Shown here: positions 1 to 64,000 of the stretch, one piece after another | Layout: each line of letters opens with the position of its first letter | Position numbering within the stretch: the stretch's first letter is position 1 | Assembly (NCBI RefSeq): GCF_000948985.2 | Contig: NZ_CP059733.1 | Span: forward strand, 4,526,001-4,590,000 | DNA from: Thalassomonas viridans | GTDB taxonomy: Bacteria > Pseudomonadota > Gammaproteobacteria > Enterobacterales > Alteromonadaceae | Reading direction: 5' to 3' | DNA: 64,000 nt | Position numbers and translations under genes: made by a program | Notes under the pieces: model-generated | What the model was told of the DNA's origin: nothing | Databases searched by the model: none | Seen by the model: only the letters and a program-made list of their open reading frames with translations

Positions 1-1
1 C

Positions 2-355
2 GCCCTGGAAGATAAAAAAGCGTCGCTGGCAGATATCGCCAGCGCCAGGGAAAACCAGAGCCGGGTACAGGAAAGCGAACATGCCAGCTGGCTGGCAAAA
101 AATGTCCATTCGCTGCTGGCGGTGAGCATTATCGCCCTCACCTTTTTAATGTATTTCTGGATCATCCAGGGAGATATGAAAGCCATCGCCGAGGCCGGGG
201 TAAAAGATATCGTCATCTATATCCTGGGAGCCTTAACCACCATCAGCACCCAGGTGGTAGCCTATTACTTCGGCTCCAGCATGGGCAGCCAGACCAAGCA
301 AAAATCTATGGACAAAATCGCCGAAGATATGGCCAGGAAAATGACCGACAAATGA
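2..355 (+). CDS. holin-like membrane protein, C-terminal part (5' end outside window)
   Basis: The frame is open from the left edge, so this is the 3' part of a longer gene; a GTG at 122 is internal. The visible protein starts with a charged, probably coiled-coil stretch (about 35 residues). A hydrophobic segment containing LLAVSIIALTFLMYFWII follows, then an acidic linker and a second hydrophobic segment ending in VVAYYFGSSMGSQTKQK. Two membrane spans with a terminal YYFGSS-GS-K motif resemble the 3TM holin of gene transfer agents and phages (family knowledge); a third span would lie upstream. No other phage gene is visible, so a phage or GTA context is unproven. Its stop overlaps the next start codon (ATGA). 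Confidence 0.55.
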   Translation, partial: ALEDKKASLADIASARENQSRVQESEHASWLAKNVHSLLAVSIIALTFLMYFWIIQGDMKAIAEAGVKDIVIYILGALTTISTQVVAYYFGSSMGSQTKQKSMDKIAEDMARKMTDK

Positions 356-1107
356 AGTTTTCGATTGCGTCTTTCTCCATATTCAGCATGACTTTTACCC
401 GAAAGACAGTGCTAAAACAAAAATGCTGCACGCCGATATTCATCAGATATCATCAGGTAAAAACGCCCCGGCTATGGCCGTCTGTCGGCAAAATTGCTGC
501 GGGCAAACAGTTCACCCGGCTGTGCCTGGTGCTGGCCCTGTTATTGACGCCGCCGCTAAAAGGGGAAGTACCGGCCTTTATCCGTGGCTGTATGGACTGC
601 CACGGGGAAAATGGCATCAGCCAGCAAAACGATGTCCCCACCATAGCCGGGTTATCGGCGGCTTATCATAAAGCCAGCCTGTATGCCTACCGCAACAGGC
701 AGCGCCCGGCAGTGCCTTCAAAATACCGCCTCGGCGATCAAGACCGTCCCAGCACCGATATGAAAACCATCAGTGACAGGTTAACCGACAGGGAAATTAC
801 CTATATCTCCCTGTATTTTGCCGCCCAGCGCTTTATACCTGCCAAACAAAACTTTAACCCGCTGCTGGTGGAACAGGGAGAGAAAATCCACCGGACTTAC
901 TGCCAGAGATGCCACAAGGACCGAGGCAGCAGGGCCGGCGATGACAGCGGCCTGCTGGCCGGCCAGTGGAGCGGTTACCTTAACAACACCATGAAGTTCT
1001 ACCGCAACGGCTCCCGGGAAATGGAAAAGAAAATGGCAGTCATGCTGGCGAAAATCAGCGAGCAGGAATGGCAGGCCCTGCTGGCCTATTACGCCAGCCA
1101 GCGATAG
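352..1107 (+). CDS. di-haem class I cytochrome c (c4/c553-like)
   Basis: Two covalent haem sites are visible, CMDCH (about residue 80) and CQRCH (about residue 172). Each is followed by the pattern of the cytochrome c4/c553 family: a GLSAAY or GQWSGYL segment, then a Met-containing segment giving the axial ligand (DMKTISDRLTDRE and EKKMAVMLAKISEQE). The protein should be a periplasmic electron carrier. The export signal is probably the hydrophobic run LCLVLALLLTPPLKG just before the first domain. That leaves about 55 unusual residues ahead of it, so the true start may lie downstream of 352; no convincing ribosome site settles it. The first ATG overlaps the stop of the holin-like gene. Confidence 0.8.
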   Translation: MKFSIASFSIFSMTFTRKTVLKQKCCTPIFIRYHQVKTPRLWPSVGKIAAGKQFTRLCLVLALLLTPPLKGEVPAFIRGCMDCHGENGISQQNDVPTIAGLSAAYHKASLYAYRNRQRPAVPSKYRLGDQDRPSTDMKTISDRLTDREITYISLYFAAQRFIPAKQNFNPLLVEQGEKIHRTYCQRCHKDRGSRAGDDSGLLAGQWSGYLNNTMKFYRNGSREMEKKMAVMLAKISEQEWQALLAYYASQR

Positions 1108-1183
1108 CTTTTTCCGATCTTCGGCGCCGATATTCGTGCCCGGTCTTTGCAGGGCGAATTCCCTTTATCGCCAGGACAATAGC

Positions 1184-2347
1184 TTAAATAACAAAAGTAT
1201 CCAGCTGACCAACAATTTCCCGGGTTACCCCCGCCAGGCGTTTGCCTTCAAGGTTAAGCTCGGCGCAGTCATCGGCATTGGAGCTGGAAAGTTGCCGTAG
1301 AATATTGCTTTCTTCAACAACCTGGGATACCAGCACATGGATATGGCGAATATCGGCATCCTCCCGCCGCTGTTGCCCGCCGATAAGCTGCAAGATACTA
1401 TCGATATTTTCATATGCCCGGGTAATTTCTGCCTGGCTGGCACGGGAATAACCGGAAAGCTGCGATAAATTCTGCGACTGCAGCTTCACCTCTTCATCCG
1501 CCTGTTGCACCGCGTCGGTAATATTGGCGATGATCTGATTGATTTCCAGCAAACTGCTTTGGGTGGAATTGGCCAGCTGCCTGACTTCATCTGCCACCAC
1601 GGCAAAACCCCGGCCATGCTCCCCGGCCCTGGCCGCTTCAATGGCGGCATTTAATGCCAGCAAGTTAGTCTGCTCCGCTATGGTATTGATCACCGACACC
1701 ACGGAGGCAATCGAGGTCGCCTGCTGTGACAGAGCATCGAATTTACCGCTGAGGCTTTCGCTGCTGCTAACATAAAGGCGCATCATATCCGCCATGGTTT
1801 CCATGGTGGCGCCGGTATCCTGTAGTCCCAGTTTGGTTTGCTGTACCCGGGACTCCGTATCTTTGGCTTTCTCCTGCAAGGTCATAGAATATTGATCCAG
1901 GGTCTGGCATTTCTGCGCAATGCTGCCCACCCTCAAGTCCTGCTGCGATATGCGCCCGGCAATATTCGCGGTATTGGTGGTCAGGATTTTCGCCACCTGC
2001 TCCGAATGGTCCGCCTGGGTTTTAATTCCCTGTAGTGTCTTTTGGACATTTTCCCTGAAAGCATTGATGACCTTCAAAATCTTCGCCATTTCACTGTTAT
2101 AGTCGCTGTTGATTTCGCAGGGCACGGCAAGGTTTTTCTGTTCAAAATGGCCCATATAGGCGGTGATCTTCCTTAAAGAGTCCACCCCCCAGTATTTTTC
2201 GTCCAGATCATGGATCACCAAAAGCCCCACCACTATATACTGGAGCACCTGGGAAAAGGTCTGCTCGGTATACAGCAGGGCATTAAAAAACAAACCGACA
2301 GCACCTAACCAGTGGATCAGGCGCATTCTTAGAAATAATGATTGCAT
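1184..2347 (-). CDS. methyl-accepting chemotaxis protein without periplasmic sensor domain
   Basis: The highly conserved MCP signalling tip is present ([19 protein letters not shown] followed by [17 protein letters not shown]), flanked by long heptad-rich helices. This identifies a receptor that docks the CheA/CheW array. The N-terminus has two short hydrophobic segments (about residues 12-45) with almost nothing between them. [19 protein letters not shown] linker and coiled coil follow, so there is no recognisable extracytoplasmic ligand domain. At 387 residues it is short for an MCP. It may sense membrane or cytoplasmic state, or signal through a partner. No che genes are adjacent. Confidence 0.9.
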
Positions 2348-2689
2348 AACAACTCCAAGTACCTCCGGCGGCAGTTAAGCGCCAACTTCAATTGCACTGA
2401 AGCGTTATCAAGCTTTATGCCATAACCTGTTAACCGCTCTATGAATAGTAAAAACCAGGGATTTATTGCTGCTGATACAGGATATTCCCGGTGGCCCTTT
2501 ATTGCTGGCGGGAGTCGGCCAACAAGCTCCCCTCCACCAAAAAAAACTTAACCATTTGAATTAATTCAACTTCCTCCTTAAACATCCTTATATTTCCGGG
2601 CGATTATTTTCTGGTACAGCCTGTGCACTACCCGGATTAACAGCAAATTAAATTTAAACCGTAAACGGCTATCACAGGCGGACATCATC

Positions 2690-2866
2690 ATGAAAATCTA
2701 TGTATTAATGACATTGTTGAAAACCTTAACCCCAACGAAAAACAGAAGATTAAGTAAAAATAATCAACAACTTAAACATGAACATTTAAACAAAAACGAA
2801 ACCGAAGGCAACGGCGAACTCAGCCTGAACGCTTACGCCGCCATGGGGGTGTTGCAACTGATTTAA
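2690..2866 (+). CDS. small hypothetical protein (58 aa) upstream of norB
   Basis: An ATG at 2690 opens 58 codons ending in TAA at 2864. The product begins MKIYVLMTLLKTLTP, becomes very polar (Lys/Asn/Glu-rich), and ends in a short hydrophobic tail NAYAAMGVLQLI. No family is recognised. It lies in the 610-bp gap between the MCP and norB on the norB strand, and its stop is 10 bp before the first of two palindromes in front of norB. It could be a real small protein or chance coding; the purine-rich stretch before its start is weak. Confidence 0.4.
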   Translation: MKIYVLMTLLKTLTPTKNRRLSKNNQQLKHEHLNKNETEGNGELSLNAYAAMGVLQLI

Positions 2867-2876
2867 CCGATAGAAA

Positions 2877-2932
2877 TGTCTTTTAGACAACATCAATTTT
2901 ACAACCACACATTTTTAAATGTCATTTAGACA
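2877..2932 (+). promoter_or_regulatory. two near-identical TGTC-N5-GACA palindromes in front of norB
   Basis: TGTCTTTTAGACA at 2877-2889 and TGTCATTTAGACA at 2920-2932 are nearly the same 13-mer, each preceded by AA and followed by ACWT. They are 43 bp apart centre to centre (about four helical turns). The second ends 25 bp before the norB start codon at 2958, which has AAGGA at 2946-2950. This is the layout of paired operator sites. NO-responsive regulators (NsrR, NorR, DNR/NnrR) commonly control norB, but the sequence is not a clean match to the consensus I know for any of them, so the binding protein is not assigned. Confidence 0.55.
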
Positions 2933-2957
2933 ACTTAGTAATCATTAAGGATAACGC

Positions 2958-5228
2958 ATGAAATCAACCAAACGCATATGGCAGGCGCTCTTCGCCGTCT
3001 TTATCTGCTCATTTGGCGTGCTGCTCTACCTGGGCAGCGAAATATACCAGAAAGCGCCCCCTATTCCCGAGTTGATCCAGAGCGAAAGCGGCAAAGTCCT
3101 CTTTACCAGGGAAGATATCGAACAGGGACAGCTGGTATGGCGCTCCATGGGGGGTCACCAGAACGGCTCTATCTGGGGCCACGGCAGTTTGCTCGCTCCC
3201 GACTGGAATGCCGACTGGCTGCACCGTGAAGCCCTGGCATGGCTGGACTTGCTGGCCTGGCCCGCCTACGGCAAAAATTATGATGAATTAAACGAGCCGG
3301 AACAAAAATACCTGCAGGCACAATTGCAGCAAAAAATCCGTGCTAATACCTATAACCCCGCCACCGGGCAGCTCACCGTCTCAGAAGACCGGGCGCAGGT
3401 GATCCTGTCCCTGAGCCGCTACTACCAGGGATTATTCAGCGCAGATCCGGAATTTTCTGCACTGCGTGAACAATACGCGCTAAAAGAAGGGGTACTCAAA
3501 GATGACGAACGCGCCTACCGCCTCAGTGCTTTTTTCTTCTGGAGCACCTGGGCGACCGTCACCGAAAGGCCCGGCAAAGACATCAGTTATACCAGCAACT
3601 GGCCCTATGAACCTTTAGTGGCCAACGAGCCGGACGGCGACCTGCTGGGCTGGTCCATGTTCTCTATTATCCTGATGATCGCCGGTATCGGCGCCCTGGT
3701 ATGGCACCACGCCAGCCTAAAACATGAAGAGCTGCCGACCCCGTCAGCTACGGATCCCCTGCTATCCCTGGACATCAAACCGTCGCAGCGTGCGGTGTTT
3801 AAATATTTCCTTACCGCCATCGGCCTGTTTTTGCTGCAAATCACCCTCGGCGGCATTACCGCCCACTATGCGGTGGAAGGCCAGGAATTTTACGGCTACC
3901 CGCTGGCGGAAATCCTGCCCTATGCCGTCACCCGCACCTGGCATACCCAGCTGGCGGTGTTCTGGATCGCCACCGCCTGGTTAGGCACAGGTTTGTTTAT
4001 CGCCCCCGCCCTGTCCAACCATGAGCCGAAATGGCAAAAACTCGGCGTCAATGTCCTCTGGGTTGCCCTGCTGGTTGTGGTGCTGGGCTCCATGTTCGGC
4101 GAATGGTACGCGGCACAGCAAGTCTGGGATCTCGACACCAGCTACTGGTTCGGACACCAGGGATATGAGTTTGTCGACCTCGGCCGCATCTGGCAGATCC
4201 TGTTGCTGGCCGGCCTGCTCATCTGGCTTGCCCTGGTCACCCGCGCGATATTGCCGGCCCTGAGCCATAACCATGAACACAGACCTGTGGTTATGGTGCT
4301 CTTCCTGTCTTCCATTGCCATCGGCCTCTTTTACGGCGTCGGCCTGATGATGGGCAAACACACCCATCTCGCCATTGCCGAATACTGGCGCTGGTGGGTG
4401 GTGCACCTGTGGGTGGAAGGCTTCTTCGAAACCTTTGCCGCCGCCGTAGTGTCCCTGTTGTTTGTCCGCCTGGGGCTGATCCGGGCAAAATCCGCCAATA
4501 CCACAGTTCTGTTTACCACAGTTATTTTCCTTACCGGTGGCATTATCGGTACCCTGCACCACCTGTATTTCGGCGGCACGCCGACCTCGGTGATTGCCTG
4601 GGGCGCCTCTTTCTCCGCCCTGGAAGTGGTGCCGCTGGCGCTGATAGGGTTTGAAGCCTATGAGAGCTACAAACTCGGCCAGGCTTCCCCCTGGATGACA
4701 CGTTATAAATGGGCCATCATGTTCTTCGTCGCCTGCTCTTTCTGGAACCTGGTGGGGGCCGGTGTCTTTGGCTTCCTAATCAATCCGCCCATCTCCCTGT
4801 ATTATATCCAGGGGCTGAACATCACCGCCCTGCACGCCCACACCGCTTTTATGGGAGTATACGGCATGCTGGGCATAGGGCTGATCCTCTTCTGTCTCCG
4901 CCCTATGATAGGCGAATTGTACTGGAACGACAGGCTGCTGAAATACGCCTTCTGGACCTTGAACCTGGGCCTGGCCATGATGGCCTTTATGTCCCTGCTG
5001 CCGGTTGGCGTGATCCAGTTTAATGCCGTGATGGACCAGGGCTACTGGTATGCCCGCTCGCCGGAAATCATCCACAGCGCGGCAGTGGAAAGCCTGGTAT
5101 GGTGGCGCCTGCCCGGTGATGTCGTCTTTGCGGCCGGCGGCGGCTTCATTATCCTGTTTATGCTCAATGCCCTGAGAAGCTTTTTACCGAAAAAAGCCGG
5201 TGCCGGACTGGCCCTTAACCAGGAGTAA
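2958..5228 (+). CDS. norB: quinol-dependent nitric oxide reductase (qNOR)
   Basis: This 756-residue membrane enzyme reduces two NO to N2O using quinol. An N-terminal extension (SGKVLFTREDIEQGQLVWRS, GSIWGHGSLLAPDW) fuses the NorC-like region to the catalytic subunit, as in single-subunit qNOR. About twelve hydrophobic helices follow. Metal ligands can be seen: HTQLAVFW (about residue 329), HLWVEGFFE with the FeB His and conserved Glu (about 482), the GTLHHLYFGG His pair (about 531) and ALHAHTAFMG (about 625) for the haems. Length is normal for qNOR. No norQ/norD partner is present, consistent with a detoxifying role. It is probably regulated through the twin palindromes just upstream and ends at a hairpin terminator. 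Confidence 0.95.
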   Translation: MKSTKRIWQALFAVFICSFGVLLYLGSEIYQKAPPIPELIQSESGKVLFTREDIEQGQLVWRSMGGHQNGSIWGHGSLLAPDWNADWLHREALAWLDLLAWPAYGKNYDELNEPEQKYLQAQLQQKIRANTYNPATGQLTVSEDRAQVILSLSRYYQGLFSADPEFSALREQYALKEGVLKDDERAYRLSAFFFWSTWATVTERPGKDISYTSNWPYEPLVANEPDGDLLGWSMFSIILMIAGIGALVWHHASLKHEELPTPSATDPLLSLDIKPSQRAVFKYFLTAIGLFLLQITLGGITAHYAVEGQEFYGYPLAEILPYAVTRTWHTQLAVFWIATAWLGTGLFIAPALSNHEPKWQKLGVNVLWVALLVVVLGSMFGEWYAAQQVWDLDTSYWFGHQGYEFVDLGRIWQILLLAGLLIWLALVTRAILPALSHNHEHRPVVMVLFLSSIAIGLFYGVGLMMGKHTHLAIAEYWRWWVVHLWVEGFFETFAAAVVSLLFVRLGLIRAKSANTTVLFTTVIFLTGGIIGTLHHLYFGGTPTSVIAWGASFSALEVVPLALIGFEAYESYKLGQASPWMTRYKWAIMFFVACSFWNLVGAGVFGFLINPPISLYYIQGLNITALHAHTAFMGVYGMLGIGLILFCLRPMIGELYWNDRLLKYAFWTLNLGLAMMAFMSLLPVGVIQFNAVMDQGYWYARSPEIIHSAAVESLVWWRLPGDVVFAAGGGFIILFMLNALRSFLPKKAGAGLALNQE

Positions 5229-5278
5229 CCTCATCTCTTGCGGCTAAAATCTAAATAAAAGCCATAAGTAAAACCCAG

Positions 5279-5310
5279 AGGCCGGATATTTTTGTCCGGC
5301 CTTATTTCTC
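5279..5310 (+). terminator. rho-independent terminator after norB
   Basis: AGGCCGGA (5279-5286) pairs with TCCGGCCT (5295-5302) across an 8-nt loop and runs into a T-rich stretch. It lies 50 bp after the norB stop. It also argues that the next gene starts at 5457 and not at the earlier in-frame ATG at 5292, which sits inside the hairpin loop. Confidence 0.75.
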
Positions 5311-5456
5311 CCCTGCCGCGCCTTTGTCCGAATAGGCCTGTTCTTTGTCCCAAATGTCCGTTGTTGCCGCCGGCGACTCTTCCTACCATAAATTCAGCAA
5401 TCACCGGCAACAGAGAGTCTTCAACAATCACCGGCAACAAAGTCAAGGAACAGCAA

Positions 5457-7289
5457 ATGACAATTAAAGCAGACCCCATCAGCACCAACCCGGCAACCGG
5501 GCAGGACGATAACGGACAAACCATAAGCGGCGGCCCGTTAAGCCGCGAAGTCAGGCAAGTGGAACGCACCATGCCCAACAATGCCGGCGGCCGCGACGAT
5601 ATGCGCCAATGGCTGCACCTGGGCCGGCAAAACGCCTTTACCCGCAACACCGACTTCCGGCACAGCCTGCGTTATCACTTCCCGCAGGAAGCGGAGCACG
5701 GGCGTATCGCTGCAGAGCTCACCGACTTTGGCGCCCTGGTGCCCACCGCTTTGGATGATGCCGTCACCAGCAATGACTTTCGCTTTAACAACCCGAGAAT
5801 AGAGCCCTACAATAAAATCGGCGACCGGATAGATAAGATCGTCCACCACCCGGATTATGCCGATGCCGGCGATATTATCTATGGCACAGATATAGTGAAA
5901 AAGCTCACCACCCTCGGCGGCCTCAAGGAAGGCATGGCCTTTTATTTTCTCGCCAACCATGTCGGCGAAGCCGGACATCTGTGCCCCGTGGTGTGCAACT
6001 ACGAAACCGCCAGGGTGCTGCACCTGGTGGAAGACTTCCCCGGCCGGGAAGACTATATCCGCAAACTGGAAATCCCCAGCTACCGGAAAAACTTTACCTC
6101 TTCGCAGTTTTTAACCGAGGTCCAGGGAGGCTCGGATGTCGGCGCCAACGACACCCGAGCCTGGCAGTCCGAAGAAGGACACTGGTATATCCGCGGCGAA
6201 AAGTGGTTTTGCTCCAATGCCGATGCCGAGCTGATGGTGATCAGCGCCCGGCGCAGCCTGGAGCGTAAAGGCACTAAGGGGCTGTCGATGTTTTTGATCC
6301 CCGCGCTAAAACCCGACGGCAGCCGCAACCATTTCACCATGCGCCGGTTAAAGGAAAAGCTCGGCACCCGCGCCCTGGCGTCTGCCGAAATCGACTTTCA
6401 TGACGCCTATGCCATTCCCCTGGGGGCCAACTTTAACCTGATGCTGGAAAAGGTGGTGCACCACTCCCGCCTGTCTTTGCCGGTGGCGGTATTAGGTTTT
6501 GCCACCCGCGCCTACCAGTTTGCCCTGGACTTTGCCCATACCCGCAAGGCGTTCCGGCAAACCATTATCGATTTCCCCTTGGTCAAAGAAAACCTGGCCC
6601 ATGTCAAGGCCGATATCACCGCCTGCCTGGCGGGCGCCTTCGCCCTACTCGCACTGCAGGATGAACTGGACACCGCCATCAAGGTCGATGAAGACCTGAA
6701 AATGTTTACCCGCCTTATGGTAAATATCAGCAAAAGCGTGATTTCCAAACGCACGGTGGACAATATCCACCACTGCATCGACGGCATAGGCGGTAACGGC
6801 GCCATCGAAAACACCTCCGGCCTGCCCAGGTTATTGCGCGACAGTCTGATCCTGGAAAACTGGGAAGGCGCCCACAATACCTTGTATGTCCAGGTACTGA
6901 GGGATATACACCGCTACCGCCATGACGAAATTTACCTTAAGGTGATGACCGGCAAGATCGCCGCCCTCCCGGATCCGCAAGACAAGGAAAAGCAGCTGGC
7001 GCAACAGGCGCTGGCCCGCCTGGCCCTGGATATCAGAGCCTTGCACCATATGCCCCATGACTTGCAGACCCTGACCATCAAAGACATTATCACGGATATG
7101 GCCAACCTGTTTTATTATGTCAGCCTGGTGCAGGAGGGAGGCCACCAGCAGCAAAGCGGGCAAAAAGGCAGCAAACTGGCATCGGCCGAGCTGTTCTACC
7201 GCATCATGCTGGCAAGAGAGCCGGAGAAGGCATCACAAGCCAAAGATCAGACTTACCTGGCCCTGTGCGCCGCCGTCATTGAAGCCTAG
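5457..7289 (+). CDS. AidB-like acyl-CoA dehydrogenase family flavoprotein
   Basis: The start is placed at ATG 5457 (AAGGAA just upstream; the earlier frame overlaps the norB terminator), giving 610 residues. The fold motif FLTEVQGGSDVGAN (about residue 217) is the FAD-binding strand found in AidB-type enzymes. Near the C-terminus of the core LPRLLRDSLILENWEGAHNT (about 455) matches the AidB W-E-G helix. A further helical C-terminal extension makes the protein longer than classical ~380-residue acyl-CoA dehydrogenases, as in AidB. AidB binds DNA and is linked to alkylation stress; the substrate here is unknown. Being directly downstream of norB it might serve nitrosative-stress protection, which is inference. 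It overlaps the convergent solute-binding gene by 14 bp. Confidence 0.8.
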   Translation: MTIKADPISTNPATGQDDNGQTISGGPLSREVRQVERTMPNNAGGRDDMRQWLHLGRQNAFTRNTDFRHSLRYHFPQEAEHGRIAAELTDFGALVPTALDDAVTSNDFRFNNPRIEPYNKIGDRIDKIVHHPDYADAGDIIYGTDIVKKLTTLGGLKEGMAFYFLANHVGEAGHLCPVVCNYETARVLHLVEDFPGREDYIRKLEIPSYRKNFTSSQFLTEVQGGSDVGANDTRAWQSEEGHWYIRGEKWFCSNADAELMVISARRSLERKGTKGLSMFLIPALKPDGSRNHFTMRRLKEKLGTRALASAEIDFHDAYAIPLGANFNLMLEKVVHHSRLSLPVAVLGFATRAYQFALDFAHTRKAFRQTIIDFPLVKENLAHVKADITACLAGAFALLALQDELDTAIKVDEDLKMFTRLMVNISKSVISKRTVDNIHHCIDGIGGNGAIENTSGLPRLLRDSLILENWEGAHNTLYVQVLRDIHRYRHDEIYLKVMTGKIAALPDPQDKEKQLAQQALARLALDIRALHHMPHDLQTLTIKDIITDMANLFYYVSLVQEGGHQQQSGQKGSKLASAELFYRIMLAREPEKASQAKDQTYLALCAAVIEA

Positions 7290-8076
7290 CCGGGGCAAAA
7301 CCGCGGGAGCCGGCACTGAGGTTTTTGCTGATGATCTTATCGAGCTCACCGCTGCTGCGTAACTTTTTCATGCCCTGATCAAATACGGTGATCAGGGCCT
7401 GCTCTTTACACATCAGGGTGAAATGGCTCGGAGGGAAAAAATCATAAAACAGCACCTTATGCTCACCGCTGCGCACGTCATAATTTTGCCTGCCGGCATG
7501 ATAGAGAAAAACATTTTTGTCCATGATCAGCGCGTCCACCCGCTTTAAAAACAGCATAGGAATGGCGATGCTTAAGTGGGTGAACTCCCGGTATTGCCGG
7601 CTGTTGTTTTTTACCAGCTCGGCATAGTCTTCCCCTAAATATTTTGATGCCCCGAGAAAGGCCAGCAGGCGCTTATCCTGCAGACCCGCCAGCGAGCTGA
7701 GGGAAAATTGCGAAGACGCCAGCACCATCACCCGGTTATGATAGGTTGACAGTATTTCCCGGGACTCGTAATAACCGGCTTTACCCCTTAGCTCTTCCGG
7801 GGCGGGAGAAATGCAGGTGTAATCTTCCTGCTGCTGCAATAAAAGAGCGGCTCTTTTTAACTGGATATAAGAAAATTCCACTTCCCTGGGCGCAAAGACG
7901 GCTTTTAACACATCCGCCTCTATGCCGCCGGTGATTTGCCCCCTGGCGTTGACTAAATAATGGGGCGGATGATCATTATCTGCAAAAGGTAAAATAACCG
8001 AGATTTTACTCTGGTGGGTTGCAAAACAAACGCCGTTTACAATCAGTGACAGCAAAAGCACCAGCATTTTTATCAT
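7276..8076 (-). CDS. periplasmic solute-binding protein, family 3
   Basis: This 266-residue protein has a clear Sec signal (MIKMLVLLLSLIVNGVCFA). A family-3 extracellular binding fold follows: a first strand KISVILPFADNDHPPHYL, then GGIEADVLKAVF (about residue 50), and later LQDKRLLAFLGASKYLGED and a VDALIMDKNVFLYH hinge segment. Such proteins bind amino acids or similar small ligands. No ABC permease or ATPase is adjacent, so it may work with a distant transporter or be a stand-alone periplasmic sensor-type protein, as is common in marine gammaproteobacteria. Its 3' end overlaps the convergent AidB-like gene. Confidence 0.75.
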   Translation of the reverse strand: MIKMLVLLLSLIVNGVCFATHQSKISVILPFADNDHPPHYLVNARGQITGGIEADVLKAVFAPREVEFSYIQLKRAALLLQQQEDYTCISPAPEELRGKAGYYESREILSTYHNRVMVLASSQFSLSSLAGLQDKRLLAFLGASKYLGEDYAELVKNNSRQYREFTHLSIAIPMLFLKRVDALIMDKNVFLYHAGRQNYDVRSGEHKVLFYDFFPPSHFTLMCKEQALITVFDQGMKKLRSSGELDKIISKNLSAGSRGFAPARLQ

Positions 8077-8257
8077 GTTGCACTTTCTTTTTCAGCTTAT
8101 AAAACCCGGAGGTCAATGCGGTAAGCGGCTTACTTACCGGCCCCGTATCCCTGGCGGAGATAAACACCTTTATACTAGGTATAAGCAATAACCCCAGAGA
8201 TCACAAACCGGCCGCCCCTTAAGGAGACGACCGGTTCGTTTATGCTAAATTAAAGCA

Positions 8258-8287
8258 GCAGCAATTGCCCCGGCAGTTAATTGCTGC
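8258..8287 (-). terminator. candidate terminator hairpin after the fatty-acid operon
   Basis: GCAGCAATT (8258-8266) pairs with AATTGCTGC (8279-8287). The hairpin lies 17 bp beyond the stop of the acyl-CoA dehydrogenase gene on the minus strand and runs into GCTTTAATTT. The T tract is weak. Confidence 0.45.
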
Positions 8288-8303
8288 CAGCTAATTGCTA
8301 CCG

Positions 8304-9455
8304 CTAACACCTACCAATGACGCCATGACCGATAATCTCCTTCATGATCTCACTGGCGCCGCCGTAAATACGCTGTACCCGGGCATCTACATAAAAACGC
8401 GAGATGGGATATTCCTTCATATAGCCGTAACCGCCAAACATCTGCAGCGCCATATCCACCACCTTGCCCTCCATTTCCGTACAGCTGTATTTGGCCATGG
8501 CCGCCTGCTCGGCGGTGAGTTTTTTCTCTGTCAGCAGGTTTTTATAGTGCTCTACCATGATGCGGTGCAACTCTGTCTGGGTAGCCATTTCAGCGATTTT
8601 CTGCCGTATATCCTGGATTTTCGCCAGCGGCGCGCCAAAGGCTTCACGCTCTTTGATATAGTCCAGAGCCAGCGCCATCGCTCCTTCACCGTGGCCGACA
8701 CCGCCGCAGGCACACACCAGGCGCTCGCGGGGCAGTTCGTTCATTAAACCGGAAAAGCCCTGATCGACTTTACCCAGTACATCCGCTTCGGTTACGATCA
8801 CATTATCGAAGAACAGCTCAGAAGTATCCGAGGCGTGCTGGCCGAGTTTGTCCAGGTTACGTCCCCGGGCAAAACCGGGTTTGTCGCCGTCCACCAGAAA
8901 CAAAGTAATGCCCTTGGCGCCCGCCACCTCGGTATTGGTTTTCGCCGCCACTATGTACAGGGAAGCATTCTGGCCGTTGGTAATAAAAGTTTTCGAACCG
9001 CTGATGCTCCAGCCGTCGGAAACTTTTTTCGCCGTGGTTTTCATGCCCTGTAAATCGCTACCCGCTCCCGGCTCCGTCATACAGATGGCGCCGATACACT
9101 CGCCGCCAGCCATTTTCGCCAGGTACTTCTGCTTTTGTGCTTCGGTGCCGATATTAAGCAGGTAATGGGCGGCAATATCAGAATGCACGATCAGGTTTGC
9201 CGCCAATGACACAAAGCCGGCTTTAGAGATTTCTTCCACCACCAGCATATTAAAATGAATGCTGACGCCAAAACCGCCGTACTCCTGCGGCAAATCGCAA
9301 CACAACAACCCTTCCTGCGCCATTTTCCGGTACAAGGCCTTAGGAATAATGCCCTGCTCTTCCCAGCTCTCGTAAAAAGGAGCGATTTCTTTTTCGATAA
9401 AGCGGAGCATGGTTTTCTTAAAAATGGCCAGCTCCTGTTCCAGTTCAATCGTCAT
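8304..9455 (-). CDS. acyl-CoA dehydrogenase, long-chain (LCAD)-like
   Basis: A 383-residue flavoenzyme for the first step of beta-oxidation. FAD and substrate motifs are ICMTEPGAGSDLQG (about residue 124), GSKTFITNGQ (about 153) and the C-terminal GGYGYMKEYPISRFYVDARV. In most short/medium-chain enzymes the catalytic base is the Glu of an IYEGT motif; here that site reads IYGGASEI. Long-chain dehydrogenases also carry IYGG and use a Glu elsewhere, so Glu244 in LPRERL is the likely base (family knowledge plus inference). It is the last gene of a minus-strand thiolase-fadJ-like-dehydrogenase operon, 29 bp after its neighbour. Confidence 0.9.
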   Translation of the reverse strand: MTIELEQELAIFKKTMLRFIEKEIAPFYESWEEQGIIPKALYRKMAQEGLLCCDLPQEYGGFGVSIHFNMLVVEEISKAGFVSLAANLIVHSDIAAHYLLNIGTEAQKQKYLAKMAGGECIGAICMTEPGAGSDLQGMKTTAKKVSDGWSISGSKTFITNGQNASLYIVAAKTNTEVAGAKGITLFLVDGDKPGFARGRNLDKLGQHASDTSELFFDNVIVTEADVLGKVDQGFSGLMNELPRERLVCACGGVGHGEGAMALALDYIKEREAFGAPLAKIQDIRQKIAEMATQTELHRIMVEHYKNLLTEKKLTAEQAAMAKYSCTEMEGKVVDMALQMFGGYGYMKEYPISRFYVDARVQRIYGGASEIMKEIIGHGVIGRC

Positions 9456-9484
9456 TTAATTTGTCTCCTGATTTATCAACCAAC

Positions 9485-11674
9485 TTAAAACACCTGCCCG
9501 GTGGCCAGCATGTCGCGTAACGAAGCCGGAACATTAAAACGCTCGCCATATAAGCGGCTGAGTTCTTCAGCCCGGGCAATAAATTTCTCCAGGCCGTACT
9601 GGTTAATGAACTGTAAAGTGCCGCCGGTCCATTTCGGATAACCTATGCCGAACACAGCACCGATATTGCCGTCGCCGGTAGAGCGCAATACTCCTTCCTC
9701 CACGCAGCGGGCGGTTTCCAGCGCCATAATAAACAGCAAGCGGTCTTTGATGTCCTGCAATGGAATCGTCTTGTTGCCGGGATTAAAACGGGCCAGTTCG
9801 GTGCTCAGGCGTTTTTTGCCCTCTTTTTCAGTCTTGCCCGGATAATCATAAAATCCCGCCCCGCAGGCTTTGCCGGTGCGTCCCAGCTCAAGCATGGTTT
9901 TGAGAATGGCATCGGCGGGATGCTCCTGCGCTTGTTTGCCTTCTGAAACCAGATCTTTTTCGGTTTGCACGGCGATTTTTTCGATTAAAGTCAGGGTTAC
10001 TTCATCGGTTACCGCTAACGGCCCCACCGGGAAACCGGCCAAATAAGCGGCATTTTCAATCGAGGCGGGATGGGCATCTTCAAGCAGGGCGACCCCTTCC
10101 TTGACATAAGTCGAGAACACCCGGGAGGTATAAAAGCCGCGGCTGTCGTTAACCACTATGGGGGTTTTTTCCAGCTGGATACTCAGGTCGTAGCAAAGGG
10201 CCAGCGCCCGCTCCGAAGTTTTCTCCCCGCAGATAATTTCCACCAGCGGCATCTTGTCCACCGGCGAGAAAAAGTGCATGCCGATAAAATGCTCCGGCCG
10301 TGCCGACGCCTGCGCCAGGCCTGTGATGGGCAAAGTAGAAGTATTGGACGCGAACACGGCATCGGCCGCCAACTCCTGCTCGCATTCGCGGGTAACTTTG
10401 GCTTTAAGCTCCCTGTCTTCAAAGACGGCTTCGATTACGAATTCGCACCCGGACAAATCCTCCATGTCCTCGCTCGGCTGGATCAAGGCCAAAATGGCTT
10501 CCGCCTTGCCCTGCATCATTCGGCCGCGGGCAACTTGTTTATCCAGTAACTTGCGGCTGTAATCTTTGCCTTGTTCCGCCTGTTGCAGGCTGACATCTTT
10601 GAGCACCACGCTGATGCCTTTGACGGCGCAACTATAGGCGATTCCCGCTCCCATCATGCCGGCCCCCAAAATCCCGACTTTGGTCAGCTTTTTCGCAGCG
10701 ATATCCGCCGGGCGATTACTGCCGGCTTTGATCTCGTTGAGCTGATACCAGAAAGTATTGATCAGGTTTTTCGAGTTTTGCCCCGTGGCCAGCTCGGTAA
10801 AATAGCGGGACTCGATACGGCAGGCGGTATCAAAGTCCACCTGGGCCCCTTCCACCATAGTCGCCAGAATCCGCTCCGGCGCCGGTAAGGTGCCCTGGGT
10901 GCTGCGCCGGACAATGGCGGGAGTAATGGGCAAGGTACCGGCAATCTGTTTGCTTTTAGGCGTACCGCCGGGAATTTTGTAACCTTTGATATCCCAGGGC
11001 TGGCAGTTGATGCCGCTTTGCGGTTCAGTCAGCTCCTTATGTTTTTTAATCCACTCGCCTGCCCGTTTGATTAAAACTGCCTCAGTATCCCCCCCGGCTT
11101 CCACCAGCTCATGGATCAGGCCCAGTTCAGCTCCCTGCGCGGGTTTGAAGAATTTTCCCTGCAACAGGTAAGGCATGGCGTTTTCCAGCCCCAACAAACG
11201 CACCATACGGGTCACGCCGCCGGCGCCAGGTAACAGGCCTAAGGTTACTTCCGGCAGGCCCAGCTTAATTTTATTGTCATTAAGGGCGATGCGGTGATGA
11301 CAAGCCAGGGCCAGCTCCCAGCCACCTCCCATGGCTGCGCCGCCGATGCAGGCCACCACAGGTTTGCCGCAATTTTCAATTTTACGCATACTGACCTTTA
11401 GCGATTCCACCATGGCAAAAATGCCTTTTGCCTGTTCAGGCCCGGACTGATAAAGCATATTGAGATCGCCGCCGGCAAAAAAACTCGATTTTGCCGAGCG
11501 GATAATGACCCCGCTCACGCCCTGGTCCGACTGAATGTCCCGTACCAGGCGCTCGCTGATTTGTGCCAGCTCCCTGGTAAACGCCATATCCATCAGGTTG
11601 GCGGAGGCATTTTCCTTATCCAGGATCAGGTGAATGATATTGTCGCTGTCTTTTTGATATTTAATGGCAGTCAT
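9485..11674 (-). CDS. fadJ: FadJ-like bifunctional enoyl-CoA hydratase / 3-hydroxyacyl-CoA dehydrogenase
   Basis: This 729-residue fusion enzyme catalyses the middle two steps of beta-oxidation. The hydratase domain (residues 1-190) holds the oxyanion loop IGGAAMGGGWELA and both catalytic glutamates, Glu120 and Glu142 (LGLPEVTLGLLPGAGG). The dehydrogenase domain begins at the Rossmann motif VGILGAGMMGAGIAY (333-347), carries the active-site His in GMHFFSPVDKMPLVEI, and ends with the C-terminal dehydrogenase repeat. It is one base from the upstream thiolase gene, so the two are translationally coupled and probably form an alpha/beta trifunctional complex. The FadJ rather than FadB label rests on operon layout and length and is not certain. 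Confidence 0.9.
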   Translation of the reverse strand: MTAIKYQKDSDNIIHLILDKENASANLMDMAFTRELAQISERLVRDIQSDQGVSGVIIRSAKSSFFAGGDLNMLYQSGPEQAKGIFAMVESLKVSMRKIENCGKPVVACIGGAAMGGGWELALACHHRIALNDNKIKLGLPEVTLGLLPGAGGVTRMVRLLGLENAMPYLLQGKFFKPAQGAELGLIHELVEAGGDTEAVLIKRAGEWIKKHKELTEPQSGINCQPWDIKGYKIPGGTPKSKQIAGTLPITPAIVRRSTQGTLPAPERILATMVEGAQVDFDTACRIESRYFTELATGQNSKNLINTFWYQLNEIKAGSNRPADIAAKKLTKVGILGAGMMGAGIAYSCAVKGISVVLKDVSLQQAEQGKDYSRKLLDKQVARGRMMQGKAEAILALIQPSEDMEDLSGCEFVIEAVFEDRELKAKVTRECEQELAADAVFASNTSTLPITGLAQASARPEHFIGMHFFSPVDKMPLVEIICGEKTSERALALCYDLSIQLEKTPIVVNDSRGFYTSRVFSTYVKEGVALLEDAHPASIENAAYLAGFPVGPLAVTDEVTLTLIEKIAVQTEKDLVSEGKQAQEHPADAILKTMLELGRTGKACGAGFYDYPGKTEKEGKKRLSTELARFNPGNKTIPLQDIKDRLLFIMALETARCVEEGVLRSTGDGNIGAVFGIGYPKWTGGTLQFINQYGLEKFIARAEELSRLYGERFNVPASLRDMLATGQVF

Positions 11675-11675
11675 C

Positions 11676-12932
11676 TTATTCCCCCTGCTCCTGTGCTGAA
11701 TCGGCTGTTTCTACTCTTTCTACTCTTTCTACTCTCTCGATGATAGTCGCTATGCCCATGCCGCCCCCTATGCACAAAGTGGCCAGGCCGCGTTTTAACT
11801 GCCGGGCTTCAAGCTCATCCAGCAAGGTGCCCAAAATCATGGCACCGGTCGCTCCCAGCGGATGTCCCATGGCAATGGCGCCGCCATTGACATTGATTTT
11901 CTCGTCCGGGACATTCAGCTCCTGCTGGAAACGCATTACCACGGAAGCAAAGGCTTCGTTCACCTCAAACAAATCTATGTCCTCTGCCGTCAAACCCGCC
12001 AGCGCCAGGGCCTTTTCCGCCGCCGGGGCCGGCCCCACCAGCATAATGGTGGGATCTGTACCGACAATGGCGCTGGCGACTATCTTCGCCCTCGGAGTAA
12101 GGTTAAATTCCCGGCCTGCCTGCTCGCTGCCCACCAGCACCAGGGCCGCACCGTCGACTATGCCGGAAGAGTTCGCCGGGGTATGGACATGATCAATAAA
12201 CTCGACCTGGTGGTACTTTTCCCGGGCGACATCATCAAAGCCCATCTCCCCCATTTGCTTAAAGGAAGGCTTAAGCACACTCAGGCTTTCCAGCGAAGAC
12301 TCCGGCCGGATCAGCTCGTCTTTCGCCAGGATTTCGATGCCGTTTTGGTCAACAACCGGGATCACCGAATCGGCAAAAGCATTGCGCTGCCAGGCACTCG
12401 CCGCCTTCTGATGGGAGCGCACGGCAAAATTGTCGACATCCTCGCGGCTAAAGCCTACCAGGGTGGCGATCAAATCAGCCCCCATGCCCTGGGGCATAAA
12501 ACTGGTCTGGATATTGGTATAGGGATCATTGGCCCAGGCACCGCCGTCCGAGCCCATTTTTTCCCGCGACATAGACTCTACGCCGCCGGCCACCACCAAA
12601 TGCTCCCAGCCGGAGCGGATCTTCATGGCGGCGGTATTGACCGCCTCCAGCCCGGAGGCGCAAAAACGGTTGATGGTGACGCCGCCGATATTGTCATGCC
12701 AGCCGGCGGCAATGGCGGCGGTTTTGGCAATATCCGCCCCCTGATCCCCTACCGGAGTCACACAGCCGATCACGATATCGTCTACCTTTTCGGTATCGAG
12801 CCGGTTGCGCTGTTCAAGGGTTTTCATCAGGTTGGACAATAAACTGATGGGTTTAACTTCATGCAGGGCGCCGTTGGCTTTGCCCCGGCCCCTGGGGGTG
12901 CGTATCGCATCGAAAATATAAGCGTCGGTCAT
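11676..12932 (-). CDS. fadI: acetyl-CoA C-acyltransferase (thiolase)
   Basis: A 418-residue thiolase for the last step of beta-oxidation. The nucleophilic cysteine is Cys91 in [11 protein letters not shown]; the second-half motifs [16 protein letters not shown] (about 352) and [13 protein letters not shown] (about 385) supply the other His and Cys. It is the first gene of the three-gene minus-strand operon and would be the beta subunit partner of the FadJ-like protein. The C-terminus is extended past the usual end by a VERVERVE tail encoded by a 9-bp tandem repeat. The gene symbol follows the pairing with fadJ and could equally be a fadA paralogue. Confidence 0.9.
11710..11736. repeat. three copies of a 9-bp tandem repeat in the thiolase 3' end
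   Basis: TCTACTCTT is repeated three times (third copy ends TC instead of TT). On the coding strand it adds the repeated tripeptide V-E-R to the thiolase C-terminus. The unit keeps the frame, so copy-number change would lengthen or shorten the tail without disrupting the enzyme. Confidence 0.7.
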
Positions 12933-13049
12933 AATCTATAGCGTTCGTTCACAAATGGAAGCAAAACTATAAAAGAGAAAACACGCCAGGCACTTGACCC
13001 TTTACTTCAAGTGAGTGACAAAACGCATCATTCTTGAGGCAGAAAAGGT

Positions 13050-14138
13050 TTAACTGTTGCGGTAACTGTTCCTGTACTCCAGGGGATTTTCCCCGGTCCA
13101 TTTTTTAAAGGCCCGGGTAAAAGCCGAGGCTTCGGAAAAGCCCAGCTCGTAGGAAATACTGGTGACGGGCTGCTCGGTAGTGCGCAGCAAGGTCAGCGCC
13201 TTATGCTTGCGGGTGCGGTCTTTAATATCCATAAAACTGGTGTTTTCTGCTTTTAGCTTACGGGTCAGGGTGGCGGGAGAAAAATGCAGCCGCGCCGCCA
13301 GATCCGCCAGTTTCATCCGACTGAAATCCTCGCTCTGACTCAGTATTTTCCTGACCTGCTCGGCGGTGCTGTTTTGCTGCTGGTAGTGACTTAAAAAACA
13401 AAAAGGGGCACTGATCAGCAGCGAGGGTAGCTTTTCCTGCTCCGCCACCACCGCCTGGTTCAGCATCGAAGCGGCAAAGACCAGGCGGTTATCCGTTTGA
13501 CTGAAATCCACCTTGCTCTGGAAAATCGCTTCAAAATCCTGCTGGGCGGCAAAGGGCGAAAACTCAAACTCCACCCGCTCCAGCTTAAGCTGCTGGTCAA
13601 TTAACCAGGCAAACCAGCGGATAAAAACGATCGCCAGGCAAAGGATAAAATAATCATTGTTGACCCCGGCTTTTTCCTGAGTTGTTTGCGTCTCGGGCCG
13701 GTGGCGCAGAATAAAGATGGCTTCTTCCCCTTTGACCTCCAGCGCAAACCGGTATTCGTCGCTGAGCAGGCGGAAAAAAGTCATGGTGCGGTGAATCACA
13801 GACCTCAGGGTTTTACAGTCGCTGCAGGCATGACAGAGCATTTTAAACGAGCCGACATGCAGCTTTTTAGCCGAAGCCCCCGCCGACTCGTCATCCAGCT
13901 GCCGCCAGACGCTGTTGGCCAGGTTACCGAGTTTTTCCGACTCGATATAACCTTCCGACGTTAAGACCGAGGCGGGAATATCGTGCTGGGCCAGCAGCTC
14001 CAGGGCCTGCTCCGGCTCCCTGATCAAACTTCCCAGCTGGCGGCGAATAAAGCTGTAAGGCACTAAATGTGAATTGTTCACCTTGTTGTTATTCAAGTTA
14101 TTATTATTCAGGTATTGTTCAAAGCTAACCGTCTTCAT
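13050..14138 (-). CDS. AraC-family regulator (arabinose-binding-like sensor domain)
   Basis: The 362-residue protein ends in a double helix-turn-helix of AraC type: MKLADLAARLHFSPATLTRK (about residue 275) and the signature ISYELGFSEASAFTRAFKKW (about 325) followed by GENPLEYR. The N-terminal ~240 residues resemble the sensor domain of OruR/ArgR-type members, including the cysteine-containing SFKMLCHACSDCKTLRS. The first 25 residues are Asn-rich low complexity. It lies 117 bp upstream of, and on the same strand as, the thiolase-fadJ-dehydrogenase operon, so control of that operon is the obvious hypothesis. No operator was identified. Confidence 0.85.
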   Translation of the reverse strand: MKTVSFEQYLNNNNLNNNKVNNSHLVPYSFIRRQLGSLIREPEQALELLAQHDIPASVLTSEGYIESEKLGNLANSVWRQLDDESAGASAKKLHVGSFKMLCHACSDCKTLRSVIHRTMTFFRLLSDEYRFALEVKGEEAIFILRHRPETQTTQEKAGVNNDYFILCLAIVFIRWFAWLIDQQLKLERVEFEFSPFAAQQDFEAIFQSKVDFSQTDNRLVFAASMLNQAVVAEQEKLPSLLISAPFCFLSHYQQQNSTAEQVRKILSQSEDFSRMKLADLAARLHFSPATLTRKLKAENTSFMDIKDRTRKHKALTLLRTTEQPVTSISYELGFSEASAFTRAFKKWTGENPLEYRNSYRNS

Positions 14139-14238
14139 CAGCCAAAAATCCCTCTGTTGCAGACTATTAACTTAATCAAAAAAGCCGCCGGTTGCAATGC
14201 ACAGCTCACCTCGACTGGCCTCAACTCCCGTCAACCAC

Positions 14239-15267
14239 TTACACGCTCTGCTCCTTAACCTCCCGGCCAAAATGCTGACGGCGATAGGCGTTCGGCATAC
14301 AACCCGACATATCCTTAAAAGTACGGCAAAAATAACTGATATCGCTATAGCCGACCCGGTAGACAATTTCCGCCACAGATAAATCCGAATCCCTAAGCAG
14401 CTCTTTGGCCGCCTCGATGCGCAGACGTTTCAAATAAAGCCCCGGGCTGTCGCCTGTGGCCCGTTTAAAGCGCCGGGAAAAGTTGCGCGGGCTCATGCCC
14501 ATATCAACCGCCAGGGTCTGCATATTCACCTCATCGCAAAAATGCTGCTCCAGCCACAGCTGGGCCGTTAATATTTGGTGGTCTTTATGGTATTTCTGGC
14601 CGTCAAAACCGAGATTAACGCTGGTATAGTCACGGTTAAAACCAAGCAGAAAATCCCGGCTGATGCGCCGGGCTATGCCGCTGCCGTATAACTTCTCGAT
14701 AATGGCCACGGTTAAGTCGCAGCCCGAGGCTATGCCATTGGCGCAATAGAGGTTGCCGGCATCGGTTATGGCCTTTTGCGGGTATAGCTTCACCCCGGGG
14801 TAGGCTTGGCGGAAGGCGGCGGCATTAGGGGGATATATGGTGGCCATTTTATCCTGCAGCAGCCCCGCCTGCGCCAGCAAAAAAGCACCGTTGCTGACGG
14901 CGGCCACCGGGATGTTCTTTTGCGCCAGCAGCGGCAATAAAGCCAGTAGCTTGGGACTTTGCTGCAACATTTCCCGGGGAGAACCCCAGAAGGCGCCGAT
15001 AAAAATCGCATCTATATCGGCGATCTGCTCTACGCTTAAATCCATGGAAATGCTGTTGCCGGAAAAACAGCGTACCGGTAGGCCGTCTTCACTCACCAGT
15101 TTGACATGCTCCCCGGGATTAAAGTGCTCATCACGCTTTTCAACGCCAGCTTGGTCAATAACGGCTTGTTCCCCGGCGTAAGCACAGGCCACCCAGCACA
15201 GCTCTTTTACCAGGGTTATGCTCATGGCCACGGCATGTTTCGGGGTGTATATCAGGATATTTTTCAC
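14239..15267 (-). CDS. GlxA-type AraC regulator with DJ-1/PfpI-like domain
   Basis: Residues 1-200 form a DJ-1/PfpI-like domain (MKNILIYTPKHAVAMSITLV, DIDAIFIGAFWGSP, IPVAAVSNGAFLLAQAGLL). The C-terminal ~110 residues are an AraC DNA-binding domain (MQTLAVDMGMSPRNFSRRFK and VAEIVYRVGYSDISYFCRTF). At the nucleophile elbow, where catalytic DJ-1 relatives have Cys, this protein has Ser (VSNGAF), so the domain is likely a ligand or dimerisation module and not an enzyme, as in other GlxA regulators. It is divergent from the M16 protease gene with a 219-bp shared upstream region; its target is unknown. Confidence 0.85.
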   Translation of the reverse strand: MKNILIYTPKHAVAMSITLVKELCWVACAYAGEQAVIDQAGVEKRDEHFNPGEHVKLVSEDGLPVRCFSGNSISMDLSVEQIADIDAIFIGAFWGSPREMLQQSPKLLALLPLLAQKNIPVAAVSNGAFLLAQAGLLQDKMATIYPPNAAAFRQAYPGVKLYPQKAITDAGNLYCANGIASGCDLTVAIIEKLYGSGIARRISRDFLLGFNRDYTSVNLGFDGQKYHKDHQILTAQLWLEQHFCDEVNMQTLAVDMGMSPRNFSRRFKRATGDSPGLYLKRLRIEAAKELLRDSDLSVAEIVYRVGYSDISYFCRTFKDMSGCMPNAYRRQHFGREVKEQSV

Positions 15268-15486
15268 AAAAGCATACCAAATCTATCATGAGGGTCGGTT
15301 TATCTTCACCGGATATCAGCCTAGCGTAAAAAATAAGCAAATAAAAGTAGCATGCCGGACATATCCTGTTAAAAATAACAGCATAAAGTTTACATCTGAT
15401 TAACTCCATTCTATTTCATCTTCCCCGTCAATCGCTTAAACTTAGCGGCATACAACCATAGCGGATGACTCAATTTAAGGAAAACC

Positions 15487-18375
15487 ATGAAAAAAATCTT
15501 AGGCCTTAGTGTCTTAGCGATTGCAGTACTCAGCGGCTGTAATACGACTTCACAAAGCTCATCATCGGCGCCGCAAGTATCGGCCGCTTTATTGTCAGAT
15601 ACTTTCATTACCAGCCCCAATGATAACCGCAGCTACCAGACACTAAAATTAGACAACCAGATTGAAGTGGTTTTGGTTTCCGACCCTTCTGCGGAAAAAT
15701 CCGCAGCCGCGTTAAGCGTCGGCGTCGGTTTATTACATGATCCCATGAGCCAGCAGGGTATGGCCCACTACCTGGAGCACATGCTGTTTTTAGGCACAGA
15801 GCGCTACCCGGACACCAAGGGCTACAGCGAGTTTATGGCCAAAAACGGCGGCGCCCACAATGCCTACACCTGGCTGGATGTCACCAACTATATGTTTAAG
15901 GTCAACAACGACGCCTTTGACGAAGGACTTGACCGTTTCTCGGATTTCTTTAAGGCGCCTAAGCTTTACCCGGAATACACAGATAAAGAAAAAAATGCCG
16001 TCAACGCCGAATGGTCGATGCGCCGGGAAATGGACTTTTTCGGCCAGTTTAAACTGACCCGTAAAATGATGGGCGACCACCCCGCCAACCGCTTTTTAAT
16101 CGGTAACCTGGAAACCTTAGGCGACAAGGAAGGCAGCCAGCTGCACCAGGAAACGGTAGACTTTTATAACCGCTATTACTCCGCCAACATCATGAAAGTA
16201 GCGCTGATCTCCAACCTGCCGATCGAAGAAATGACGGCGCTGGCGAAAAAGCACTTTTCCAGCATCAAAAACAAAAACATCAACAAGCCCAGCGTCAGCA
16301 AAAAGCTCGATATGACCGAGGCCGGCAGCAAACGGGTATTTTACAAGCCCAACGAAGACGTGAAGCAGTTAAAGCTTGAATTTACCATAGAAAACAACCT
16401 GAAAGACTTTGCCGTTAAACCCAACAACTTTGTCAGCTACCTGCTGAGCTCGGAAATGCCCGGCAGCCCGGCGCAGCTATTAAGGGACAAAGGCTGGGTA
16501 TCCCAGTTAACCGCAGACGCCTCCCCTAACCTGTACGGCAACTACGGCACCTTAAATATCGATATTGAATTAACCGACGCCGGCATGCAGCAGCGGGAAA
16601 AAATCGTTGCCACTGTGATGCAATATATCAAGCTGATCAAGGCTCAGGGCGTTGACGAAAAATACTTCAGCGAGATCAGCACCTCGTTGAACAACCAGTT
16701 TACCTTCCTGGAAAAAACCGACGAGTTTAACTATGTGTCGCAGCTGGCGGCCAATATGCAGGATTATCCGGTTAACCATGCCATCAATGCCCCGTACCAT
16801 TACGCCAAATTTGATGCCGCCGCGGTAAACCGCGTACTGGACCAGCTAAGCCCGCAAACCCTGAAAATCTGGTATGTCAGCCAGCAGGAAGAAACCGACA
16901 GCAAGCTGCATTTTTATGACGGCGAGTATCGCATCAGCGACATCAGCCAGGCAGAAATCGACAGCTGGAATAAGCCGTCGGATCTGGCCCTAAGCCTGCC
17001 GGCCGTTAACCGCATGCTGCCGGAAAACTTCACCTTAAAAACCGACAAGCTGGCGAAACAGACCCAACCCGAGCTCGCCTACGATAAAGACGGCATCAAA
17101 ATCTGGCGTTTTGCCAGCCAGGAGTTCAGCAGCCAGCCCAAAGGTTTGCTGGAAGTGTATTTCAACAATCCCAAAGCCGAGAGCGACATCTACACCAGCG
17201 TTGCCCTGACAATCTGGGCCGATATCTACAACCTGCAACAAAGCGCCTTGTCTACCGAAGCCGCCATTGCCGGCATGGGCTTAAACGTGTCGCCGGGCAA
17301 CGGCGTGATCTTAACCCTGAACGGCTTTACCGATAAGCAAAACAGCTTATTGCAGCAAGCGGTAAGCAGGCTGCGGGTAAAAACCGACGAGCAGGGCTTT
17401 AACCAGGCCATCGACCGCTATATCCGCAACTTAAACAATGCCGGTAAGCAGTTCCCCTTCTACCAGGCCTTTGACGAGTTAAACAAACTCACCCGCAGCG
17501 GCAACCACAGCAACGAACAGCTGATTAAAACCGCCAAGGTACTCACCCTGGGCGACTTTGAGCGCATCATGGACGAAGTGCTGAAAAACAACCAGCTGCG
17601 CGCCTTCGCCTTCGGTAACTATGACCAGGCCGATATCGCCAGTGTCGCCAAGCAGCTGGCGGATGCCCTGCCTAAAGTGCACCATGAAACCGCCTACAGC
17701 CGCGACAAGTACTGGAAACCAGTGCCGGGTGAAGTGCTGGTGCTGAAAAAAGACCTGGAAGTGGCCGATGTCGCCATCATCGATTTATACGTGCATCCTG
17801 AGCCGGGTTACAAGCAAAAAGCCCGTGCAGAAGTGCTGAAACGCCATTTCCGCACCATAGCTTTTGACAAGCTCAGAACCGAAGAGCAGCTGGCCTATGC
17901 CGTGGGCGTAACCTCGCGCAGCATAGAAGATTATGCCGGTATCGGCCTGTATATCCAAAGTCCGGTAAAAGGACCGAAAGATATCCAGAGCCGCTTTGAC
18001 AGCTTCAAGGTGGAATATGCCGCCGAGCTGGACAAAGTCACCGAAGAAACCTTCGCCCAGCTGAAAAACGCCACCCTGGTAGGCTTAAAAGAAAAGCCGA
18101 AAAACCTGCAGGCAGAAGTTTCCCCGGTGATCAAAGACTGGTACCGCGAAAACTTCAACTTTGACAGCAAAGCCAAACTGATTGCCGAAGTGGAAAAAGT
18201 CACCCTGGCAGACGTGAAAGACTTCTACCGCGAGTCAGTAGGCAACAGCAACGCCGCCCGCCTGAACATCCAGTTAAGGGGCAGCAAGTTTAAAGACACG
18301 CCGTTTGCCGACTTAAAAGGCCAGACGGAAGTGAGCAATGTTGAACAGTTCTACAAAGGCATTAAGTTCCAGTAA
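15487..18375 (+). CDS. M16 family zinc metalloprotease, pitrilysin-like lipoprotein
   Basis: The 962-residue protein begins with a lipoprotein signal MKKILGLSVLAIAVLSGCN (Cys18 lipidated). The inverted zinc motif HYLEH at residues 94-98 and the downstream Glu in NAVNAEWSMRREMD (about 174) define an M16 insulinase/pitrilysin peptidase. Length corresponds to the four-domain monomeric enzymes such as protease III; the third and fourth, inactive-type domains follow, including LRTEEQLAYAVGV near residue 800. Expected role: degradation of peptides at the periplasmic face of a membrane. AAGGAAAACC before the ATG is an adequate ribosome site. It is monocistronic and ends at a strong terminator. Confidence 0.93.
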   Translation: MKKILGLSVLAIAVLSGCNTTSQSSSSAPQVSAALLSDTFITSPNDNRSYQTLKLDNQIEVVLVSDPSAEKSAAALSVGVGLLHDPMSQQGMAHYLEHMLFLGTERYPDTKGYSEFMAKNGGAHNAYTWLDVTNYMFKVNNDAFDEGLDRFSDFFKAPKLYPEYTDKEKNAVNAEWSMRREMDFFGQFKLTRKMMGDHPANRFLIGNLETLGDKEGSQLHQETVDFYNRYYSANIMKVALISNLPIEEMTALAKKHFSSIKNKNINKPSVSKKLDMTEAGSKRVFYKPNEDVKQLKLEFTIENNLKDFAVKPNNFVSYLLSSEMPGSPAQLLRDKGWVSQLTADASPNLYGNYGTLNIDIELTDAGMQQREKIVATVMQYIKLIKAQGVDEKYFSEISTSLNNQFTFLEKTDEFNYVSQLAANMQDYPVNHAINAPYHYAKFDAAAVNRVLDQLSPQTLKIWYVSQQEETDSKLHFYDGEYRISDISQAEIDSWNKPSDLALSLPAVNRMLPENFTLKTDKLAKQTQPELAYDKDGIKIWRFASQEFSSQPKGLLEVYFNNPKAESDIYTSVALTIWADIYNLQQSALSTEAAIAGMGLNVSPGNGVILTLNGFTDKQNSLLQQAVSRLRVKTDEQGFNQAIDRYIRNLNNAGKQFPFYQAFDELNKLTRSGNHSNEQLIKTAKVLTLGDFERIMDEVLKNNQLRAFAFGNYDQADIASVAKQLADALPKVHHETAYSRDKYWKPVPGEVLVLKKDLEVADVAIIDLYVHPEPGYKQKARAEVLKRHFRTIAFDKLRTEEQLAYAVGVTSRSIEDYAGIGLYIQSPVKGPKDIQSRFDSFKVEYAAELDKVTEETFAQLKNATLVGLKEKPKNLQAEVSPVIKDWYRENFNFDSKAKLIAEVEKVTLADVKDFYRESVGNSNAARLNIQLRGSKFKDTPFADLKGQTEVSNVEQFYKGIKFQ

Positions 18376-18403
18376 GCCCGGACAGAACCCGCATTAGCTG
18401 TTT

Positions 18404-18440
18404 AATGCGGCATTTCCTTTCCCGGAAATGCCGCATTTTT
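18404..18440 (+). terminator. strong rho-independent terminator after the M16 protease gene
   Basis: AATGCGGCATTTCC (18404-18417) pairs perfectly with GGAAATGCCGCATT (18424-18437) around a 6-nt loop and continues into a T run. It lies 29 bp after the stop codon. Confidence 0.95.
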
Positions 18441-18646
18441 TATATATAACCCCTCATTTATGAGCTCAGGCCAAATCATTTACTTTCATCGATAAGCAAA
18501 AAAGAACAATAAAAACTTCCGCACTACATCTCTGCTTACAACTTATTATTAGCCAGACATATATACTCGCCGCCCCATACAGCAACGCCTGAAAAAATAA
18601 AAAACAGCTTTGTAAATGAAGAGTTTATTAAGTGTTATTTTAAGAG

Positions 18647-18968
18647 TTGACACTCTATAAAATAAAATGCTAGGTTAAAGTTACTCAGGTTTTGAGCTTC
18701 CTGGGCCTCCTAAAATTCATGAAACGAAAAAACGCTTATTTATGAACCCACTTTAAAAAGGAGACAGCAACCATTAATCTAAATAATAATAAAGCGGTAG
18801 CTCCCCTTGTGATGCCGGAAACAACCATTCGCTTCTATTGATAAAAAGAAGAATAACAGGTATTTACGGTTGTAGTTCATCAGGTGACAGATACTGCAAT
18901 ATTTCTACCTGTGTAGTAACAGTTTATCTAGACGTAGATAACTATAAGAGGGAAGTTTCTTCCCTCTT
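18647..18968 (+). other. candidate short transcription unit with a broken Cys-rich peptide
   Basis: A TTGACA (18647-18652) with TAGGTT 18 bp later could be a promoter. AAAAAGGAGA (about 18765) is a good ribosome site, but the codon at 18773 is ATT, not ATG. It reads NLNNNKAVAPLVMPETTI and then stops. A different frame downstream reads ITGIYGCSSSGDRYCNISTC, and a hairpin AAGAGGGAA/TTCCCTCTT (18946-18968) follows. Together this looks like a decayed small-peptide gene; the Ser/Thr/Cys-rich end resembles lanthipeptide cores, which is only an impression. The longer open frame to 19164 does not look like a real protein. The rest of 18441-19279 shows nothing convincing. Confidence 0.35.
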
Positions 18969-19279
18969 AAACCTTTCCCCGACCGACCTTATCACCGGTA
19001 AAACTAATAAATTAACCACACCAATCCCATATAAACAAAAAAACTTCCCTGTGACAGCGATAAACCTTATCTGGCATAAACAATTACTATATGAAAGTTG
19101 CTTAAGCCAACCAGCATGCTATTATGCGCGCAATTTATTGACCCGCAAATGGCAAGCATTTTAGGTTTGCACTAAAGCATGAACTTTAAGGCGAAGAATC
19201 GTTTTATGACCGATTTTTCTCCGAAAGCAACTTCAACGCATGCACGCAAACAGCCATTTGCCCACACCAGGTATCAACC

Positions 19280-19714
19280 ATGAAAGCGCCATTATTCGAC
19301 AAAATACTCAAATTAGCCCAGGACATCGCCCAGGCCTCCGCCGCCGATAACGAGAAATTAAGAGCCGACAAAGTCGCAAAACTGCAGGATCTTTGCCAGA
19401 AAAGCCAGGGCACCGCCAATGACCACCCGCTGCAGTGGGAAATGCTGGCTGACTTTACCGACGACGGCGACCTGGCGCTGGATATCTACCAAATCGCTCT
19501 GGACAAGGCGGAAAAATACTCCCTGGACAAACACCGCGCCACCATTTACCTGTCGATGGCGGAAAGATATGATGAATTTGGCGAGCCCGCTAAGGCCCTG
19601 GAATTTGCCCAACAGGCCAATGGAGCCGCCCAGCCCGGCAGCGATGAGGAATTGAAAACCGAGATTGGTGAGTTAATTGCCCGGCTGAGCAATGCTTGCC
19701 AGGCGCAGAGTTAA
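19280..19714 (+). CDS. small TPR-like helical protein
   Basis: This 144-residue, acidic, all-helical protein contains TPR-like helix pairs, for example LALDIYQIALDKAEKYSLDK and ATIYLSMAERYDEFGEPAKA (about residues 68-110). There is no signal peptide, so it is probably cytoplasmic, and it may act as a scaffold or adaptor. Standing alone between the M16 protease and the mobile-element region, it gives no contextual hint. I recognise the repeat class but not an orthologue. Confidence 0.7.
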   Translation: MKAPLFDKILKLAQDIAQASAADNEKLRADKVAKLQDLCQKSQGTANDHPLQWEMLADFTDDGDLALDIYQIALDKAEKYSLDKHRATIYLSMAERYDEFGEPAKALEFAQQANGAAQPGSDEELKTEIGELIARLSNACQAQS

Positions 19715-19852
19715 GTACTGCAGGCCAACAACTGAAAATTAAAAAAGAGAGGCATCAAAGGTAAAGATACAGTCTCCTGCCTCTCGTTATTTACAAAAAG
19801 AAACTTTTATAATCCGCCAGAGAATTATTTTCTACCAAGTGACTTTAGACTA

Positions 19853-20012
19853 GGGCCTGTTTATCTTTGGAGGGGATGAAGATTTTTGAGCGGTTTTTGC
19901 CCCTATCAAGGCTGAAAAATGGACGTGTAGTTACTCTACATGACATTTTTCTAACGCCGATAGGGGTAAAAACAGCCAAAAAGATCATTCTCGGCCAAAG
20001 ATAAACAGGCCC
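19853..20012. mobile_element. 160-bp foldback MITE flanked by TA
   Basis: The ends are perfect inverted repeats: GGGCCTGTTTATCTTTGG at 19853-19870 and its complement at 19995-20012. TA dinucleotides at 19851-19852 and 20013-20014 fit a duplicated TA target, as used by IS630/Tc1-type transposases. The interior is itself a long imperfect palindrome centred near the TAGTTACTCTA segment (about 19930), so the whole element can fold back. There is no coding capacity, so it must have been mobilised in trans. It interrupts the end of the pseudogene at 20015-20283. Confidence 0.8.
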
Positions 20013-20014
20013 TA

Positions 20015-20283
20015 TTAATTCGCTCAAGAATTTGGGCTCGGGCGTCAGAATTTGACATTATCCCCAAAAGTGAAAAAGTTCTGGTACTTGACGGATTTTT
20101 TTCAAGTAAAATTTCTGCTATAGGTGGCGATATAGACTCAATATCCTACAAACTCCTGATATTGTATGAGACTACAGAATTACAGTGCGGGCATGTAAAG
20201 TTATATAACTTATCGTATAAACCAACTTCATCCCCACCATATAATTCTAATTTTTTCACACCTTTTACTTTTTTCAAAATCAT
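20015..20283 (-). pseudogene. remnant of a small CPHC zinc-ribbon-like protein, truncated by the MITE
   Basis: ATG at 20283 opens MILKKVKGVKKLELYGG, and 30 residues in comes the metal-binding-like FTCPHCN. An in-frame TAG stands at 20146-20148. The same frame then continues as plausible protein (DIESISPPIAEILLEKNPSS, later SNSDARAQILERIN) up to the MITE boundary at 20014. So this is one gene with a nonsense mutation and a transposon-truncated end. It lies downstream of the RHS gene among other small remnants, so a former immunity-type gene is possible but unproven. Confidence 0.55.
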
Positions 20284-20439
20284 AGCTCTGTAATCTTTTT
20301 ATTACTTACAACCTCTTCTCAACGCATCTAATATTCACATACTCCCTTCTGTCTCATGATTAATCTGCAACTAAAGCGACAACAATCATGGCACAGAGGA
20401 GAAGCAGATAAATCACATTTCTATAATCCATTATCGGAT

Positions 20440-20705
20440 TTAAGTACGTATTTGGTTTACAGATTCACCTTCAGGTATATTATCTATAACAGCTTCATCG
20501 TGCCCCTTTGGCAGCTTCCCACAAGACAACCATAACGGATTGGCTCCTGCTTCATTTCCTGTAGGTAATCTCTAGTTCAATTCCTGTGAAAATAATGCGT
20601 AGTAGAATAAATATGCTCTCCCGATATCCATTCATTTGAAGCTTCATTAGCTCCATAATCGGCTGGTATACCATATGAAAAGCGACTACCTTTGGGAGCA
20701 ATTCT
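20440..20705 (-). pseudogene. decayed coding fragments downstream of the RHS gene
   Basis: Two open stretches with protein-like composition lie next to each other in different frames on the minus strand. The first reads RIAPKGSRFSYGIPADYGAN and continues to FHRN-stop. The second contains LPTGNEAGANPLWLSCGKLP and ends GESVNQIRT-stop at 20440. They probably belong to one gene broken by a frameshift. In an RHS 3' region such fragments are usually displaced toxin tips or immunity genes (inference). No start codon with a ribosome site was found. Confidence 0.4.
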
Positions 20706-20740
20706 TACATACTTTAACAATATCTTTTAAATCACCTTTA

Positions 20741-21004
20741 TTATCGAGGAACACCTCGATCACTACCCGGTTCTAAAAATAAATCCTGATCCCTAAGCCT
20801 TTGTCTGCATTCTTCGGCAATATCTTTTAAGTTACCTAAATTATCTTTATTAGCTTCGTACAGCTCTGTAGGTATTTTATAATACTCTTCGTAATCAACT
20901 CGCTGATTGCTAACAGAAATTGAGATATAGTAACAGTTACTATCTTCTTCAATACCTACAGTAAAATAATGAATTGAGGAAAAATATATATCTCTAAATT
21001 TCAT
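20741..21004 (-). CDS. small RHS-associated protein (87 aa), probable immunity or accessory protein
   Basis: The 87-residue protein reads MKFRDIYFSSIHYFTVGIEE and ends in LRDQDLFLEPGSDRGVPR. It is soluble, acidic, and has no signal peptide. I recall similar short proteins (HYFTVG near the start, RVDYEEYY, then PGSDRG at the end) beside RHS genes, though I cannot name a family. It is the second gene after the 1503-residue RHS protein on the same strand, 18 bp from the previous one. That is the typical place for a second immunity or orphan immunity gene. Confidence 0.55.
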   Translation of the reverse strand: MKFRDIYFSSIHYFTVGIEEDSNCYYISISVSNQRVDYEEYYKIPTELYEANKDNLGNLKDIAEECRQRLRDQDLFLEPGSDRGVPR

Positions 21005-21022
21005 TAGTACCTTACCATTTCT

Positions 21023-21400
21023 CTAATTGGTTCGATGAAATTTTGAAAAAACTCCTGTATTTAAATTAAAAGTACAAGCTGTATCAAATGGACTATTTTC
21101 ATCCGTTAGCAGCACTACTTTTTGTTCCTCTTTACCGGGAACAAACCAAATAGAATACACGCCTTCAACAGGCAAAGTTAACTTAGGCATTTCTGGATTA
21201 CTTTTTATATTTCCAGCTTCATCATATATAAAAAGATTTCTGTTCCCTACTTCTTTATGGTTTGCTATCACCACCACAAAATTTTTATCCGCAATCAGCT
21301 CAGCTTGAATTCTTTTACGAAACTTTTTTTCTATCTTCTTACCATTAAAATCCCATAAAACTTCACCTAATTCTTCGTTTTTTATAAAATTCTTAATCAT
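21023..21400 (-). CDS. probable immunity protein of the RHS toxin
   Basis: The start is taken at the ATG at 21400 because AGAGG lies just before it and it follows the RHS stop (21408) by only 7 bp; an in-frame ATG at 21427 would overlap the RHS gene. The 125-residue product (MIKNFIKNEELGEVLWDFNG...) is soluble and lacks export or membrane signals. It has a beta-rich pattern (NFVVVIANHKE, NLFIYDEAGN, YSIWFVPGKEEQKVVLL). Its position as the first gene after a C-terminal toxin domain is the main evidence for immunity function; the family is not recognised. Confidence 0.6.
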   Translation of the reverse strand: MIKNFIKNEELGEVLWDFNGKKIEKKFRKRIQAELIADKNFVVVIANHKEVGNRNLFIYDEAGNIKSNPEMPKLTLPVEGVYSIWFVPGKEEQKVVLLTDENSPFDTACTFNLNTGVFSKFHRTN

Positions 21401-21407
21401 TTTGCCT

Positions 21408-24400
21408 CTACTTATCTGGATCATCACCTGGGAAGTACTTCACATTACCAGTTGGTTTTATATAATTCATACGTTCGTCTCTAGGAACTAACATCTCTAT
21501 TTGCTCCCCTGTACCAGGACGAAACTCTCCGTTATCAACTTCTATTTGTGGCCCTACAATCCCACTTTTCACAGGTAAAGGTTCTACAACCTCATATTCT
21601 ACGACTCTTTCTAATTCTTCTTTAAACTCTCTAGTCACACCTAATTCATTACGAACGTAACTTCGATTCGGTATCTTATCAAATGTTCCAAAAGCACCTG
21701 GCGATTCATCACGTTGACCTGGTGCCATTACCATTTTAAATCTCACTTCTGGTTGTAAATAAGTTATATCTACCGGCTCCAAACCAACAGGCCAAGCAGA
21801 TTGGGTGCCTGGCATACCCTCTGGAGCAATAATAACTTCACCGTTAGGCCTAACGTAATATGCAATAAGGTTTTCTTTACAACTCAACCCAAACGGATCC
21901 ACCCAATTCACCGGGTTCGGAGCATACTCATAGGGATTAATACCACCGGCAAGCCCTATCGGATCCTGATGGATAAACCTGCCTTGCTTAGGACAATAAT
22001 AACGAAAACGATTGTAGTGTAGCCCTGACTCCTGATCGTGATATTGCCCCTGAAAACGAATCGGATTTTCAATTTGATTTGAATCTGAGTTACCTGGTTT
22101 ATCCTGCGGCGCACCAAAAGCATCACCATTATCACGCCATACCGCTTTGGCATTTTTATCCGTTAAACATACCGGAGTGCCGAGCTGGTCAAGATGATAA
22201 TAATAAATCTCCCCGTCTTTAATTAACGCAACAGGTAAAAAGGATCCCGGATAATACACGTACCAGGTAAACTTGCCCTGGTAGTGCTCGCCGATTAGCT
22301 GGTGGTTATCCCAGATAAAATCCGTGCGTCCCTGTTCGGTGATTTTCGCGCTGCGCCTGCCTAGGGCATCGTATTCGTAATGGGTTAAGGCGTTGTTGAC
22401 GTTGATCCGGCGCAGCTGGTTCAGGCCATCAAAAAAGCGCTGCTGCTTTTCTCCTGCTGTCAGGCTGGAGATCTGATTGCTGCTGCCGTCGTAACGGTAA
22501 TCTATGCCGTTAAAGCTTAATAACCTGTCTTGATGGAGGTTAACCTGCCTTGAATGGGGCCGAGGTTGTTCTTCATCGGCTGGCTGCTGAACTTGCCTTG
22601 TGTTTTCCTGACCCAAATCACTGGTCTGAGCGTTATCATTAAGGCTTTGGGCTTCTGCCGGATTACCAAAAGCATCCCAGTGATAGTAGCTCTCCTGGTT
22701 ATCCTCCCGGACCATTATCAGCTGGCTAAGGCGGTTATAACGGAAAACTTTTTCATGGGTTTGTACTTTATTACCGGTAATTTGGCTGCCAGCCCGGGTA
22801 TTCTCCGCATAGCCGACTTTAGTGCCCGCCTGGCCGGTTATTGCCGTTCCCGACAGCAACTGCCTACACCCTGTCAGCTGGTGCTGGCTGTCATACCGGT
22901 AATGGCGCTGTTCGTTAAACCCTTCTTCATTTAACGCTGAGGCTTGGCTTTGGTTTTGCCCATCCGGCGTTTTTTCCGAACGCCAGTGCTGCCTGGTTAA
23001 ACGTGAATGCACATCAAAGGTTTGACTGAGTTCCAGGCCGTTACCCAATGTTTGCCGGGTCATAAGTCCGGCTTTGTTATACCGGCATTGAATCAGCGTA
23101 CGAGATTGTGCTTGCACAGGCCCCTGCTCTTTTATCTGTGCTCTGCCCTGCTCTGTATCCGGCTGTTTACCCAGCCCTATACCCGACTTTTTACCTAGCT
23201 CTTTACTCAGATAATCAAGCTGACTTAACTGCCCGTTGTTATCGTACTCATAAAGCAAACAGCTACCGTCCGGCAGTTTCAAACCGGCACGCTGTCCCTT
23301 GCTGTTATAATCATAATCCAGCGACCAGTTGCCCTGTTGCACCTGTTTGACTTGTCCCGTGCCCGGCCCTTTACTTTGATAGCCAAACTGCACCGTGCGC
23401 TGGCAGTTATGGGCACGGATTAACCTGCCTAGCAAATCATATCGGTAAAAGTTACTGCTCTGGCACGCACCGCCGCCATTTCCCTGATGCCCGGCTTTGT
23501 TATTTGCCGCTTTATTGGTAACGGCACTGCTTTGCTCGATTATGCGGCCCATGCTGTCGCGCTTTAAACGAATAAAGCGTTCGCCGCTGTCGCTCACCGA
23601 GATCAGCTTGTCGTTGTCGTCATAACCATAGCCCTGCTCGCGACCGTCAAACCCGGTCAGCTTAACCGGCTGTTCGGTGGGACTGTAATCGATTTGATAA
23701 CGTGCGCCGTCGCTGCGGGTAATGGCGGTAAGGTTGCGTTCATTGTCGTAGCTATATTTCAGATAGCTGCCGTCGGCAAAGGTTTTCCGGCTCGGCTGGG
23801 CCAGTCCCTGATAGTGGTAGCGGGTTTCATTATCCGACGCAGGTGCTGAACCGGTCTCGGTTCCCGCCGCCGCTTCGTCCGCGGGACTTTCGGCCCCGTC
23901 CGGCGCCCGTTCACTGGTCAACCGGCCGGCATCGTCATAACTAAAGGTTTTGCGGATCTTATTATCCGGCTGCGCCTGGTCGTAACTTAACTGCTCGGTT
24001 ACCTGGCCTTTTTCATCACGGACAAACTCAGTGATCAGCCCCTGCGCATCTATGCAGGCGTTTAACCGGCCAAGGCGGTCATAACTGTAGCGGGTAAGGC
24101 TGTCTCCTGCCTGCAGCGCCAGCAGCTCTCCCGAATCGCTCCAGTGATATAAACTCACCACTCCGTCGGCGGCAATTTTCTGTTTTAACTGTCCCTGCGG
24201 TGTGTAGCTGTAACAAATGCTGCGACCATCTGGCCCGGTTTGCGACAATAACCGCCCGGTGCCGTCAAACTTGCGCCGGTACTGCTGCCCCAACGGATCT
24301 AAGGTTAAAATACGTTTGCCCAGGGCATTGTAGAAATAACGGGTTCTGCCGCCGTCGGGCGTGATCACTTCTGCCAGCTGGCCCTGCTCGTTATACCGGT

Positions 24401-25919
24401 ACAGGGTGTGATTGCCGGTGGCATCCGTTTTCCGGATTTTACGGCCCGCGCTGTCGTAATCCGTTGTGCGGGTAATACCCCGGGGATCGGTATGCGCTAT
24501 CAGCAGGCCCCGGCGGTTATGTACAAATTGCTCAACATTGCCCAGGCTGTCGGTGCTGGTGGTTAACTGGCCGTCCGGGTGCTCCTGATAATCAAAGCGG
24601 TAACTATAGGTATCATCATCCCCCCACTGCCTGATACATCTGGCCTTAGTCTCCTGCCCGCCTTCTTGTTGATGTTTTTGCCAGAGAAAATGATGGCTAA
24701 AGCCGGACGCCCGGGTACGGCGCTTTAATAAATAGTCATCAAAATAGGCATAACGCTCCACCCCGCCCCGGCTGTTGGTGGCGGCAATCAGCGCCTGATT
24801 ATCGTCATACTGGTAACTGGCCAGATACCCCGGCAGCAACTGCTGGCGACCTTCCTGATCGCAAACATAGGCGGCAATGCGCAGCAGGTTATTGTCGTGA
24901 TTATATTGCAGCACTATGCCCCGCTTGGCGCTGCAGGCAATACGCACCAGGCGGTAATGCCCGTTTTTCTCTTCATGCTCTTCATAAAACAGGGCATGAT
25001 CCTGGCCCAGGTAATTGCTGATGCTCTCCAGCAACCAAACCTGCGCCTGCCCCTGCCGGCCACCGGCCTTAATAAAGGTCCAGTGGCTGTCGTCTGGTTT
25101 AATCAGCACCTGCTTGCCGTCTTCCTGGTAATACAACGACCAGCCGGAAGCCAGCTGCACACTGGTTTGCCCGCGCCTGACGGCATCAAACACATGCACC
25201 CGCCCTTCTTCATCGGTCAGCTCCAGCCAGTGCTTACCCGGCTTTGCCGGACCGACTTTCGGCGGCGGCCGATATCTCTCCACCAGCTGCAAACTAAAAT
25301 TATGCCGCCAGCCATAACCCAGTCCCAAATTAGTACCGGACTGACCGGAGCGATATAAACGCCGCCAGCTAAGGGGCATTACCCCGCCCAACTCAAAATC
25401 CACCAGTGGCAATATCTCCTCGCCACTGACCATAGACACAGGATCAGAGCGGCACTCCTGCTCGGCTATCGGTACATCAACGGCGGTATTATTAACACTG
25501 GCGCCTTGCTGCCTGCTGTGTTCATCCAGCTTGCCCCGGCTTTGCGGTAAGCTTTTCTCCTGTCTGGCAGCGGCTGCATCTTCATTGGCTTTATCCGAGT
25601 CATTTTCTACCTCACCATAATGCAGCGGCGTTTCCACCTGAGTATAAAGCCGTAACAGCCCCTTATTCAGGCTTTCAGTAAGCTTGGGCGCCACAGTACG
25701 GGCCACGGCAGGCACAGAAATTCCCGCCTGCTGCAACAAACCACAGGCATGGCTCAAGGCATTCACGTTTTGCGCTAAGTGGGGAGATATTTCCCGCACC
25801 AGTTGCCCGGCAGCCCCCTGGGTTTCGCAATTAGCGAGTTTATATCCCGCCGGGGCCGGGGTGCTTTTAGGTAAGATAATGATGTGGCGGTTATTGCCGT
25901 GAAAATGGAATATATTCAC
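21408..25919 (-). CDS. RHS repeat polymorphic toxin (cytoplasmic-type, no signal peptide)
   Basis: This 1503-residue RHS/YD-repeat protein forms a shell around a C-terminal toxin. After a ~170-residue N-terminus comes the DPVSMVSGEEILPLVDFELG entry domain. Dozens of YD repeats (for example RYSYDRLGRLNACIDAQGLI) follow, then the core YYYHLDQLGTPVCLTDKNAK through YDQ-SGLHYNRFRYYCPKQGRF and the self-cleavage-type end NPVNWVDPFGL. The toxin is the last ~158 residues. Its MVMAPGQRDESPGAFGTFD and EVVEPLPVKSGIVGPQ segments recall RHS tips of NADase/ADP-ribosyl type, a weak impression only. There is no PAAR domain or signal peptide, so type VI delivery via an adaptor is plausible. The start codon is GTG (25919). 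Two small genes follow closely. Confidence 0.9.
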   Translation of the reverse strand: MNIFHFHGNNRHIIILPKSTPAPAGYKLANCETQGAAGQLVREISPHLAQNVNALSHACGLLQQAGISVPAVARTVAPKLTESLNKGLLRLYTQVETPLHYGEVENDSDKANEDAAAARQEKSLPQSRGKLDEHSRQQGASVNNTAVDVPIAEQECRSDPVSMVSGEEILPLVDFELGGVMPLSWRRLYRSGQSGTNLGLGYGWRHNFSLQLVERYRPPPKVGPAKPGKHWLELTDEEGRVHVFDAVRRGQTSVQLASGWSLYYQEDGKQVLIKPDDSHWTFIKAGGRQGQAQVWLLESISNYLGQDHALFYEEHEEKNGHYRLVRIACSAKRGIVLQYNHDNNLLRIAAYVCDQEGRQQLLPGYLASYQYDDNQALIAATNSRGGVERYAYFDDYLLKRRTRASGFSHHFLWQKHQQEGGQETKARCIRQWGDDDTYSYRFDYQEHPDGQLTTSTDSLGNVEQFVHNRRGLLIAHTDPRGITRTTDYDSAGRKIRKTDATGNHTLYRYNEQGQLAEVITPDGGRTRYFYNALGKRILTLDPLGQQYRRKFDGTGRLLSQTGPDGRSICYSYTPQGQLKQKIAADGVVSLYHWSDSGELLALQAGDSLTRYSYDRLGRLNACIDAQGLITEFVRDEKGQVTEQLSYDQAQPDNKIRKTFSYDDAGRLTSERAPDGAESPADEAAAGTETGSAPASDNETRYHYQGLAQPSRKTFADGSYLKYSYDNERNLTAITRSDGARYQIDYSPTEQPVKLTGFDGREQGYGYDDNDKLISVSDSGERFIRLKRDSMGRIIEQSSAVTNKAANNKAGHQGNGGGACQSSNFYRYDLLGRLIRAHNCQRTVQFGYQSKGPGTGQVKQVQQGNWSLDYDYNSKGQRAGLKLPDGSCLLYEYDNNGQLSQLDYLSKELGKKSGIGLGKQPDTEQGRAQIKEQGPVQAQSRTLIQCRYNKAGLMTRQTLGNGLELSQTFDVHSRLTRQHWRSEKTPDGQNQSQASALNEEGFNEQRHYRYDSQHQLTGCRQLLSGTAITGQAGTKVGYAENTRAGSQITGNKVQTHEKVFRYNRLSQLIMVREDNQESYYHWDAFGNPAEAQSLNDNAQTSDLGQENTRQVQQPADEEQPRPHSRQVNLHQDRLLSFNGIDYRYDGSSNQISSLTAGEKQQRFFDGLNQLRRINVNNALTHYEYDALGRRSAKITEQGRTDFIWDNHQLIGEHYQGKFTWYVYYPGSFLPVALIKDGEIYYYHLDQLGTPVCLTDKNAKAVWRDNGDAFGAPQDKPGNSDSNQIENPIRFQGQYHDQESGLHYNRFRYYCPKQGRFIHQDPIGLAGGINPYEYAPNPVNWVDPFGLSCKENLIAYYVRPNGEVIIAPEGMPGTQSAWPVGLEPVDITYLQPEVRFKMVMAPGQRDESPGAFGTFDKIPNRSYVRNELGVTREFKEELERVVEYEVVEPLPVKSGIVGPQIEVDNGEFRPGTGEQIEMLVPRDERMNYIKPTGNVKYFPGDDPDK

Positions 25920-26347
25920 ATCCGTGTAAATCCTGTTTATGCCTCAGTCCATGAGTATAAGCCAGCGATCGGGAAAAATATTCCGACCAAGCCATATAGT
26001 ACAAATATCCATCAGGTTTTCAATGGTACTTTATGGGTATGGCCTGGTCAAAAGAGATGTTTTCTATACAGAATCTAAATACGCAACAATCATCATGCAC
26101 ATGAAAATATCAAATTTGCTTTCTCTTTTTACGGATAGAACAATGCAATATTGCTAACGTACTAATTTATTTAGATTTTAATGATGATAACTGTTTAGCT
26201 TTTTCTATAAAGATATCAAGCTCTTTTCGCAACAAAGTTCCATTACTTAGCGATAAATCTGTAACATTATACTCAAGGGTCTTTGCTTTACACTTCCCTG
26301 GGGTCTAATAACCAGGCCAGGACACTAGAAATTTCATATTCTTTGAA

Positions 26348-27366
26348 GGCTATGTTCCTTTAAATTGTAGCTATACTGTATAAGGGCACAGCAAAGAGGG
26401 TTTTACCATGAATCCAGCACAATTTAATCAGCTCATAACCGATACGAAGTATCTGACAGATAAACAGGCCAGATATCTCGAAAAGTTGCTCCAGGGAGAC
26501 GACCCAATCAAGCACATCATTGATGAGCTTGAACAGCGCATGGTTGATAAACCAGAATGCCCTCATTGCCATAGCACCTTAATAAACCGCCATGGCAAGG
26601 TTGATGAAATGCAACGTTATCGTTGTAAAAATTGCACTAAAACCTTTATGGCGACAACAGGTACACCTTTTGCCAGACTACGCCATAAGGAGCTCTGGTT
26701 AGATTATCTACGTTGTATGTTGGCGAGTAAAGTCTTACGCGATAGCGCAGCGGAATGTGGCATTAACTTAAAAACGGCTTTTCGCTGGCGGCACCGATTT
26801 TTAAAGATACCAGCCACATTAAAAGCAAAGAAGTTAGAAGGGATAATTGAAGCCGATGAGACGTTGTTTGCTTACTCGGAAAAAGGAAGCAGACAATTAT
26901 CCCGCAGGCCAAGAAAAAGAGGCATGAAAGCAAGTAAACCCGGGCGCTCAGCACAAGACTGGGTGCCGGTGTTGACGGTAAGAGACCGCGGGCAACACAC
27001 TTTTGAAGTGGTGCTGCCTCACGTGACGATAGAGAGCTTAACGCGGCAGTTAAAGGGTAAAGTGCAAAAAGATAGCGTTTTATGTAGTGACGGTTATAAG
27101 CCTTACATCAAGTTTTGTGTGAAAAATGATTTGATTCACAAGCGCTTAGATGTCTCAGCAGGCATAAGAGTCCTTGATCAAGTTTTCCATATCCAGAATG
27201 TGAATGCTTATCACAGCAGGCTTAAATCTTGGATGGGGCGTTTTCACGGTGTGGCGACCAAATATCTTGAAAATTATCTGGGCTGGTTCAGGTATTTGGA
27301 TGCGGAAGAAAATTTGAATGAAAACAGGCTATTTCGCACTGAACAACACTTAATAGGAACATAGCC
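26348..27366 (+). mobile_element. intact IS1595-family insertion sequence (1019 bp)
   Basis: The ends are inverted repeats: GGCTATGTTCCT at 26348-26359 and AGGAACATAGCC at 27355-27366. They are flanked by an exact 8-bp target duplication TCTTTGAA (26340-26347 and 27367-27374), the size expected for IS1595. The single transposase gene is intact and its stop lies inside the right end. Perfect flanks indicate a recent insertion. Confidence 0.92.
26408..27364 (+). CDS. IS1595-family transposase (ISXO2-like)
   Basis: The 318-residue enzyme has an N-terminal zinc ribbon (CPHCHSTLINRHG ... CKNCTKTF, residues ~55-80) followed by a helix-turn-helix-like region (SAAECGINLKTAFRWRHRFL). Then comes an ISXO2-type DDE domain: IIEADETLF with the first Asp (about 156), VLCSDGYKPY with the second (about 231) and NVNAYHSRLKSWMGRFHGVATKYL near the C-terminus. 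Length is normal and no frame is broken, so the element should be active. Its stop lies within the right terminal repeat. Confidence 0.95.
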   Translation: MNPAQFNQLITDTKYLTDKQARYLEKLLQGDDPIKHIIDELEQRMVDKPECPHCHSTLINRHGKVDEMQRYRCKNCTKTFMATTGTPFARLRHKELWLDYLRCMLASKVLRDSAAECGINLKTAFRWRHRFLKIPATLKAKKLEGIIEADETLFAYSEKGSRQLSRRPRKRGMKASKPGRSAQDWVPVLTVRDRGQHTFEVVLPHVTIESLTRQLKGKVQKDSVLCSDGYKPYIKFCVKNDLIHKRLDVSAGIRVLDQVFHIQNVNAYHSRLKSWMGRFHGVATKYLENYLGWFRYLDAEENLNENRLFRTEQHLIGT

Positions 27367-27575
27367 TCTTTGAAAGGTTTCAGCTCTAACACCGAACTAT
27401 TCACGGTATAACGGTTTAAAGCAATAAAATCGGGATCGAAGACCAGCTTGTTGACGAGTTTTATGAGTTGATCGTAATTTGAAGCAGACATATGAATTCC
27501 GTTTACTGGCTACGAAAAATATGGCGCGCACATTATCCCAGAAAACATAAACACGGTAATTCAACAATGTTTTTC

Positions 27576-27649
27576 AAGGTTAAAAGCGTTTGTTTCACCA
27601 TTCCCGGCGAATTAACCGGCGCCAGCGGCAGTACAAACGCTTTAACCTT
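27576..27649. repeat. long inverted repeat with structured loop
   Basis: AAGGTTAAAAGCGTTTGT (27576-27593) pairs with ACAAACGCTTTAACCTT (27633-27649) around a 39-nt GC-rich loop that contains a second CCGG/CCGG pairing. A T run follows on the plus strand, so it can act as a terminator facing the pseudogene region. Superficially it resembles an integron attC site, but the RYYYAAC/GTTRRRY core does not fit. Confidence 0.6.
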
Positions 27650-27678
27650 TTTATCTTAATTTATGGGGCCAAACGGCC

Positions 27679-27846
27679 CTACATTTCCCATATTTCCGGG
27701 GCATCATCAGACACAGAGTAAAGTTCGATTCTATCTCCATCATTTTTTTGAAGTTGTTCTATTAAATAGTGTACACTTTCGAACGCTTCCTGACGGGTCA
27801 TTACCAGAGTGTGCCGACCTTCGCTTACTTCTATAACTTCAGACAT
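27679..27846 (-). CDS. small acidic hypothetical protein (55 aa)
   Basis: ATG at 27846 has a good ribosome site (AGGAAATAAAA) and opens 55 codons. The product is MSEVIEVSEGRHTLVMTRQE, then a helical EAFESVHYLIEQL and an acidic tail RIELYSVSDDAPEIWEM. Composition and codon pattern look like a real protein. No family is recognised. It lies alone between the IS1595-split pseudogene and the peptide locus, on the opposite strand from the peptides; the inverted repeat at 27576-27649 lies just beyond its stop and could terminate it. Confidence 0.6.
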   Translation of the reverse strand: MSEVIEVSEGRHTLVMTRQEAFESVHYLIEQLQKNDGDRIELYSVSDDAPEIWEM

Positions 27847-28228
27847 TTTTATTTCCTATATCAATTATTTCAGTTTTTCCTGTAAACAGCGCCTGCATCA
27901 TAGCAACAATATTTTCTTTCGAAAACCGATATTCTTTACCCAATAACAACCAAACACAGTTATAACTAAACCGTTTAGCAGCAAACAGCTGCTAAAATGC
28001 CCTCGAAACAAACCTTTAAATAAGCAACAAAAATTCTTCAAATACCTAAAATTTTCACCTATTGAATTTTTATGTCCAATAAACAATACATTAGAAAAAA
28101 AAGGCTTTAATAAAGCAAAAAACTTATGTTAGATTAGCCCCGTAAGCGCTCAACAGAGCATGGAATATCGGCGATTTATCAGCAATTAACCCAACCAAAA
28201 TAATCGCCGGACATTAAAGGATTAAACA

Positions 28229-28388
28229 ATGAAAACACCTCAAAAACATTTCCGGCGGCATTCATAAAACAAACGGCCGTAAACTTTCAGCACAGAATAT
28301 TACGGCCTTAGCTGAGCGTATTATGTTTGCCTCCGAAACAGTAACGACCAAGGCGATGAGCCGGTTCGTTCATAAACAAAAATCTTAA
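28229..28388 (+). pseudogene. frameshifted small peptide gene with double-glycine leader
   Basis: ATG at 28229 has an excellent ribosome site (TAAAGGAT). As written it reads only MKTPQKHFRRHS before a stop. If one A of the AAAA run after the ATG is absent, the frame becomes MKHLKNISGGIHKTNGRKLS and stays open for 52 residues to the TAA at 28386. That version has the double-glycine leader pattern L-x-x-I-x-G-G, like the two intact peptides 800 bp downstream. It is either a one-base frameshift (real or a sequencing error) or a chance frame; the shared leader pattern favours the former. Confidence 0.45.
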
Positions 28389-28531
28389 GCAAACGGGAGC
28401 TTAAGAAAATAACCCCATGTATTAAAAGGGCCAGAGGGAATAAGGCGATAAAAAAGCATGGTAATTAAAACAAAACAGGCAGCTTACTAAATTTAGCTTG
28501 TACTGCCCATAAGTTGTAAAACAAGGAATAA

Positions 28532-28885
28532 ATGGTGAGAGATGACAGACTAGAAAACCCCTCAGGCGACGACCTCAAATACCTTAGGTTATGGTCAGGC
28601 AAAAGCATGCAGCAAATGGCCGACCTGCTTGGCGTTCACCGCCATACCGTTGATAACTATGAAAAAGGCGTCAGTAAAATTCCTCTGGAGTATTACTTCA
28701 TCTGGACTAAGGCATGCGGCATAAACTGGCATTCAATTATCCAGCAAACAAAGATGCTCAGGGAAGCAGTAGAAGAACAGGAAATTAAACGCCCCCGAAA
28801 AAAAGAAAATCATCTTGAGGCTACAAACACAGAAAATCAATGTGAGCCAATACAGAATATTTTCAAAAAACCAAGTAGAAGTTAG
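28532..28885 (+). CDS. small XRE-like helix-turn-helix regulator
   Basis: The 117-residue protein has a helix-turn-helix of XRE/Cro type at residues ~14-50: LKYLRLWSGKSMQQMADLLG followed by VHRHTVDNYEKGVSKIPLEYY. A charged, disordered C-terminal tail (KRPRKKENHLEA...) follows. AAGGA at 28524-28528 precedes the ATG. It sits 132 bp upstream of the first double-glycine peptide gene on the same strand, so it is the best candidate regulator of that locus. A hairpin CCAAACCT/AGGTTTGG (28935-28952) lies between them and could separate the transcripts. Confidence 0.75.
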   Translation: MVRDDRLENPSGDDLKYLRLWSGKSMQQMADLLGVHRHTVDNYEKGVSKIPLEYYFIWTKACGINWHSIIQQTKMLREAVEEQEIKRPRKKENHLEATNTENQCEPIQNIFKKPSRS

Positions 28886-29017
28886 CAGTATCGCTTGATA
28901 AAAACTATCTCTGGCAGTGGCGGGTATCAGCCGCCCAAACCTACAGGTTTGGCAACGGCACCAATAATACTTCGCCCTGTTATAGATAAAGCAACTAGCA
29001 ACATTTAGGAGAATATT

Positions 29018-29182
29018 ATGGATAATAAAAAGCAACTACAACCTATCAATGACCTTTCCGCATTAAACGCTATAAGTGGCGGCGGTGGTTACAAAGGCTC
29101 AGGCCCCAGAAAACAACAACTTGTTATTGTAGAGCCGCCAGCAACTCTTGTTAACAATGTTGATGGCAGAAACCAAGGTTAA
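29018..29182 (+). CDS. double-glycine-leader small peptide 1 (54 aa)
   Basis: ATG at 29018 follows a strong ribosome site (AGGAG, 29007-29011). The 54-residue product is MDNKKQLQPINDLSALNAIS then GGGGYKGSGPRKQQLVIVE and a PPATLVNN tail. The leader end L-N-A-I-S-G-G has hydrophobics at -7 and -4 before a GG pair, as in bacteriocin/microcin precursors processed by C39 peptidase transporters (family knowledge). The predicted mature part is a short basic, Gly-rich head plus a hydrophobic LVIVEPPATLV stretch. Its close homology to peptide 2 shows this is a conserved gene product. No transporter gene is present in the window. Confidence 0.75.
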   Translation: MDNKKQLQPINDLSALNAISGGGGYKGSGPRKQQLVIVEPPATLVNNVDGRNQG

Positions 29183-29201
29183 TAATCCTTATTCACTTTA
29201 C

Positions 29202-29226
29202 GTTGCCGGTATGCCAAACCGGCAAC
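29202..29226 (+). terminator. hairpin between the two peptide genes
   Basis: GTTGCCGGT (29202-29210) pairs perfectly with ACCGGCAAC (29218-29226) over a 7-nt loop. No T run follows, so it is more likely a partial terminator or an mRNA-stabilising hairpin that sets different levels for peptide 1 and the downstream genes. Confidence 0.45.
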
Positions 29227-29301
29227 CACTAAACAATGACAAAAACATAAAAGCAGTTGCTGACCATGGTTGCAAATCACTTAAGAATATCAAGGAAGAT
29301 T

Positions 29302-29472
29302 ATGGACATGAAAAAGCCATCAAAACTTCACAAACAATCAATAAAGAGCACTTCATCATTAAAGTTCGTCAACGGCGGTGGCGGCTATAAAGGCCCTGGT
29401 CCTAAGAAACAAAAACTTGTTCTTGTAGAGACGCCAGCAACGCTTTTAGACAATAGTGAAAACAGGAAATAA
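29302..29472 (+). CDS. double-glycine-leader small peptide 2 (56 aa), paralogue of peptide 1
   Basis: AAGGA (29293-29297) precedes ATG 29302; an ATG two codons later is possible. The 56-residue product starts MDMKKPSKLHKQSIKSTSSL, then KFVNGG, GGYKGPGPKKQKLVLVETPA and TLLDN. From the GGGG motif on it aligns residue by residue with peptide 1 (GGGGYKG-GP-KQ-LV-VE-PATL), while the leaders differ apart from L at -7, a hydrophobic at -4 and GG. This conservation of the C-terminal part argues that the mature peptide is what matters. Its stop is 2 bp before the next membrane protein gene, so the two are translationally coupled. Confidence 0.75.
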   Translation: MDMKKPSKLHKQSIKSTSSLKFVNGGGGYKGPGPKKQKLVLVETPATLLDNSENRK

Positions 29473-29474
29473 GG

Positions 29475-30110
29475 ATGAAAAAATTTGACCAGCTAGTTAT
29501 TTTAGCGTTTGCATTATCTGGGCTGACATTTTTTTACAAGACTCCACAATATTACGATATTATCTTCACGTTATTTTTATTTGGCTTAGCAATATTTAAT
29601 TTTAATAAAATTAATATCAGGCATATCTGCGGCATCATCATAGTATTCAAGTTAGCTATATTTAGCCTTATGAATTTTTACTTACTTGAATATATGAGTA
29701 ATTTTAAAAGTCTTGTGGACAATACTGTAATTTATGGCGTTCAGCTAATCGCTTTAATACTACTTGCTGTAATAATGTTCTTCAGACCGGTAATATCACG
29801 TTTTTTACACAACAAAACATCAGCAAAAAGTAATCCGGACATCTCCATTACCTTTGCTGATAATTTATTATTTATCACTTTCAGCATTTTAGCAGCTGTT
29901 ACCCTATTAGCCTTCGTTGAAAATTTAATAAGAAACCTAGATTACTTAGGAGTTAATGAAGAGTTTGCCAAAATCTTTTGGCAGTGGACTTTCTTCTACG
30001 ACAATTACGAAATATTCATCCATATAGGGGAATTATTTATTTGCTTCATTGTGCTGTGTCAGTCACTTATTAACCAAAAAGAGTTAGCTGACAAGGTAGC
30101 TTCACAGTAA
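29475..30110 (+). CDS. polytopic membrane protein coupled to the peptide genes (candidate immunity protein)
   Basis: The 211-residue protein has about five to six hydrophobic segments (residues ~5-20, 26-43, 50-70, 85-105, 128-147, 178-195). A conserved aromatic stretch FWQWTFFYDNYEIFIHIGEL precedes the last one. No family is recognised. The ATG lies 2 bp after the stop of peptide 2 and the gene is closed by a terminator at 30113, so peptide 2 and this gene share a transcript. Small polytopic membrane proteins next to bacteriocin-type precursors are usually immunity or export factors (inference). A diverged copy of its C-terminus is found at 32036-32225. Confidence 0.65.
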   Translation: MKKFDQLVILAFALSGLTFFYKTPQYYDIIFTLFLFGLAIFNFNKINIRHICGIIIVFKLAIFSLMNFYLLEYMSNFKSLVDNTVIYGVQLIALILLAVIMFFRPVISRFLHNKTSAKSNPDISITFADNLLFITFSILAAVTLLAFVENLIRNLDYLGVNEEFAKIFWQWTFFYDNYEIFIHIGELFICFIVLCQSLINQKELADKVASQ

Positions 30111-30112
30111 TT

Positions 30113-30141
30113 GGTTATTCATTCAATAACCTCTCTTTTCT
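30113..30141 (+). terminator. terminator of the peptide operon
   Basis: GGTTATT (30113-30119) pairs with AATAACC (30125-30131) around CATTC and runs into TCTCTTTTCT. It directly follows the stop of the candidate immunity gene. Confidence 0.65.
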
Positions 30142-30166
30142 AAGTTAAAAATATGCAGGAGGGCTC

Positions 30167-30670
30167 ATGGACACAGCAATAATTTCAGGCTTGGTTGGTG
30201 GCATCGTTGCCGTTGTAATTGGCTCTTTAATCACCAGAAGTATCAGAAAATCTGAAATTGATGGTCAGCTTAAATATGGCATATTTTTATTCATACTCGG
30301 ATGCTGTAGTTTCGCTTTCGTCATATTAGCTGTTTTCGCATTCTTTAATGACGCCGATGCATGGGAAAAGCCAAGTGAACTATACTCCATCGTTGGCCTC
30401 TTTGTCGGCTTCGGTGCGATATCCGTTTATTCCTTTGGCGAGTATTTTAAAGTTCACGGTACATTCGACCCGGAGCGCATCGACTTCTATACCCCCTGGA
30501 CAGGCTGGAAACACGAGCAATGGGAAAATTTGGAAAGAGTAAAATTCAACTCCCAGGCAAGTTGGTTTGTACTAACGTTTAAATCCGGGAAGAAAATCAG
30601 ACTTTCAAACTTTCTCAGCGGCCATGGTAAAGTATTAGAACTGCTTAAATCTAAGGGGTATGAGTTTTAA
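30167..30670 (+). CDS. membrane protein with C-terminal PH-like domain
   Basis: AGGAGGGC precedes the ATG. The 167-residue protein has three hydrophobic helices (ISGLVGGIVAVVIGSLI, FLFILGCCSFAFVILAVFAF, and YSIVGLFVGFGAISVYSF). A soluble beta-rich domain follows (residues ~100-167), where FDPERIDFYTPWTGWKHEQW and FVLTFKSGKKIRLSNFLSG give the look of a bacterial PH-type domain. No family was firmly recognised. It follows the peptide operon but has its own ribosome site behind a terminator. Its role is unknown; membership in the peptide-resistance group is possible from position only. Confidence 0.6.
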   Translation: MDTAIISGLVGGIVAVVIGSLITRSIRKSEIDGQLKYGIFLFILGCCSFAFVILAVFAFFNDADAWEKPSELYSIVGLFVGFGAISVYSFGEYFKVHGTFDPERIDFYTPWTGWKHEQWENLERVKFNSQASWFVLTFKSGKKIRLSNFLSGHGKVLELLKSKGYEF

Positions 30671-30694
30671 ACAATTCATGCTTGGTATAACTAC

Positions 30695-31099
30695 ATGAAT
30701 ATTTTGAAAAATAAGATATTTATAGCGAATTTAATAACGACTTTTAAATTCATATGCACAGCTTATATCAGCTTATCTTTGTGCATTATTTTCGACTCCA
30801 TATTAACTGCAAAATATTCGAACATACTGATCATATTTTATTTTTTAGCTCTTATACCAACCATAATATTTGGCACTGCTATTTATACTAAGCTCAAATG
30901 CTCTTCATTACATAAGCTCATAAGTTCGATTCTTTTTGGTGTTTTAATAACAGTTGCCGTTTTAATCTCTTACGTACTGGATAAGTATTTAGAGGCCGCA
31001 GAATTCGATACTAACTTTATGCTTAGGCTATCTATCATAAGCTTTGTAATACATGCATTATTGTATCTGCAACTGCCCTGGACAAAAAATGATGCGTAG
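30695..31099 (+). CDS. hypothetical four-helix membrane protein
   Basis: The 134-residue protein has four predicted membrane segments: FICTAYISLSLCIIF, ILIIFYFLALIPTIIFGTAI, LISSILFGVLITVAVLISYVL and LRLSIISFVIHALLYLQL. Its AT-rich composition differs from the GC-richer metabolic genes at the left and matches the other accessory membrane genes here. It begins 24 bp after the previous gene and the bidirectional terminator at 31279 closes the unit. No family recognised. Confidence 0.55.
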   Translation: MNILKNKIFIANLITTFKFICTAYISLSLCIIFDSILTAKYSNILIIFYFLALIPTIIFGTAIYTKLKCSSLHKLISSILFGVLITVAVLISYVLDKYLEAAEFDTNFMLRLSIISFVIHALLYLQLPWTKNDA

Positions 31100-31278
31100 A
31101 CATATGAGTAAATAATTACTTTTCAACAATCAAAAAGTCAGTAATCCAATACTTAACTTCTGAAGCAAGAGGCGCTTGATATGTGTTAAACCAAACCCTT
31201 ACTAAGCTTTTAGTTAGTTATGCCGATTGGTATAAATAACTACTCCATATACGGCGTCGCTCATACTTGGCACACCAT

Positions 31279-31318
31279 AAAAAAATCCAGTAACCTGTAA
31301 TTACTGGATTTTATTTTC
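31279..31318. terminator. bidirectional rho-independent terminator
   Basis: AAATCCAGTAA (31283-31293) pairs with TTACTGGATTT (31301-31311); A-runs on the left and T-runs on the right allow termination of both the plus-strand membrane genes and the minus-strand gene that ends at 31392. Confidence 0.85.
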
Positions 31319-31391
31319 CTGATAGTTTTCTTAACAGGTTGATACAACCCAAATGGAGGAACATACAACTGTTCTACTGTACGACTTCTAC

Positions 31392-31796
31392 CTAAGCTAG
31401 TTTCTTTACCTCACATCTAGGTAGATCGGCACTATTTAATTGCTTAATATTTATTGATAATTTTAATTTTTCATCAATAAATATATAATTTTTCTCCCGG
31501 GTACAGACTTGATTGAGCTGGTTTAAACTCTTAGAGCTTATTGATACATAGCTATAACCAAAAATATTAACCTTAACCATTACGGAAATTATATCGCCTT
31601 CAAAGGGAAAATTTCTGCAATATTTAACTTTATTAAGCCAGGCAATTATAACCACCAATATAGTAAATATAATAAACTCCACCCCATAAAAGTTTACGTA
31701 AGTAAATATATTTGTTAGTACTAACACGCCTAAAAAAACAGCAGTCAATCTTATAAAATTAATAACAACATTTGTATTAAGGGTTGCAAATGACAT
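31392..31796 (-). CDS. hypothetical membrane protein (134 aa)
   Basis: Two adjacent hydrophobic helices (FIRLTAVFLGVLVLTNIFTY and FIIFTILVVIIAWL) are followed by a soluble region of ~75 residues. The soluble region alternates strands (VMVKVNIFGYSYVSISSKSL, NYIFIDEKLKLSINIKQL). This two-helix plus beta-domain layout is also seen in bacterial PH-domain membrane proteins, but no family is certain. The gene opposes the peptide-associated genes and ends towards the shared terminator at 31279. Confidence 0.5.
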   Translation of the reverse strand: MSFATLNTNVVINFIRLTAVFLGVLVLTNIFTYVNFYGVEFIIFTILVVIIAWLNKVKYCRNFPFEGDIISVMVKVNIFGYSYVSISSKSLNQLNQVCTREKNYIFIDEKLKLSINIKQLNSADLPRCEVKKLA

Positions 31797-31835
31797 ATGC
31801 AGCCTCCTCCTTTTATGAAAACTATATTCCGTTAT

Positions 31836-32021
31836 TTACTCTATTGGCGTAACAAAATCATCTATCGCAGGCTTTATAGCACCAACTTGCCATACATTCA
31901 CACTTTCCGCCACTGCAATTTCGGACATAGCTACACTTGCACTGGAAGCTTTTCCTACAGTACCAACAACTTTTACAAGCGCAGCAGCAGACCCAGCAAC
32001 AGAAGAAAGGATCCCAGTCAT
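31836..32021 (-). CDS. possible small Ala/Gly/Ser-rich protein (61 aa)
   Basis: On the minus strand an ATG at 32021 opens MTGILSSVAGSAAALVKVVG followed by TVGKASSASVAMSEIAVAES and ending IKPAIDDFVTPIE. The composition (Ala, Gly, Ser, Val) looks coding, whereas the plus-strand frame over the same bases is implausible. There is no good ribosome site, and the upstream neighbour is the degenerate gene copy at 32036, so it may be a fragment of a larger lost gene. Low confidence. Confidence 0.3.
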   Translation of the reverse strand: MTGILSSVAGSAAALVKVVGTVGKASSASVAMSEIAVAESVNVWQVGAIKPAIDDFVTPIE

Positions 32022-32035
32022 TACAGCACTAGAGG

Positions 32036-32225
32036 AGAAAATTTAATAAGAAACCTAGAATACCTCGGAATTAGTGAAGAGTTTGCTAAAAGCTTTTGGC
32101 AATGGACTTTCTTCTACGACAATTATGAAATATTTATTCATATAGGGGAATTATTTATTTGCTTCATAATCCTATGTCAATCGCTTATCAACCAGAAGGA
32201 ATTAGCTAATAAACCGGCTTCATAG
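32036..32225 (+). pseudogene. diverged 3' fragment duplicating the candidate immunity gene at 29475-30110
   Basis: From GAAAATTTAATAAGAAACC on, this segment repeats the last ~62 codons of the gene at 29475: FWQWTFFYDNYEIFIHIGEL is identical and the tail LINQKELANKPAS is close to LINQKELADKVAS. The 5' part of the gene is absent, so this is a truncated copy. Third-position differences are numerous, so the duplication is not recent. An imperfect hairpin at 32239-32272 follows, in the position of the terminator of the intact copy. Confidence 0.75.
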
Positions 32226-32238
32226 TGATTTATCGTTA

Positions 32239-32272
32239 ACTCCCCCTAAGTTATTTTGACTTAGTGGAGAGT
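32239..32272 (+). terminator. imperfect hairpin after the duplicated gene fragment
   Basis: ACTCCCCCTAAGT (32239-32251) pairs with ACTTAGTGGAGAGT (32259-32272) apart from small bulges. It sits just after the stop of the fragment. It could be its old terminator. Confidence 0.4.
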
Positions 32273-32380
32273 ATTAATAGAAAAATAGTAATTGCTTAAA
32301 TTTATTATTTTTCCATTAACACATTAAGTTAATAAAAAGCCTTCTTAATGTAAGCGCGCAATTAAGCAGTGAGTTCAGGT

Positions 32381-33874
32381 CTATTCAACCTCGAACTCAA
32401 TATTCCATGGCAGTAAATCTGTGAGATCCGAGCCTTTTTCGCGCTTTGGCAGTTCTTCAAACAGGTGTTGGAAGTAATAATAAGGGTTAATGTCGTTAGC
32501 CCGGCAGGTCATCACCAGGCTGTAAAGCACTGCACTGGCATTAGCGCCATTAACGGATTGGGAGAACATCCAATTTTTCCTGCCCGTGGTGAAGGGCCGG
32601 ATATCCCGTTCAGTGACATTATTATCTATGCCTAAATCACCATGTTCAAGGTATTGGCATAACTCATCCCAACGATTTAAGGTATAACTGATCGCTTTAC
32701 CGATATAGTTTTTTGGGGTCACCAGAGGCTGGGCTTCATCCAGCCAACGCTTAAATTTTTCCAGTATCGGCTTCGCTTTTTCTTGTCGAAGCGCTACGCG
32801 TTTTTCTGGCGATAACTTACGTGCTTGTTGCTCAATGGCATAAAGTTTTTGAATATAACTTAAGGCAACGGTGGCTCTGCCGGTCTTTTTCGGCTGCGCT
32901 TTTAACGCATCGGTATAATAACGCCTGACATGTGCCCAACAACAAGCCAATGTGACATTTTCCAGGCAACCGTAAGCCGCATAGCCATCACAGAGTAAAT
33001 GCCCGCTAAACCCTTTTAAAAACGCCTCAGGATATTGATGACCCCGGCCCGGTTGATAATCGTAAATAACGACAGGTTGCTCACTGTATTCACTGTTGCG
33101 ATAGACCCACATATAGGAATTTGTACTGGCTGCTTTACCTGGCTCTGCTAATACCTGAACCCGGGTTTCATCGGCGCAGAGTGATGATTGGGCGATTAAA
33201 TGCCGGCGGAATAAATCTACTACCGGCTTCGCCAGATTAGCACTTTTAATACACCAGTTGGCCAGGGTGCTACGACTGATATCCAAACCGCCTCGCTTAA
33301 GTATTTCAGCCTGTCGATATAACGGCAGCGCATCGCAATATTTTGCCGTGACCACCGCTGCCAACGCTTCAGCGCTGGCAATACTTTGAGGGATGGGCTG
33401 CGCAGGTTTCGGTGCGGTTATTATACTGGTCTTAGTGTTCGTTTGTTCGCAATGGCGACAAACATATTTAGTCCGTTTATGCTTGATAACACTGATTTTT
33501 GCCGGAATAATTTTAAGCTGCTCGCTTTCTTCACTGCCGCACGCTTGCATGCCTTCACCACAACATTGGCAAACCGGCTTTTCGATCTCATAAATTACCT
33601 CCTCGCGTTCGAGGTGCTCAGGTAGCGCTTTTCGTCCCTTGTTATGGTGTTTTGGGGGATTTTTCGGCTTTGATTGCTCGGCTTCGTTGAATGTACCTTT
33701 CGGGGCTTTTTCACTTTGTTTACCAAATCGCTTTGAGCGGCTTAACTTTAGCTGGGCAAGCACATGCTGTAATTGACTCTGAAGTTCTATTTTATCCTCA
33801 GTTAACGACTGAACCTGCTGCTCAAGTGCGGTGAGTTGTTGTTTGAGTTTTTCGATTTCTTCAGTGTTACTCAT
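32381..33874 (-). CDS. tnpC: IS66 transposase TnpC
   Basis: This 497-residue IS66 transposase has an N-terminal leucine-zipper helix (EEIEKLKQQLTALEQQVQSL) and a charged linker. A zinc finger follows (CQCCGEGMQACG ... KYVCRHCEQ, about residues 98-145), then the DDE domain: SLCADETRVQV (about 232), HLLCDGYAAYG (about 295) and the Glu in NNVTERDIRPF (about 425). The C-terminal IS66 tail (NDINPYYYFQHLFEELPKRE) is complete. It is the last gene of the element. Confidence 0.95.
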   Translation of the reverse strand: MSNTEEIEKLKQQLTALEQQVQSLTEDKIELQSQLQHVLAQLKLSRSKRFGKQSEKAPKGTFNEAEQSKPKNPPKHHNKGRKALPEHLEREEVIYEIEKPVCQCCGEGMQACGSEESEQLKIIPAKISVIKHKRTKYVCRHCEQTNTKTSIITAPKPAQPIPQSIASAEALAAVVTAKYCDALPLYRQAEILKRGGLDISRSTLANWCIKSANLAKPVVDLFRRHLIAQSSLCADETRVQVLAEPGKAASTNSYMWVYRNSEYSEQPVVIYDYQPGRGHQYPEAFLKGFSGHLLCDGYAAYGCLENVTLACCWAHVRRYYTDALKAQPKKTGRATVALSYIQKLYAIEQQARKLSPEKRVALRQEKAKPILEKFKRWLDEAQPLVTPKNYIGKAISYTLNRWDELCQYLEHGDLGIDNNVTERDIRPFTTGRKNWMFSQSVNGANASAVLYSLVMTCRANDINPYYYFQHLFEELPKREKGSDLTDLLPWNIEFEVE

Positions 33875-33964
33875 CGGTGTTACAGGCTAGGGGTTAACTA
33901 AAATTGGCTATAGCATGACAGGGTGAGAGGATCGGTCAAGCCCTGATAAACAGCTCCATGTTGA

Positions 33965-34315
33965 TCATCGGATTGATAAGCCTGACAAGGGCTTGTGCGC
34001 TTTCGCTGAATCAATCTCCAGCCCAGACAGCAACCAGTTAAGTTGGTGCTGATTAATGGTGATGGCTGTGCTGTGTACGCTTGTGTTAGGCCATTTGAAC
34101 CGGCCTTTCTCCAAGCGCCGGTAATAAAGCCAGAAGCCGTTGGTATCCCAAAACAATATTTTAAGTTTATCTCGCTGACGATTGCAGAAGATAAACCAGG
34201 CCTGGCTTAACGGGTTTAATTCCAGTACATCGCTGACGATCAATGATAAACCATCAATGGATTTTCGCATGTCGGTATGCCCAGTCACCAGATAAATATT
34301 CCCCCGAGGCGTCAT
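33965..34315 (-). CDS. tnpB: IS66 accessory protein TnpB (Orf2)
   Basis: The 116-residue protein shows the IS66 Orf2 hallmark IYLVTGHTDMRKSIDGLSLI at the N-terminus, then AWFIFCNRQRDKLKILFWDT and GFWLYYRRLEKGRFKWP. It is required for IS66 transposition. Its start overlaps the stop of tnpA by 4 bp (ATGA). Confidence 0.95.
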   Translation of the reverse strand: MTPRGNIYLVTGHTDMRKSIDGLSLIVSDVLELNPLSQAWFIFCNRQRDKLKILFWDTNGFWLYYRRLEKGRFKWPNTSVHSTAITINQHQLNWLLSGLEIDSAKAHKPLSGLSIR

Positions 34316-34614
34316 GATAATACCGCTATATATTGTTTAAGCTGCTGGGGCGTTAGCGCTGAGCTGAAACTTAATTGGCAGCCATTGGGCAGCGTCAATA
34401 TCAGCGAAGCACTTTCTGTGCTGGGGGCTTCAGATAGGATGAGCGGCACGATCGCCGGGGTTTGCTCATCGTCCTGGGAGCACAGTTGCTGCCAATAGTA
34501 GAAAGTAGATAAACTGAGGCCTTCTTGGCGACAAAAAGCTTTTTTAGTTAAGCCACTTTGTTTTTGGGCGGTAAATACCCCAGTCCAATAGGTGTGTTTT
34601 TCTTGTGAGGTCAT
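34312..34614 (-). CDS. tnpA: IS66 accessory protein TnpA (Orf1)
   Basis: The 100-residue protein carries the helix-turn-helix typical of IS66 Orf1 (YWTGVFTAQKQSGLTKKAFC followed by RQEGLSLSTFYYWQQL). It is the first gene of the element, transcribed from the end at 34698. Confidence 0.9.
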   Translation of the reverse strand: MTSQEKHTYWTGVFTAQKQSGLTKKAFCRQEGLSLSTFYYWQQLCSQDDEQTPAIVPLILSEAPSTESASLILTLPNGCQLSFSSALTPQQLKQYIAVLS

Positions 34615-34839
34615 GCTGCTATTTCCTGCTGGTCATTGAGGGAGATAGCATGATGAATTAGAAGTTAAATTGGTAGATGGGGTTAATTAGCCGCTTACTT
34701 CTTAATCATAATTCTCAAAACTTTTTCCACGGATAGTGCCTGGACCATCTCCCATATCTTAAGATAACAAAAACCCAGTGACCCCCTTAACCAAGATTTG
34801 GTGTAGTGATGAACATTGGATTTTTCCTCATTTTAATTG

Positions 34840-34880
34840 TTGCCCTCCTTAATAAGTCTTATTACTAAAAAAGAGGGCAA
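34840..34880 (-). terminator. hairpin after the small membrane gene of the RHS operon
   Basis: TTGCCCTC (34840-34847) pairs with GAGGGCAA (34873-34880) around an AT-rich loop. It lies just beyond the stop at 34896 on the minus strand. No clear T run follows, so it is a modest terminator candidate. Confidence 0.45.
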
Positions 34881-34895
34881 AACAAAAGTTAAACT

Positions 34896-35522
34896 CTATT
34901 TTCCTATCTTATCCATATATTCTTTATCTGTTTTAGTCCAGATAATGGAAGCAAATATTGCCCACACAATACTACACAAAACAGCCATCACAATAGAATA
35001 AGGCCAATTGATATCTTGAATACCATCCCCATTAAAACTTGCTATTAATCGAATAGATAGCATAAGAATAAAACCGATAAGACACAGTTTAGAGATAAAG
35101 TACAATTCTCCCTTATTTCTAGTTTTCTCCCAACACTCCAAACTCATTAAATATGCTTTATTAAAGGTTTCATCCTTATTTTTATACCAATGGACAGGTA
35201 CATCAGATTGCCAAAAGACACGCTTTATCTTTTCATTACTCCAACCAAATGCTACACGCGCAATTAACGCATTCAGACACCAACCCAAAACATAAAACAG
35301 CATTAACACAAGAACAAGCGCTTCAAAGACGTATTCATATATGGGCAATTCTTTTAATGGAATTTCCAAAGAGTAGCCATAATATTGGTAATATACTTGC
35401 AGTGCTAGATATAACAGCCCGATAGAACCAAGCATCAAACCGAACGGTAAAATTATTAACCCATAGCCATATTTCTTTTTTAATAAAGTAGAAAAATTTG
35501 CATTAATAGCCAAAATATTCAT
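34896..35522 (-). CDS. polytopic membrane protein, probable immunity protein of the split RHS system
   Basis: The 208-residue protein has four predicted helices (IILPFGLMLGSIGLLYLALQ, YVFEALVLVLMLFYVLGWCL, LYFISKLCLIGFILMLSIRL and IVMAVLCSIVWAIFASIIW) with a soluble middle loop of ~55 residues. Its start lies inside the end of the 2329-residue gene (20-bp overlap), so it is translationally coupled to it. A membrane-embedded immunity protein would suit the Ala/Gly-rich, membrane-prone C-terminus of that protein. Function is inferred from position; the family is not recognised. Confidence 0.6.
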   Translation of the reverse strand: MNILAINANFSTLLKKKYGYGLIILPFGLMLGSIGLLYLALQVYYQYYGYSLEIPLKELPIYEYVFEALVLVLMLFYVLGWCLNALIARVAFGWSNEKIKRVFWQSDVPVHWYKNKDETFNKAYLMSLECWEKTRNKGELYFISKLCLIGFILMLSIRLIASFNGDGIQDINWPYSIVMAVLCSIVWAIFASIIWTKTDKEYMDKIGK

Positions 35523-38500
35523 TTCCGATTCCTTCCTCCGTTAACATAAGTGCTGTTGCTCCAGCAGACATCGTCCCTAATAATTCCGTTGTTTGCGTAG
35601 CTACCCCAATAGCTGCAGCTGGTGCGCCTGCCGCCACCCCAATCATTAACCCTTTAGCAGAATCTACAGCTACTCGGCTACCATCAACCTTTCCATCTAT
35701 CATAATCTGACCTACGGTACTTGAACCCGCAGTAGTTAAAAGACCAGATACCGAGGACGTCGCCAAAGTTGAAAACCCACTTTTAGCTTTGGAAGCTGCA
35801 ACAGCCTTTGCTATACCAATGGTTGCCGTTTTTTGAACAGCTGCAGCACTTAATCCTCCGGTAAAGAAACCAGTAATAACACCTAAACCGGCAGCAATAG
35901 CAATTTCTTCCTTACTTCCTCCAGCATCAGCGGCTGCTTTTCCAGCAGTATAAGCGCCGACTATGACCCCAAAGGCTTGCAATAATAACCGACCATCTGG
36001 ATCTGTGTATTTATATGGATTGTTATTAACATACAAATAGCGGTTAAATGACATAATCGGGTTTTGATTAATATACCCCACTGGATCTATCGAATAAAAC
36101 CGCCCAATTTCAGGATCATAATAACGTGCCTGCATATACGTTAACCCAAGATGCTGGTCTTGTATATGCCCGGTGTAGCCAGATTCATCCTTAAGGTTTT
36201 CCAGGTTGTCCGGCGCATCGGTCACTTTGCCGAAGGGCTGGTAATAGGTGCGTTTGATAATGTCGCCATCTACGTCCATGGTCAGCATCGGCGATCCGAG
36301 CATATCTGTCATCACATAGGTAATACCGGGGCTGTCATTCTCGATAACTTCAATGTCCAAATGCCAGACCACGGTCTGCTCCGGGCAATCTTCCACACAA
36401 CCCGGTTCGGTTTCTTTTACCTGAAACACCAGTTCGCTGTTGCCGGTTACAAACTTTTCCGTTCTCAGCTCTAACCAGGTATTGGTGCCTTCACTGTCTG
36501 GCTGAAAACGGATTTCTGCCTGGTTAATCAGCTCTGCGCCGCTAACAAAGTCTATCGGGTAGCTGGTTTGTTCAACATAGCGGCCTAGTTCCAAAATTTG
36601 ACTGCTGTTGGCGGCAAGGGTGATGCTTTGATTAATATGCTTGAGTTCATCCCCAGGGGCGGTATCCGATACGGCAAAGTTAATGGTCCAGACAACCTCC
36701 TGCGTCCAGCAGCTGCCATAGCACCCCGCCGCGGGTTTGCTCAGGTTTACCTGTAACGAGCCGGTTCCCGTTTGCCCTGCTTCGGTCACTATATTTACCT
36801 GTGCCTGGCTCAGGTTGCCAACTACGGTATCCAGCTGTAAATCAGCTGTTTGCAGCAGGTTGTCACCGCTGATAACGCTTAAAGATTTGTCATCGCTAAA
36901 AGCGGCTATCGGCCCGGTTAATGCCAAGGTTTCTCCGGGGGCCAGCTGCACGTCGGTAGTCAGCTGCTCCGCCGCCACATTGTTTTCAGTTTGAAAATTC
37001 AGGTGCCAGTACACGGTTTGCACCGGGCAGGAGTCACCGCAGCCAAAAACATAAGCTTTGTCTTTTACCGTTACCACAATTTCGCCGGCCCCTGCACTGT
37101 TGGCGGTAAGTTCCAGATAGGCAGAGTTCGCCGTACGCCATTGCACTTCGGCAGCGTCTAAAAATTGCCCGCCGGAAACTATATTCACCTCAGCGCCGTA
37201 AGCGGGGTCAAAGTTACCTATTCTTACCGAGCCCTGCCGCTGTGTCAGGGTAAGGTCGGCGTACTCATGTATCGGCTCAGGGGTATCGTAGCCCAGTTTG
37301 AATTTCACATGCAGGTAATTGAGCTGCCTGCGGCAACTGTCAGTACCGCTTAAGCAGGTGCCCAGAGCAGATTTTTCCGTGGTGTAGGTCAGCAGCATTT
37401 CACCGCTGCCGGTCACATCGCCGTTGGCGATTGGCGTCAGGGTATACCGGGTATGCTTTAACTTTTGCTCTTGGGTTACCGACTGGATCAACGACTCGCC
37501 GCTGCTGAAGCTGTAAACCGGCTCTGCCAGGTAGTCACCTGTGTCGGTATTAAAACTTACCGCTTCACCGTGATTTAACTGAAACTCTTTATAAAGATGC
37601 ACCGGCTCGGGGTCGGGAATTAAACCTTTAACCTCAAATTGCAAATGCAGATAAACCACCTGGCGCTGGCAGCTGTCGCCGCCGTCAACACACACTTTGT
37701 TCTGGTTTACCCTGTGCACCAACTCAACCGTTATCTCCCCGCTGCCTTGCTGTCCGGCCAGGCTTTGCAGGGAAATTTCCGGCTCGTAGTAATCGCCGCT
37801 TTCTGCCGTTTTGGTGATAGTTACAGCCGACAATAAATCAGCCCCTTCGGTAATATTGTAAACCGGCTCTTCAATGTAAGGTTTGGGCAAATACACGTAA
37901 GAAGCTGTAGTGCCGGCATCCAGAGTTATCCGGCGGTTAACATGTATGGGTTCCGGCGTAGCTTCCTTGTCTTCCACGGTAAAGTTGATATGCAGGTGGT
38001 TCACTTGCTCACGGCAGCTGTCACCGCCCAACTCGCACTCGCCGGTCACTAACAGTTTCTTGGTGTAAGTGATCACCAGCTCGCCGCTGCCCGCCTGGCT
38101 GTCGTTTGCCGTCATGTTCAGGCGGTAAACATTGGTGTCCAGTTCACCGGTAACCTCGGTGAATAGTTCGTGGCCCGAGTTAAATTTCAGCCCTACACCG
38201 GCTTCGTGATTGCCGGTGTGAATGGTCAGTAGTTTACTTTCCCCGGCATCAAAGGTTTCGTCCTTATATTCGTATACGGGTTCGGGCACAGGCAATAAAG
38301 GGGCTAGGGTAAACTGCACATGTACAAAAACTTCTTGCCGGTAACAGCTATCTCCTTCGGTGCATACCTTACCACGGTTAACTTCACGGCTAAGTTTTAC
38401 CGTAATCTCACCGTTGCCGGTTTGCCCGGCAGCCGTTTGCAAGGTCATAAGCTGCTGGTATGTGCCGTCTGCTAACGGCACTTCACTAAATGCAACACCG

Positions 38501-41500
38501 GCGACTAATCCAGCCCCGCTATCTAAGGTATAAGCTGGTGTTCCCCCGGTCGTTGTCGGCAGATAATAAAGATCTATCTCGGCTTCACCGCCGGGGGCCA
38601 GGGTTACAGCGCGGATTACATGTTGCGGTTGGGGCGTTGCCGCCTTTTCTTCAACGGTAAACAGTATATGGCGGTGTATCACCTGCTCCCGGCAGCTATC
38701 CCCCCCGTCGGCGCAGGTGCCAAAAACATTGCTTAATTTGGCGGTGTAGGTGATCACCAGCTCACCGCTGCCCGCTTCACTGTCGTGGGCGGTTAGCTCG
38801 TAAATATATGCCCGGCCACTGACACTGCTGGTTACCGATGTCAGTAAGTTATCACCGCTGTTGAAGGCATAGGTGGGAGCTGCAATAAAGTCTTCCAGCG
38901 AGGTTCTGACACTTTTTATTTCACCCGGCGCCAGGGTAACGGTTTTATACTGGTGAACCGGCTCAGGTGTCGGAACCAAAGCTTCTACGCTGAACTGCAC
39001 ATGCACGTAAATCACCTGGGCATGGCAGCTGGTGGTGCCGTCAAGACATACTTTATCACGGTTCACTGCACGCACCAATTTTACGATAATTTCGCCGCTG
39101 CTGTTTCGCTCTAAGCTATTCTGCTCAGGGCTGCTTTCTATACTCAGGGACGGTAAATATTCCTGGCCGTCAACGGCCTTTTTCACCAGGCTCGCATGTG
39201 CCAGCAACTCTTCCCCGGCTTCTATGGCGTAGCTTGGTTCCTCCAAATATTCATCCGCCCAATAGGCAAGGTCAACTTCCGCCGAATAACCTAAAGGCAC
39301 CGATACTTGCTTGTATTCATGGCGCGGCTCGGGGGTTGCCACCTGCGGTTCTACGGTAAACAAAATATGTTGGTGGGTTACCTGCTCGCGACAGGTATCG
39401 CCTCCTTCCTGGCAAGTACCATAAACCTGCTCGCCGGTGGTGTAGGTTATCACCATTTCACCGCTACCGGCCTCGCTTTCATTGGCCTGCAGATAATACC
39501 TGTACCTGCGTGCTTCCTGCTCTTCCCTGACCGAAGTCAGTAAATATTCTCCGGAAACAAAGCTGATTTCGGGCTCGGTCAGGTAATCCCCCAGGTGGGT
39601 GATCACATCTTTTACCTCGCCTGTGTTTAATGAAACCTCTTTATATTCGTGTACGGGCGCAGGTGTCGGGATCAGCGGGTCAACACTAAAGGTCAGATGG
39701 ATATAAATTTCCTGGTGGTGACAGCTGTTGTCTCCGGCCAGACACTTGTCGCCAACGTTAACTTCCCGCACCATTTTAACCAGCAACTCCCCGACGCCGG
39801 TTTGTCCGGCATGGGCCTGTAGGGTAATTTTCGGCTGATAACTATTGCCCACCTGTTCATGTTTGCTGATCGCCACGCTTGAGAGTAAACCGGCTCCAGA
39901 TTCCAGGGTATAAACCGGCTCTTCCAGATAAACATTGCTGAGGGTATCCAGGGCAAAAGTGGCTTCGTGCCCGGTAGCCAGGTTTATGCGGTGATTAAAG
40001 TGCAAAGGTGCCGGAACGCCCTTGAGTACTTCCGGCTCCACCTTAAATAACACATGCTGATAAATTACCTGCTCACGACAAGTGTCGCCCTGCTCGCAGG
40101 TGCCGGCAACGTCATTTTCCAGGGTGTAGGCAATCACCATTTCCCCTTCACCGGCGGCATTGCCGGTTGCGGTCAGGTAATAACGGTAGTTTCTGCCGTC
40201 CGGCTCCCGCCTCACCGAAACTAACGACTCTCCGCTGGTAAAAGTTACGCTGGGTTCTACCAGATAATCCCCGATGCGGGTGGCAATATCTTTTATTTCT
40301 CCCTGCTCAAAATGCAGCTCTTTATGTTCATGCACAGGCTCGGGCGTAGGCACTAAAGCCTCTACAACAAACTCCAGGTGAATATACACTTCCTGTTGAT
40401 GGCAGCCGGTGCCGCCGTCTTCACATTTTTTGCCCTGATTCACTCCATACAGCAGTTTAACGGTTATTTCCCCCTTACCGCTTTGCCCGGCCAGGCTTTG
40501 CAGGTTAAGTACGGATTGATAAACCTCTCCTTGCTCATATGCTTTGGTGATGGTAACGCCAGAGAGCAAATGCTCACCCGACTCAATCACCACAACCGGC
40601 TCTTGCAGGTTCGTTTCCACGCCATAGCTGAGCGCAACAGACGCCTGATAACCGGATGCCAGAGTCAGATACTTATTCCGGTGATACGGCGCAGGGGTCG
40701 GATACAAGGTTTCTGCCTCTACCGAGAATAAAATGTGCTGACGAATCTCCTGCCAGCGGCAAGTATCCCCGCCGTCCTCACAGGTGCCGGTTTCATCATT
40801 TTCTATGGTGTAAGTCACCACGAGTTCACCGGCGCCTTCTGTGCTTTCTCCTGCCGTTAGCCAGTAACGGTAGTTTCTGCCGTCCGGTGTTTTTACTACT
40901 GAAGCCAGCAGGTTTTCACCGGTGATAAATGCCGCTGTCGGCTCCGCCTGGTAGTCTCCTACTTTGGTAATAACGTCTTTAACCTCTCCCTGGTTCAGAC
41001 GTATTTCTTTATAGGTATGTAGCGGCTCAGGTGTCGGCACCAGGGCCAGCGAGTTAAATGCCAAATGCACGACTACCGGTTGGCGATAACAGGCATCGCC
41101 GCCGCCCAGGCAAATACGGCCATTGTTGGTGGCCTGTACCATTTCAATGGTGATCTCCCCGGCGCCGATTTCTCCGGCTATGGTTTGTATGGTGATCTCA
41201 GGCTGATATTTATTGCCCTCCTGCTGTTTTTTCGAGAGGGTTACCGCCGACACCAGCCCGGCCCCCGCCTCTATGGTGTACACAGGGTCTTGCAGGTAAG
41301 TTACCGGCAAGTAGTCCAGGTCTAGCGACCCGGCATAGCCGCTGGCGATATCCAGTTGTTTATTTAAGTGAATAGGCTCAGGTACAGGCGCGTCAGGAAA
41401 AACAATAAAATTGAAATGCTCAAAAACAAGCTGGCTACGGCAAGTATCACCACCTTCTAAACAAGTACCATCCGGGTTTACGGCCTGAGTGTAGGTAATA

Positions 41501-42492
41501 ATAAATTCACCGTTGCCGTCTTCACTGGTGTTCGCAGTCAGCAAATAGCGGAAACGGTTACCATCCTGTTCTTTACTGACATTGGCAAGCAGGTTCGCTC
41601 CGCCGGTAAACTGGTGGCCGGGAGTTACCAGGAAGTCGGCGCTGCGGGTAAGCAGCTCTTTGCTTTCGCCAAGGTTAAAGATGATGTTTTTATAGAAATT
41701 CTCCGGCTCAGGTGTAGCAATTAAGGCCTCGATCCTAAACGACAGGTGAATATATATTTCCTGTCGGTGGCAGTTGTCGGTACCGTCAAGGCAGCCGCCA
41801 TCCTGATTCACCAACTGCACCAGCTTAACGGTTATTTCGCCACTGCCGCTTTGCCCGGCAATACTGTGCAAAACGAGCTGAGGCTGATAACTCTCGCCGT
41901 TTAACGCCAGTTTGTTAATGCTCACCCCAGACAGCAAATTATCTCCCGACTCCAGGGTATAACTGGCTTCTTCAACAAACAATTCCGCCTGCTCGGTTAA
42001 TAGCAACAGCCCTTCACTGCCGGAATCAAAAGTCAGGTACTTATTCACATGCACCGGCTCAGGAGTAGGATAGAGCACTTCACCGTCGATAAAAAAATTA
42101 ACGTGGTAGAACTCATTAAACTCCCCCTTAGATGGCGTCTGGTTCCGGTAACTGAATATCACCTCACCACTGCCGGCAACATTGCTTTTTGGGGTAATGG
42201 TAAATAAATAACGTTGAAAACCACTGCGGCTTAACCGGCCAACTTTTTCCACCGTAACATCGGTTAACAGCTCCGCCCCCGAGGCAACTTCAATGCCCGG
42301 CGGTTCGCCTGTTTCCACAACACGGATAACGATCTGGGCCGGTTCTCCGCTTTCCAGGGTAAGGTTACTGGTTCTGTGGTTGTCTTCTGCTGCCAGCACC
42401 GGCGTGCTAAACAAGCTAACCAAAGTTAGCAGCATCACCCCAACGAACAGATATGCAGCTTGCATCTGCCTGATATTATTTTTGTAATTCAT
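35503..42492 (-). CDS. giant secreted repeat protein with C-terminal RHS core and Ala/Gly-rich tip
   Basis: The 2329-residue protein starts with a Sec signal (AAYLFVGVMLLTLVSLFSTP, cut near VLA-AED). Residues ~39-2055 are 18 tandem beta-type repeats of ~110 residues, most with a Cys pair such as CEDGGDTC followed by Q-x-x-x-H-x-x-F. Then comes a complete RHS core (2056-2168): ITYVMTDMLGSPMLTMDVDG, GLTYMQARYYDPEIGRF and NPYKYTDPDGR. The last ~161 residues are an Ala/Gly-rich segment with several membrane-prone stretches (FGVIVGAYTAGKAAA, GLMIGVAAGAPAAAIGVA), the likely effector tip. The YD-repeat shell normally preceding the core is absent here but is encoded by the gene just upstream (14-bp gap). 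The mechanism is unknown. Confidence 0.85.
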   Translation of the reverse strand: MNYKNNIRQMQAAYLFVGVMLLTLVSLFSTPVLAAEDNHRTSNLTLESGEPAQIVIRVVETGEPPGIEVASGAELLTDVTVEKVGRLSRSGFQRYLFTITPKSNVAGSGEVIFSYRNQTPSKGEFNEFYHVNFFIDGEVLYPTPEPVHVNKYLTFDSGSEGLLLLTEQAELFVEEASYTLESGDNLLSGVSINKLALNGESYQPQLVLHSIAGQSGSGEITVKLVQLVNQDGGCLDGTDNCHRQEIYIHLSFRIEALIATPEPENFYKNIIFNLGESKELLTRSADFLVTPGHQFTGGANLLANVSKEQDGNRFRYLLTANTSEDGNGEFIITYTQAVNPDGTCLEGGDTCRSQLVFEHFNFIVFPDAPVPEPIHLNKQLDIASGYAGSLDLDYLPVTYLQDPVYTIEAGAGLVSAVTLSKKQQEGNKYQPEITIQTIAGEIGAGEITIEMVQATNNGRICLGGGDACYRQPVVVHLAFNSLALVPTPEPLHTYKEIRLNQGEVKDVITKVGDYQAEPTAAFITGENLLASVVKTPDGRNYRYWLTAGESTEGAGELVVTYTIENDETGTCEDGGDTCRWQEIRQHILFSVEAETLYPTPAPYHRNKYLTLASGYQASVALSYGVETNLQEPVVVIESGEHLLSGVTITKAYEQGEVYQSVLNLQSLAGQSGKGEITVKLLYGVNQGKKCEDGGTGCHQQEVYIHLEFVVEALVPTPEPVHEHKELHFEQGEIKDIATRIGDYLVEPSVTFTSGESLVSVRREPDGRNYRYYLTATGNAAGEGEMVIAYTLENDVAGTCEQGDTCREQVIYQHVLFKVEPEVLKGVPAPLHFNHRINLATGHEATFALDTLSNVYLEEPVYTLESGAGLLSSVAISKHEQVGNSYQPKITLQAHAGQTGVGELLVKMVREVNVGDKCLAGDNSCHHQEIYIHLTFSVDPLIPTPAPVHEYKEVSLNTGEVKDVITHLGDYLTEPEISFVSGEYLLTSVREEQEARRYRYYLQANESEAGSGEMVITYTTGEQVYGTCQEGGDTCREQVTHQHILFTVEPQVATPEPRHEYKQVSVPLGYSAEVDLAYWADEYLEEPSYAIEAGEELLAHASLVKKAVDGQEYLPSLSIESSPEQNSLERNSSGEIIVKLVRAVNRDKVCLDGTTSCHAQVIYVHVQFSVEALVPTPEPVHQYKTVTLAPGEIKSVRTSLEDFIAAPTYAFNSGDNLLTSVTSSVSGRAYIYELTAHDSEAGSGELVITYTAKLSNVFGTCADGGDSCREQVIHRHILFTVEEKAATPQPQHVIRAVTLAPGGEAEIDLYYLPTTTGGTPAYTLDSGAGLVAGVAFSEVPLADGTYQQLMTLQTAAGQTGNGEITVKLSREVNRGKVCTEGDSCYRQEVFVHVQFTLAPLLPVPEPVYEYKDETFDAGESKLLTIHTGNHEAGVGLKFNSGHELFTEVTGELDTNVYRLNMTANDSQAGSGELVITYTKKLLVTGECELGGDSCREQVNHLHINFTVEDKEATPEPIHVNRRITLDAGTTASYVYLPKPYIEEPVYNITEGADLLSAVTITKTAESGDYYEPEISLQSLAGQQGSGEITVELVHRVNQNKVCVDGGDSCQRQVVYLHLQFEVKGLIPDPEPVHLYKEFQLNHGEAVSFNTDTGDYLAEPVYSFSSGESLIQSVTQEQKLKHTRYTLTPIANGDVTGSGEMLLTYTTEKSALGTCLSGTDSCRRQLNYLHVKFKLGYDTPEPIHEYADLTLTQRQGSVRIGNFDPAYGAEVNIVSGGQFLDAAEVQWRTANSAYLELTANSAGAGEIVVTVKDKAYVFGCGDSCPVQTVYWHLNFQTENNVAAEQLTTDVQLAPGETLALTGPIAAFSDDKSLSVISGDNLLQTADLQLDTVVGNLSQAQVNIVTEAGQTGTGSLQVNLSKPAAGCYGSCWTQEVVWTINFAVSDTAPGDELKHINQSITLAANSSQILELGRYVEQTSYPIDFVSGAELINQAEIRFQPDSEGTNTWLELRTEKFVTGNSELVFQVKETEPGCVEDCPEQTVVWHLDIEVIENDSPGITYVMTDMLGSPMLTMDVDGDIIKRTYYQPFGKVTDAPDNLENLKDESGYTGHIQDQHLGLTYMQARYYDPEIGRFYSIDPVGYINQNPIMSFNRYLYVNNNPYKYTDPDGRLLLQAFGVIVGAYTAGKAAADAGGSKEEIAIAAGLGVITGFFTGGLSAAAVQKTATIGIAKAVAASKAKSGFSTLATSSVSGLLTTAGSSTVGQIMIDGKVDGSRVAVDSAKGLMIGVAAGAPAAAIGVATQTTELLGTMSAGATALMLTEEGIGNEYFGY
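36328..42378 (-). repeat. 18 tandem ~110-residue repeats, alternating types A and B
   Basis: From the second repeat on, two kinds alternate strictly. Type A reads like H-x-N-K-x-L-x-x-ASGY, then EPVYTIESGAGLLSGVTI, GQSGSGEITVKLV and C-x-DG-x-x-x-C-H-Q-EVYIHL. Type B reads like HEYKEVSLNTGEVKDV, FVSGEYLLTSV, YRYYLTA, GSGEMVITYT and GGDTCREQV. Repeats are joined by a PTPEP linker. Repeats 2-15 form seven A-B pairs; 1 lacks the Cys pair and 16-18 are shortened variants ending in C-GDSC or C-x-x-x-C. This indicates growth by duplication of a ~600-bp A-B unit. Confidence 0.85.
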
Positions 42493-42506
42493 TTTGCTTC
42501 CCTGTA

Positions 42507-45500
42507 TTACATTTCAACTTCGGCGACCAGGCGGCCTTGCAAGTGAACATAATCCACCGTGCGGCCATTGGCTTTCTGCTGGAACAACAGGCTGCCGTCC
42601 TGACTGTAAAAAAAGTAACTGGTTTTGCCCTGATGTGTTTTTTTCACCCGGCGGTCATGGCCGTCGTAGGCAAAGTCTCCGGCAAAGTTGGTGAATATGG
42701 CCGCACTGTCGGCATTGATCACAAAACCCTCTGCCGAGGTCAGCTGGTTGGCGTCGTTGAAACTGAAGTCTTTAACGCCGTTCGAGGTAACATTGCCCCG
42801 GACGTCGTAACTGAAGGTGTAAAAGGCGTTATTGTTCTTGGTAACCGAAGTCAGGCGGTTGTTGGCATCGTAAAGATAATCCAGCTGCTGGCCGCCCATA
42901 TGTTTGGCGGTGATATTGCCCAGCTGATCATAATAAACCAGACCGCTGCCCCAGCTGCCGTCTGCCCGGGTTAAACGGTTTAAGCCGTCATAACCCATAG
43001 TTACCGAGTGCTGCGGCTGAATTTCATCACTGATGCCGGACAGGTTGTTATTATCATCGTAGCCGTATTGCAATGAAGCCATAGAGATAATATTAACCTT
43101 TAACAGATCTTCGCTGTGCAGCTGGCTGTCGTTTTGCTTGGCACTGTAGGTGGCGCCGTTGGCATAAGCAAAACCTTCAAGCTGGCCGTTATCAAAATAT
43201 TCGATATTACTGATATGCTGGCCGACCTTGCCCGGTTGTCCCAGGGCATTTGGGCTAAAGTCTATGGTTTTGCCCGACGGATAAGTCAGGGTTTTCAGGT
43301 GACCCAAAGCAGTATAGGTACGCAGCGAGGTAAAGCTTTTCCCGTCAACCGTTAGCACTTCTTTGCTCAGCTCGTTTAACGGGTTATAGGTGTAAGTCCA
43401 GCGGGTTGCACCGCTTTCAACAGTCAGCATATTGCCCAGGGGATCTAAGGTAAAAGTTTTGTCCGGTGTTGCTCCCGGATAATCAATGGCTTTCAGCTCA
43501 CCTTTAAAGTCGTAACTGTTTTTGATTTTATCCTTGTCTGCCACCAGGTGCCGGTCGCAGCCCGAAGTTACAGAGCTAATGCCTTTTGCCTGCCACAGGA
43601 CTTTGCCCAGAACATCATAGTCAAAATACGTCCAGTTGCTTTCTGGATCGAAACGCTTACACAAACGTTGCTGGTCGTCATAAACCTGGGTTCTGGTGAT
43701 GCCTCCCTGGGTGATGCCGGTAACACCGCCAAAAATATTGTAGCTAAAGCTGGTGTTGACGTTTTCCGGGGCGGCAATCAGCAAAGGTTGCTCCTGGCCC
43801 GGCTCGCCATAAGCCAGGTAACTGGTCACGGTGCGATGGTTCTTGGCATCGGTTACCGCGGTTTTGTTACCGGTTAGATATTCAAACCGGGTGCTGTTAC
43901 CGGTAACATTATCAAGGATTTTGGTTTTACGTTGCAGGGCATCGTAATAGGTTTCAATGCCTTTACTCCGGTTATTGGCCTGTGACTGAAAGGTTTGCTG
44001 CCCGAAAATGTTATACCCGTAATTGACATAACTTTTGGTTTTATCCGGCTGGGATAAATCTTTTTGCTCCCTGCCCATCAGGCGCTTCATGCCGTCGTAA
44101 TGCTCGACAACCTCACGGTTCCCCTCGGTGACGGTTTTGGTAAAGTCACTGCCGAAACTTAAAGAGCCGCCGGTATCGTAAGCGATATTGGTATCTAAGC
44201 GGCCGCTACCCGGATACTTGATTTTGGTAACACGTTTCAGGACGTCATAGCTGTATTCGGTTTTCTGCCCGAGTTCATTAACCTCATATAAAATGGCTCC
44301 CCTGTCATCTACCTGCCGGGTAATTTCATCAAATAAAGCAGCATTATAGCGGTTGGTGACACGCTCTTTTTGTGGAATACCACGATGATAATTGTCCAGT
44401 AACTGTCGTTGATTGAGCGCGTTATACCGGGTTTCCAGCAAATTTCCTTCACCCGAATAGCGCATCATAGACTTTTGCAATACGCCAAAACGGCTTTCCT
44501 GGTAAGGCAGCGATTTATAGGCCGATGTAGGGCTGTGATAACTGGTAGCAGAAACTTCCGTCCATTGGCCGTTAGTAGCAGAAAGCCATTGCCTGGCCGG
44601 CAGCCCCAACAACCAGTTGTGGCTGTCGTGATAGTTTTCCTGTTTAACCCAGCGCGCTTTCCCCTGGGTTTGGTTGGTCTGGCTGGTTAAGGTAGGAAAA
44701 CCGTAGTCGTCAAAGGCATGCAGCTTAGTCACATAGGTAACACCGTCTTGAACGATGGTTTTTTCTACCAGCTGCTTGCGGTAGTGATGCTCCGGCATTT
44801 TCCGCGACCCCGGGCTTTGGTCGCTGGCGCCGGGTTTGCAGTTTATATAGTAGCAGGGAGCACCGGGGATCAGATTATAGTCCCAACGATACACTTCCTG
44901 TTTTAAGGGGCTGTTATTGTCAAGTTCATTGGCGGTTGCAAAAAGCGTAACCTCATCCAGCTGGCCTTCTTCTTTGCCAAATGCCTGGTTATAGCGGTAG
45001 CGGGTAATACTTTGATCCGGATTGGTAACGGTCAGCTCACGAACCGGGCTAGCATCGGTAATATCAATGCGCATGGTTTTACCCTGATCATTAAACCCGG
45101 CGCTTTTATTCAACTGCCCTTGGGTAAATTCATAAGTCCAGTATTCTCTTGCAGCCCATTTACCGGCCTTAACGGATTTTTTTGTCAATACTTCTGTTAT
45201 AGACTGCATAACCTGAAGAACGGCAAAGCGGTCGGTTCTATAATTGATTGTATCTGCGTAATTCAGCCCCTCACTGTCAACCAGATAGCCTTGATCGAGT
45301 ACCTTAGGCAAAAAATAAAACTCCGCCTGTGCGCCATCAGGTGAACTTACGTTGTAGATATTGGTATTGCCTGAAGTTCGGCTTGCCAGGTTTGCTACGT
45401 GCATAATTTGCAGCCCGTAGTTCCAGGCCGAACCGTCCGGCCGGGTAGCCTTATTAAGGGCGTATAAGTTTCGCGGCTCGTCCGGATGTATGGAAATCGG

Positions 45501-46442
45501 CCATACCTTGTAGTCATAACGCCATATTTCACCGGTATTGGCTTTAACCTGGGTGATGCGGTAGCCCTTATGCGGCCATTTAATTAAATGGTTAGTCACC
45601 TCCTGCCAGGTTAAATCAATTCTTCTGTTGTCGTTGGCAGCAATCGACATTAACCGGGCCTGGCGGGAGCCGTCATCCGGGTTGTATTGATATTTCACCC
45701 AATTACCAAAACGGTCTTCCACTTTAGTCACAGGAAAACGTATGGTGCGGTTAAACTCTTTTTTATACAGGGCAAAAGTATAAATAACCCCTTGGGGTGA
45801 TGTAGCCTGAAAGCCTTCTTCTCCATCATCTGTGGTGATGCATTTCACCACCCAGTGATCTTCGGTAATGTATTTAGTGCCAGCCGGATAATCAATGGCG
45901 CTTTGCTGGTGATCCAGCTGATACAGGAGCTTATGGCCGCCGTTGATACTCAAGGTAAAGCCGATAAACGGCCGGGCGATATTATCTTTAAATGCATCCA
46001 AAGTGTCAGAGCAAGCCTTTTCAGGAAAAGGATAATTAGGCGAAAAACGATTTATCCCTTTTGTGTAGCGGCCTTTTATTTCGGGTATGGCCAGTTCCCA
46101 GTCGTGAAACTCGGTAAAGGTGTCGTAGTATTGGCTGGTAAAGCCGTTTTTAATCCGGGTTATTTCAACCGGCAAACCCGAGTTTCCCGGTAAGCTTAAA
46201 TCGGTTTGCCGAAAAGACACTGAGCCGTCGTAAGTGTTAACCTGATCGCCTGCAAAATTGGCATCTACGGCTTGAAGCTGACCCGAAGCTGTTTCAGGGT
46301 CAATTTTATGATTGTCTGCCGCATAGATCTCGCTGGCATAAGGATCTTCATCCGTCGCCTTTGCCGGAAAAGGGGCAAAAGAACACAAGGCGGAAAAAGT
46401 TGCCAGGCACAACACGCCCAGCCTGATTTTCTTTGAATCCAT
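42507..46442 (-). CDS. secreted RHS/YD-repeat shell protein lacking the core domain
   Basis: The 1311-residue protein has a Sec signal (LGVLCLATFSALCSFAPFPA). An RHS entry domain follows (GDQVNTYDGSVSFRQTDLSL), then long runs of YD repeats (TEYSYDVLKRVTKIKYPGSG, YDGLNRLTRADGSWGSGLVY). It stops at FFYSQDGSLLFQQKANGRTV ... LVAEVEM, exactly where an RHS protein normally continues into the core starting TYVHTDxLGSP. That core is found in the next gene, 14 bp downstream, after 18 repeats. So the two products probably assemble, or act together, outside the cytoplasm. It is the first gene of the operon. Confidence 0.88.
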   Translation of the reverse strand: MDSKKIRLGVLCLATFSALCSFAPFPAKATDEDPYASEIYAADNHKIDPETASGQLQAVDANFAGDQVNTYDGSVSFRQTDLSLPGNSGLPVEITRIKNGFTSQYYDTFTEFHDWELAIPEIKGRYTKGINRFSPNYPFPEKACSDTLDAFKDNIARPFIGFTLSINGGHKLLYQLDHQQSAIDYPAGTKYITEDHWVVKCITTDDGEEGFQATSPQGVIYTFALYKKEFNRTIRFPVTKVEDRFGNWVKYQYNPDDGSRQARLMSIAANDNRRIDLTWQEVTNHLIKWPHKGYRITQVKANTGEIWRYDYKVWPISIHPDEPRNLYALNKATRPDGSAWNYGLQIMHVANLASRTSGNTNIYNVSSPDGAQAEFYFLPKVLDQGYLVDSEGLNYADTINYRTDRFAVLQVMQSITEVLTKKSVKAGKWAAREYWTYEFTQGQLNKSAGFNDQGKTMRIDITDASPVRELTVTNPDQSITRYRYNQAFGKEEGQLDEVTLFATANELDNNSPLKQEVYRWDYNLIPGAPCYYINCKPGASDQSPGSRKMPEHHYRKQLVEKTIVQDGVTYVTKLHAFDDYGFPTLTSQTNQTQGKARWVKQENYHDSHNWLLGLPARQWLSATNGQWTEVSATSYHSPTSAYKSLPYQESRFGVLQKSMMRYSGEGNLLETRYNALNQRQLLDNYHRGIPQKERVTNRYNAALFDEITRQVDDRGAILYEVNELGQKTEYSYDVLKRVTKIKYPGSGRLDTNIAYDTGGSLSFGSDFTKTVTEGNREVVEHYDGMKRLMGREQKDLSQPDKTKSYVNYGYNIFGQQTFQSQANNRSKGIETYYDALQRKTKILDNVTGNSTRFEYLTGNKTAVTDAKNHRTVTSYLAYGEPGQEQPLLIAAPENVNTSFSYNIFGGVTGITQGGITRTQVYDDQQRLCKRFDPESNWTYFDYDVLGKVLWQAKGISSVTSGCDRHLVADKDKIKNSYDFKGELKAIDYPGATPDKTFTLDPLGNMLTVESGATRWTYTYNPLNELSKEVLTVDGKSFTSLRTYTALGHLKTLTYPSGKTIDFSPNALGQPGKVGQHISNIEYFDNGQLEGFAYANGATYSAKQNDSQLHSEDLLKVNIISMASLQYGYDDNNNLSGISDEIQPQHSVTMGYDGLNRLTRADGSWGSGLVYYDQLGNITAKHMGGQQLDYLYDANNRLTSVTKNNNAFYTFSYDVRGNVTSNGVKDFSFNDANQLTSAEGFVINADSAAIFTNFAGDFAYDGHDRRVKKTHQGKTSYFFYSQDGSLLFQQKANGRTVDYVHLQGRLVAEVEM

Positions 46443-46682
46443 ATTTTTATTTCCGTATTCACTTTTATTTGAAGTGAGTTAATGCATGAATAGCAACCAC
46501 AGCAGGTGGTAAAAACAGCGCAATAATTCCATCCCTGGGGTTCCCGTTAACTTTTAAGCCCCGGACAAAACCCGGCCTGCAACGGCAAAGCCCTGGCCCG
46601 GTGGCCGTGGTACTTCTGGTTTAAATCTTCATATTCTCTCCGGCAGTTTTTATTTAATTTTTTGCAGCTGTAGCACTGCTTT

Positions 46683-46991
46683 TTAACGACGCAAATAACC
46701 ATTGACCAGGCAACCTGTCAGGCCGCCCACCACCCCGGATGCCAGGGTGTAGGTCAAAAAAATAAAGGCGTAGCAGGGAAAAGGGCTGAGCATCTTTGCC
46801 GTGTCGGCAGACAAAACCAGTAATGCCGACACCAAAATGGAAACCAGCCCGGTTAACCCTATGCTGCGCTTTGACAGCTCTTTGTTATTTGCCCCCGTAT
46901 GCCAATAAAACAGCAGTGCCAGGCCGATAACCGGAGCCAACAAAACACTGACCTGTAAAACGATTTGGTACTCTTTCACAAACTTCCTCAT
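46683..46991 (-). CDS. small three-helix membrane protein downstream of palindromic operators
   Basis: About three hydrophobic helices (IVLQVSVLLAPVIGLALLFY, GLVSILVSALLVL, FIFLTYTLASGVVGGLTGCL); no family recognised. An in-frame ATG exists at 47039, but the first of three GTATG-N4-CATAC palindromes (46997-47010) would then be coding. The ATG at 46991 (MRKFVKEYQ, 102 residues) is therefore preferred, with the palindromes in its promoter. Neither start has a clear ribosome site, so this is uncertain. It lies upstream of, and on the same strand as, the RHS shell operon, separated by 240 bp. Confidence 0.55.
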   Translation of the reverse strand: MRKFVKEYQIVLQVSVLLAPVIGLALLFYWHTGANNKELSKRSIGLTGLVSILVSALLVLSADTAKMLSPFPCYAFIFLTYTLASGVVGGLTGCLVNGYLRR

Positions 46992-46996
46992 TAGAT

Positions 46997-47098
46997 GTAT
47001 AAAAACATACATTTTGAGCTTATATAAAAACACACCCATAGAGGTATGAAAACATACACTTTAGTAGTATATGAAAATAAAAAGGTATGAAAACATAC
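46997..47098 (-). promoter_or_regulatory. three GTATG-N4-CATAC palindromes
   Basis: GTATGAAAACATAC occurs exactly at 47044-47057 and 47085-47098, and with one change (GTATA arm) at 46997-47010. They precede the small membrane protein gene at 46683. The same palindrome with longer arms is found at 48659-48676 before another small gene. Repetition in two promoters suggests one regulator. Confidence 0.65.
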
Positions 47099-47127
47099 AT
47101 TATTTAAATCCCAAAAAACGCCTTTGT

Positions 47128-47559
47128 TCAGCTTTTAGCTGACCCTGACAGTTCAATAGTAAAACCATGCTCTTCAATGTAAGCCGTAAAATTGTCAAAA
47201 TGCGCTCGCCAGTTAGCCGCCGCCTGCGACAAGGCTTGCATCACCGCCAGGTTCGCCCTTATCTGCGCCTCAATGTCCGGACAATATTTGCCGTCATCAG
47301 CACCGCCGTTCACTATGATGAAAGCGCCATGGGTTAATTTTAACAATGACCAGTTCTCGCTTATTTCAAACCCAGCCTTTAGCTGCAACTGAGCCAGAAC
47401 CGCCCTGATATAGCCGGGAGGAAAACTTGCAATGCTGCTGGTGTTAAAGTCGAGTGGAAACAGGGTTTTCCGGTCAAGCTCACGCTTTTTGTTGTCTGTT
47501 AAAAAACTTACCATTATTGAGTAGTCTCGCTCCGTATATTTACTTATGGGTAATGCCAT
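47128..47559 (-). CDS. hypothetical soluble protein (143 aa)
   Basis: The start is placed at ATG 47559 (MALPISKYTERDYSIMVSFL) because AGGC lies eight bases before it; an earlier start at 47580 is possible. The protein has no signal or membrane segment. It contains ELDRKTLFPLDFNTSSIASF, GAFIIVNGGADDGKYCPDIE and a helical C-terminus IRANLAVMQALSQAAANWRA. No family recognised. It ends just downstream of the response-regulator gene on the same strand (about 36 bp between them), so the two may be cotranscribed. Confidence 0.5.
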   Translation of the reverse strand: MALPISKYTERDYSIMVSFLTDNKKRELDRKTLFPLDFNTSSIASFPPGYIRAVLAQLQLKAGFEISENWSLLKLTHGAFIIVNGGADDGKYCPDIEAQIRANLAVMQALSQAAANWRAHFDNFTAYIEEHGFTIELSGSAKS

Positions 47560-47595
47560 AAAGTGCTGCCTGCTACACAAGTTACTCTACACAAG

Positions 47596-48003
47596 CTATA
47601 AGGTTAATGCCGAGCAAGTCCTGCTCGCCACCTGCCTGGCCAACAACCTGGCCGGCAAGCGGCTGATCAGTTCGGGCAAGTTCCCGGCAATGGCCGACTT
47701 ATGTATGATCTCGTCTACGCCATCGGCGTCAAGGGCATCATGTTCAAGCAGATCGGTATCGCTTGAAGTGATCAGGGTCACACTTTGGTTATGGCGATGG
47801 TACAAGTGCCAGGCCAGGGCAAAACCATTCATATTCGGCATATGAATGTCGCTGATAACAAACTCCGGCCTGTACCGGTTATACTGCTCTATCGCCGTCA
47901 TGCCATCTTCCGCCAGGTACACTTTAAAGCCATGGCTTTCAAACAATTTAAATAAGAACAACCGGCTTGACGCCGAGTCGTCCACTATGAGTAATCTGTC
48001 CAT
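47596..48003 (-). CDS. single-domain response regulator (CheY-like)
   Basis: The start is ATG 48003 (AAAGG six bases before it); an ATG two codons upstream overlaps the ribosome site. The 135-residue receiver domain shows the acidic pair Asp8-Asp9 (LLIVDDSASSR), the phospho-acceptor Asp52 (VISDIHMPNMNG), the Ser/Thr switch (TLITSSD, about 79) and the conserved Lys102 (EIIHKSA). There is no output domain, so it acts by protein contact, as CheY or Spo0F do. A cognate histidine kinase is not in the window. Confidence 0.9.
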   Translation of the reverse strand: MDRLLIVDDSASSRLFLFKLFESHGFKVYLAEDGMTAIEQYNRYRPEFVISDIHMPNMNGFALAWHLYHRHNQSVTLITSSDTDLLEHDALDADGVDEIIHKSAIAGNLPELISRLPARLLARQVASRTCSALTL

Positions 48004-48284
48004 AAACATCCTTTTAATAGCTAACCGCCGTTACTGCCAAACCGGCAATAAAAAGCACGGCGGCTTGATTGATAAATGCCGGCCAGCCAAACTGACGGCT
48101 CTGTTATCTACTTGATACCACATAAAAAAGTTTATCGGGGGATGTATACAAAAATCTTGGCATTAACAAAAAAAGTATTAAAAAGTTAATGTACAAATTA
48201 TGGGGTTTTATTGGTTAGATGCAGCAGGCGTGCTGCTGTAGCGCTATTTTTCAGGGAGTGCTTTTTTGTATTGTGTAGCGAATG

Positions 48285-48321
48285 TTTATGCCTGTTAGCA
48301 TTCACCGTTAACAGGCATAAA
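48285..48321 (-). terminator. hairpin terminator after the gene at 48326
   Basis: TTTATGCCTGTTA (48285-48297) pairs perfectly with TAACAGGCATAAA (48309-48321); the hairpin sits 4 bp beyond the stop codon on the minus strand. Confidence 0.7.
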
Positions 48322-48325
48322 TTGT

Positions 48326-48649
48326 TCAGTGATAACCGCGAAAGTATAACCAGTCAAAAATAGAGGCATGCGGTAACACGCCGCCACTGGCAACCACTTC
48401 CGACAAACAATCGTGCCAGAACTCGTCTACCAGCTGCGCATTGGACGCCGCTTCCACATTGTAATGGGTGAGCATAAAGCGGCTGAGTTTTTCCGGCGCA
48501 TGCTGCTGGTGTTGCTGCCAAAAGGCATCTAAAGAGGCAATGCCCGGGGCATTGGTCATTTTGTTATTGTTGGTAACTTGCACGGCAAAACCGCAGCTAA
48601 AAAAACCAGGTGCTGTTTCCGTGCCGATATGGTGATTATTATTCATCAT
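48326..48649 (-). CDS. hypothetical small protein (107 aa) behind a palindromic operator
   Basis: The longest frame begins with a GTG at 48676 that lies inside an 18-bp palindrome. The tandem ATGs at 48649/48646, preceded by AGGGAAG, are more likely, making the palindrome a promoter operator. The product (MMNNNHHIGTETAPGFFSCG ... LVDEFWHDCLSEVVASGGVL ... FDWLYFRGYH) is soluble with an aromatic C-terminus. No family recognised. It is divergent from the gene at 48854 and closed by a strong hairpin. Confidence 0.5.
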   Translation of the reverse strand: MMNNNHHIGTETAPGFFSCGFAVQVTNNNKMTNAPGIASLDAFWQQHQQHAPEKLSRFMLTHYNVEAASNAQLVDEFWHDCLSEVVASGGVLPHASIFDWLYFRGYH

Positions 48650-48658
48650 CTTCCCTGT

Positions 48659-48676
48659 GTGTATGTTTACATACAC
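48659..48676 (-). promoter_or_regulatory. 18-bp palindrome, extended form of GTATG-N4-CATAC
   Basis: GTGTATGTTTACATACAC has perfect 7-bp arms around TTTA and lies just upstream of the ATG pair of the small gene ending at 48326. It matches the three sites at 46997-47098 in its 5-bp arms. Confidence 0.65.
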
Positions 48677-48853
48677 CTTAACTTTATTTTACCACGAAAG
48701 TAAATAATTAATTGAAAAGTCAGATATAATCAGCCTTCGATATTATCTAAGCCGCACCATCAAATTAAAATAACAAACGCGGGTTATTTAATATTGCGAG
48801 AGAAAATTAGGGATTTATTTAACTCATTTAATTACTAAGGGCAGGTAATAACA

Positions 48854-49204
48854 TTGAGCAATTCGCTGCAACCCACGAAACACTTTGTGCAAGTTCCTAT
48901 GCCGAACTGGATGTTCGACACCGCCAAGGCACTGGCCAAAGATAAGGCCATAGACTTTAAAGCCTTGCTGGAAGCATTTATAGACAGCTACATTGAAAGC
49001 AAAAAAGGTTACGATCAGGAAAAGGATCGCTACGTTATTTTCTATGCGTCGCCGGCCAACTCCAAACCACGCTCTATCTGGCTGTCGCAAAACCATTACA
49101 AAAAAGTGGAAGCCTTTGCCCAGAAGCACACCAGCCGTATCAACAGGGTGGTATTCAGCGCCTGTCTTGACGGGTTGATAGCTAATCATTGTGTGTCAAT
49201 TTAA
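48854..49204 (+). CDS. hypothetical protein (116 aa), start TTG
   Basis: The frame begins at TTG 48854 with AAGGGCAGG ahead of it; there is no in-frame ATG before Met14. The product has a helical core (WMFDTAKALAKDKAIDFKAL, LLEAFIDSYIESKKGYDQ) and a second half RYVIFYASPANSKPRSIWLS with RVVFSACLDGLIANHCVS. The short size, basic patches and position divergent from the palindrome-controlled gene make a DNA-binding protein possible, but no helix-turn-helix or ribbon-helix-helix signature is clear. No family recognised. Confidence 0.55.
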   Translation: MSNSLQPTKHFVQVPMPNWMFDTAKALAKDKAIDFKALLEAFIDSYIESKKGYDQEKDRYVIFYASPANSKPRSIWLSQNHYKKVEAFAQKHTSRINRVVFSACLDGLIANHCVSI

Positions 49205-49260
49205 GCCCTGAGCAAACGGGTTAAAAAGAATATAATTAACTAATATTGTTACTTGGAGTT

Positions 49261-49694
49261 ATGCAGCAAAACAAATAACGAAAAAACACTACTTCAGCTG
49301 CCGATAATCAGAACAGATAAGGAAATCAGTTATTGCCCGTTCAGCTAAACACCGCAAGGCTTATAAACGCCAGCGCAGAAAAAATAGAGTATACAAGCCA
49401 ATACCTAAGGTAGAAAAGCCCCGCGCACCTATTTACAGTCTTCCGTTAATTGCCTTATGCTGGTTTATTTATGGTGCTGTAAGCGGCGAACTGACTCTCT
49501 ATGGCCGTTCTGGCAGCTCCACCCTGACAGGTCAAGCAGCATGGGTTGCCTGCGGTGGTCCAGGGTGTGTATTAATCAGGGAGTTTTTCAGATACGACAC
49601 CCGAATAACCCTAGGGCAATTTCCCCGTAAGATCTTATCGTTCCTTAGTTTAACACTGGCTGCAGTGATGTTTTTTGGTTCAATATTTGTCTAA
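49261..49694 (+). pseudogene. small membrane protein gene without a usable start
   Basis: A frame open from 49308 to the TAA at 49692 encodes SAKHRKAYKRQRRKN, a first helix YSLPLIALCWFIYGAV, the loop GELTLYGRSGSSTLTGQAAW and a final helix LSFLSLTLAAVMFFGSIFV. It has no ATG, GTG or TTG start. TTGGAG and an ATG at 49261 lie upstream, but that frame stops after five codons. The body looks conserved as protein, so a frameshift near the 5' end is likely. It converges on the distal end of immunity array A. Confidence 0.5.
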
Positions 49695-49706
49695 TAAACC
49701 CAATAA

Positions 49707-50066
49707 TCAGCTAACCCCTATATCAAATAAGAAATAGGCAATTGTACCTGTTATCAACCAGGCATAAAAAGTTACTTCAAGGAAAAGCGCCAGGTACCAG
49801 TCTTTTTTTCTGGCATATCGTTTAGTGGCTTCAATATCTACTAAGGATGCGTGCCGCTTTATATTTGGAAATAAAATGATGGAAGAATAGGCTACCAACC
49901 TGGCGCCAATACCGCTGTCCCATACCGGCGGCAACTTGCCTTCTTTAGCCATTTCATTTTCAATGTACTTTACCGTTATCCGGCCAAAACAAAATATCGC
50001 GATTCCCCATAAAACAAAGAAAATCATGAGAGTTAAAGCAAACCAATGTTCAACCGTGATTTCCAT
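49707..50066 (-). CDS. array A membrane protein 7 (type 3)
   Basis: This is the last of seven paralogues after toxin A. It is 119 residues: a first helix after MEITVEHWFALTLMIFFVLW, the signature FCFGRITVKYIENEMAKEGK, LPPVWDSGIGARL, the type-3 middle FPNIKRHASLVDIEATKR, then ARKKDWYLALFLE and a final helix ending FDIGVS in place of the usual LYGPE. Its closest relative is the first gene of array B, which shares the FPNIKRHASLVD segment. Probable immunity protein in the inner membrane (inference from array context). Confidence 0.65.
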   Translation of the reverse strand: MEITVEHWFALTLMIFFVLWGIAIFCFGRITVKYIENEMAKEGKLPPVWDSGIGARLVAYSSIILFPNIKRHASLVDIEATKRYARKKDWYLALFLEVTFYAWLITGTIAYFLFDIGVS

Positions 50067-50109
50067 ATCTCGTAATTATTCCTTAGATAAAAAAGTTGCT
50101 CGTTTAAAC

Positions 50110-50478
50110 CTAACTCTCAGTGCTATATAACAAATAAGTTACAACAACTATTGATATCAAAACAGCAAATGAGCCTAGAAAGAAAACAGCTAAATACCAA
50201 TCTTTCTTCCGAGCATAACGCAAAACTAATTCATCATTTATCAATGTATTATCAACAATTTTTCTCGTCACAATAACAATTGCATACATTGTTATTCTAG
50301 CCCCTATACCTTTATCCCATTCAGGGGGTAACTTCCCTTCCTTAGCCATCTCTTGTTCAATATGTTTTACAGATATCCTGCCAAAACAGAAAGTAGCGGC
50401 AGCACAAAATAAAAATGAAATGCCGCCAAACAAAAACAACCAGCTTTCACCACTTAACTCGAACAAAGTACTATTCAT
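50110..50478 (-). CDS. array A membrane protein 6 (type 4)
   Basis: A 122-residue paralogue: N-terminal helix LFLFGGISFLFCAAATFCFG, signature RISVKHIEQEMAKEGKLPPE, WDKGIGARITMYAIVI, a unique middle VTRKIVDNTLINDELVLR, then YARKKDWYLAVFFLG and a C-terminal helix ending YLLYSTES. The middle segment differs from all other copies, so it may recognise a different toxin tip. It lies 10 bp from the neighbouring copy at 50489, as expected for one transcript. Confidence 0.65.
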   Translation of the reverse strand: MNSTLFELSGESWLFLFGGISFLFCAAATFCFGRISVKHIEQEMAKEGKLPPEWDKGIGARITMYAIVIVTRKIVDNTLINDELVLRYARKKDWYLAVFFLGSFAVLISIVVVTYLLYSTES

Positions 50479-50488
50479 ACCAAAGTTG

Positions 50489-50836
50489 TTATTCCGGCCC
50501 GTATAAAAAGTACCCTACGCCAATTACAGCTAAAAAAGCCATAAAAGATACGAGAAAAAACACCGCCAAATACCAATCTTTTTTACGGGCGTACTGTAGA
50601 ATTAATTGGTCGTTAACCGGCGATACTTTAGCTGCCTTTTTAGCTACAATCACCATCGCATACATAATTAGCCTAATCCCTATGCCTTTATCCCACTCTG
50701 GCGGTAATTCTCCTTTTTTAGCCATATTGGCTTCAATATGCTTTACGGTAATACGACTAAAACAAAATACTGCAATCCCCCACAAAAAAAATAAGGCACC
50801 GCCGCTTAACAAAAACCAGGTTTCACTTAAAGCCAA
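50489..50836 (-). CDS. array A membrane protein 5 (type 1)
   Basis: A 115-residue paralogue starting with TTG right after the TAA of the upstream copy. It has the N-terminal helix GGALFFLWGIAVFCFSR, then TVKHIEANMAKKGELPPEWD and the type-1 middle VAKKAAKVSPVNDQLILQ. YARKKDWYLAVFF and GVGYFLYGPE close it. The type-1 middle is shared with copies at 51615 and 56738. Adjacent stop and start codons indicate translational coupling. Confidence 0.65.
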   Translation of the reverse strand: MALSETWFLLSGGALFFLWGIAVFCFSRITVKHIEANMAKKGELPPEWDKGIGIRLIMYAMVIVAKKAAKVSPVNDQLILQYARKKDWYLAVFFLVSFMAFLAVIGVGYFLYGPE

Positions 50837-51070
50837 TTATTCCGGTCCATATAAAAGTAAAACTCTTTTTATAATAAGAGCCACAGCATAAGCCCCCACT
50901 CTCGCACCTATTCCCTTATCCCAATCCGGTGGCAACTTTCCATCTTTAGCCATTTCTTTTTCTATATGCTTTATCGATATTCTGCTAAAACAAACGGAGC
51001 AAAATGCACAGATAAAAAATAATATTCCTGCACCATAAATGAACCAATCTTCTGTAAGGAATTCAAGCAT
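50837..51070 (-). pseudogene. array A membrane protein 4, internally deleted
   Basis: The 77-residue frame matches the other copies from MLEFLTEDWFIYGAGILFFI through KDGKLPPDWDKGIGARVGAY to ALIIKR, then jumps to VLLLYGPE. About 40 residues, including the diagnostic middle segment and the second helix, are missing, without a frame break. It is closest to copy 1 (51965), whose N-terminal half is nearly identical. It is probably non-functional and formed by recombination between copies. Confidence 0.65.
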
Positions 51071-51075
51071 GACTG

Positions 51076-51174
51076 TTACCTACAGTTCATATTCATTATA
51101 TTGCCGGCCCACTTTTGCAATTTGTTCATAAACTTATCGGCCTTGTTATCGAATTTAGTGGCATGACCTAACGG
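51076..51174 (-). pseudogene. possible relic of a toxin C-terminus within array A
   Basis: Between copies 3 and 4 a short frame without a start reads PLGHATKFDNKADKFMNKLQ then KWAGNIMNMNCR and stops at 51076. Its end resembles the last residues of toxin A (GKGLAGNIYDASS), and PLG matches the TPLGW of the toxin's helix. The likeness is short and could be chance, but it occupies the same slot, just upstream of an immunity copy, as the clearer fragment at 57104-57232. Confidence 0.35.
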
Positions 51175-51183
51175 CTACAGCCA

Positions 51184-51537
51184 TTATTCAGGTGCAAATA
51201 AGTAAAAAATAGTGCCCGCAAATATCATGAACAAACTAAGAGAACTTAGAAAAAAAGCCGCCAAATACCAATCCTTTTTACGCATATGGCGTTTAACAGA
51301 GTGAGTATCGATAATCGACATCGGCGGAATTCTTTTTACGATAATAGCAACCGCATAAGCACTTATACGAATACCCAACCCTTTATCCCATTCTGGTGGT
51401 AACTTCCCCTCTTTCGCCATAGCAGTTTCTATATGTTTTACCGTTATTCGGCTAAAACAAAACGTCGCAATTGCCCATATAAAAATAATTATAATAAAAC
51501 TGATTGCGAGCCAGTCTTCACCGGAAAGTTCGATCAC
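51184..51537 (-). CDS. array A membrane protein 3 (type 2)
   Basis: The start is taken as GTG 51537 because AAGGAG lies six bases before it. It gives 117 residues, the standard length of the family; a longer frame starting at 51576 seems to include a relic MFEDWLLL of another copy. Features: helix WLAISFIIIIFIWAIATFCF, SRITVKHIETAMAKEGKLPP, the type-2 middle VKRIPPMSIIDTHSVKRH, MRKKDWYLAAFF and ending FYLFAPE. Confidence 0.65.
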   Translation of the reverse strand: MIELSGEDWLAISFIIIIFIWAIATFCFSRITVKHIETAMAKEGKLPPEWDKGLGIRISAYAVAIIVKRIPPMSIIDTHSVKRHMRKKDWYLAAFFLSSLSLFMIFAGTIFYLFAPE

Positions 51538-51614
51538 TGACAGCTCCTTTGTCAAAAGCAGCCAATCTTCAAACATTCTCTTGAAAGTAAATATTTGCTT
51601 GAGTTTTATCTTGG

Positions 51615-51958
51615 TTATTCAGGACCATAAAGAACATATGCAACCCCACTAGTAAGAATAAAAAGACTATATGAACTCAAAAAGAAAACAGCTAAATACC
51701 AATCCTTTTTCCGGGCATAACGCAAAATTAATTGATCACTAACCGGAGACACATGAGCGGCCTTTTTTGCCACAATGACCATCGCATACATGGTAATTCT
51801 GGCTCCTATACCTTTATCCCATTCTGGTGGAAGCTCTCCTTCTTTAGCCATTCTACTCTCAATATATTTGACCGATATCCTGCTGAAACAAAATGTAGCA
51901 ATAGCCATAAAAAAACTAACAGCAGAATAGACAGCATTAAAAAGTCATATAAGCTCAT
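51615..51958 (-). pseudogene. array A membrane protein 2 (type 1), frameshifted at a homopolymer
   Basis: The body (AIATFCFSRISVKYIESRMA ... VAKKAAHVSPVSDQLILR ... GVAYVLYGPE) is a normal type-1 copy but lacks the N-terminal helix. An ATG at 51958 opens MSLYDFLMLSILLLVF in another frame, which is the missing helix. The frames join at seven consecutive A (51909-51915; T on the coding strand): one more T would restore a full-length protein. The short internal start at 51908 might still be used. Phase variation, decay or a sequencing error are all possible. Confidence 0.6.
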
Positions 51959-51964
51959 TTATCA

Positions 51965-52318
51965 CTACTCAGAGCCATAAATAAAATAGCCAACCCCGGC
52001 AACCGTTATAAATAACACCAGCGAACTAAGAAAAAGTCCGGCTAAAAAAATGTCTTTTTTACGGGCATGACGCTTTACAGCCTTGGTATCAATAATGGAA
52101 TGAGGAGGAATTCTTTTTATGATAAGAGCCACAGCATAAGCCCCTACCCTTGCACCGATTCCCTTATCCCAATCCGGTGGTGATTTTCCCTCTTTAGCCA
52201 TTTCTTTTTCTATATGCTTTATAGATATTCTGCTAAAACAAACGGAGCAAAATGCACAGATAAAAAATAATATTCCTGCACCATAAATGAACCAGTTTTC
52301 TGTAAGCAATTCAAACAT
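51965..52318 (-). CDS. array A membrane protein 1 (type 2), cognate immunity candidate of toxin A
   Basis: The ATG at 52318 (MFELLTENWFIYGAGILFFI) is chosen because AAGG lies eight bases before it and it gives the usual 117 residues. Features: FCSVCFSRISIKHIEKEMAK, SPPDWDKGIGARVGAYAVAL, type-2 middle IIKRIPPHSIIDTKAVKR, HARKKDIFLAGLFLSSLV and ending GYFIYGSE. As the first gene after the toxin (15 bp from its stop) it is the best candidate for the matching immunity protein. Two membrane helices are predicted, placing it in the inner membrane. Confidence 0.7.
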   Translation of the reverse strand: MFELLTENWFIYGAGILFFICAFCSVCFSRISIKHIEKEMAKEGKSPPDWDKGIGARVGAYAVALIIKRIPPHSIIDTKAVKRHARKKDIFLAGLFLSSLVLFITVAGVGYFIYGSE

Positions 52319-52332
52319 CTTCATGACCTTAG

Positions 52333-53418
52333 TTAAAACCAATCAAAAGCACTACTGGCATCATAAATGTTACCTGCTAACCCTTTACCAACCCAGTCTC
52401 CTGTTTTAGCTGCTGCATAACCTGCGGTCAAACCAGCCCCAATAACAAAAGCCCAACCTAAAGGAGTACTTACCATAAGGATACTAACAGCCGTAGTTGT
52501 TACAGCACTTCCCACCCATGCCCCTGCTGCGGTACTGAGACCAAATCCTGCCGTTTCAACCACAGCTCTGCGTTGCCAGTCTTCACCGGCAACATAATCA
52601 TCATAAACATCATCAGCTCTAAACCCGGCATCGAACAAAATAATCCCCTTCCCTCCCCTGCGTGCAATTTTTTCAAAACGTTTAATAATTTCAAACGATC
52701 GGGTAGAAGATAAATCAAGAGATTTAACATTTCTGGCACTTTTAGCTATATTAATACCCCGCTCAGAACTCGACCAAACCGTACCCCGCCCGCTGGCTTT
52801 AGCACTACCCATATACTTATTAAGCTCTGTGCCAAATTTAGTATTTAACTCCCGGTTCAGGCTGGTTACCGTCTGTTCCAGCTTCACCAGCTCAAGCCCT
52901 CGCACCTTCGCCTTATACGCCTTATGTAAATTCTCCAATGCCTGCTGATACTTGACCGACGCCTTGGCAAAGCCCATAAAACGACTTTCCAGTGCCGTAG
53001 CCGCAGCACCGGCCCAGCCATGGCTGTCTGATTTTAAATAAGGAATCACCGTATCCTGCTGATACTGCTTCACCGCAGCCACCATAGGCGCTATTTCATT
53101 CTGGTGAAACTCAGACAACGCCAGCAATAATTCCGTACCATAAGTTTCATTAAGGGCGGCAATATTACGCCTGCTCTGTGCAGGCAAAGCCTTAAGCTGA
53201 TTAAAATTACCCACCAAATCCGGCCTTAACTCCTGCCAGGGGCGTGTGTTGTCTACCGACCCCTGGCGCAAAATGTAAGGCGTACCCTGGGGGATGAAAT
53301 TCCCCGAAATATGCGGGTTGTCTTGCAAAAAAGCCGCTGCGGCTTGCGGGTCGTTTGGCGGGCAAGGCAGGGAGGAACAGGTTTTACAGTTGATACAAAT
53401 GTCGATTTCGCCGGGCAT
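52333..53418 (-). CDS. toxin A: effector-like protein with Cys-rich N-terminus and glycine-zipper C-terminus
   Basis: The start is ATG 53418, six bases after AAAGGA; the earlier in-frame start lacks a ribosome site. The 361-residue product opens MPGEIDICINCKTCSSLPCP, four Cys in 12 residues, then GNFIPQGTPYILRQG. A long helical, coiled-coil middle (about 60-240) follows, with VKYQQALENLHKAYKAKVRG. The C-terminus has Gly/Ala-zipper helices GFGLSTAAGAWVGSAV and STPLGWAFVIGAGLTAGYAA, typical of pore-forming effectors. Toxin B is nearly the same up to ~residue 240 and diverges in the C-terminus. It is followed by seven small membrane genes. No secretion gene is in the window; type VI delivery is a guess. 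Confidence 0.65.
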   Translation of the reverse strand: MPGEIDICINCKTCSSLPCPPNDPQAAAAFLQDNPHISGNFIPQGTPYILRQGSVDNTRPWQELRPDLVGNFNQLKALPAQSRRNIAALNETYGTELLLALSEFHQNEIAPMVAAVKQYQQDTVIPYLKSDSHGWAGAAATALESRFMGFAKASVKYQQALENLHKAYKAKVRGLELVKLEQTVTSLNRELNTKFGTELNKYMGSAKASGRGTVWSSSERGINIAKSARNVKSLDLSSTRSFEIIKRFEKIARRGGKGIILFDAGFRADDVYDDYVAGEDWQRRAVVETAGFGLSTAAGAWVGSAVTTTAVSILMVSTPLGWAFVIGAGLTAGYAAAKTGDWVGKGLAGNIYDASSAFDWF

Positions 53419-53709
53419 ACTAAATCCTTTTAGTGCAAGCGAGCTACTGCTTAAAAGCAAGCTAATCCATCAGTTAGCCTAAAATATTAGCAGTACACTG
53501 CTATTAGTAAAAGGTATGAGTAAAGGTATTAGTAAAGCTTCTCAACAAAGCGCATTCGTTGCGGGGTTACCATCAAAGCAAATTATTAACGAAAAACAGA
53601 CAGACAACAACAACAAATCGCCCCAAAGCCCCGTATGATGCAGGCTCGGCCATTACTCACAAATAGCATATCAAGCCCGGTTTATTGCAAATATTAATCT
53701 AAAAAAACA

Positions 53710-53743
53710 ACCAACTCACTGTTGCCTTATCCAGTAAGTTGGT
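53710..53743. terminator. bidirectional hairpin terminator
   Basis: ACCAACT (53710-53716) pairs with AGTTGGT (53737-53743), extended inward by ACTG/CAGT with one mismatch. T-rich runs lie on both sides (CTTTTATT on plus, TTGTTTTTTT on minus). It isolates the toxin A leader from the symE-like gene. Confidence 0.65.
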
Positions 53744-53898
53744 CTTTTATTATAGGTGCCTCTCAGCAACAAAGGAGGGCCCCCTCGCCAGTATTTTTAT
53801 TCATCGGCGCCCCTAAAGCGCCGTAACAATAGCCGCAATCCCTGAGTGCTCTAACACCCAGAGATTGCTAACCACAAAGAACTAAATAGGAGTTCATC

Positions 53899-54183
53899 AT
53901 GGCTGATTCTAATCATACGCCAGAGCCCAGCTCAGCAAAAGTAAAATATCCCGGCCCACGCCAACTTACTGTATTAGAAACCATTTGTGAAACCGCCGCC
54001 AAACCCCACCGGGCTGGCCTGCATTGCATACCTGTGACCCTTGAACCTTATATTGTACTAAGGGGCAAGTGGCTCAAGCAGGCCGGTTTCACCGTTGGGC
54101 AAAAAGTCACGGTAACGACCAATCAAAACGGATTAATGATCACTCCCAGCCAGGCTGTCCCCGGCCCGGCAACTAAACCTTAA
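53899..54183 (+). CDS. SymE-like toxin (AbrB-fold)
   Basis: The 94-residue protein has the SymE core: PRQLTVLETICETAAK near residue 20, then IPVTLEPYIVLRGKWLKQAG at ~48-67, followed by FTVGQKVTVTTNQNGLMITP. The LRGKWLxxAGF-x-xG-x-x-V pattern is the family signature; SymE is an SOS-induced type I toxin in E. coli whose mRNA is checked by antisense RNA SymR. SymE-like genes are common beside RHS and other polymorphic toxins, as here. AGGAG precedes the ATG. An antisense RNA could overlap the 5' region but I could not identify its promoter. Confidence 0.8.
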   Translation: MADSNHTPEPSSAKVKYPGPRQLTVLETICETAAKPHRAGLHCIPVTLEPYIVLRGKWLKQAGFTVGQKVTVTTNQNGLMITPSQAVPGPATKP

Positions 54184-54205
54184 CCGGCGAAGCCTTAACG
54201 AATAA

Positions 54206-54244
54206 AGCCGGCTACTGCGCCCCTGCACTGCGCAGTAGCCGGCT
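54206..54244. terminator. 15-bp perfect hairpin between symE-like and dgt genes
   Basis: AGCCGGCTACTGCGC (54206-54220) pairs perfectly with GCGCAGTAGCCGGCT (54230-54244). On the minus strand it runs into TTTATTCG. It lies 22 bp after the symE-like stop and beyond the dgt stop, so it may terminate both genes. Confidence 0.65.
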
Positions 54245-54390
54245 CTGCCGAGCAACACCGAAAATTCATATCTTTCACGGGGCAACAACTTTGCTGCGAC
54301 AAAACTGCCGGGCTGTCACCCGGCGTACAGTAGCAAGTGCCTCAGGCAGACACCAACATGCCAGGCCCCTAAACCGGCCAAGCGCCAGGA

Positions 54391-55749
54391 TCACAGCCGG
54401 TCAAAAATAGAGCCCATTTGCGGCGTAAACAACTTATGATAAAGCTTAGTGGCGTCGTTATCCGACATACCGGCCACATAATCGCAAATCACCCGCTTTT
54501 GATCGCCGCTTTGCTCATATGCCTGATAAACCGCCAGCGGCAACAGCCTCTTAGGGTTTTCCTGCAGCACCTCAAACAAGCGCAAGATCATTTGCTGGCC
54601 TTTATACTCCAGCACCTGCACCTCAGGCCGCTTGATCACATTTTTGATCACAAAGCCTTTAAGCAAATCCAGCAGTGCACTGGCCTGGGGCGACATAGTT
54701 ACCTGGTATCTCAACAGCGGCTGTTCAAATGCCGTTTTCTCGGTAATTTCTATGCTGTGAATCAAATAACCGATAAGCCTGCTGATGGCATGCTTGCGTG
54801 CTTTATTGCACTCGGAAAATAACCTGGTGTTATAAAAATCAACATCCCCGGCGATGATATTGTCGTCTTGCAGGCGGTTTATGACTTCATCCTGCCACTG
54901 CTGAAAAGTCACCAGCTTCAAGGCCAGCGCATCTTCCAGGTCATGCACCCCGTAAGAAATATCATCGGCCAGCTCCATAATGGAGGTATCAAAAGATTTA
55001 TGGGCGGCTTTGCGTTTGCCTTTATCCCTGCCCTGCACCTTACCTTGTTCCTTATCTTGCTCTTTACTTTGCTTGGAGACGACACAGGCCCGGAACTGCT
55101 CCCGGTCTTTTTCCGGCAAGGGGGCGATTAACCAGGCCAAAATATCCGCCTCGTCATCATGAATACATTTAGGCGGCTTAAAGCCGTCGATATTCAGGCT
55201 CGCCCCGCCCGAAGGCGCAGCGGCATAATCGGCCACCTCCTGATGCAGCACCGGATATTTTAATAACCCCAGCATAGTGCGCCGGGTTAAATCCAGGCCT
55301 TGCTCGGGCGAGTATTCGCCTAATTTCGACACTATGCGTAAGGTTTGCCCGTTACCTTCAAAACCGCCATGGTTATACATAAAAGAGTTCAGGGCCACTT
55401 CCCCGCCATGACCAAACGGCGGATGCCCCAGATCATGCGCCAGCCCTATGGCTTCAATTTGACTCAAGGAAGGTATCCAGGCCAGGTAATCTTCCCGGCC
55501 GCGGTAGTTTTCCCGCAGCTTCTCGCAAATGCCGGAGCCGATCTGGGCAACCTCCATTGAATGGGTTAGCCGGGTGCGGTAAAAATCACTCTCACCTATG
55601 CCCAACACCTGGGTTTTCGACTGCAGCTTACGAAACGAAGCCGAATGGATAATTCTCGCCCTGTCCCGTTGGGCCTGGCTGTCGTCGCTGTCTGAATTAA
55701 ACGCCTTAGGCTCATAACCTGTGCTGTATCTGCGCCTTTCTTGCCACAT
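54391..55749 (-). CDS. dgt: deoxyguanosinetriphosphate triphosphohydrolase-like protein
   Basis: This 452-residue HD-superfamily enzyme hydrolyses dNTP to nucleoside and triphosphate. Metal ligands are His63 (RTRLTHSMEVAQ), His105-Asp106 (LAHDLGHPPFGHGG) and the distal Asp near 262 (SIMELADDISYGVHDLEDA). The N-terminus RARIIHSASFRKLQSKTQVL is the family's allosteric/DNA-contact segment. A Lys/Gln-rich insertion of about 15 residues near position 235 (KQSKEQDKEQGKVQGRDKGK) looks like a local low-complexity expansion. Such enzymes can restrict phages by depleting dNTPs. It sits between two toxin clusters, divergent from array B. Confidence 0.9.
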   Translation of the reverse strand: MWQERRRYSTGYEPKAFNSDSDDSQAQRDRARIIHSASFRKLQSKTQVLGIGESDFYRTRLTHSMEVAQIGSGICEKLRENYRGREDYLAWIPSLSQIEAIGLAHDLGHPPFGHGGEVALNSFMYNHGGFEGNGQTLRIVSKLGEYSPEQGLDLTRRTMLGLLKYPVLHQEVADYAAAPSGGASLNIDGFKPPKCIHDDEADILAWLIAPLPEKDREQFRACVVSKQSKEQDKEQGKVQGRDKGKRKAAHKSFDTSIMELADDISYGVHDLEDALALKLVTFQQWQDEVINRLQDDNIIAGDVDFYNTRLFSECNKARKHAISRLIGYLIHSIEITEKTAFEQPLLRYQVTMSPQASALLDLLKGFVIKNVIKRPEVQVLEYKGQQMILRLFEVLQENPKRLLPLAVYQAYEQSGDQKRVICDYVAGMSDNDATKLYHKLFTPQMGSIFDRL

Positions 55750-55967
55750 GTTTGAAATCCTTTTTCATCTGTTGTTTTTGTGCCAGCGGGGTACAGCTTG
55801 AATGCCGCTCTCGGGAACTTATCTGAAATACTAACAGCTCATTGGTGAAGTAAGTAGTAAAGAAAACCACAATAATCATATAAATAAGCAGCTAGAAAGC
55901 GCTGGCCGTTTGTATGCCGCTATTTTTCACCTATCATGAATAAGCACTAAGGTACGCTGGTAAATGA

Positions 55968-56279
55968 ATGGATGAGTTGCCCGTGACGAAATTATTTAAA
56001 TCAAAAAAGAACCGGCACGTTACAATATTTTTTATCGGCTTTAATCTGCTGTGACTGTTAATTTGGGGAATAAACCTTTTTACCGCAACCTTACCCACCA
56101 ACGTACACAACCCTTTTATTGGCATGTTTTCGCCTTATATTGCTTTGTTTTTATTTCCTGCTTTTGAAGTGTATGAACCAAGCCAGTGGTGGGCAGATAC
56201 TGAGCTGATGCGCCCGGCGATTATTTTTTGGCTAACGGCCATAGCGGGGGCTATTATCGTTTACTGGCGTGCCAAATAA
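55968..56279 (+). pseudogene. small membrane protein gene with in-frame TGA
   Basis: ATG 55968 opens MDELPVTKLFKSKKNRHVTI and a helix FFIGFNLL, then TGA at 56052-56054. The same frame continues LLIWGINLFTATLPTNVHNP, MFSPYIALFLFPAFEVYEPS and a last helix FWLTAIAGAIIVYWRAK to TAA at 56277. A TGG (Trp) to TGA change in the first helix is the simplest explanation. Like the damaged gene at 49261-49694 it is a plus-strand membrane gene abutting the distal end of an immunity array. Confidence 0.6.
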
Positions 56280-56300
56280 GCCACTGATATACATAGCCAA

Positions 56301-56654
56301 CTACTCAGGACCATATAAATAATAATAAACACCGGCAACGATCAGAAAAGCAATAAACGATGCAAAATAAAAAACAGCCAGGTACCAATCTTTCCTACGA
56401 GCATGCTTTCTTATTGCTTCGTCATCCACAATAGATAAACGTGCAGCTTTTTTCGCGATAATAGCCATAGCATAAGGACTTAATCTTCCCCCAATACCTT
56501 TATCCCACACTGGCGGCAACTTACCTTCTTTTGCCATCTCCCGCTCAATATGCTTGACCGTTATTCTGCCAAAACAAAATACAGAAATAGCCCAAATGAG
56601 AACCAAAACACCACCAAGCAAGAGCAACCAATCTTGATTTGTTAAATCAAACAT
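56301..56654 (-). CDS. array B membrane protein 3 (type 1-like)
   Basis: A 117-residue paralogue: MFDLTNQDWLLLLGGVLVLI, FCFGRITVKHIEREMAKEGK, LPPVWDKGIGGRLSPYAMAI, middle IAKKAARLSIVDDEAIRK, then HARRKDWYLAVFYFAS and ending YYYLYGPE. It combines the KKAA start of type 1 with a SIVDDEAIRKHA run closer to type 2, so it may be a recombinant or distinct specificity. It is the last gene of array B. Probable inner-membrane immunity protein. Confidence 0.65.
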   Translation of the reverse strand: MFDLTNQDWLLLLGGVLVLIWAISVFCFGRITVKHIEREMAKEGKLPPVWDKGIGGRLSPYAMAIIAKKAARLSIVDDEAIRKHARRKDWYLAVFYFASFIAFLIVAGVYYYLYGPE

Positions 56655-56663
56655 AGGCTTACT

Positions 56664-56732
56664 TTATTGAAAAACCTCTGAAATTACTGCTGAAATCATA
56701 TATGCCCCCAGCAATGTCTTAGTTGAATGCAT
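56664..56732 (-). pseudogene. possible short toxin-tip relic before array B copy 3
   Basis: A 22-codon frame reads MHSTKTLLGAYMISAVISEV then FQ-stop. Its second half is vaguely like the toxin ends (LADLAYEGSAYFIR, LAGLTYDTGAYFSQL). There is no clear ribosome site. It is reported because it fills the same slot upstream of an immunity copy as the better fragment at 57104; on its own it would not be called. Confidence 0.25.
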
Positions 56733-56737
56733 CTTAA

Positions 56738-57088
56738 TTATTCAGGGCCATATAAATAATACGCAATACCACCAACACACATTAAAACGACAAAGGAGCC
56801 AAGGAAGAAAACCGCCAAATACCAGTCTTTTTTGCGGGCGTAGCGAAGAATTAATTGATCATTAACCGGAGAGACATCAGCAGCCTTTTTGGCAACAATA
56901 ACCATGGCGTACATAGTAATACGGGCACCAATGCCTTTGTCCCATTCTGGCGGTAATTGCCCTTCCTTAGCCATCTCACATTCAATATACTTTACCGAAA
57001 TACGACTGAAGCAAAATGTCGCTATTCCCCATAAAAATATTAAAATAACAGCACATAGAGCAAGCCAATCCTCAAAGATTATTTCCAT
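56738..57088 (-). CDS. array B membrane protein 2 (type 1)
   Basis: A 116-residue paralogue: MEIIFEDWLALCAVILIFLW, GIATFCFSRISVKYIECEMA, KEGQLPPEWDKGIGARITMY, type-1 middle VAKKAADVSPVNDQLILR, YARKKDWYLAVFFLGSF and ending IAYYLYGPE. The middle is almost identical to copies 2 and 5 of array A, so exchange between arrays is likely. It follows the orphan toxin tip at 57104-57232 by 15 bp, making the pair look like a displaced tip-immunity cassette. Confidence 0.65.
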   Translation of the reverse strand: MEIIFEDWLALCAVILIFLWGIATFCFSRISVKYIECEMAKEGQLPPEWDKGIGARITMYAMVIVAKKAADVSPVNDQLILRYARKKDWYLAVFFLGSFVVLMCVGGIAYYLYGPE

Positions 57089-57103
57089 TATTTTGCCTTC
57101 AAT

Positions 57104-57232
57104 TTAAAGCTGACTAAAATAAGCGCCAGTATCATAAGTTAGGCCCGCTATCCATTGCCCAAAACCATCAGCGACTTTAACTACTTCGTTATAATGATTA
57201 TTAACTCCACATTCAGGGTTCAACTCTGACAT
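57104..57232 (-). CDS. orphan toxin C-terminal tip (42 aa)
   Basis: ATG 57232 opens MSELNPECGVNNHYNEVVKV followed by ADGFGQWIAGLTYDTGAYFS-QL. The second half aligns with the extreme C-terminus of toxin B (KITDWGVKWLADLAYEGSAY-FIR) and toxin A (KTGDWVGKGLAGNIYDASSA). No helices or N-terminal module are present, so this is a detached C-terminal end, not a full toxin. It lies 8 bp after immunity copy B1 and 15 bp before copy B2. In CDI and RHS loci such orphan tips arise when a new tip is inserted ahead of the old one (family knowledge). Confidence 0.55.
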   Translation of the reverse strand: MSELNPECGVNNHYNEVVKVADGFGQWIAGLTYDTGAYFSQL

Positions 57233-57240
57233 ATTTACCT

Positions 57241-57594
57241 CTACTCTGGCCCATATAAAAAATAAGCAATAACAATGAGTAACATTAAAGTATAAAAAGT
57301 AAGTTCTAAAAAAAGAGCCAAATACCAATCAATTTTTCGGGCATGCCGCTTAGTGGACTCAACATCAACTAACGATGCATGCCGTTTTATGTTCGGAAAT
57401 AAAATAATGCTGGCATATACTGCCATACGAGCACCTATTCCCCTATCCCAAACAGGCGGTAACTTGCCTTCTTTTGCCATTTCACTTTCTATATGTTTGA
57501 CAGATATCCTGCCGAAGAAAAATATCGCTATGGCCCATAAGAAAAGCAATATTGCCACACTAAGTGCAAGCCAATGCTCAGCAGATATCTCCAT
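57241..57594 (-). CDS. array B membrane protein 1 (type 3), cognate immunity candidate of toxin B
   Basis: A 117-residue paralogue: MEISAEHWLALSVAILLFLW, AIAIFFFGRISVKHIESEMA, KEGKLPPVWDRGIGARMAVY, type-3 middle FPNIKRHASLVDVESTKR, HARKIDWYLALFLELTFYTL and ending IAYFLYGPE. It starts 18 bp after the toxin B stop, so it is the likely partner of that toxin's C-terminus. The only other type-3 copy is the last gene of array A, implying that array A once carried a toxin tip of this kind. Confidence 0.7.
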   Translation of the reverse strand: MEISAEHWLALSVAILLFLWAIAIFFFGRISVKHIESEMAKEGKLPPVWDRGIGARMAVYASIILFPNIKRHASLVDVESTKRHARKIDWYLALFLELTFYTLMLLIVIAYFLYGPE

Positions 57595-57612
57595 GGCTTC
57601 CTCCTAAATTTC

Positions 57613-58695
57613 CTATCGAATAAAATAAGCACTGCCCTCATAAGCAAGGTCTGCCAACCATTTAACACCCCAATCAGTAATCTTTGCTGCGCCATAACCA
57701 GCAGCCAAACCGATACCTATAGCAAAAAACCAACCAGCTGGCGTAGCCAACATAGCAACTCCTAGTGTTGATGCTATAACCTTTGAACCAACCCAAGCCC
57801 CCGCAGCTGTCGAAGCCCCAAACCCCGCAACCTCTCTGGCAGCACTACGCTGCCAGTCTTTATCTGCAGCAAAGTCTTTAAAAACCTCAATAGTTCGCAG
57901 CCCGGCATCTAAAAGAATAATCCGTTTACCTGCGATATTAGCAGCCTTTTCAAAACGTTTGATGATCTCAAATGCCCGGGTAGACGATAAATCAATAGGT
58001 TTAATATTTCTGGCACTTTGAGCTATATGCTTTGCCCGCTCAGGGCTCGACCAAACGGTTCCCCGCCTGCTCGCTTTGGCATTGCCCATATACTTATTGA
58101 GCTCAGTGCCAAACTTAGCATTCAGCTCTTGGTTCAGACTGGTTACCGTTTGTTCTAACTTCACCAACTCAATTCCCCTCACCTTTGCCCTATAGGCTTT
58201 GTATAAATTCTCTAATGCCTGTTGATACTTAATCGACGCTTTGGCAAATCCCATAAAACGACTCTCCAGCGCTGTAGCGGCAGCGCCAACTAAACCATGG
58301 GAATCAGATTTTAAAAAAGGGATCACAGTATCCTGCTGATACTTTTTCACCTCTGCCACCATAGGTGCTATTTCAGCCTGGTGAAATTCAGACAGAGCCA
58401 CTAATAAGTCCGTACCATAGGCTTCATTAAGATCGGCAATATTACGCCGGGACTCGGCCGGTAAGGCCTTAAGCTGATTAAAATTGCTGACCAAATCCGG
58501 CCTTAATTCCTGCCAGGGACGTGATTTATCTACCGGCCCCTGCCGCAAAATATAAGGCGTGCCCTGAGGAATGAAATTCCCCGAAATATGCGGGTTGTCT
58601 CGTAGAAATGCCGCTACGGCCTCTTGATCGTTTGATGGGCAAGGTAGGGAAGAACAAGTTTTACTGTTGATACAGATATCGATTTCGCCAGACAT
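57613..58695 (-). CDS. toxin B: paralogue of toxin A with a different C-terminal pore region
   Basis: ATG 58695 follows AAAGGA as in toxin A, giving 360 residues. The N-terminus MSGEIDICINSKTCSSLPCP keeps three of the four Cys of toxin A, and the helical middle is nearly the same (SIKYQQALENLYKAYRAKVR). The C-terminal zipper helices differ: GFGASTAAGAWVGSKVIAS, ATPAGWFFAIGIGLAAGYGA and the end WLADLAYEGSAYFIR. About 75 bp upstream of the gene are also duplicated relative to toxin A. Conserved body plus variable tip plus different following immunity type is the pattern of polymorphic toxins. The pore-forming activity is inferred. Confidence 0.65.
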   Translation of the reverse strand: MSGEIDICINSKTCSSLPCPSNDQEAVAAFLRDNPHISGNFIPQGTPYILRQGPVDKSRPWQELRPDLVSNFNQLKALPAESRRNIADLNEAYGTDLLVALSEFHQAEIAPMVAEVKKYQQDTVIPFLKSDSHGLVGAAATALESRFMGFAKASIKYQQALENLYKAYRAKVRGIELVKLEQTVTSLNQELNAKFGTELNKYMGNAKASRRGTVWSSPERAKHIAQSARNIKPIDLSSTRAFEIIKRFEKAANIAGKRIILLDAGLRTIEVFKDFAADKDWQRSAAREVAGFGASTAAGAWVGSKVIASTLGVAMLATPAGWFFAIGIGLAAGYGAAKITDWGVKWLADLAYEGSAYFIR

Positions 58696-58838
58696 ACTAA
58701 ATCCTTTTAGTTCAAGCGAGCTACGGCTTTGATGCAAGCTAATCCGTTAGTTAGCTTAAAATACTAGCAGGTCATTTATAGGAGAGAAAGTTAGAATCAG
58801 TCAAAATCATTATGCTTTTGACCAATAAATCAAGGGAA

Positions 58839-59339
58839 TCACAAAAAATTTATGATAGCCTTCTTTTTAATCCCTCTACAATCAATTTCAGCACTGGTAT
58901 CATGGGCAAGTAGCCATTCCTCAATAGTATCAATTAGCCTGCCTTCCTCTAGCTTGCGTTTGCCTTTAAGCGCACATTCCCATATATATAACACTTTCCA
59001 GCCATCTTTACTGAGCTCAGAAAACACCTGCTGATCCCGCTTTTTATTGCCATTAATTTTATCCAACCAAAATTCAGTTCTGGTTTTAGGAGTTGTAAAA
59101 AAATGGCAATTTACACCATTCATTTCATGCCCATGCCAGAAGCAACCATTTACAAAAATGACTGCTTTATATTTTGCTAAAGTGATATCAGGTGTTCCGG
59201 GAAGGCTTTTATTATACAGACGAAAGCGGAGACCAAGAGAATGCAAAAGCCGGCGTATTAATAATTCCGGCTTAGTATTTTTATTCCTAATCGCAGCCAT
59301 ATTTTTGCTGCGTATTTTCTTTGAATGTACGTCTATCAA
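58839..59339 (-). CDS. vsr: very short patch repair endonuclease Vsr
   Basis: The 166-residue nuclease nicks T:G mismatches produced by deamination of 5-methylcytosine. Recognised by RSKNMAAIRNKNTKPELLIR, LPGTPDITLAKYKAVIFVNG (catalytic Asp in PDI), CFWHGHEMNGVNCHFFTTPK (zinc and active-site His/Cys) and FWLDKINGNKKRDQQVFSEL. It is the last gene of the minus-strand operon, 70 bp after the cytosine methyltransferase it is expected to serve. Confidence 0.93.
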   Translation of the reverse strand: MIDVHSKKIRSKNMAAIRNKNTKPELLIRRLLHSLGLRFRLYNKSLPGTPDITLAKYKAVIFVNGCFWHGHEMNGVNCHFFTTPKTRTEFWLDKINGNKKRDQQVFSELSKDGWKVLYIWECALKGKRKLEEGRLIDTIEEWLLAHDTSAEIDCRGIKKKAIINFL

Positions 59340-59409
59340 TCGAACTATTATTCTTAAATCATTTTTTATAATTTAACAAAAAATACTTTTCCAAATAAAT
59401 ACTTAACAA

Positions 59410-61338
59410 CTAAGGATTAAAAATATTATTTACTACACCTGCTATTTTATTAGCTAAAAGCGGTGGTACAGCATTACCAACCTGAATAAACTGCGCAGTT
59501 CTCGGTCCCTCAAAAAAATAATTATCAGGAAAAGTTTGTAGCCTTGCCGCTTCCCTTACTGTTAAGCTACGCATCTGACTAGGATCTGGATGTATATAAT
59601 AATGTCCATCTTTTGCAATATGGCTAGTTACCGTCGTTGATGGCTGATTCCAGATCTGTGTGCGGAAGCGATCAACAAAAGATTTTTTATTTTTATGTCC
59701 TTTAGGATCAAGCCCAGCTTCCTCCAATTCTTGCAAACGGGGGTAGTCTCTCTCCTCACCTTGTGGTTTTATTAGCGAATAGCTTGAAGAGTAAATGTAA
59801 CGACATAAATCAGTATCCATATGGCTACGAGCTTCATGATTTAATATCCAAGTTTTCTCTTCTCCTCCCGTATACCATTTTTTTAATTCTATTACGCTTT
59901 GATTGTTTTCAGTTTCCTTCTCTAATCGAGTAAAATCAAATTTGGTAAACTTTTCAATTGAAGTATTAGTTGTTTCTGTTTGCTTATCCGTAAAAGAATT
60001 AAATTTTTTAGAGAGTTTTAATAATTTTTCATGCCCGCTAAAAGCACGGTTTAGTATGCTCCAAACTTTCTGCTGGTGTTCATCAAGGCTTTCAGCTAAA
60101 TGTGTGACTGTATTTGTTAACTTATCATTTAAAGTGCTACGCCAGAAATCAGTTTCTTCAGCTTGTTTAAGCTTGGTTCTAACCGGAATTTCATCATCAA
60201 CAGAAAAGTGCTCTGTAGTTCCAACACCTGCTCTTAAAACAGGTAAATCACCTATTGCATCCTGAACAGTTGTTTGTTTTTCTGGCTGAACAGGTACTAA
60301 AAAAGACCGAAACTCTCTACTTAACTTCTCTGAAATATCTTTCTTTATACCAAGTAGAATAACCCTTTCCCTAGCTTGAGGAATTCCATAATTTTTAGCA
60401 TGCAATACAAAACTATTGCCATTTAAAGCCTGCAGTTCATCACTTCCCCCTTTAAAGTTAATATCACAGGCAAGTGAATATATATCATATTCAAGGTTTG
60501 GATCAGCAGTATTAATTACATTGGCAGGCTTATTTAAATCAGCAAAAATCCATCGCCAAATATCTACTTTATTACCTTCAGCATCTTTTACTTTCGCAGT
60601 CAACATACCTTTTACGTTTTCCATCACAAAAACTTCTGGCTGAAACTCACTGATAATTTTAATGTATTCCTTATACAACCAAGTACGCCCATCACTATCC
60701 TGATCCCATATAGCTTTACCATTTTCATCAGTATCCGATGAAACATTATTAGTCACATGACCTTTTCTACGCGACCTGCCTGCCATCGAAAATGCCTGGC
60801 ATGGAGGCCCACCTATTAAAATACTCGGTACATTAGGATCTATTTGTTCTGCAATAGCTTTATGAATATCCTTTTCATCCGGGCCAAGTGTCATCCTTCG
60901 AGCTTCAAACATTGCTCTTTTAATGGCTTTTTCTATTTCGCCCCATTGCTCTGAGTATAGCTTTTTAGCCTTATCATATTCTTTAGGGCAATAAAATTCC
61001 GGAGATAGTAAATCCCATTCACGTGTATCATTTTCGGTTTTGATATGCTTTCTATCATCAAAATCAAAACTTCTGAACTCTAGTAACTTACCCAAAAGTT
61101 TATTTTTACCAGAAATATAATCAACATATATCTGCGGAGTTTCTAGTTTAGGATTTTGATTGAAATAACGTAGAAATGCTCTTAATCGAAGAGTTTTATG
61201 TGCATTCTCTTCCATTTCAACAGAGATTTTGATTTGAAATGGATATTTCTTATTCTGCTCAATATTATACGCAGAAAAACCTTCACCCAAACCACCAGGA
61301 CCGGCGAATACATCTATTATTTGGGTATTTAGATTCAT
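59410..61338 (-). CDS. DNA (cytosine-5-)-methyltransferase
   Basis: The ATG at 61338 (MNLNTQIIDVFAGPGGLGEG) is preferred over the TTG four codons earlier, giving 642 residues. Motif I is DVFAGPGG; motif IV with the catalytic Cys is GGPPCQAFSMAGRS (Cys at 180); motif VI is FVMENVKG; the C-terminal motifs are SLTVREAARLQTFPDNYFF and QVGNAVPPLLANKIA. Inserts before motif IV and in the target-recognition region make it longer than simple 5mC enzymes. It forms the modification arm of the operon with Vsr, AIPR and DUF4420 proteins. Target sequence cannot be told from sequence alone. Confidence 0.95.
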   Translation of the reverse strand: MNLNTQIIDVFAGPGGLGEGFSAYNIEQNKKYPFQIKISVEMEENAHKTLRLRAFLRYFNQNPKLETPQIYVDYISGKNKLLGKLLEFRSFDFDDRKHIKTENDTREWDLLSPEFYCPKEYDKAKKLYSEQWGEIEKAIKRAMFEARRMTLGPDEKDIHKAIAEQIDPNVPSILIGGPPCQAFSMAGRSRRKGHVTNNVSSDTDENGKAIWDQDSDGRTWLYKEYIKIISEFQPEVFVMENVKGMLTAKVKDAEGNKVDIWRWIFADLNKPANVINTADPNLEYDIYSLACDINFKGGSDELQALNGNSFVLHAKNYGIPQARERVILLGIKKDISEKLSREFRSFLVPVQPEKQTTVQDAIGDLPVLRAGVGTTEHFSVDDEIPVRTKLKQAEETDFWRSTLNDKLTNTVTHLAESLDEHQQKVWSILNRAFSGHEKLLKLSKKFNSFTDKQTETTNTSIEKFTKFDFTRLEKETENNQSVIELKKWYTGGEEKTWILNHEARSHMDTDLCRYIYSSSYSLIKPQGEERDYPRLQELEEAGLDPKGHKNKKSFVDRFRTQIWNQPSTTVTSHIAKDGHYYIHPDPSQMRSLTVREAARLQTFPDNYFFEGPRTAQFIQVGNAVPPLLANKIAGVVNNIFNP

Positions 61339-61471
61339 TATTTTTTCCAAATTTATGCATTGTCTAAGTTATCAATGCAGCTATATATCTATTAAAGCAG
61401 GCCATAGTAAACCAGAGCCTAGTCAGAAAAAAGCTCTTTTATTTAGTCTTTCAAAAGTAATCGCAAACAGT

Positions 61472-63355
61472 TCAAATTGTGTACTTTTTAATAATTCGAA
61501 TGGTGAATTCATTTTTCAAAAATTCTTTGATTTCACGACAATGCTTTATAGCAAGCCACAACTCTTCTTTTTTGGAGTATTCACCATAATCATCACTAGC
61601 AGAATATTTCTTAATTAATTCATTTACTAACATCATTAACATTGTCAAAAACTCAGAAAGATCATTTTCTAAATATTCGCTCCTCCAGACTCTCCCTAAA
61701 TCAAGCTTAAAGTTTTGCTCAAACTTTGCGTCTGTTGTTATATAGAGAATTGACAAACTATACGGGATAACAGCAGACCGAAGCTGTCCAATAGCATTTT
61801 TCCCTTGTCCATATATTTTCTCCATTCCTCTAAATAAAATGATCTTAGCAATCAAATTTTCATAGAATACTCTATCTATATCAATAATATCAGCGCCCTC
61901 ATCTTTGGGTTCAATCGCTTCCATCAAGTGTCTAAATACTTTTTCTCCCCCTTTTTTTATTACGTGTGGCTGCTCTCCCCAAGCTAAATAATATTTAGCT
62001 AACTGCTCTTTAGAAAACCTTTTACTATTTGGAAACTCTTTCTTTTTCCTAGCCCCATTCGATCCGGCTTTGCGAACCATCGTATTAAATTCGCCTTTCG
62101 CCCGTTCAAAAAACCACTTACAGCCTGAAGGAGTTACTATGCTTTCACTCAATGACTTTATTTTTCTTAATTGCGGACTACGAGAATTAAGATCTACATT
62201 CGAGACTCTTGATTGTGTGTTGGAATAGCGGCTGATATTTGAAATTAAACTATCCATTTCTTTTTCATCAATATCCTTAGCAATAGTTATTTTTGCCATA
62301 ACCTTGACTTTGCTAATATCTAGCCCTTCCTTCTGTGAAAAATATATAGATGCTGTTGTTTGACCCCCATTTACAATTTGAAAATCAGTTAATGATTCTA
62401 AACAGAGTACTTTTTTATAAGTTGCAACATTTGCAGACGAAGCAGTAATAGTTAGCCCATTATTAAAAGCTATAAACTGCTCAGGTTGTGTACGTATAGT
62501 GTTTTTTATTCCTTTATTAACACCTTTAAATTGTAAAAACGAACGTACATTTTTTTCTAACAAACGACTACTGTGTCTTTTATATAACTCTGCAATAACA
62601 GCAGCATCTAATACACATAAATAAGATTCAAAGTTCTTTTCATTCGCAGCTTGAATAACTTCTATTCTTCTCTCAAAGTCTCTTTTAAAATTTACAGTCA
62701 AAGGCTCACGATGACCACGTGAAATTATAACATTAGCAATAAAGTTAAGGTCTATAACGCGATTTACTATTAAAAAATCTTTAGTACGAGTATCACCATC
62801 AATTTCAAATTTAATTTTATAATTACCATCTTTAAAGTGAACTTTTCTTGGTTTAGTCTCGTTACCCTGATTTGAAACTGTGGCAGATAAAGAAATAAGA
62901 AAAATCTCTATTACATCAAATTGAACAATACCAGTTTCACTTGATATCTTATGAGCTAATGCTTTAACTGGTGACGAATCTTGTAATTTATTAGTAAAAT
63001 CTCCTTTTACTGCTTTTTGAAAAAACCTCAGCCCTTGTTTAAGTTGCTTTTCATAATCTGCTTTTATAGATACATTTAATTGCTCTTCTTCCAAGCTTTC
63101 ATCTATAGAATCTCCATCAACAACAAATAGCTGCAACCTTTCCGTTGAGTCATTAACTATATAGGCATTAATTTTCCAATTATCTTCATCAGAGAGCCCA
63201 TATGTTTCATAGCATTCCTCAGTATCAACAACTTTAGCGTCTAACAAATAAGGTAATACTTGTGACAAGACCGATTGTTCTTCAATAAAGCCATCCTCAT
63301 CTTTTGAATTATCCAAGACATCTTGTCTGTATTTATAGAGTTCACTGACTTCCAT
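61472..63355 (-). CDS. AIPR-family (abortive phage infection) protein
   Basis: The 627-residue protein has the AIPR hallmark around residues 290-360: FIAFNNGLTITASSANVATY, SLTDFQIVNGGQTTASIYFS and then KVKVMAKITI. The region RVSNVDLNSRSPQLRKIKSL followed by KWFFERAKGEF and the segment RFSKEQLAKYYLAWGEQPHV are also typical. AIPR proteins occur in phage-resistance and restriction-like operons; the biochemical role is not settled. The ATG directly follows the stop of the DUF4420 gene, so the two are translationally coupled. A 133-bp gap separates it from the methyltransferase start. Confidence 0.85.
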   Translation of the reverse strand: MEVSELYKYRQDVLDNSKDEDGFIEEQSVLSQVLPYLLDAKVVDTEECYETYGLSDEDNWKINAYIVNDSTERLQLFVVDGDSIDESLEEEQLNVSIKADYEKQLKQGLRFFQKAVKGDFTNKLQDSSPVKALAHKISSETGIVQFDVIEIFLISLSATVSNQGNETKPRKVHFKDGNYKIKFEIDGDTRTKDFLIVNRVIDLNFIANVIISRGHREPLTVNFKRDFERRIEVIQAANEKNFESYLCVLDAAVIAELYKRHSSRLLEKNVRSFLQFKGVNKGIKNTIRTQPEQFIAFNNGLTITASSANVATYKKVLCLESLTDFQIVNGGQTTASIYFSQKEGLDISKVKVMAKITIAKDIDEKEMDSLISNISRYSNTQSRVSNVDLNSRSPQLRKIKSLSESIVTPSGCKWFFERAKGEFNTMVRKAGSNGARKKKEFPNSKRFSKEQLAKYYLAWGEQPHVIKKGGEKVFRHLMEAIEPKDEGADIIDIDRVFYENLIAKIILFRGMEKIYGQGKNAIGQLRSAVIPYSLSILYITTDAKFEQNFKLDLGRVWRSEYLENDLSEFLTMLMMLVNELIKKYSASDDYGEYSKKEELWLAIKHCREIKEFLKNEFTIRIIKKYTI

Positions 63356-64000
63356 TTAAAACTTTCGCTCTGCTATTATAAAATTTTCAATACCTTTTAA
63401 GTTAATGTCATATTTGACGCAACTTAACACTGGAGGGAGTATTGATTTAACCAGCTTAGGAAATTCATCAACTAAACAGTCATAAGTAGTCAAGTCTATA
63501 GGTTTAAAGCGATAATTATCATATTCTGAAATATTCTTTAACGTGATATTTTTCTGTTGTAAGGCTTTTAACAATATAGAAAAATCGCCACATCTATTAA
63601 ATATTAGGGTTCTTATATCTTGAACAAGCTCTTTAATTGAACAGCCGGCAACGTAATCTAAGTCTACAGAAATAACAGCTAATTCTAAGCCCTTAGATAA
63701 CTCAGCTTCTAATTGATACTCACTAGAAATGCTAATTTTATTTTTATTACTATCTTTTGTTTTTACTTCTATATTTTTATCATTAAAAATAAAGTCATGC
63801 CCTGTATCATATGGGCCATGCCAAGATTCAAGTAAATAGTTAACGTCAGATAAGGAAGCTTTATCCAAAAAGCTTCGTAGATAAATCAACTCACCAAATA
63901 TTCCTTTAATAGTTTCACGAGACAATTTTTCTGAATTTTGTTCATGAAAGAATTCACTCCATTTATAAAATGTCTGAATAAATACTGCTGAATATTCTTC
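63356..64000 (-). CDS. DUF4420-type PD-(D/E)XK protein, 5' end outside window
   Basis: The frame is open to the right edge; a TTG at 63925 is internal because 25 more in-frame codons (ending FFHEQNSEK) are visible. Nuclease-type motifs are IKGIFGELIYLRSFL (conserved Glu), WHGPYDTGHDFIF (Asp) and NIEVKTKDSNKNKISI (E-x-K). This order matches the DUF4420 PD-(D/E)XK family found with Z1-type helicases, AIPR proteins and DNA methylases. About 215 residues are visible of an expected ~320. It is likely the restriction nuclease of the operon; upstream genes are beyond the window. Confidence 0.75.
   Translation of the reverse strand, partial: EEYSAVFIQTFYKWSEFFHEQNSEKLSRETIKGIFGELIYLRSFLDKASLSDVNYLLESWHGPYDTGHDFIFNDKNIEVKTKDSNKNKISISSEYQLEAELSKGLELAVISVDLDYVAGCSIKELVQDIRTLIFNRCGDFSILLKALQQKNITLKNISEYDNYRFKPIDLTTYDCLVDEFPKLVKSILPPVLSCVKYDINLKGIENFIIAERKF

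Follow-up and report, generated by a model that had tools for sequence, protein, structure and literature searches.

Relics of toxin tails between tandem immunity-like genes in one of two paralogous clusters of Thalassomonas viridans

Results

Organization of the two clusters

The window analysed here, a 64,000-nucleotide stretch of the Thalassomonas viridans genome, holds two clusters on the minus strand, each headed by a toxin-like gene and continued by small paralogous genes in the same orientation, seven behind toxin A and three behind toxin B. The protein of toxin-like gene B (57613..58695, 360 aa) has a small N-terminal domain, its middle is helical, and its C-terminus (residues ~280-360) forms a hydrophobic, variable tip. 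The gene is followed by immunity-like gene B1 (57241..57594, 117 aa, FPNIKRHASLVD type), the presumed cognate of toxin B. A relic of a toxin C-terminal tail of the G013 t3/G061 type (57104..57181, minus strand) immediately precedes B2 (56738..57088, 116 aa, KKAA-VSPVNDQ type), and a second relic, of the G013 t2 type (56659..56733, minus strand), immediately precedes B3 (56301..56654, 117 aa). Behind toxin-like gene A (52333..53418, 361 aa) lie A1 (51965..52318, KRIPP-SIIDT type), its presumed cognate; A2 (~51615..51958), frameshifted in the first membrane helix so that a 97-aa ORF is left (51615-51908); A3 (51184..51534, KRIPP type); A4 (50837..51070); A5 (50489..50836, KKAA type); A6 (50110..50478, RKIVDNTLINDE type); and A7 (49707..50066, FPNIKRHASLVD type). 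The starts of toxins A and B were set at an ATG with AAGGA upstream.

The original prediction counted ten tandem small genes. All seven and three copies are present, but with A2 frameshifted and A4 truncated to 77 aa, eight of the ten are intact, five of these in cluster A. The division of the small proteins into four types by their middle segment proved real on sequence comparison of the copies. Between the clusters, a SymE-family gene (53899..54183, plus strand; Pfam PF08845, E 6.7e-12) is found together with the gene of an HD-domain phosphohydrolase, which we take to be dGTPase-like. A Vsr endonuclease gene (58839..59339, minus strand) flanks the clusters and serves as a synteny anchor with the genome G061.

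The toxin-like proteins

Toxins A and B, both encoded by minus-strand ORFs, are paralogues with an overall identity of 75%, divided into 80% for the body versus 56% for the tip. Identity along the chain falls from 80-90% in the first 210 residues to 63-73% up to residue 300 and ~50% thereafter. The predicted pair of paralogous genes with a diverged C-terminus is confirmed by these values, and both proteins have the conserved front and variable C-terminal tip that polymorphic toxin systems require. The Cys-rich N-terminus, claimed to be conserved, is a local trait only: an alignment of 44 family members has no cysteine position that is fully or almost fully conserved. The conserved residue pair of the family is DxxxR (D263, R267), and the tip of ~80 residues contains a hydrophobic hairpin whose turn has the conserved motif TPxGW. 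The host genome has nine toxin loci. These form two subgroups, and a separate branch of the small family goes with each.

Neither the toxin nor the small family has a match above the curated cut-offs, where such exist, in Pfam, NCBIfam or PHROGs. The PADLOC model LeoBC weakly matches both toxins (E 6e-6 and 9e-6), and the available part of PMC11148199 holds nothing relevant to the toxin family. The two clusters add a marine toxin-immunity family without a Pfam or NCBIfam model above cut-off. The front of the toxin was considered as a shared delivery domain and rejected: judged by coordinates, the N-terminal matches in 34 genomes look like family toxins or fragments, so no second toxin type with the same front was found.

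Linkage of the small membrane proteins to the toxin

Two hydrophobic helices are present in 67 of 68 small proteins. Among 147 genomes of the host's family, 73 of 84 small-family matches have a toxin match at most 4 kb away. A small gene was found in 14 of 17 toxin genomes versus none of the 130 toxin-negative ones (p=5e-17), so that the wide spread of the small family without a toxin, named at the outset as grounds for abandoning the prediction, is not seen in this set. The toxin genomes with no small-gene match are G081, G097 and G110; behind the G081 and G110 toxins are ORFs of 129-132 aa that the small-family profile does not recognise. In the host genome, all 17 matches of B2 are within arrays behind four toxin genes, and a wider small-protein profile gives 30 matches, six of them far from any toxin match and one of these six a fragment.

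Co-variation of tip and first immunity gene

The Mantel set comprises the 38 of 44 toxins with a recognised first immunity gene; L048, L049, L059, L061, L138 and L139 have none and were left out. In ten Thalassomonas pairs, the downstream immunity gene appears to be matched to the tip: tip and first immunity protein co-vary when the body is held constant (partial Mantel r=0.76, p=0.0002), versus r=0.07 (p=0.28) for body and immunity given the tip. When all 38 pairs are taken, immunity follows the body as well (partial r 0.59 vs 0.55 for the tip), and in the shorter subgroup (16 pairs) the value is 0.35 for body and tip alike. Toxin A provides an individual case. Its tip shares 91% identity with the tip of the RHCl1 toxin, and A1 is 86% identical to the first immunity protein of the RHCl1 toxin.

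Position and topology of the small proteins would be compatible with immunity and equally with a role as accessory membrane partners or chaperones of the toxin. We regard the latter role as very improbable, considering that the small proteins track tip type rather than body in the ten pairs and that 11 of the 84 small-family matches occur away from toxins. By hand counts, 54 of 62 small-gene loci are intact, a higher share than for the toxins (16 of 28 loci), and the dN/dS of the small genes is 0.04-0.14. The prediction of a polymorphic toxin with an immunity repertoire is upheld in its linkage, co-occurrence and tip co-variation, and in the relic matches described below; protection by the small proteins is what we infer.

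Relics of toxin tails in array B

New here are the relics of toxin tails in two gaps of array B. The relic preceding B2 scores 90 versus a shuffle maximum of 43, and the relic preceding B3 scores 85 versus 40, with 40 mononucleotide shuffles per gap and stops within the gap translations written as X. When 11 toxins were compared, two sister-genome tips, those of G013 t3 and G061, give the B2 relic a score of 90, versus at most 57 for the others; the first immunity proteins of these two toxins share 90% and 89% identity with B2, respectively, and those of the others at most 58%. In the same comparison, the G013 t2 tip gives the B3 relic a score of 80 (others at most 44), and the identity between B3 and the first immunity protein of G013 t2 is 85% (others at most 59%). 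Each relic in array B appears to match the immunity gene that follows it, as effector displacement requires. Since the relics match sister tips whose first immunity resembles the next gene, array B may be read as a record of displaced tips.

Over a wider set of gaps, toxin pieces were found in 10 of 27, with none of 40 shuffles as good, and in two of the six gaps tested within the window; this test was not blind, because gaps were chosen after some relics had already been seen. In another family, a relic tip of G471 is close to the tip that G502 has today, with 5 differences in 47 residues as counted by eye. In cluster A, none of the four gaps tested has a convincing relic, and no relic matching the next immunity gene was found there. 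The A6-A7 gap outscores all 40 shuffles but on 8 residues, and it was excluded from the relic count. A possible toxin-tail remnant preceding A4 (51076..51156, minus strand) is not significant; its score of 41 equals that of the reverse strand, and one of 40 shuffles is as good.

With no convincing relic in cluster A, growth of that array may be plain duplication. Extended to both arrays, this would make tandem duplication and divergence of immunity genes in place, rather than tip displacement, the main source of the copies. The array members are all paralogues, A1 and A4 are 93% alike across 210 nt, and 17 of the 27 gaps have no toxin piece. Yet B2, B3 and A5 are 85-90% identical to single sister-genome genes versus 57%, 50% and 48% to B1, and both B2 and B3 are preceded by a matching relic, for which reasons duplication is an unlikely main source. 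A7 and B1 are 70% identical.

The locus in the sister genome G061 has the Vsr gene, a broken toxin with the tip type of the B2 relic, a first immunity gene (i1, 89% identical to B2) and a second one (i2, 90% identical to A5); it also has downstream genes in common with the host locus. With different tip types at one locus in the host and the sister genome, tip replacement and antidote retention become directly testable. The toxin scraps suggest, on the evidence of sequence, that the bacterium has swapped its toxin tip at least twice and has retained the antidotes that match the earlier tips. The relic tails also pair orphan immunity genes with the toxin tips that each is predicted to block, and these predictions can be tested.

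It is noted that the broken copies, the tip relics and the resemblance of later array members to immunity for older or sibling tips were absent from the original prediction.

Association with type VI secretion

Judged by TssB, a type VI secretion system (T6SS) is present in the toxin genomes, with G097, G154 and G359 as exceptions. TssB was found in 16 of 17 toxin genomes versus 28 of 130 others at the level of the family, and in 23 of 25 versus 148 of 369 at the level of the order, both uncorrected for kinship. VgrG was found in 33 of 34 toxin genomes searched. G154 has a toxin and no TssB or VgrG match, G359 is without TssB, and G097 combines a partial toxin match with no TssB.

The T6SS markers covered were TssB, VgrG (34 genomes) and Hcp (17 genomes). 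Among the matches listed, with coordinates compared by eye, no toxin is within 20 kb of TssB, Hcp or VgrG, and the nearest toxin-marker distance is ~23 kb (G095 contig 18). No known T6SS marker domain was detected on the toxins above the cut-offs of Pfam and NCBIfam; neither genetic link to nor fusion with T6SS components was found in these searches. The separation from T6SS genes, the case of G154 and the confinement of the N-terminal region, in 34 genomes, to the toxin family and its fragments would suit a toxin that acts as proposed but leaves the cell by release or through another secretion system. Against such an exit, which we think improbable, stand the TssB and VgrG counts and the loci of Ssp4 homologues, which are often far from T6SS genes according to the accessible text of PMC12669606.

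The toxin tip and pore formation

Over the hairpin region, colicin B (PDB 1rh1) is the best PDB match (E=0.0016), and three nested profiles in one register all find it best, with E values of 0.41, 0.062 and 0.0016. The NCBIfam T6SS effector model BTH_I2691 weakly matches two of the 44 toxin members (best E 2.2e-4); L139 matches over its C-terminal part with 19.9 bits, against a cut-off of 150. No Pfam colicin model is among the best 25 of the 27 families listed for the toxins. The tip looks colicin-like in sequence. In favour of the predicted pore-forming tip are this modest colicin B match and the hydropathy, while the AlphaFold model, with residues 1-80 at pLDDT 72-88, has the tip at only ~30-40 and gives it no confident structure.

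Discussion

Comparison with known systems

In the T6SS clusters of V. cholerae, as described in the available sections of Kirchberger 2017 (PMC5361080), new effector-immunity modules displace older effectors, the older immunity genes are kept downstream, and an effector's 3' end may likewise be moved back. Array B fits the same logic of displacement and retention. The V. cholerae arrays sit in T6SS clusters and hold differing immunity types, whereas the arrays here consist of one paralogous family with no T6SS gene seen nearby, and the relics of array B match the immunity gene that follows. Homogeneous polyimmunity loci, in the sections available from Zhang 2012 (PMC3482391), likewise consist of tandem paralogous immunity genes in one orientation with small gaps; these are usually without toxin genes, whereas arrays A and B are each headed by one.

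Ssp4/Sip4 constitutes a T6SS pore-former family that includes a marine group (PMC12669606). Compared by description only, from part of that source, Ssp4 and toxins A and B are similar in length (one Ssp4 construct ends at residue 331) and helical, with a single beta sheet and membrane helices, and are accompanied by a small downstream membrane immunity protein. Sip4 has four predicted membrane helices versus two in the small proteins here, and the N-terminal regions of Ssp4 are called disordered in that text, in contrast to the confidently modelled first 80 residues of the toxin. The likeness to the pore-forming domain of colicin B is that of a best PDB sequence match, with no membership claimed, and unlike colicin B the toxins have no recognised receptor or translocation domains. 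BTH_I2691-family effectors such as Tke5 (PMC12909789, in part) also have a pore-forming region that is helical and an immunity protein dedicated to the effector, but Tke5 has 996 residues, a MIX domain and a gene beside VgrG, while the toxins here have ~330-360 residues and neither feature.

The CDI ionophore toxins, in the available text of PMC11630599, share polymorphic membrane-active tips and small two-helix immunity proteins with the present clusters. CdiI proteins have 72-100 aa with both ends cytoplasmic; the small proteins here have ~117 aa, and their positive loop suggests both ends outside. A helical front with a small-residue-rich hydrophobic C-terminus is also common to the T7SS LXG glycine-zipper toxins EsxX and TelE, as described in part of PMC12744356. 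A T7SS LXG toxin was rejected, the WXG100 match being below cut-off (E 0.006-0.015) and in just one of toxins A and B. The Tme family, from the available part of PMC7046647, has a DxxK motif before the membrane helix and mainly DUF1240-type immunity proteins, mostly with three to six helices. Membership was rejected here, given the DxxxR pair of the toxins and the two helices of the small proteins. DUF1240 is not among the best 25 of the 38 families listed for the 68 small proteins.

Proposed mechanism

We consider it likely that the clusters are polymorphic antibacterial effector-immunity modules, with T6SS-delivered pore-forming tips and arrays conferring immunity to displaced tips. The T6SS would carry the toxin into a neighbouring cell, where the tip hairpin would enter the inner membrane and depolarise the cell. 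The gene directly 3' of the toxin would produce a two-helix inner-membrane protein that matches the tip and neutralises it, and the later array genes could provide immunity to tips formerly used by the same or sibling loci. Recombination would introduce a new tip and the immunity gene belonging to it; the previous immunity gene would move downstream and be retained, and the displaced toxin would decay to a short tail or to an internally deleted relic.

A further-reaching reading, to which we give an even chance, takes the arrays as an ordered memory of past weapons. The gene order would then be the order of tip loss, each scrap would label the antidote that follows, and selection would retain the antidotes because the older tips persist in relatives; underneath would be a new family of colicin-like effectors, paired with a two-helix immunity family of its own.

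Gene content and linkage of the two families

The toxin-like genes A (52333–53418) and B (57613–58695), both on the minus strand, have products that are 75% identical, and each is followed by copies of one family of small membrane proteins, seven behind A (A1–A7, numbered from the toxin outward) and three behind B (B1–B3). The original prediction of ten tandem immunity-like genes was correct in the number of copies but not in taking all of them as whole, as eight are intact, A2 is frameshifted and A4 is truncated. An HD-domain phosphohydrolase gene and a SymE-family gene (53899–54183) lie between the clusters. SymE-family genes are abundant in the window's own genome and in G013, G061 and G095, with 34, 32, 45 and 52 matches across the four. 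Of 31 loci with toxin or immunity genes, at least 13 by hand count have one within 2.5 kb, against about 1.2 expected. Adjoining cluster B, a Vsr endonuclease, a C-5 cytosine methylase and an AIPR-family protein (58839–63355) likely form a defence or modification cluster.

Linkage of the small family to the toxin was borne out across genomes. The toxin profile matches 17 of 147 family genomes, and every one of the 14 genomes with a small-protein match is among these. Of 84 small-protein matches, 73 have a toxin match no more than 4 kb away; six of the 11 more distant ones belong to the window's own genome. At the level of the order, 25 of 394 genomes, from 10 of 115 genera, have the toxin; two of these 25 hits are marginal (E-values of 9e-4 and 1e-4). 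A recognised small gene stands directly behind 38 of the 44 aligned toxins.

Toxin B as a protein query gave ten matches in the 7.9 Mb genome, and nine toxin loci were counted once the loci were read. Four form a longer subgroup, which holds all 17 matches to B2 (7, 3, 2 and 5 genes), and the other five form a shorter subgroup whose small genes are a diverged branch of their family. Breaks affect three of the nine loci, a frameshift in one and transposase-bearing insertions in the other two (L010:4035-5200 and L015:2053-3177). Immunity genes persist behind both interrupted toxin genes.

Toxin-tail relics and proposed displacement of the tip

The gaps and tails of immunity arrays were searched for relics, that is, scraps of a toxin C-terminal tail. 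Toxin pieces unmatched by any of 40 shuffles were found in 10 of the 27 gaps or tails tested. Two of the six tested gaps in the window qualify, B1–B2 (score 90, shuffle maximum 43) and B2–B3 (score 85, shuffle maximum 40). The candidate in gap A3–A4 was not significant in the shuffle test, and that in gap A6–A7 has only 8 residues behind its score. Both relics were compared with 11 toxins from the genus. Closest to the one before B2 are the tips of G013 toxin 3 and the G061 toxin, whose first immunity genes are 90% and 89% identical to B2. The relic before B3 is closest to the tip of G013 toxin 2, whose first immunity gene is 85% identical to B3. In G013, toxins 1–3 are intact and share one region, with other genes in between. 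A parallel comes from a different family, where the tail relic of G471 is similar to the tip that G502 has today.

The same locus was identified in the sister genome G061, with Vsr upstream (75% identical to that of the window) and four common genes downstream (73–93% identical). There, a toxin with an in-frame stop and a tip of the G013 toxin 3 type is followed by three immunity genes, the first being the 89% match to B2 and the second being 90% identical to A5. The window instead has toxin B with a different tip, then B1, the toxin 3-type relic and B2. This arrangement is what displacement predicts, in which the tip is replaced and the older immunity gene is kept downstream. The direction of the tip change would follow from the relic. 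Since the counterparts of the first two G061 immunity genes are today divided between arrays B and A, an older array may have been split by insertion of the stretch carrying the phosphohydrolase, SymE and toxin A.

Co-variation and maintenance of immunity genes

In 10 Thalassomonas pairs, immunity distance tracks tip distance with the toxin body corrected for (partial r=0.76, p=0.0002), and does not track the body once the tip is corrected for (partial r 0.07, p=0.28). Over the full set of 38 pairs, tip and body each have an effect (0.55 and 0.59), the outcome expected under shared ancestry; the 16 shorter-subgroup pairs behave likewise (0.35 and 0.35).

Immunity genes were compared with relatives or paralogues in nine cases; eight gave dN/dS values of 0.04–0.14, two of these with dS >3, and the ninth was saturated. 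Such pairwise values also average over any period when the gene was still cognate. A hand count over four Thalassomonas genomes found more immunity loci intact (54 of 62) than toxin loci (16 of 28; Fisher p=0.003), a gap expected in part from the roughly threefold greater length of the toxin genes.

Predicted mechanism and delivery

The small proteins had been described as two-helix membrane proteins, and two strongly hydrophobic segments are indeed present in 67 of 68; several have a third, weaker one within the loop. The loop carries a net charge averaging +5, which suggests that it is cytoplasmic, with the ends facing outside. In the toxin tip, hydrophobic stretches lie close to the C-terminus, and a P-x-G-W motif is invariant. 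Colicin B was the top PDB match, in the same register, for three nested profiles, which share sequences and are thus not independent. In the AlphaFold toxin model (mean pLDDT 60), residues 1–80 form a confident small alpha/beta domain and the tip is not confident, so that pore formation by the tip is a putative function. Two of 44 toxin members weakly match the BTH_I2691 effector model, one of them at its C-terminal part. Weak matches to the PADLOC model LeoBC (E 6e-6 and 9e-6) also cover the middle and tip of toxins B and L011.

The window's genome has four matches to TssB, a type VI secretion marker. Within the family, 16 of 17 toxin genomes have TssB, compared with 28 of the remaining 130 (p=6e-9); for the order, the counts are 23 of 25 and 148 of 369 (p=2e-7). 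Both tests ignore relatedness, and their genome sets overlap. VgrG was found in 33 of the 34 toxin genomes searched, drawn from 38 known, and Hcp in 15 of 17. Two observations count against type VI delivery: G154 bears the toxin and has no TssB or VgrG match, and among the matches listed none of the toxins came within 20 kb of TssB, VgrG or Hcp.

Relation to known systems

No paper was recognised as describing this toxin/immunity family in a literature search by word rather than by sequence. Displacement of effectors with retention of immunity is reported for V. cholerae (PMC5361080), and tandem paralogous immunity loci are already described (PMC3482391). For the effector Ssp4, PMC12669606 reports a marine group of relatives; judged from size, architecture and locus type only, it is possible, though less likely than not, that these are the present toxin family.

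Elsewhere in the window, 35503–42492 encodes a repetitive 2329-aa protein with a C-terminal part that is Rhs-like by eye and a Pfam match only below the cut-off. A 1503-aa Rhs-repeat protein and the 134-aa ORF after it, which has no Pfam match (21023–25919), are a possible further toxin/immunity pair.
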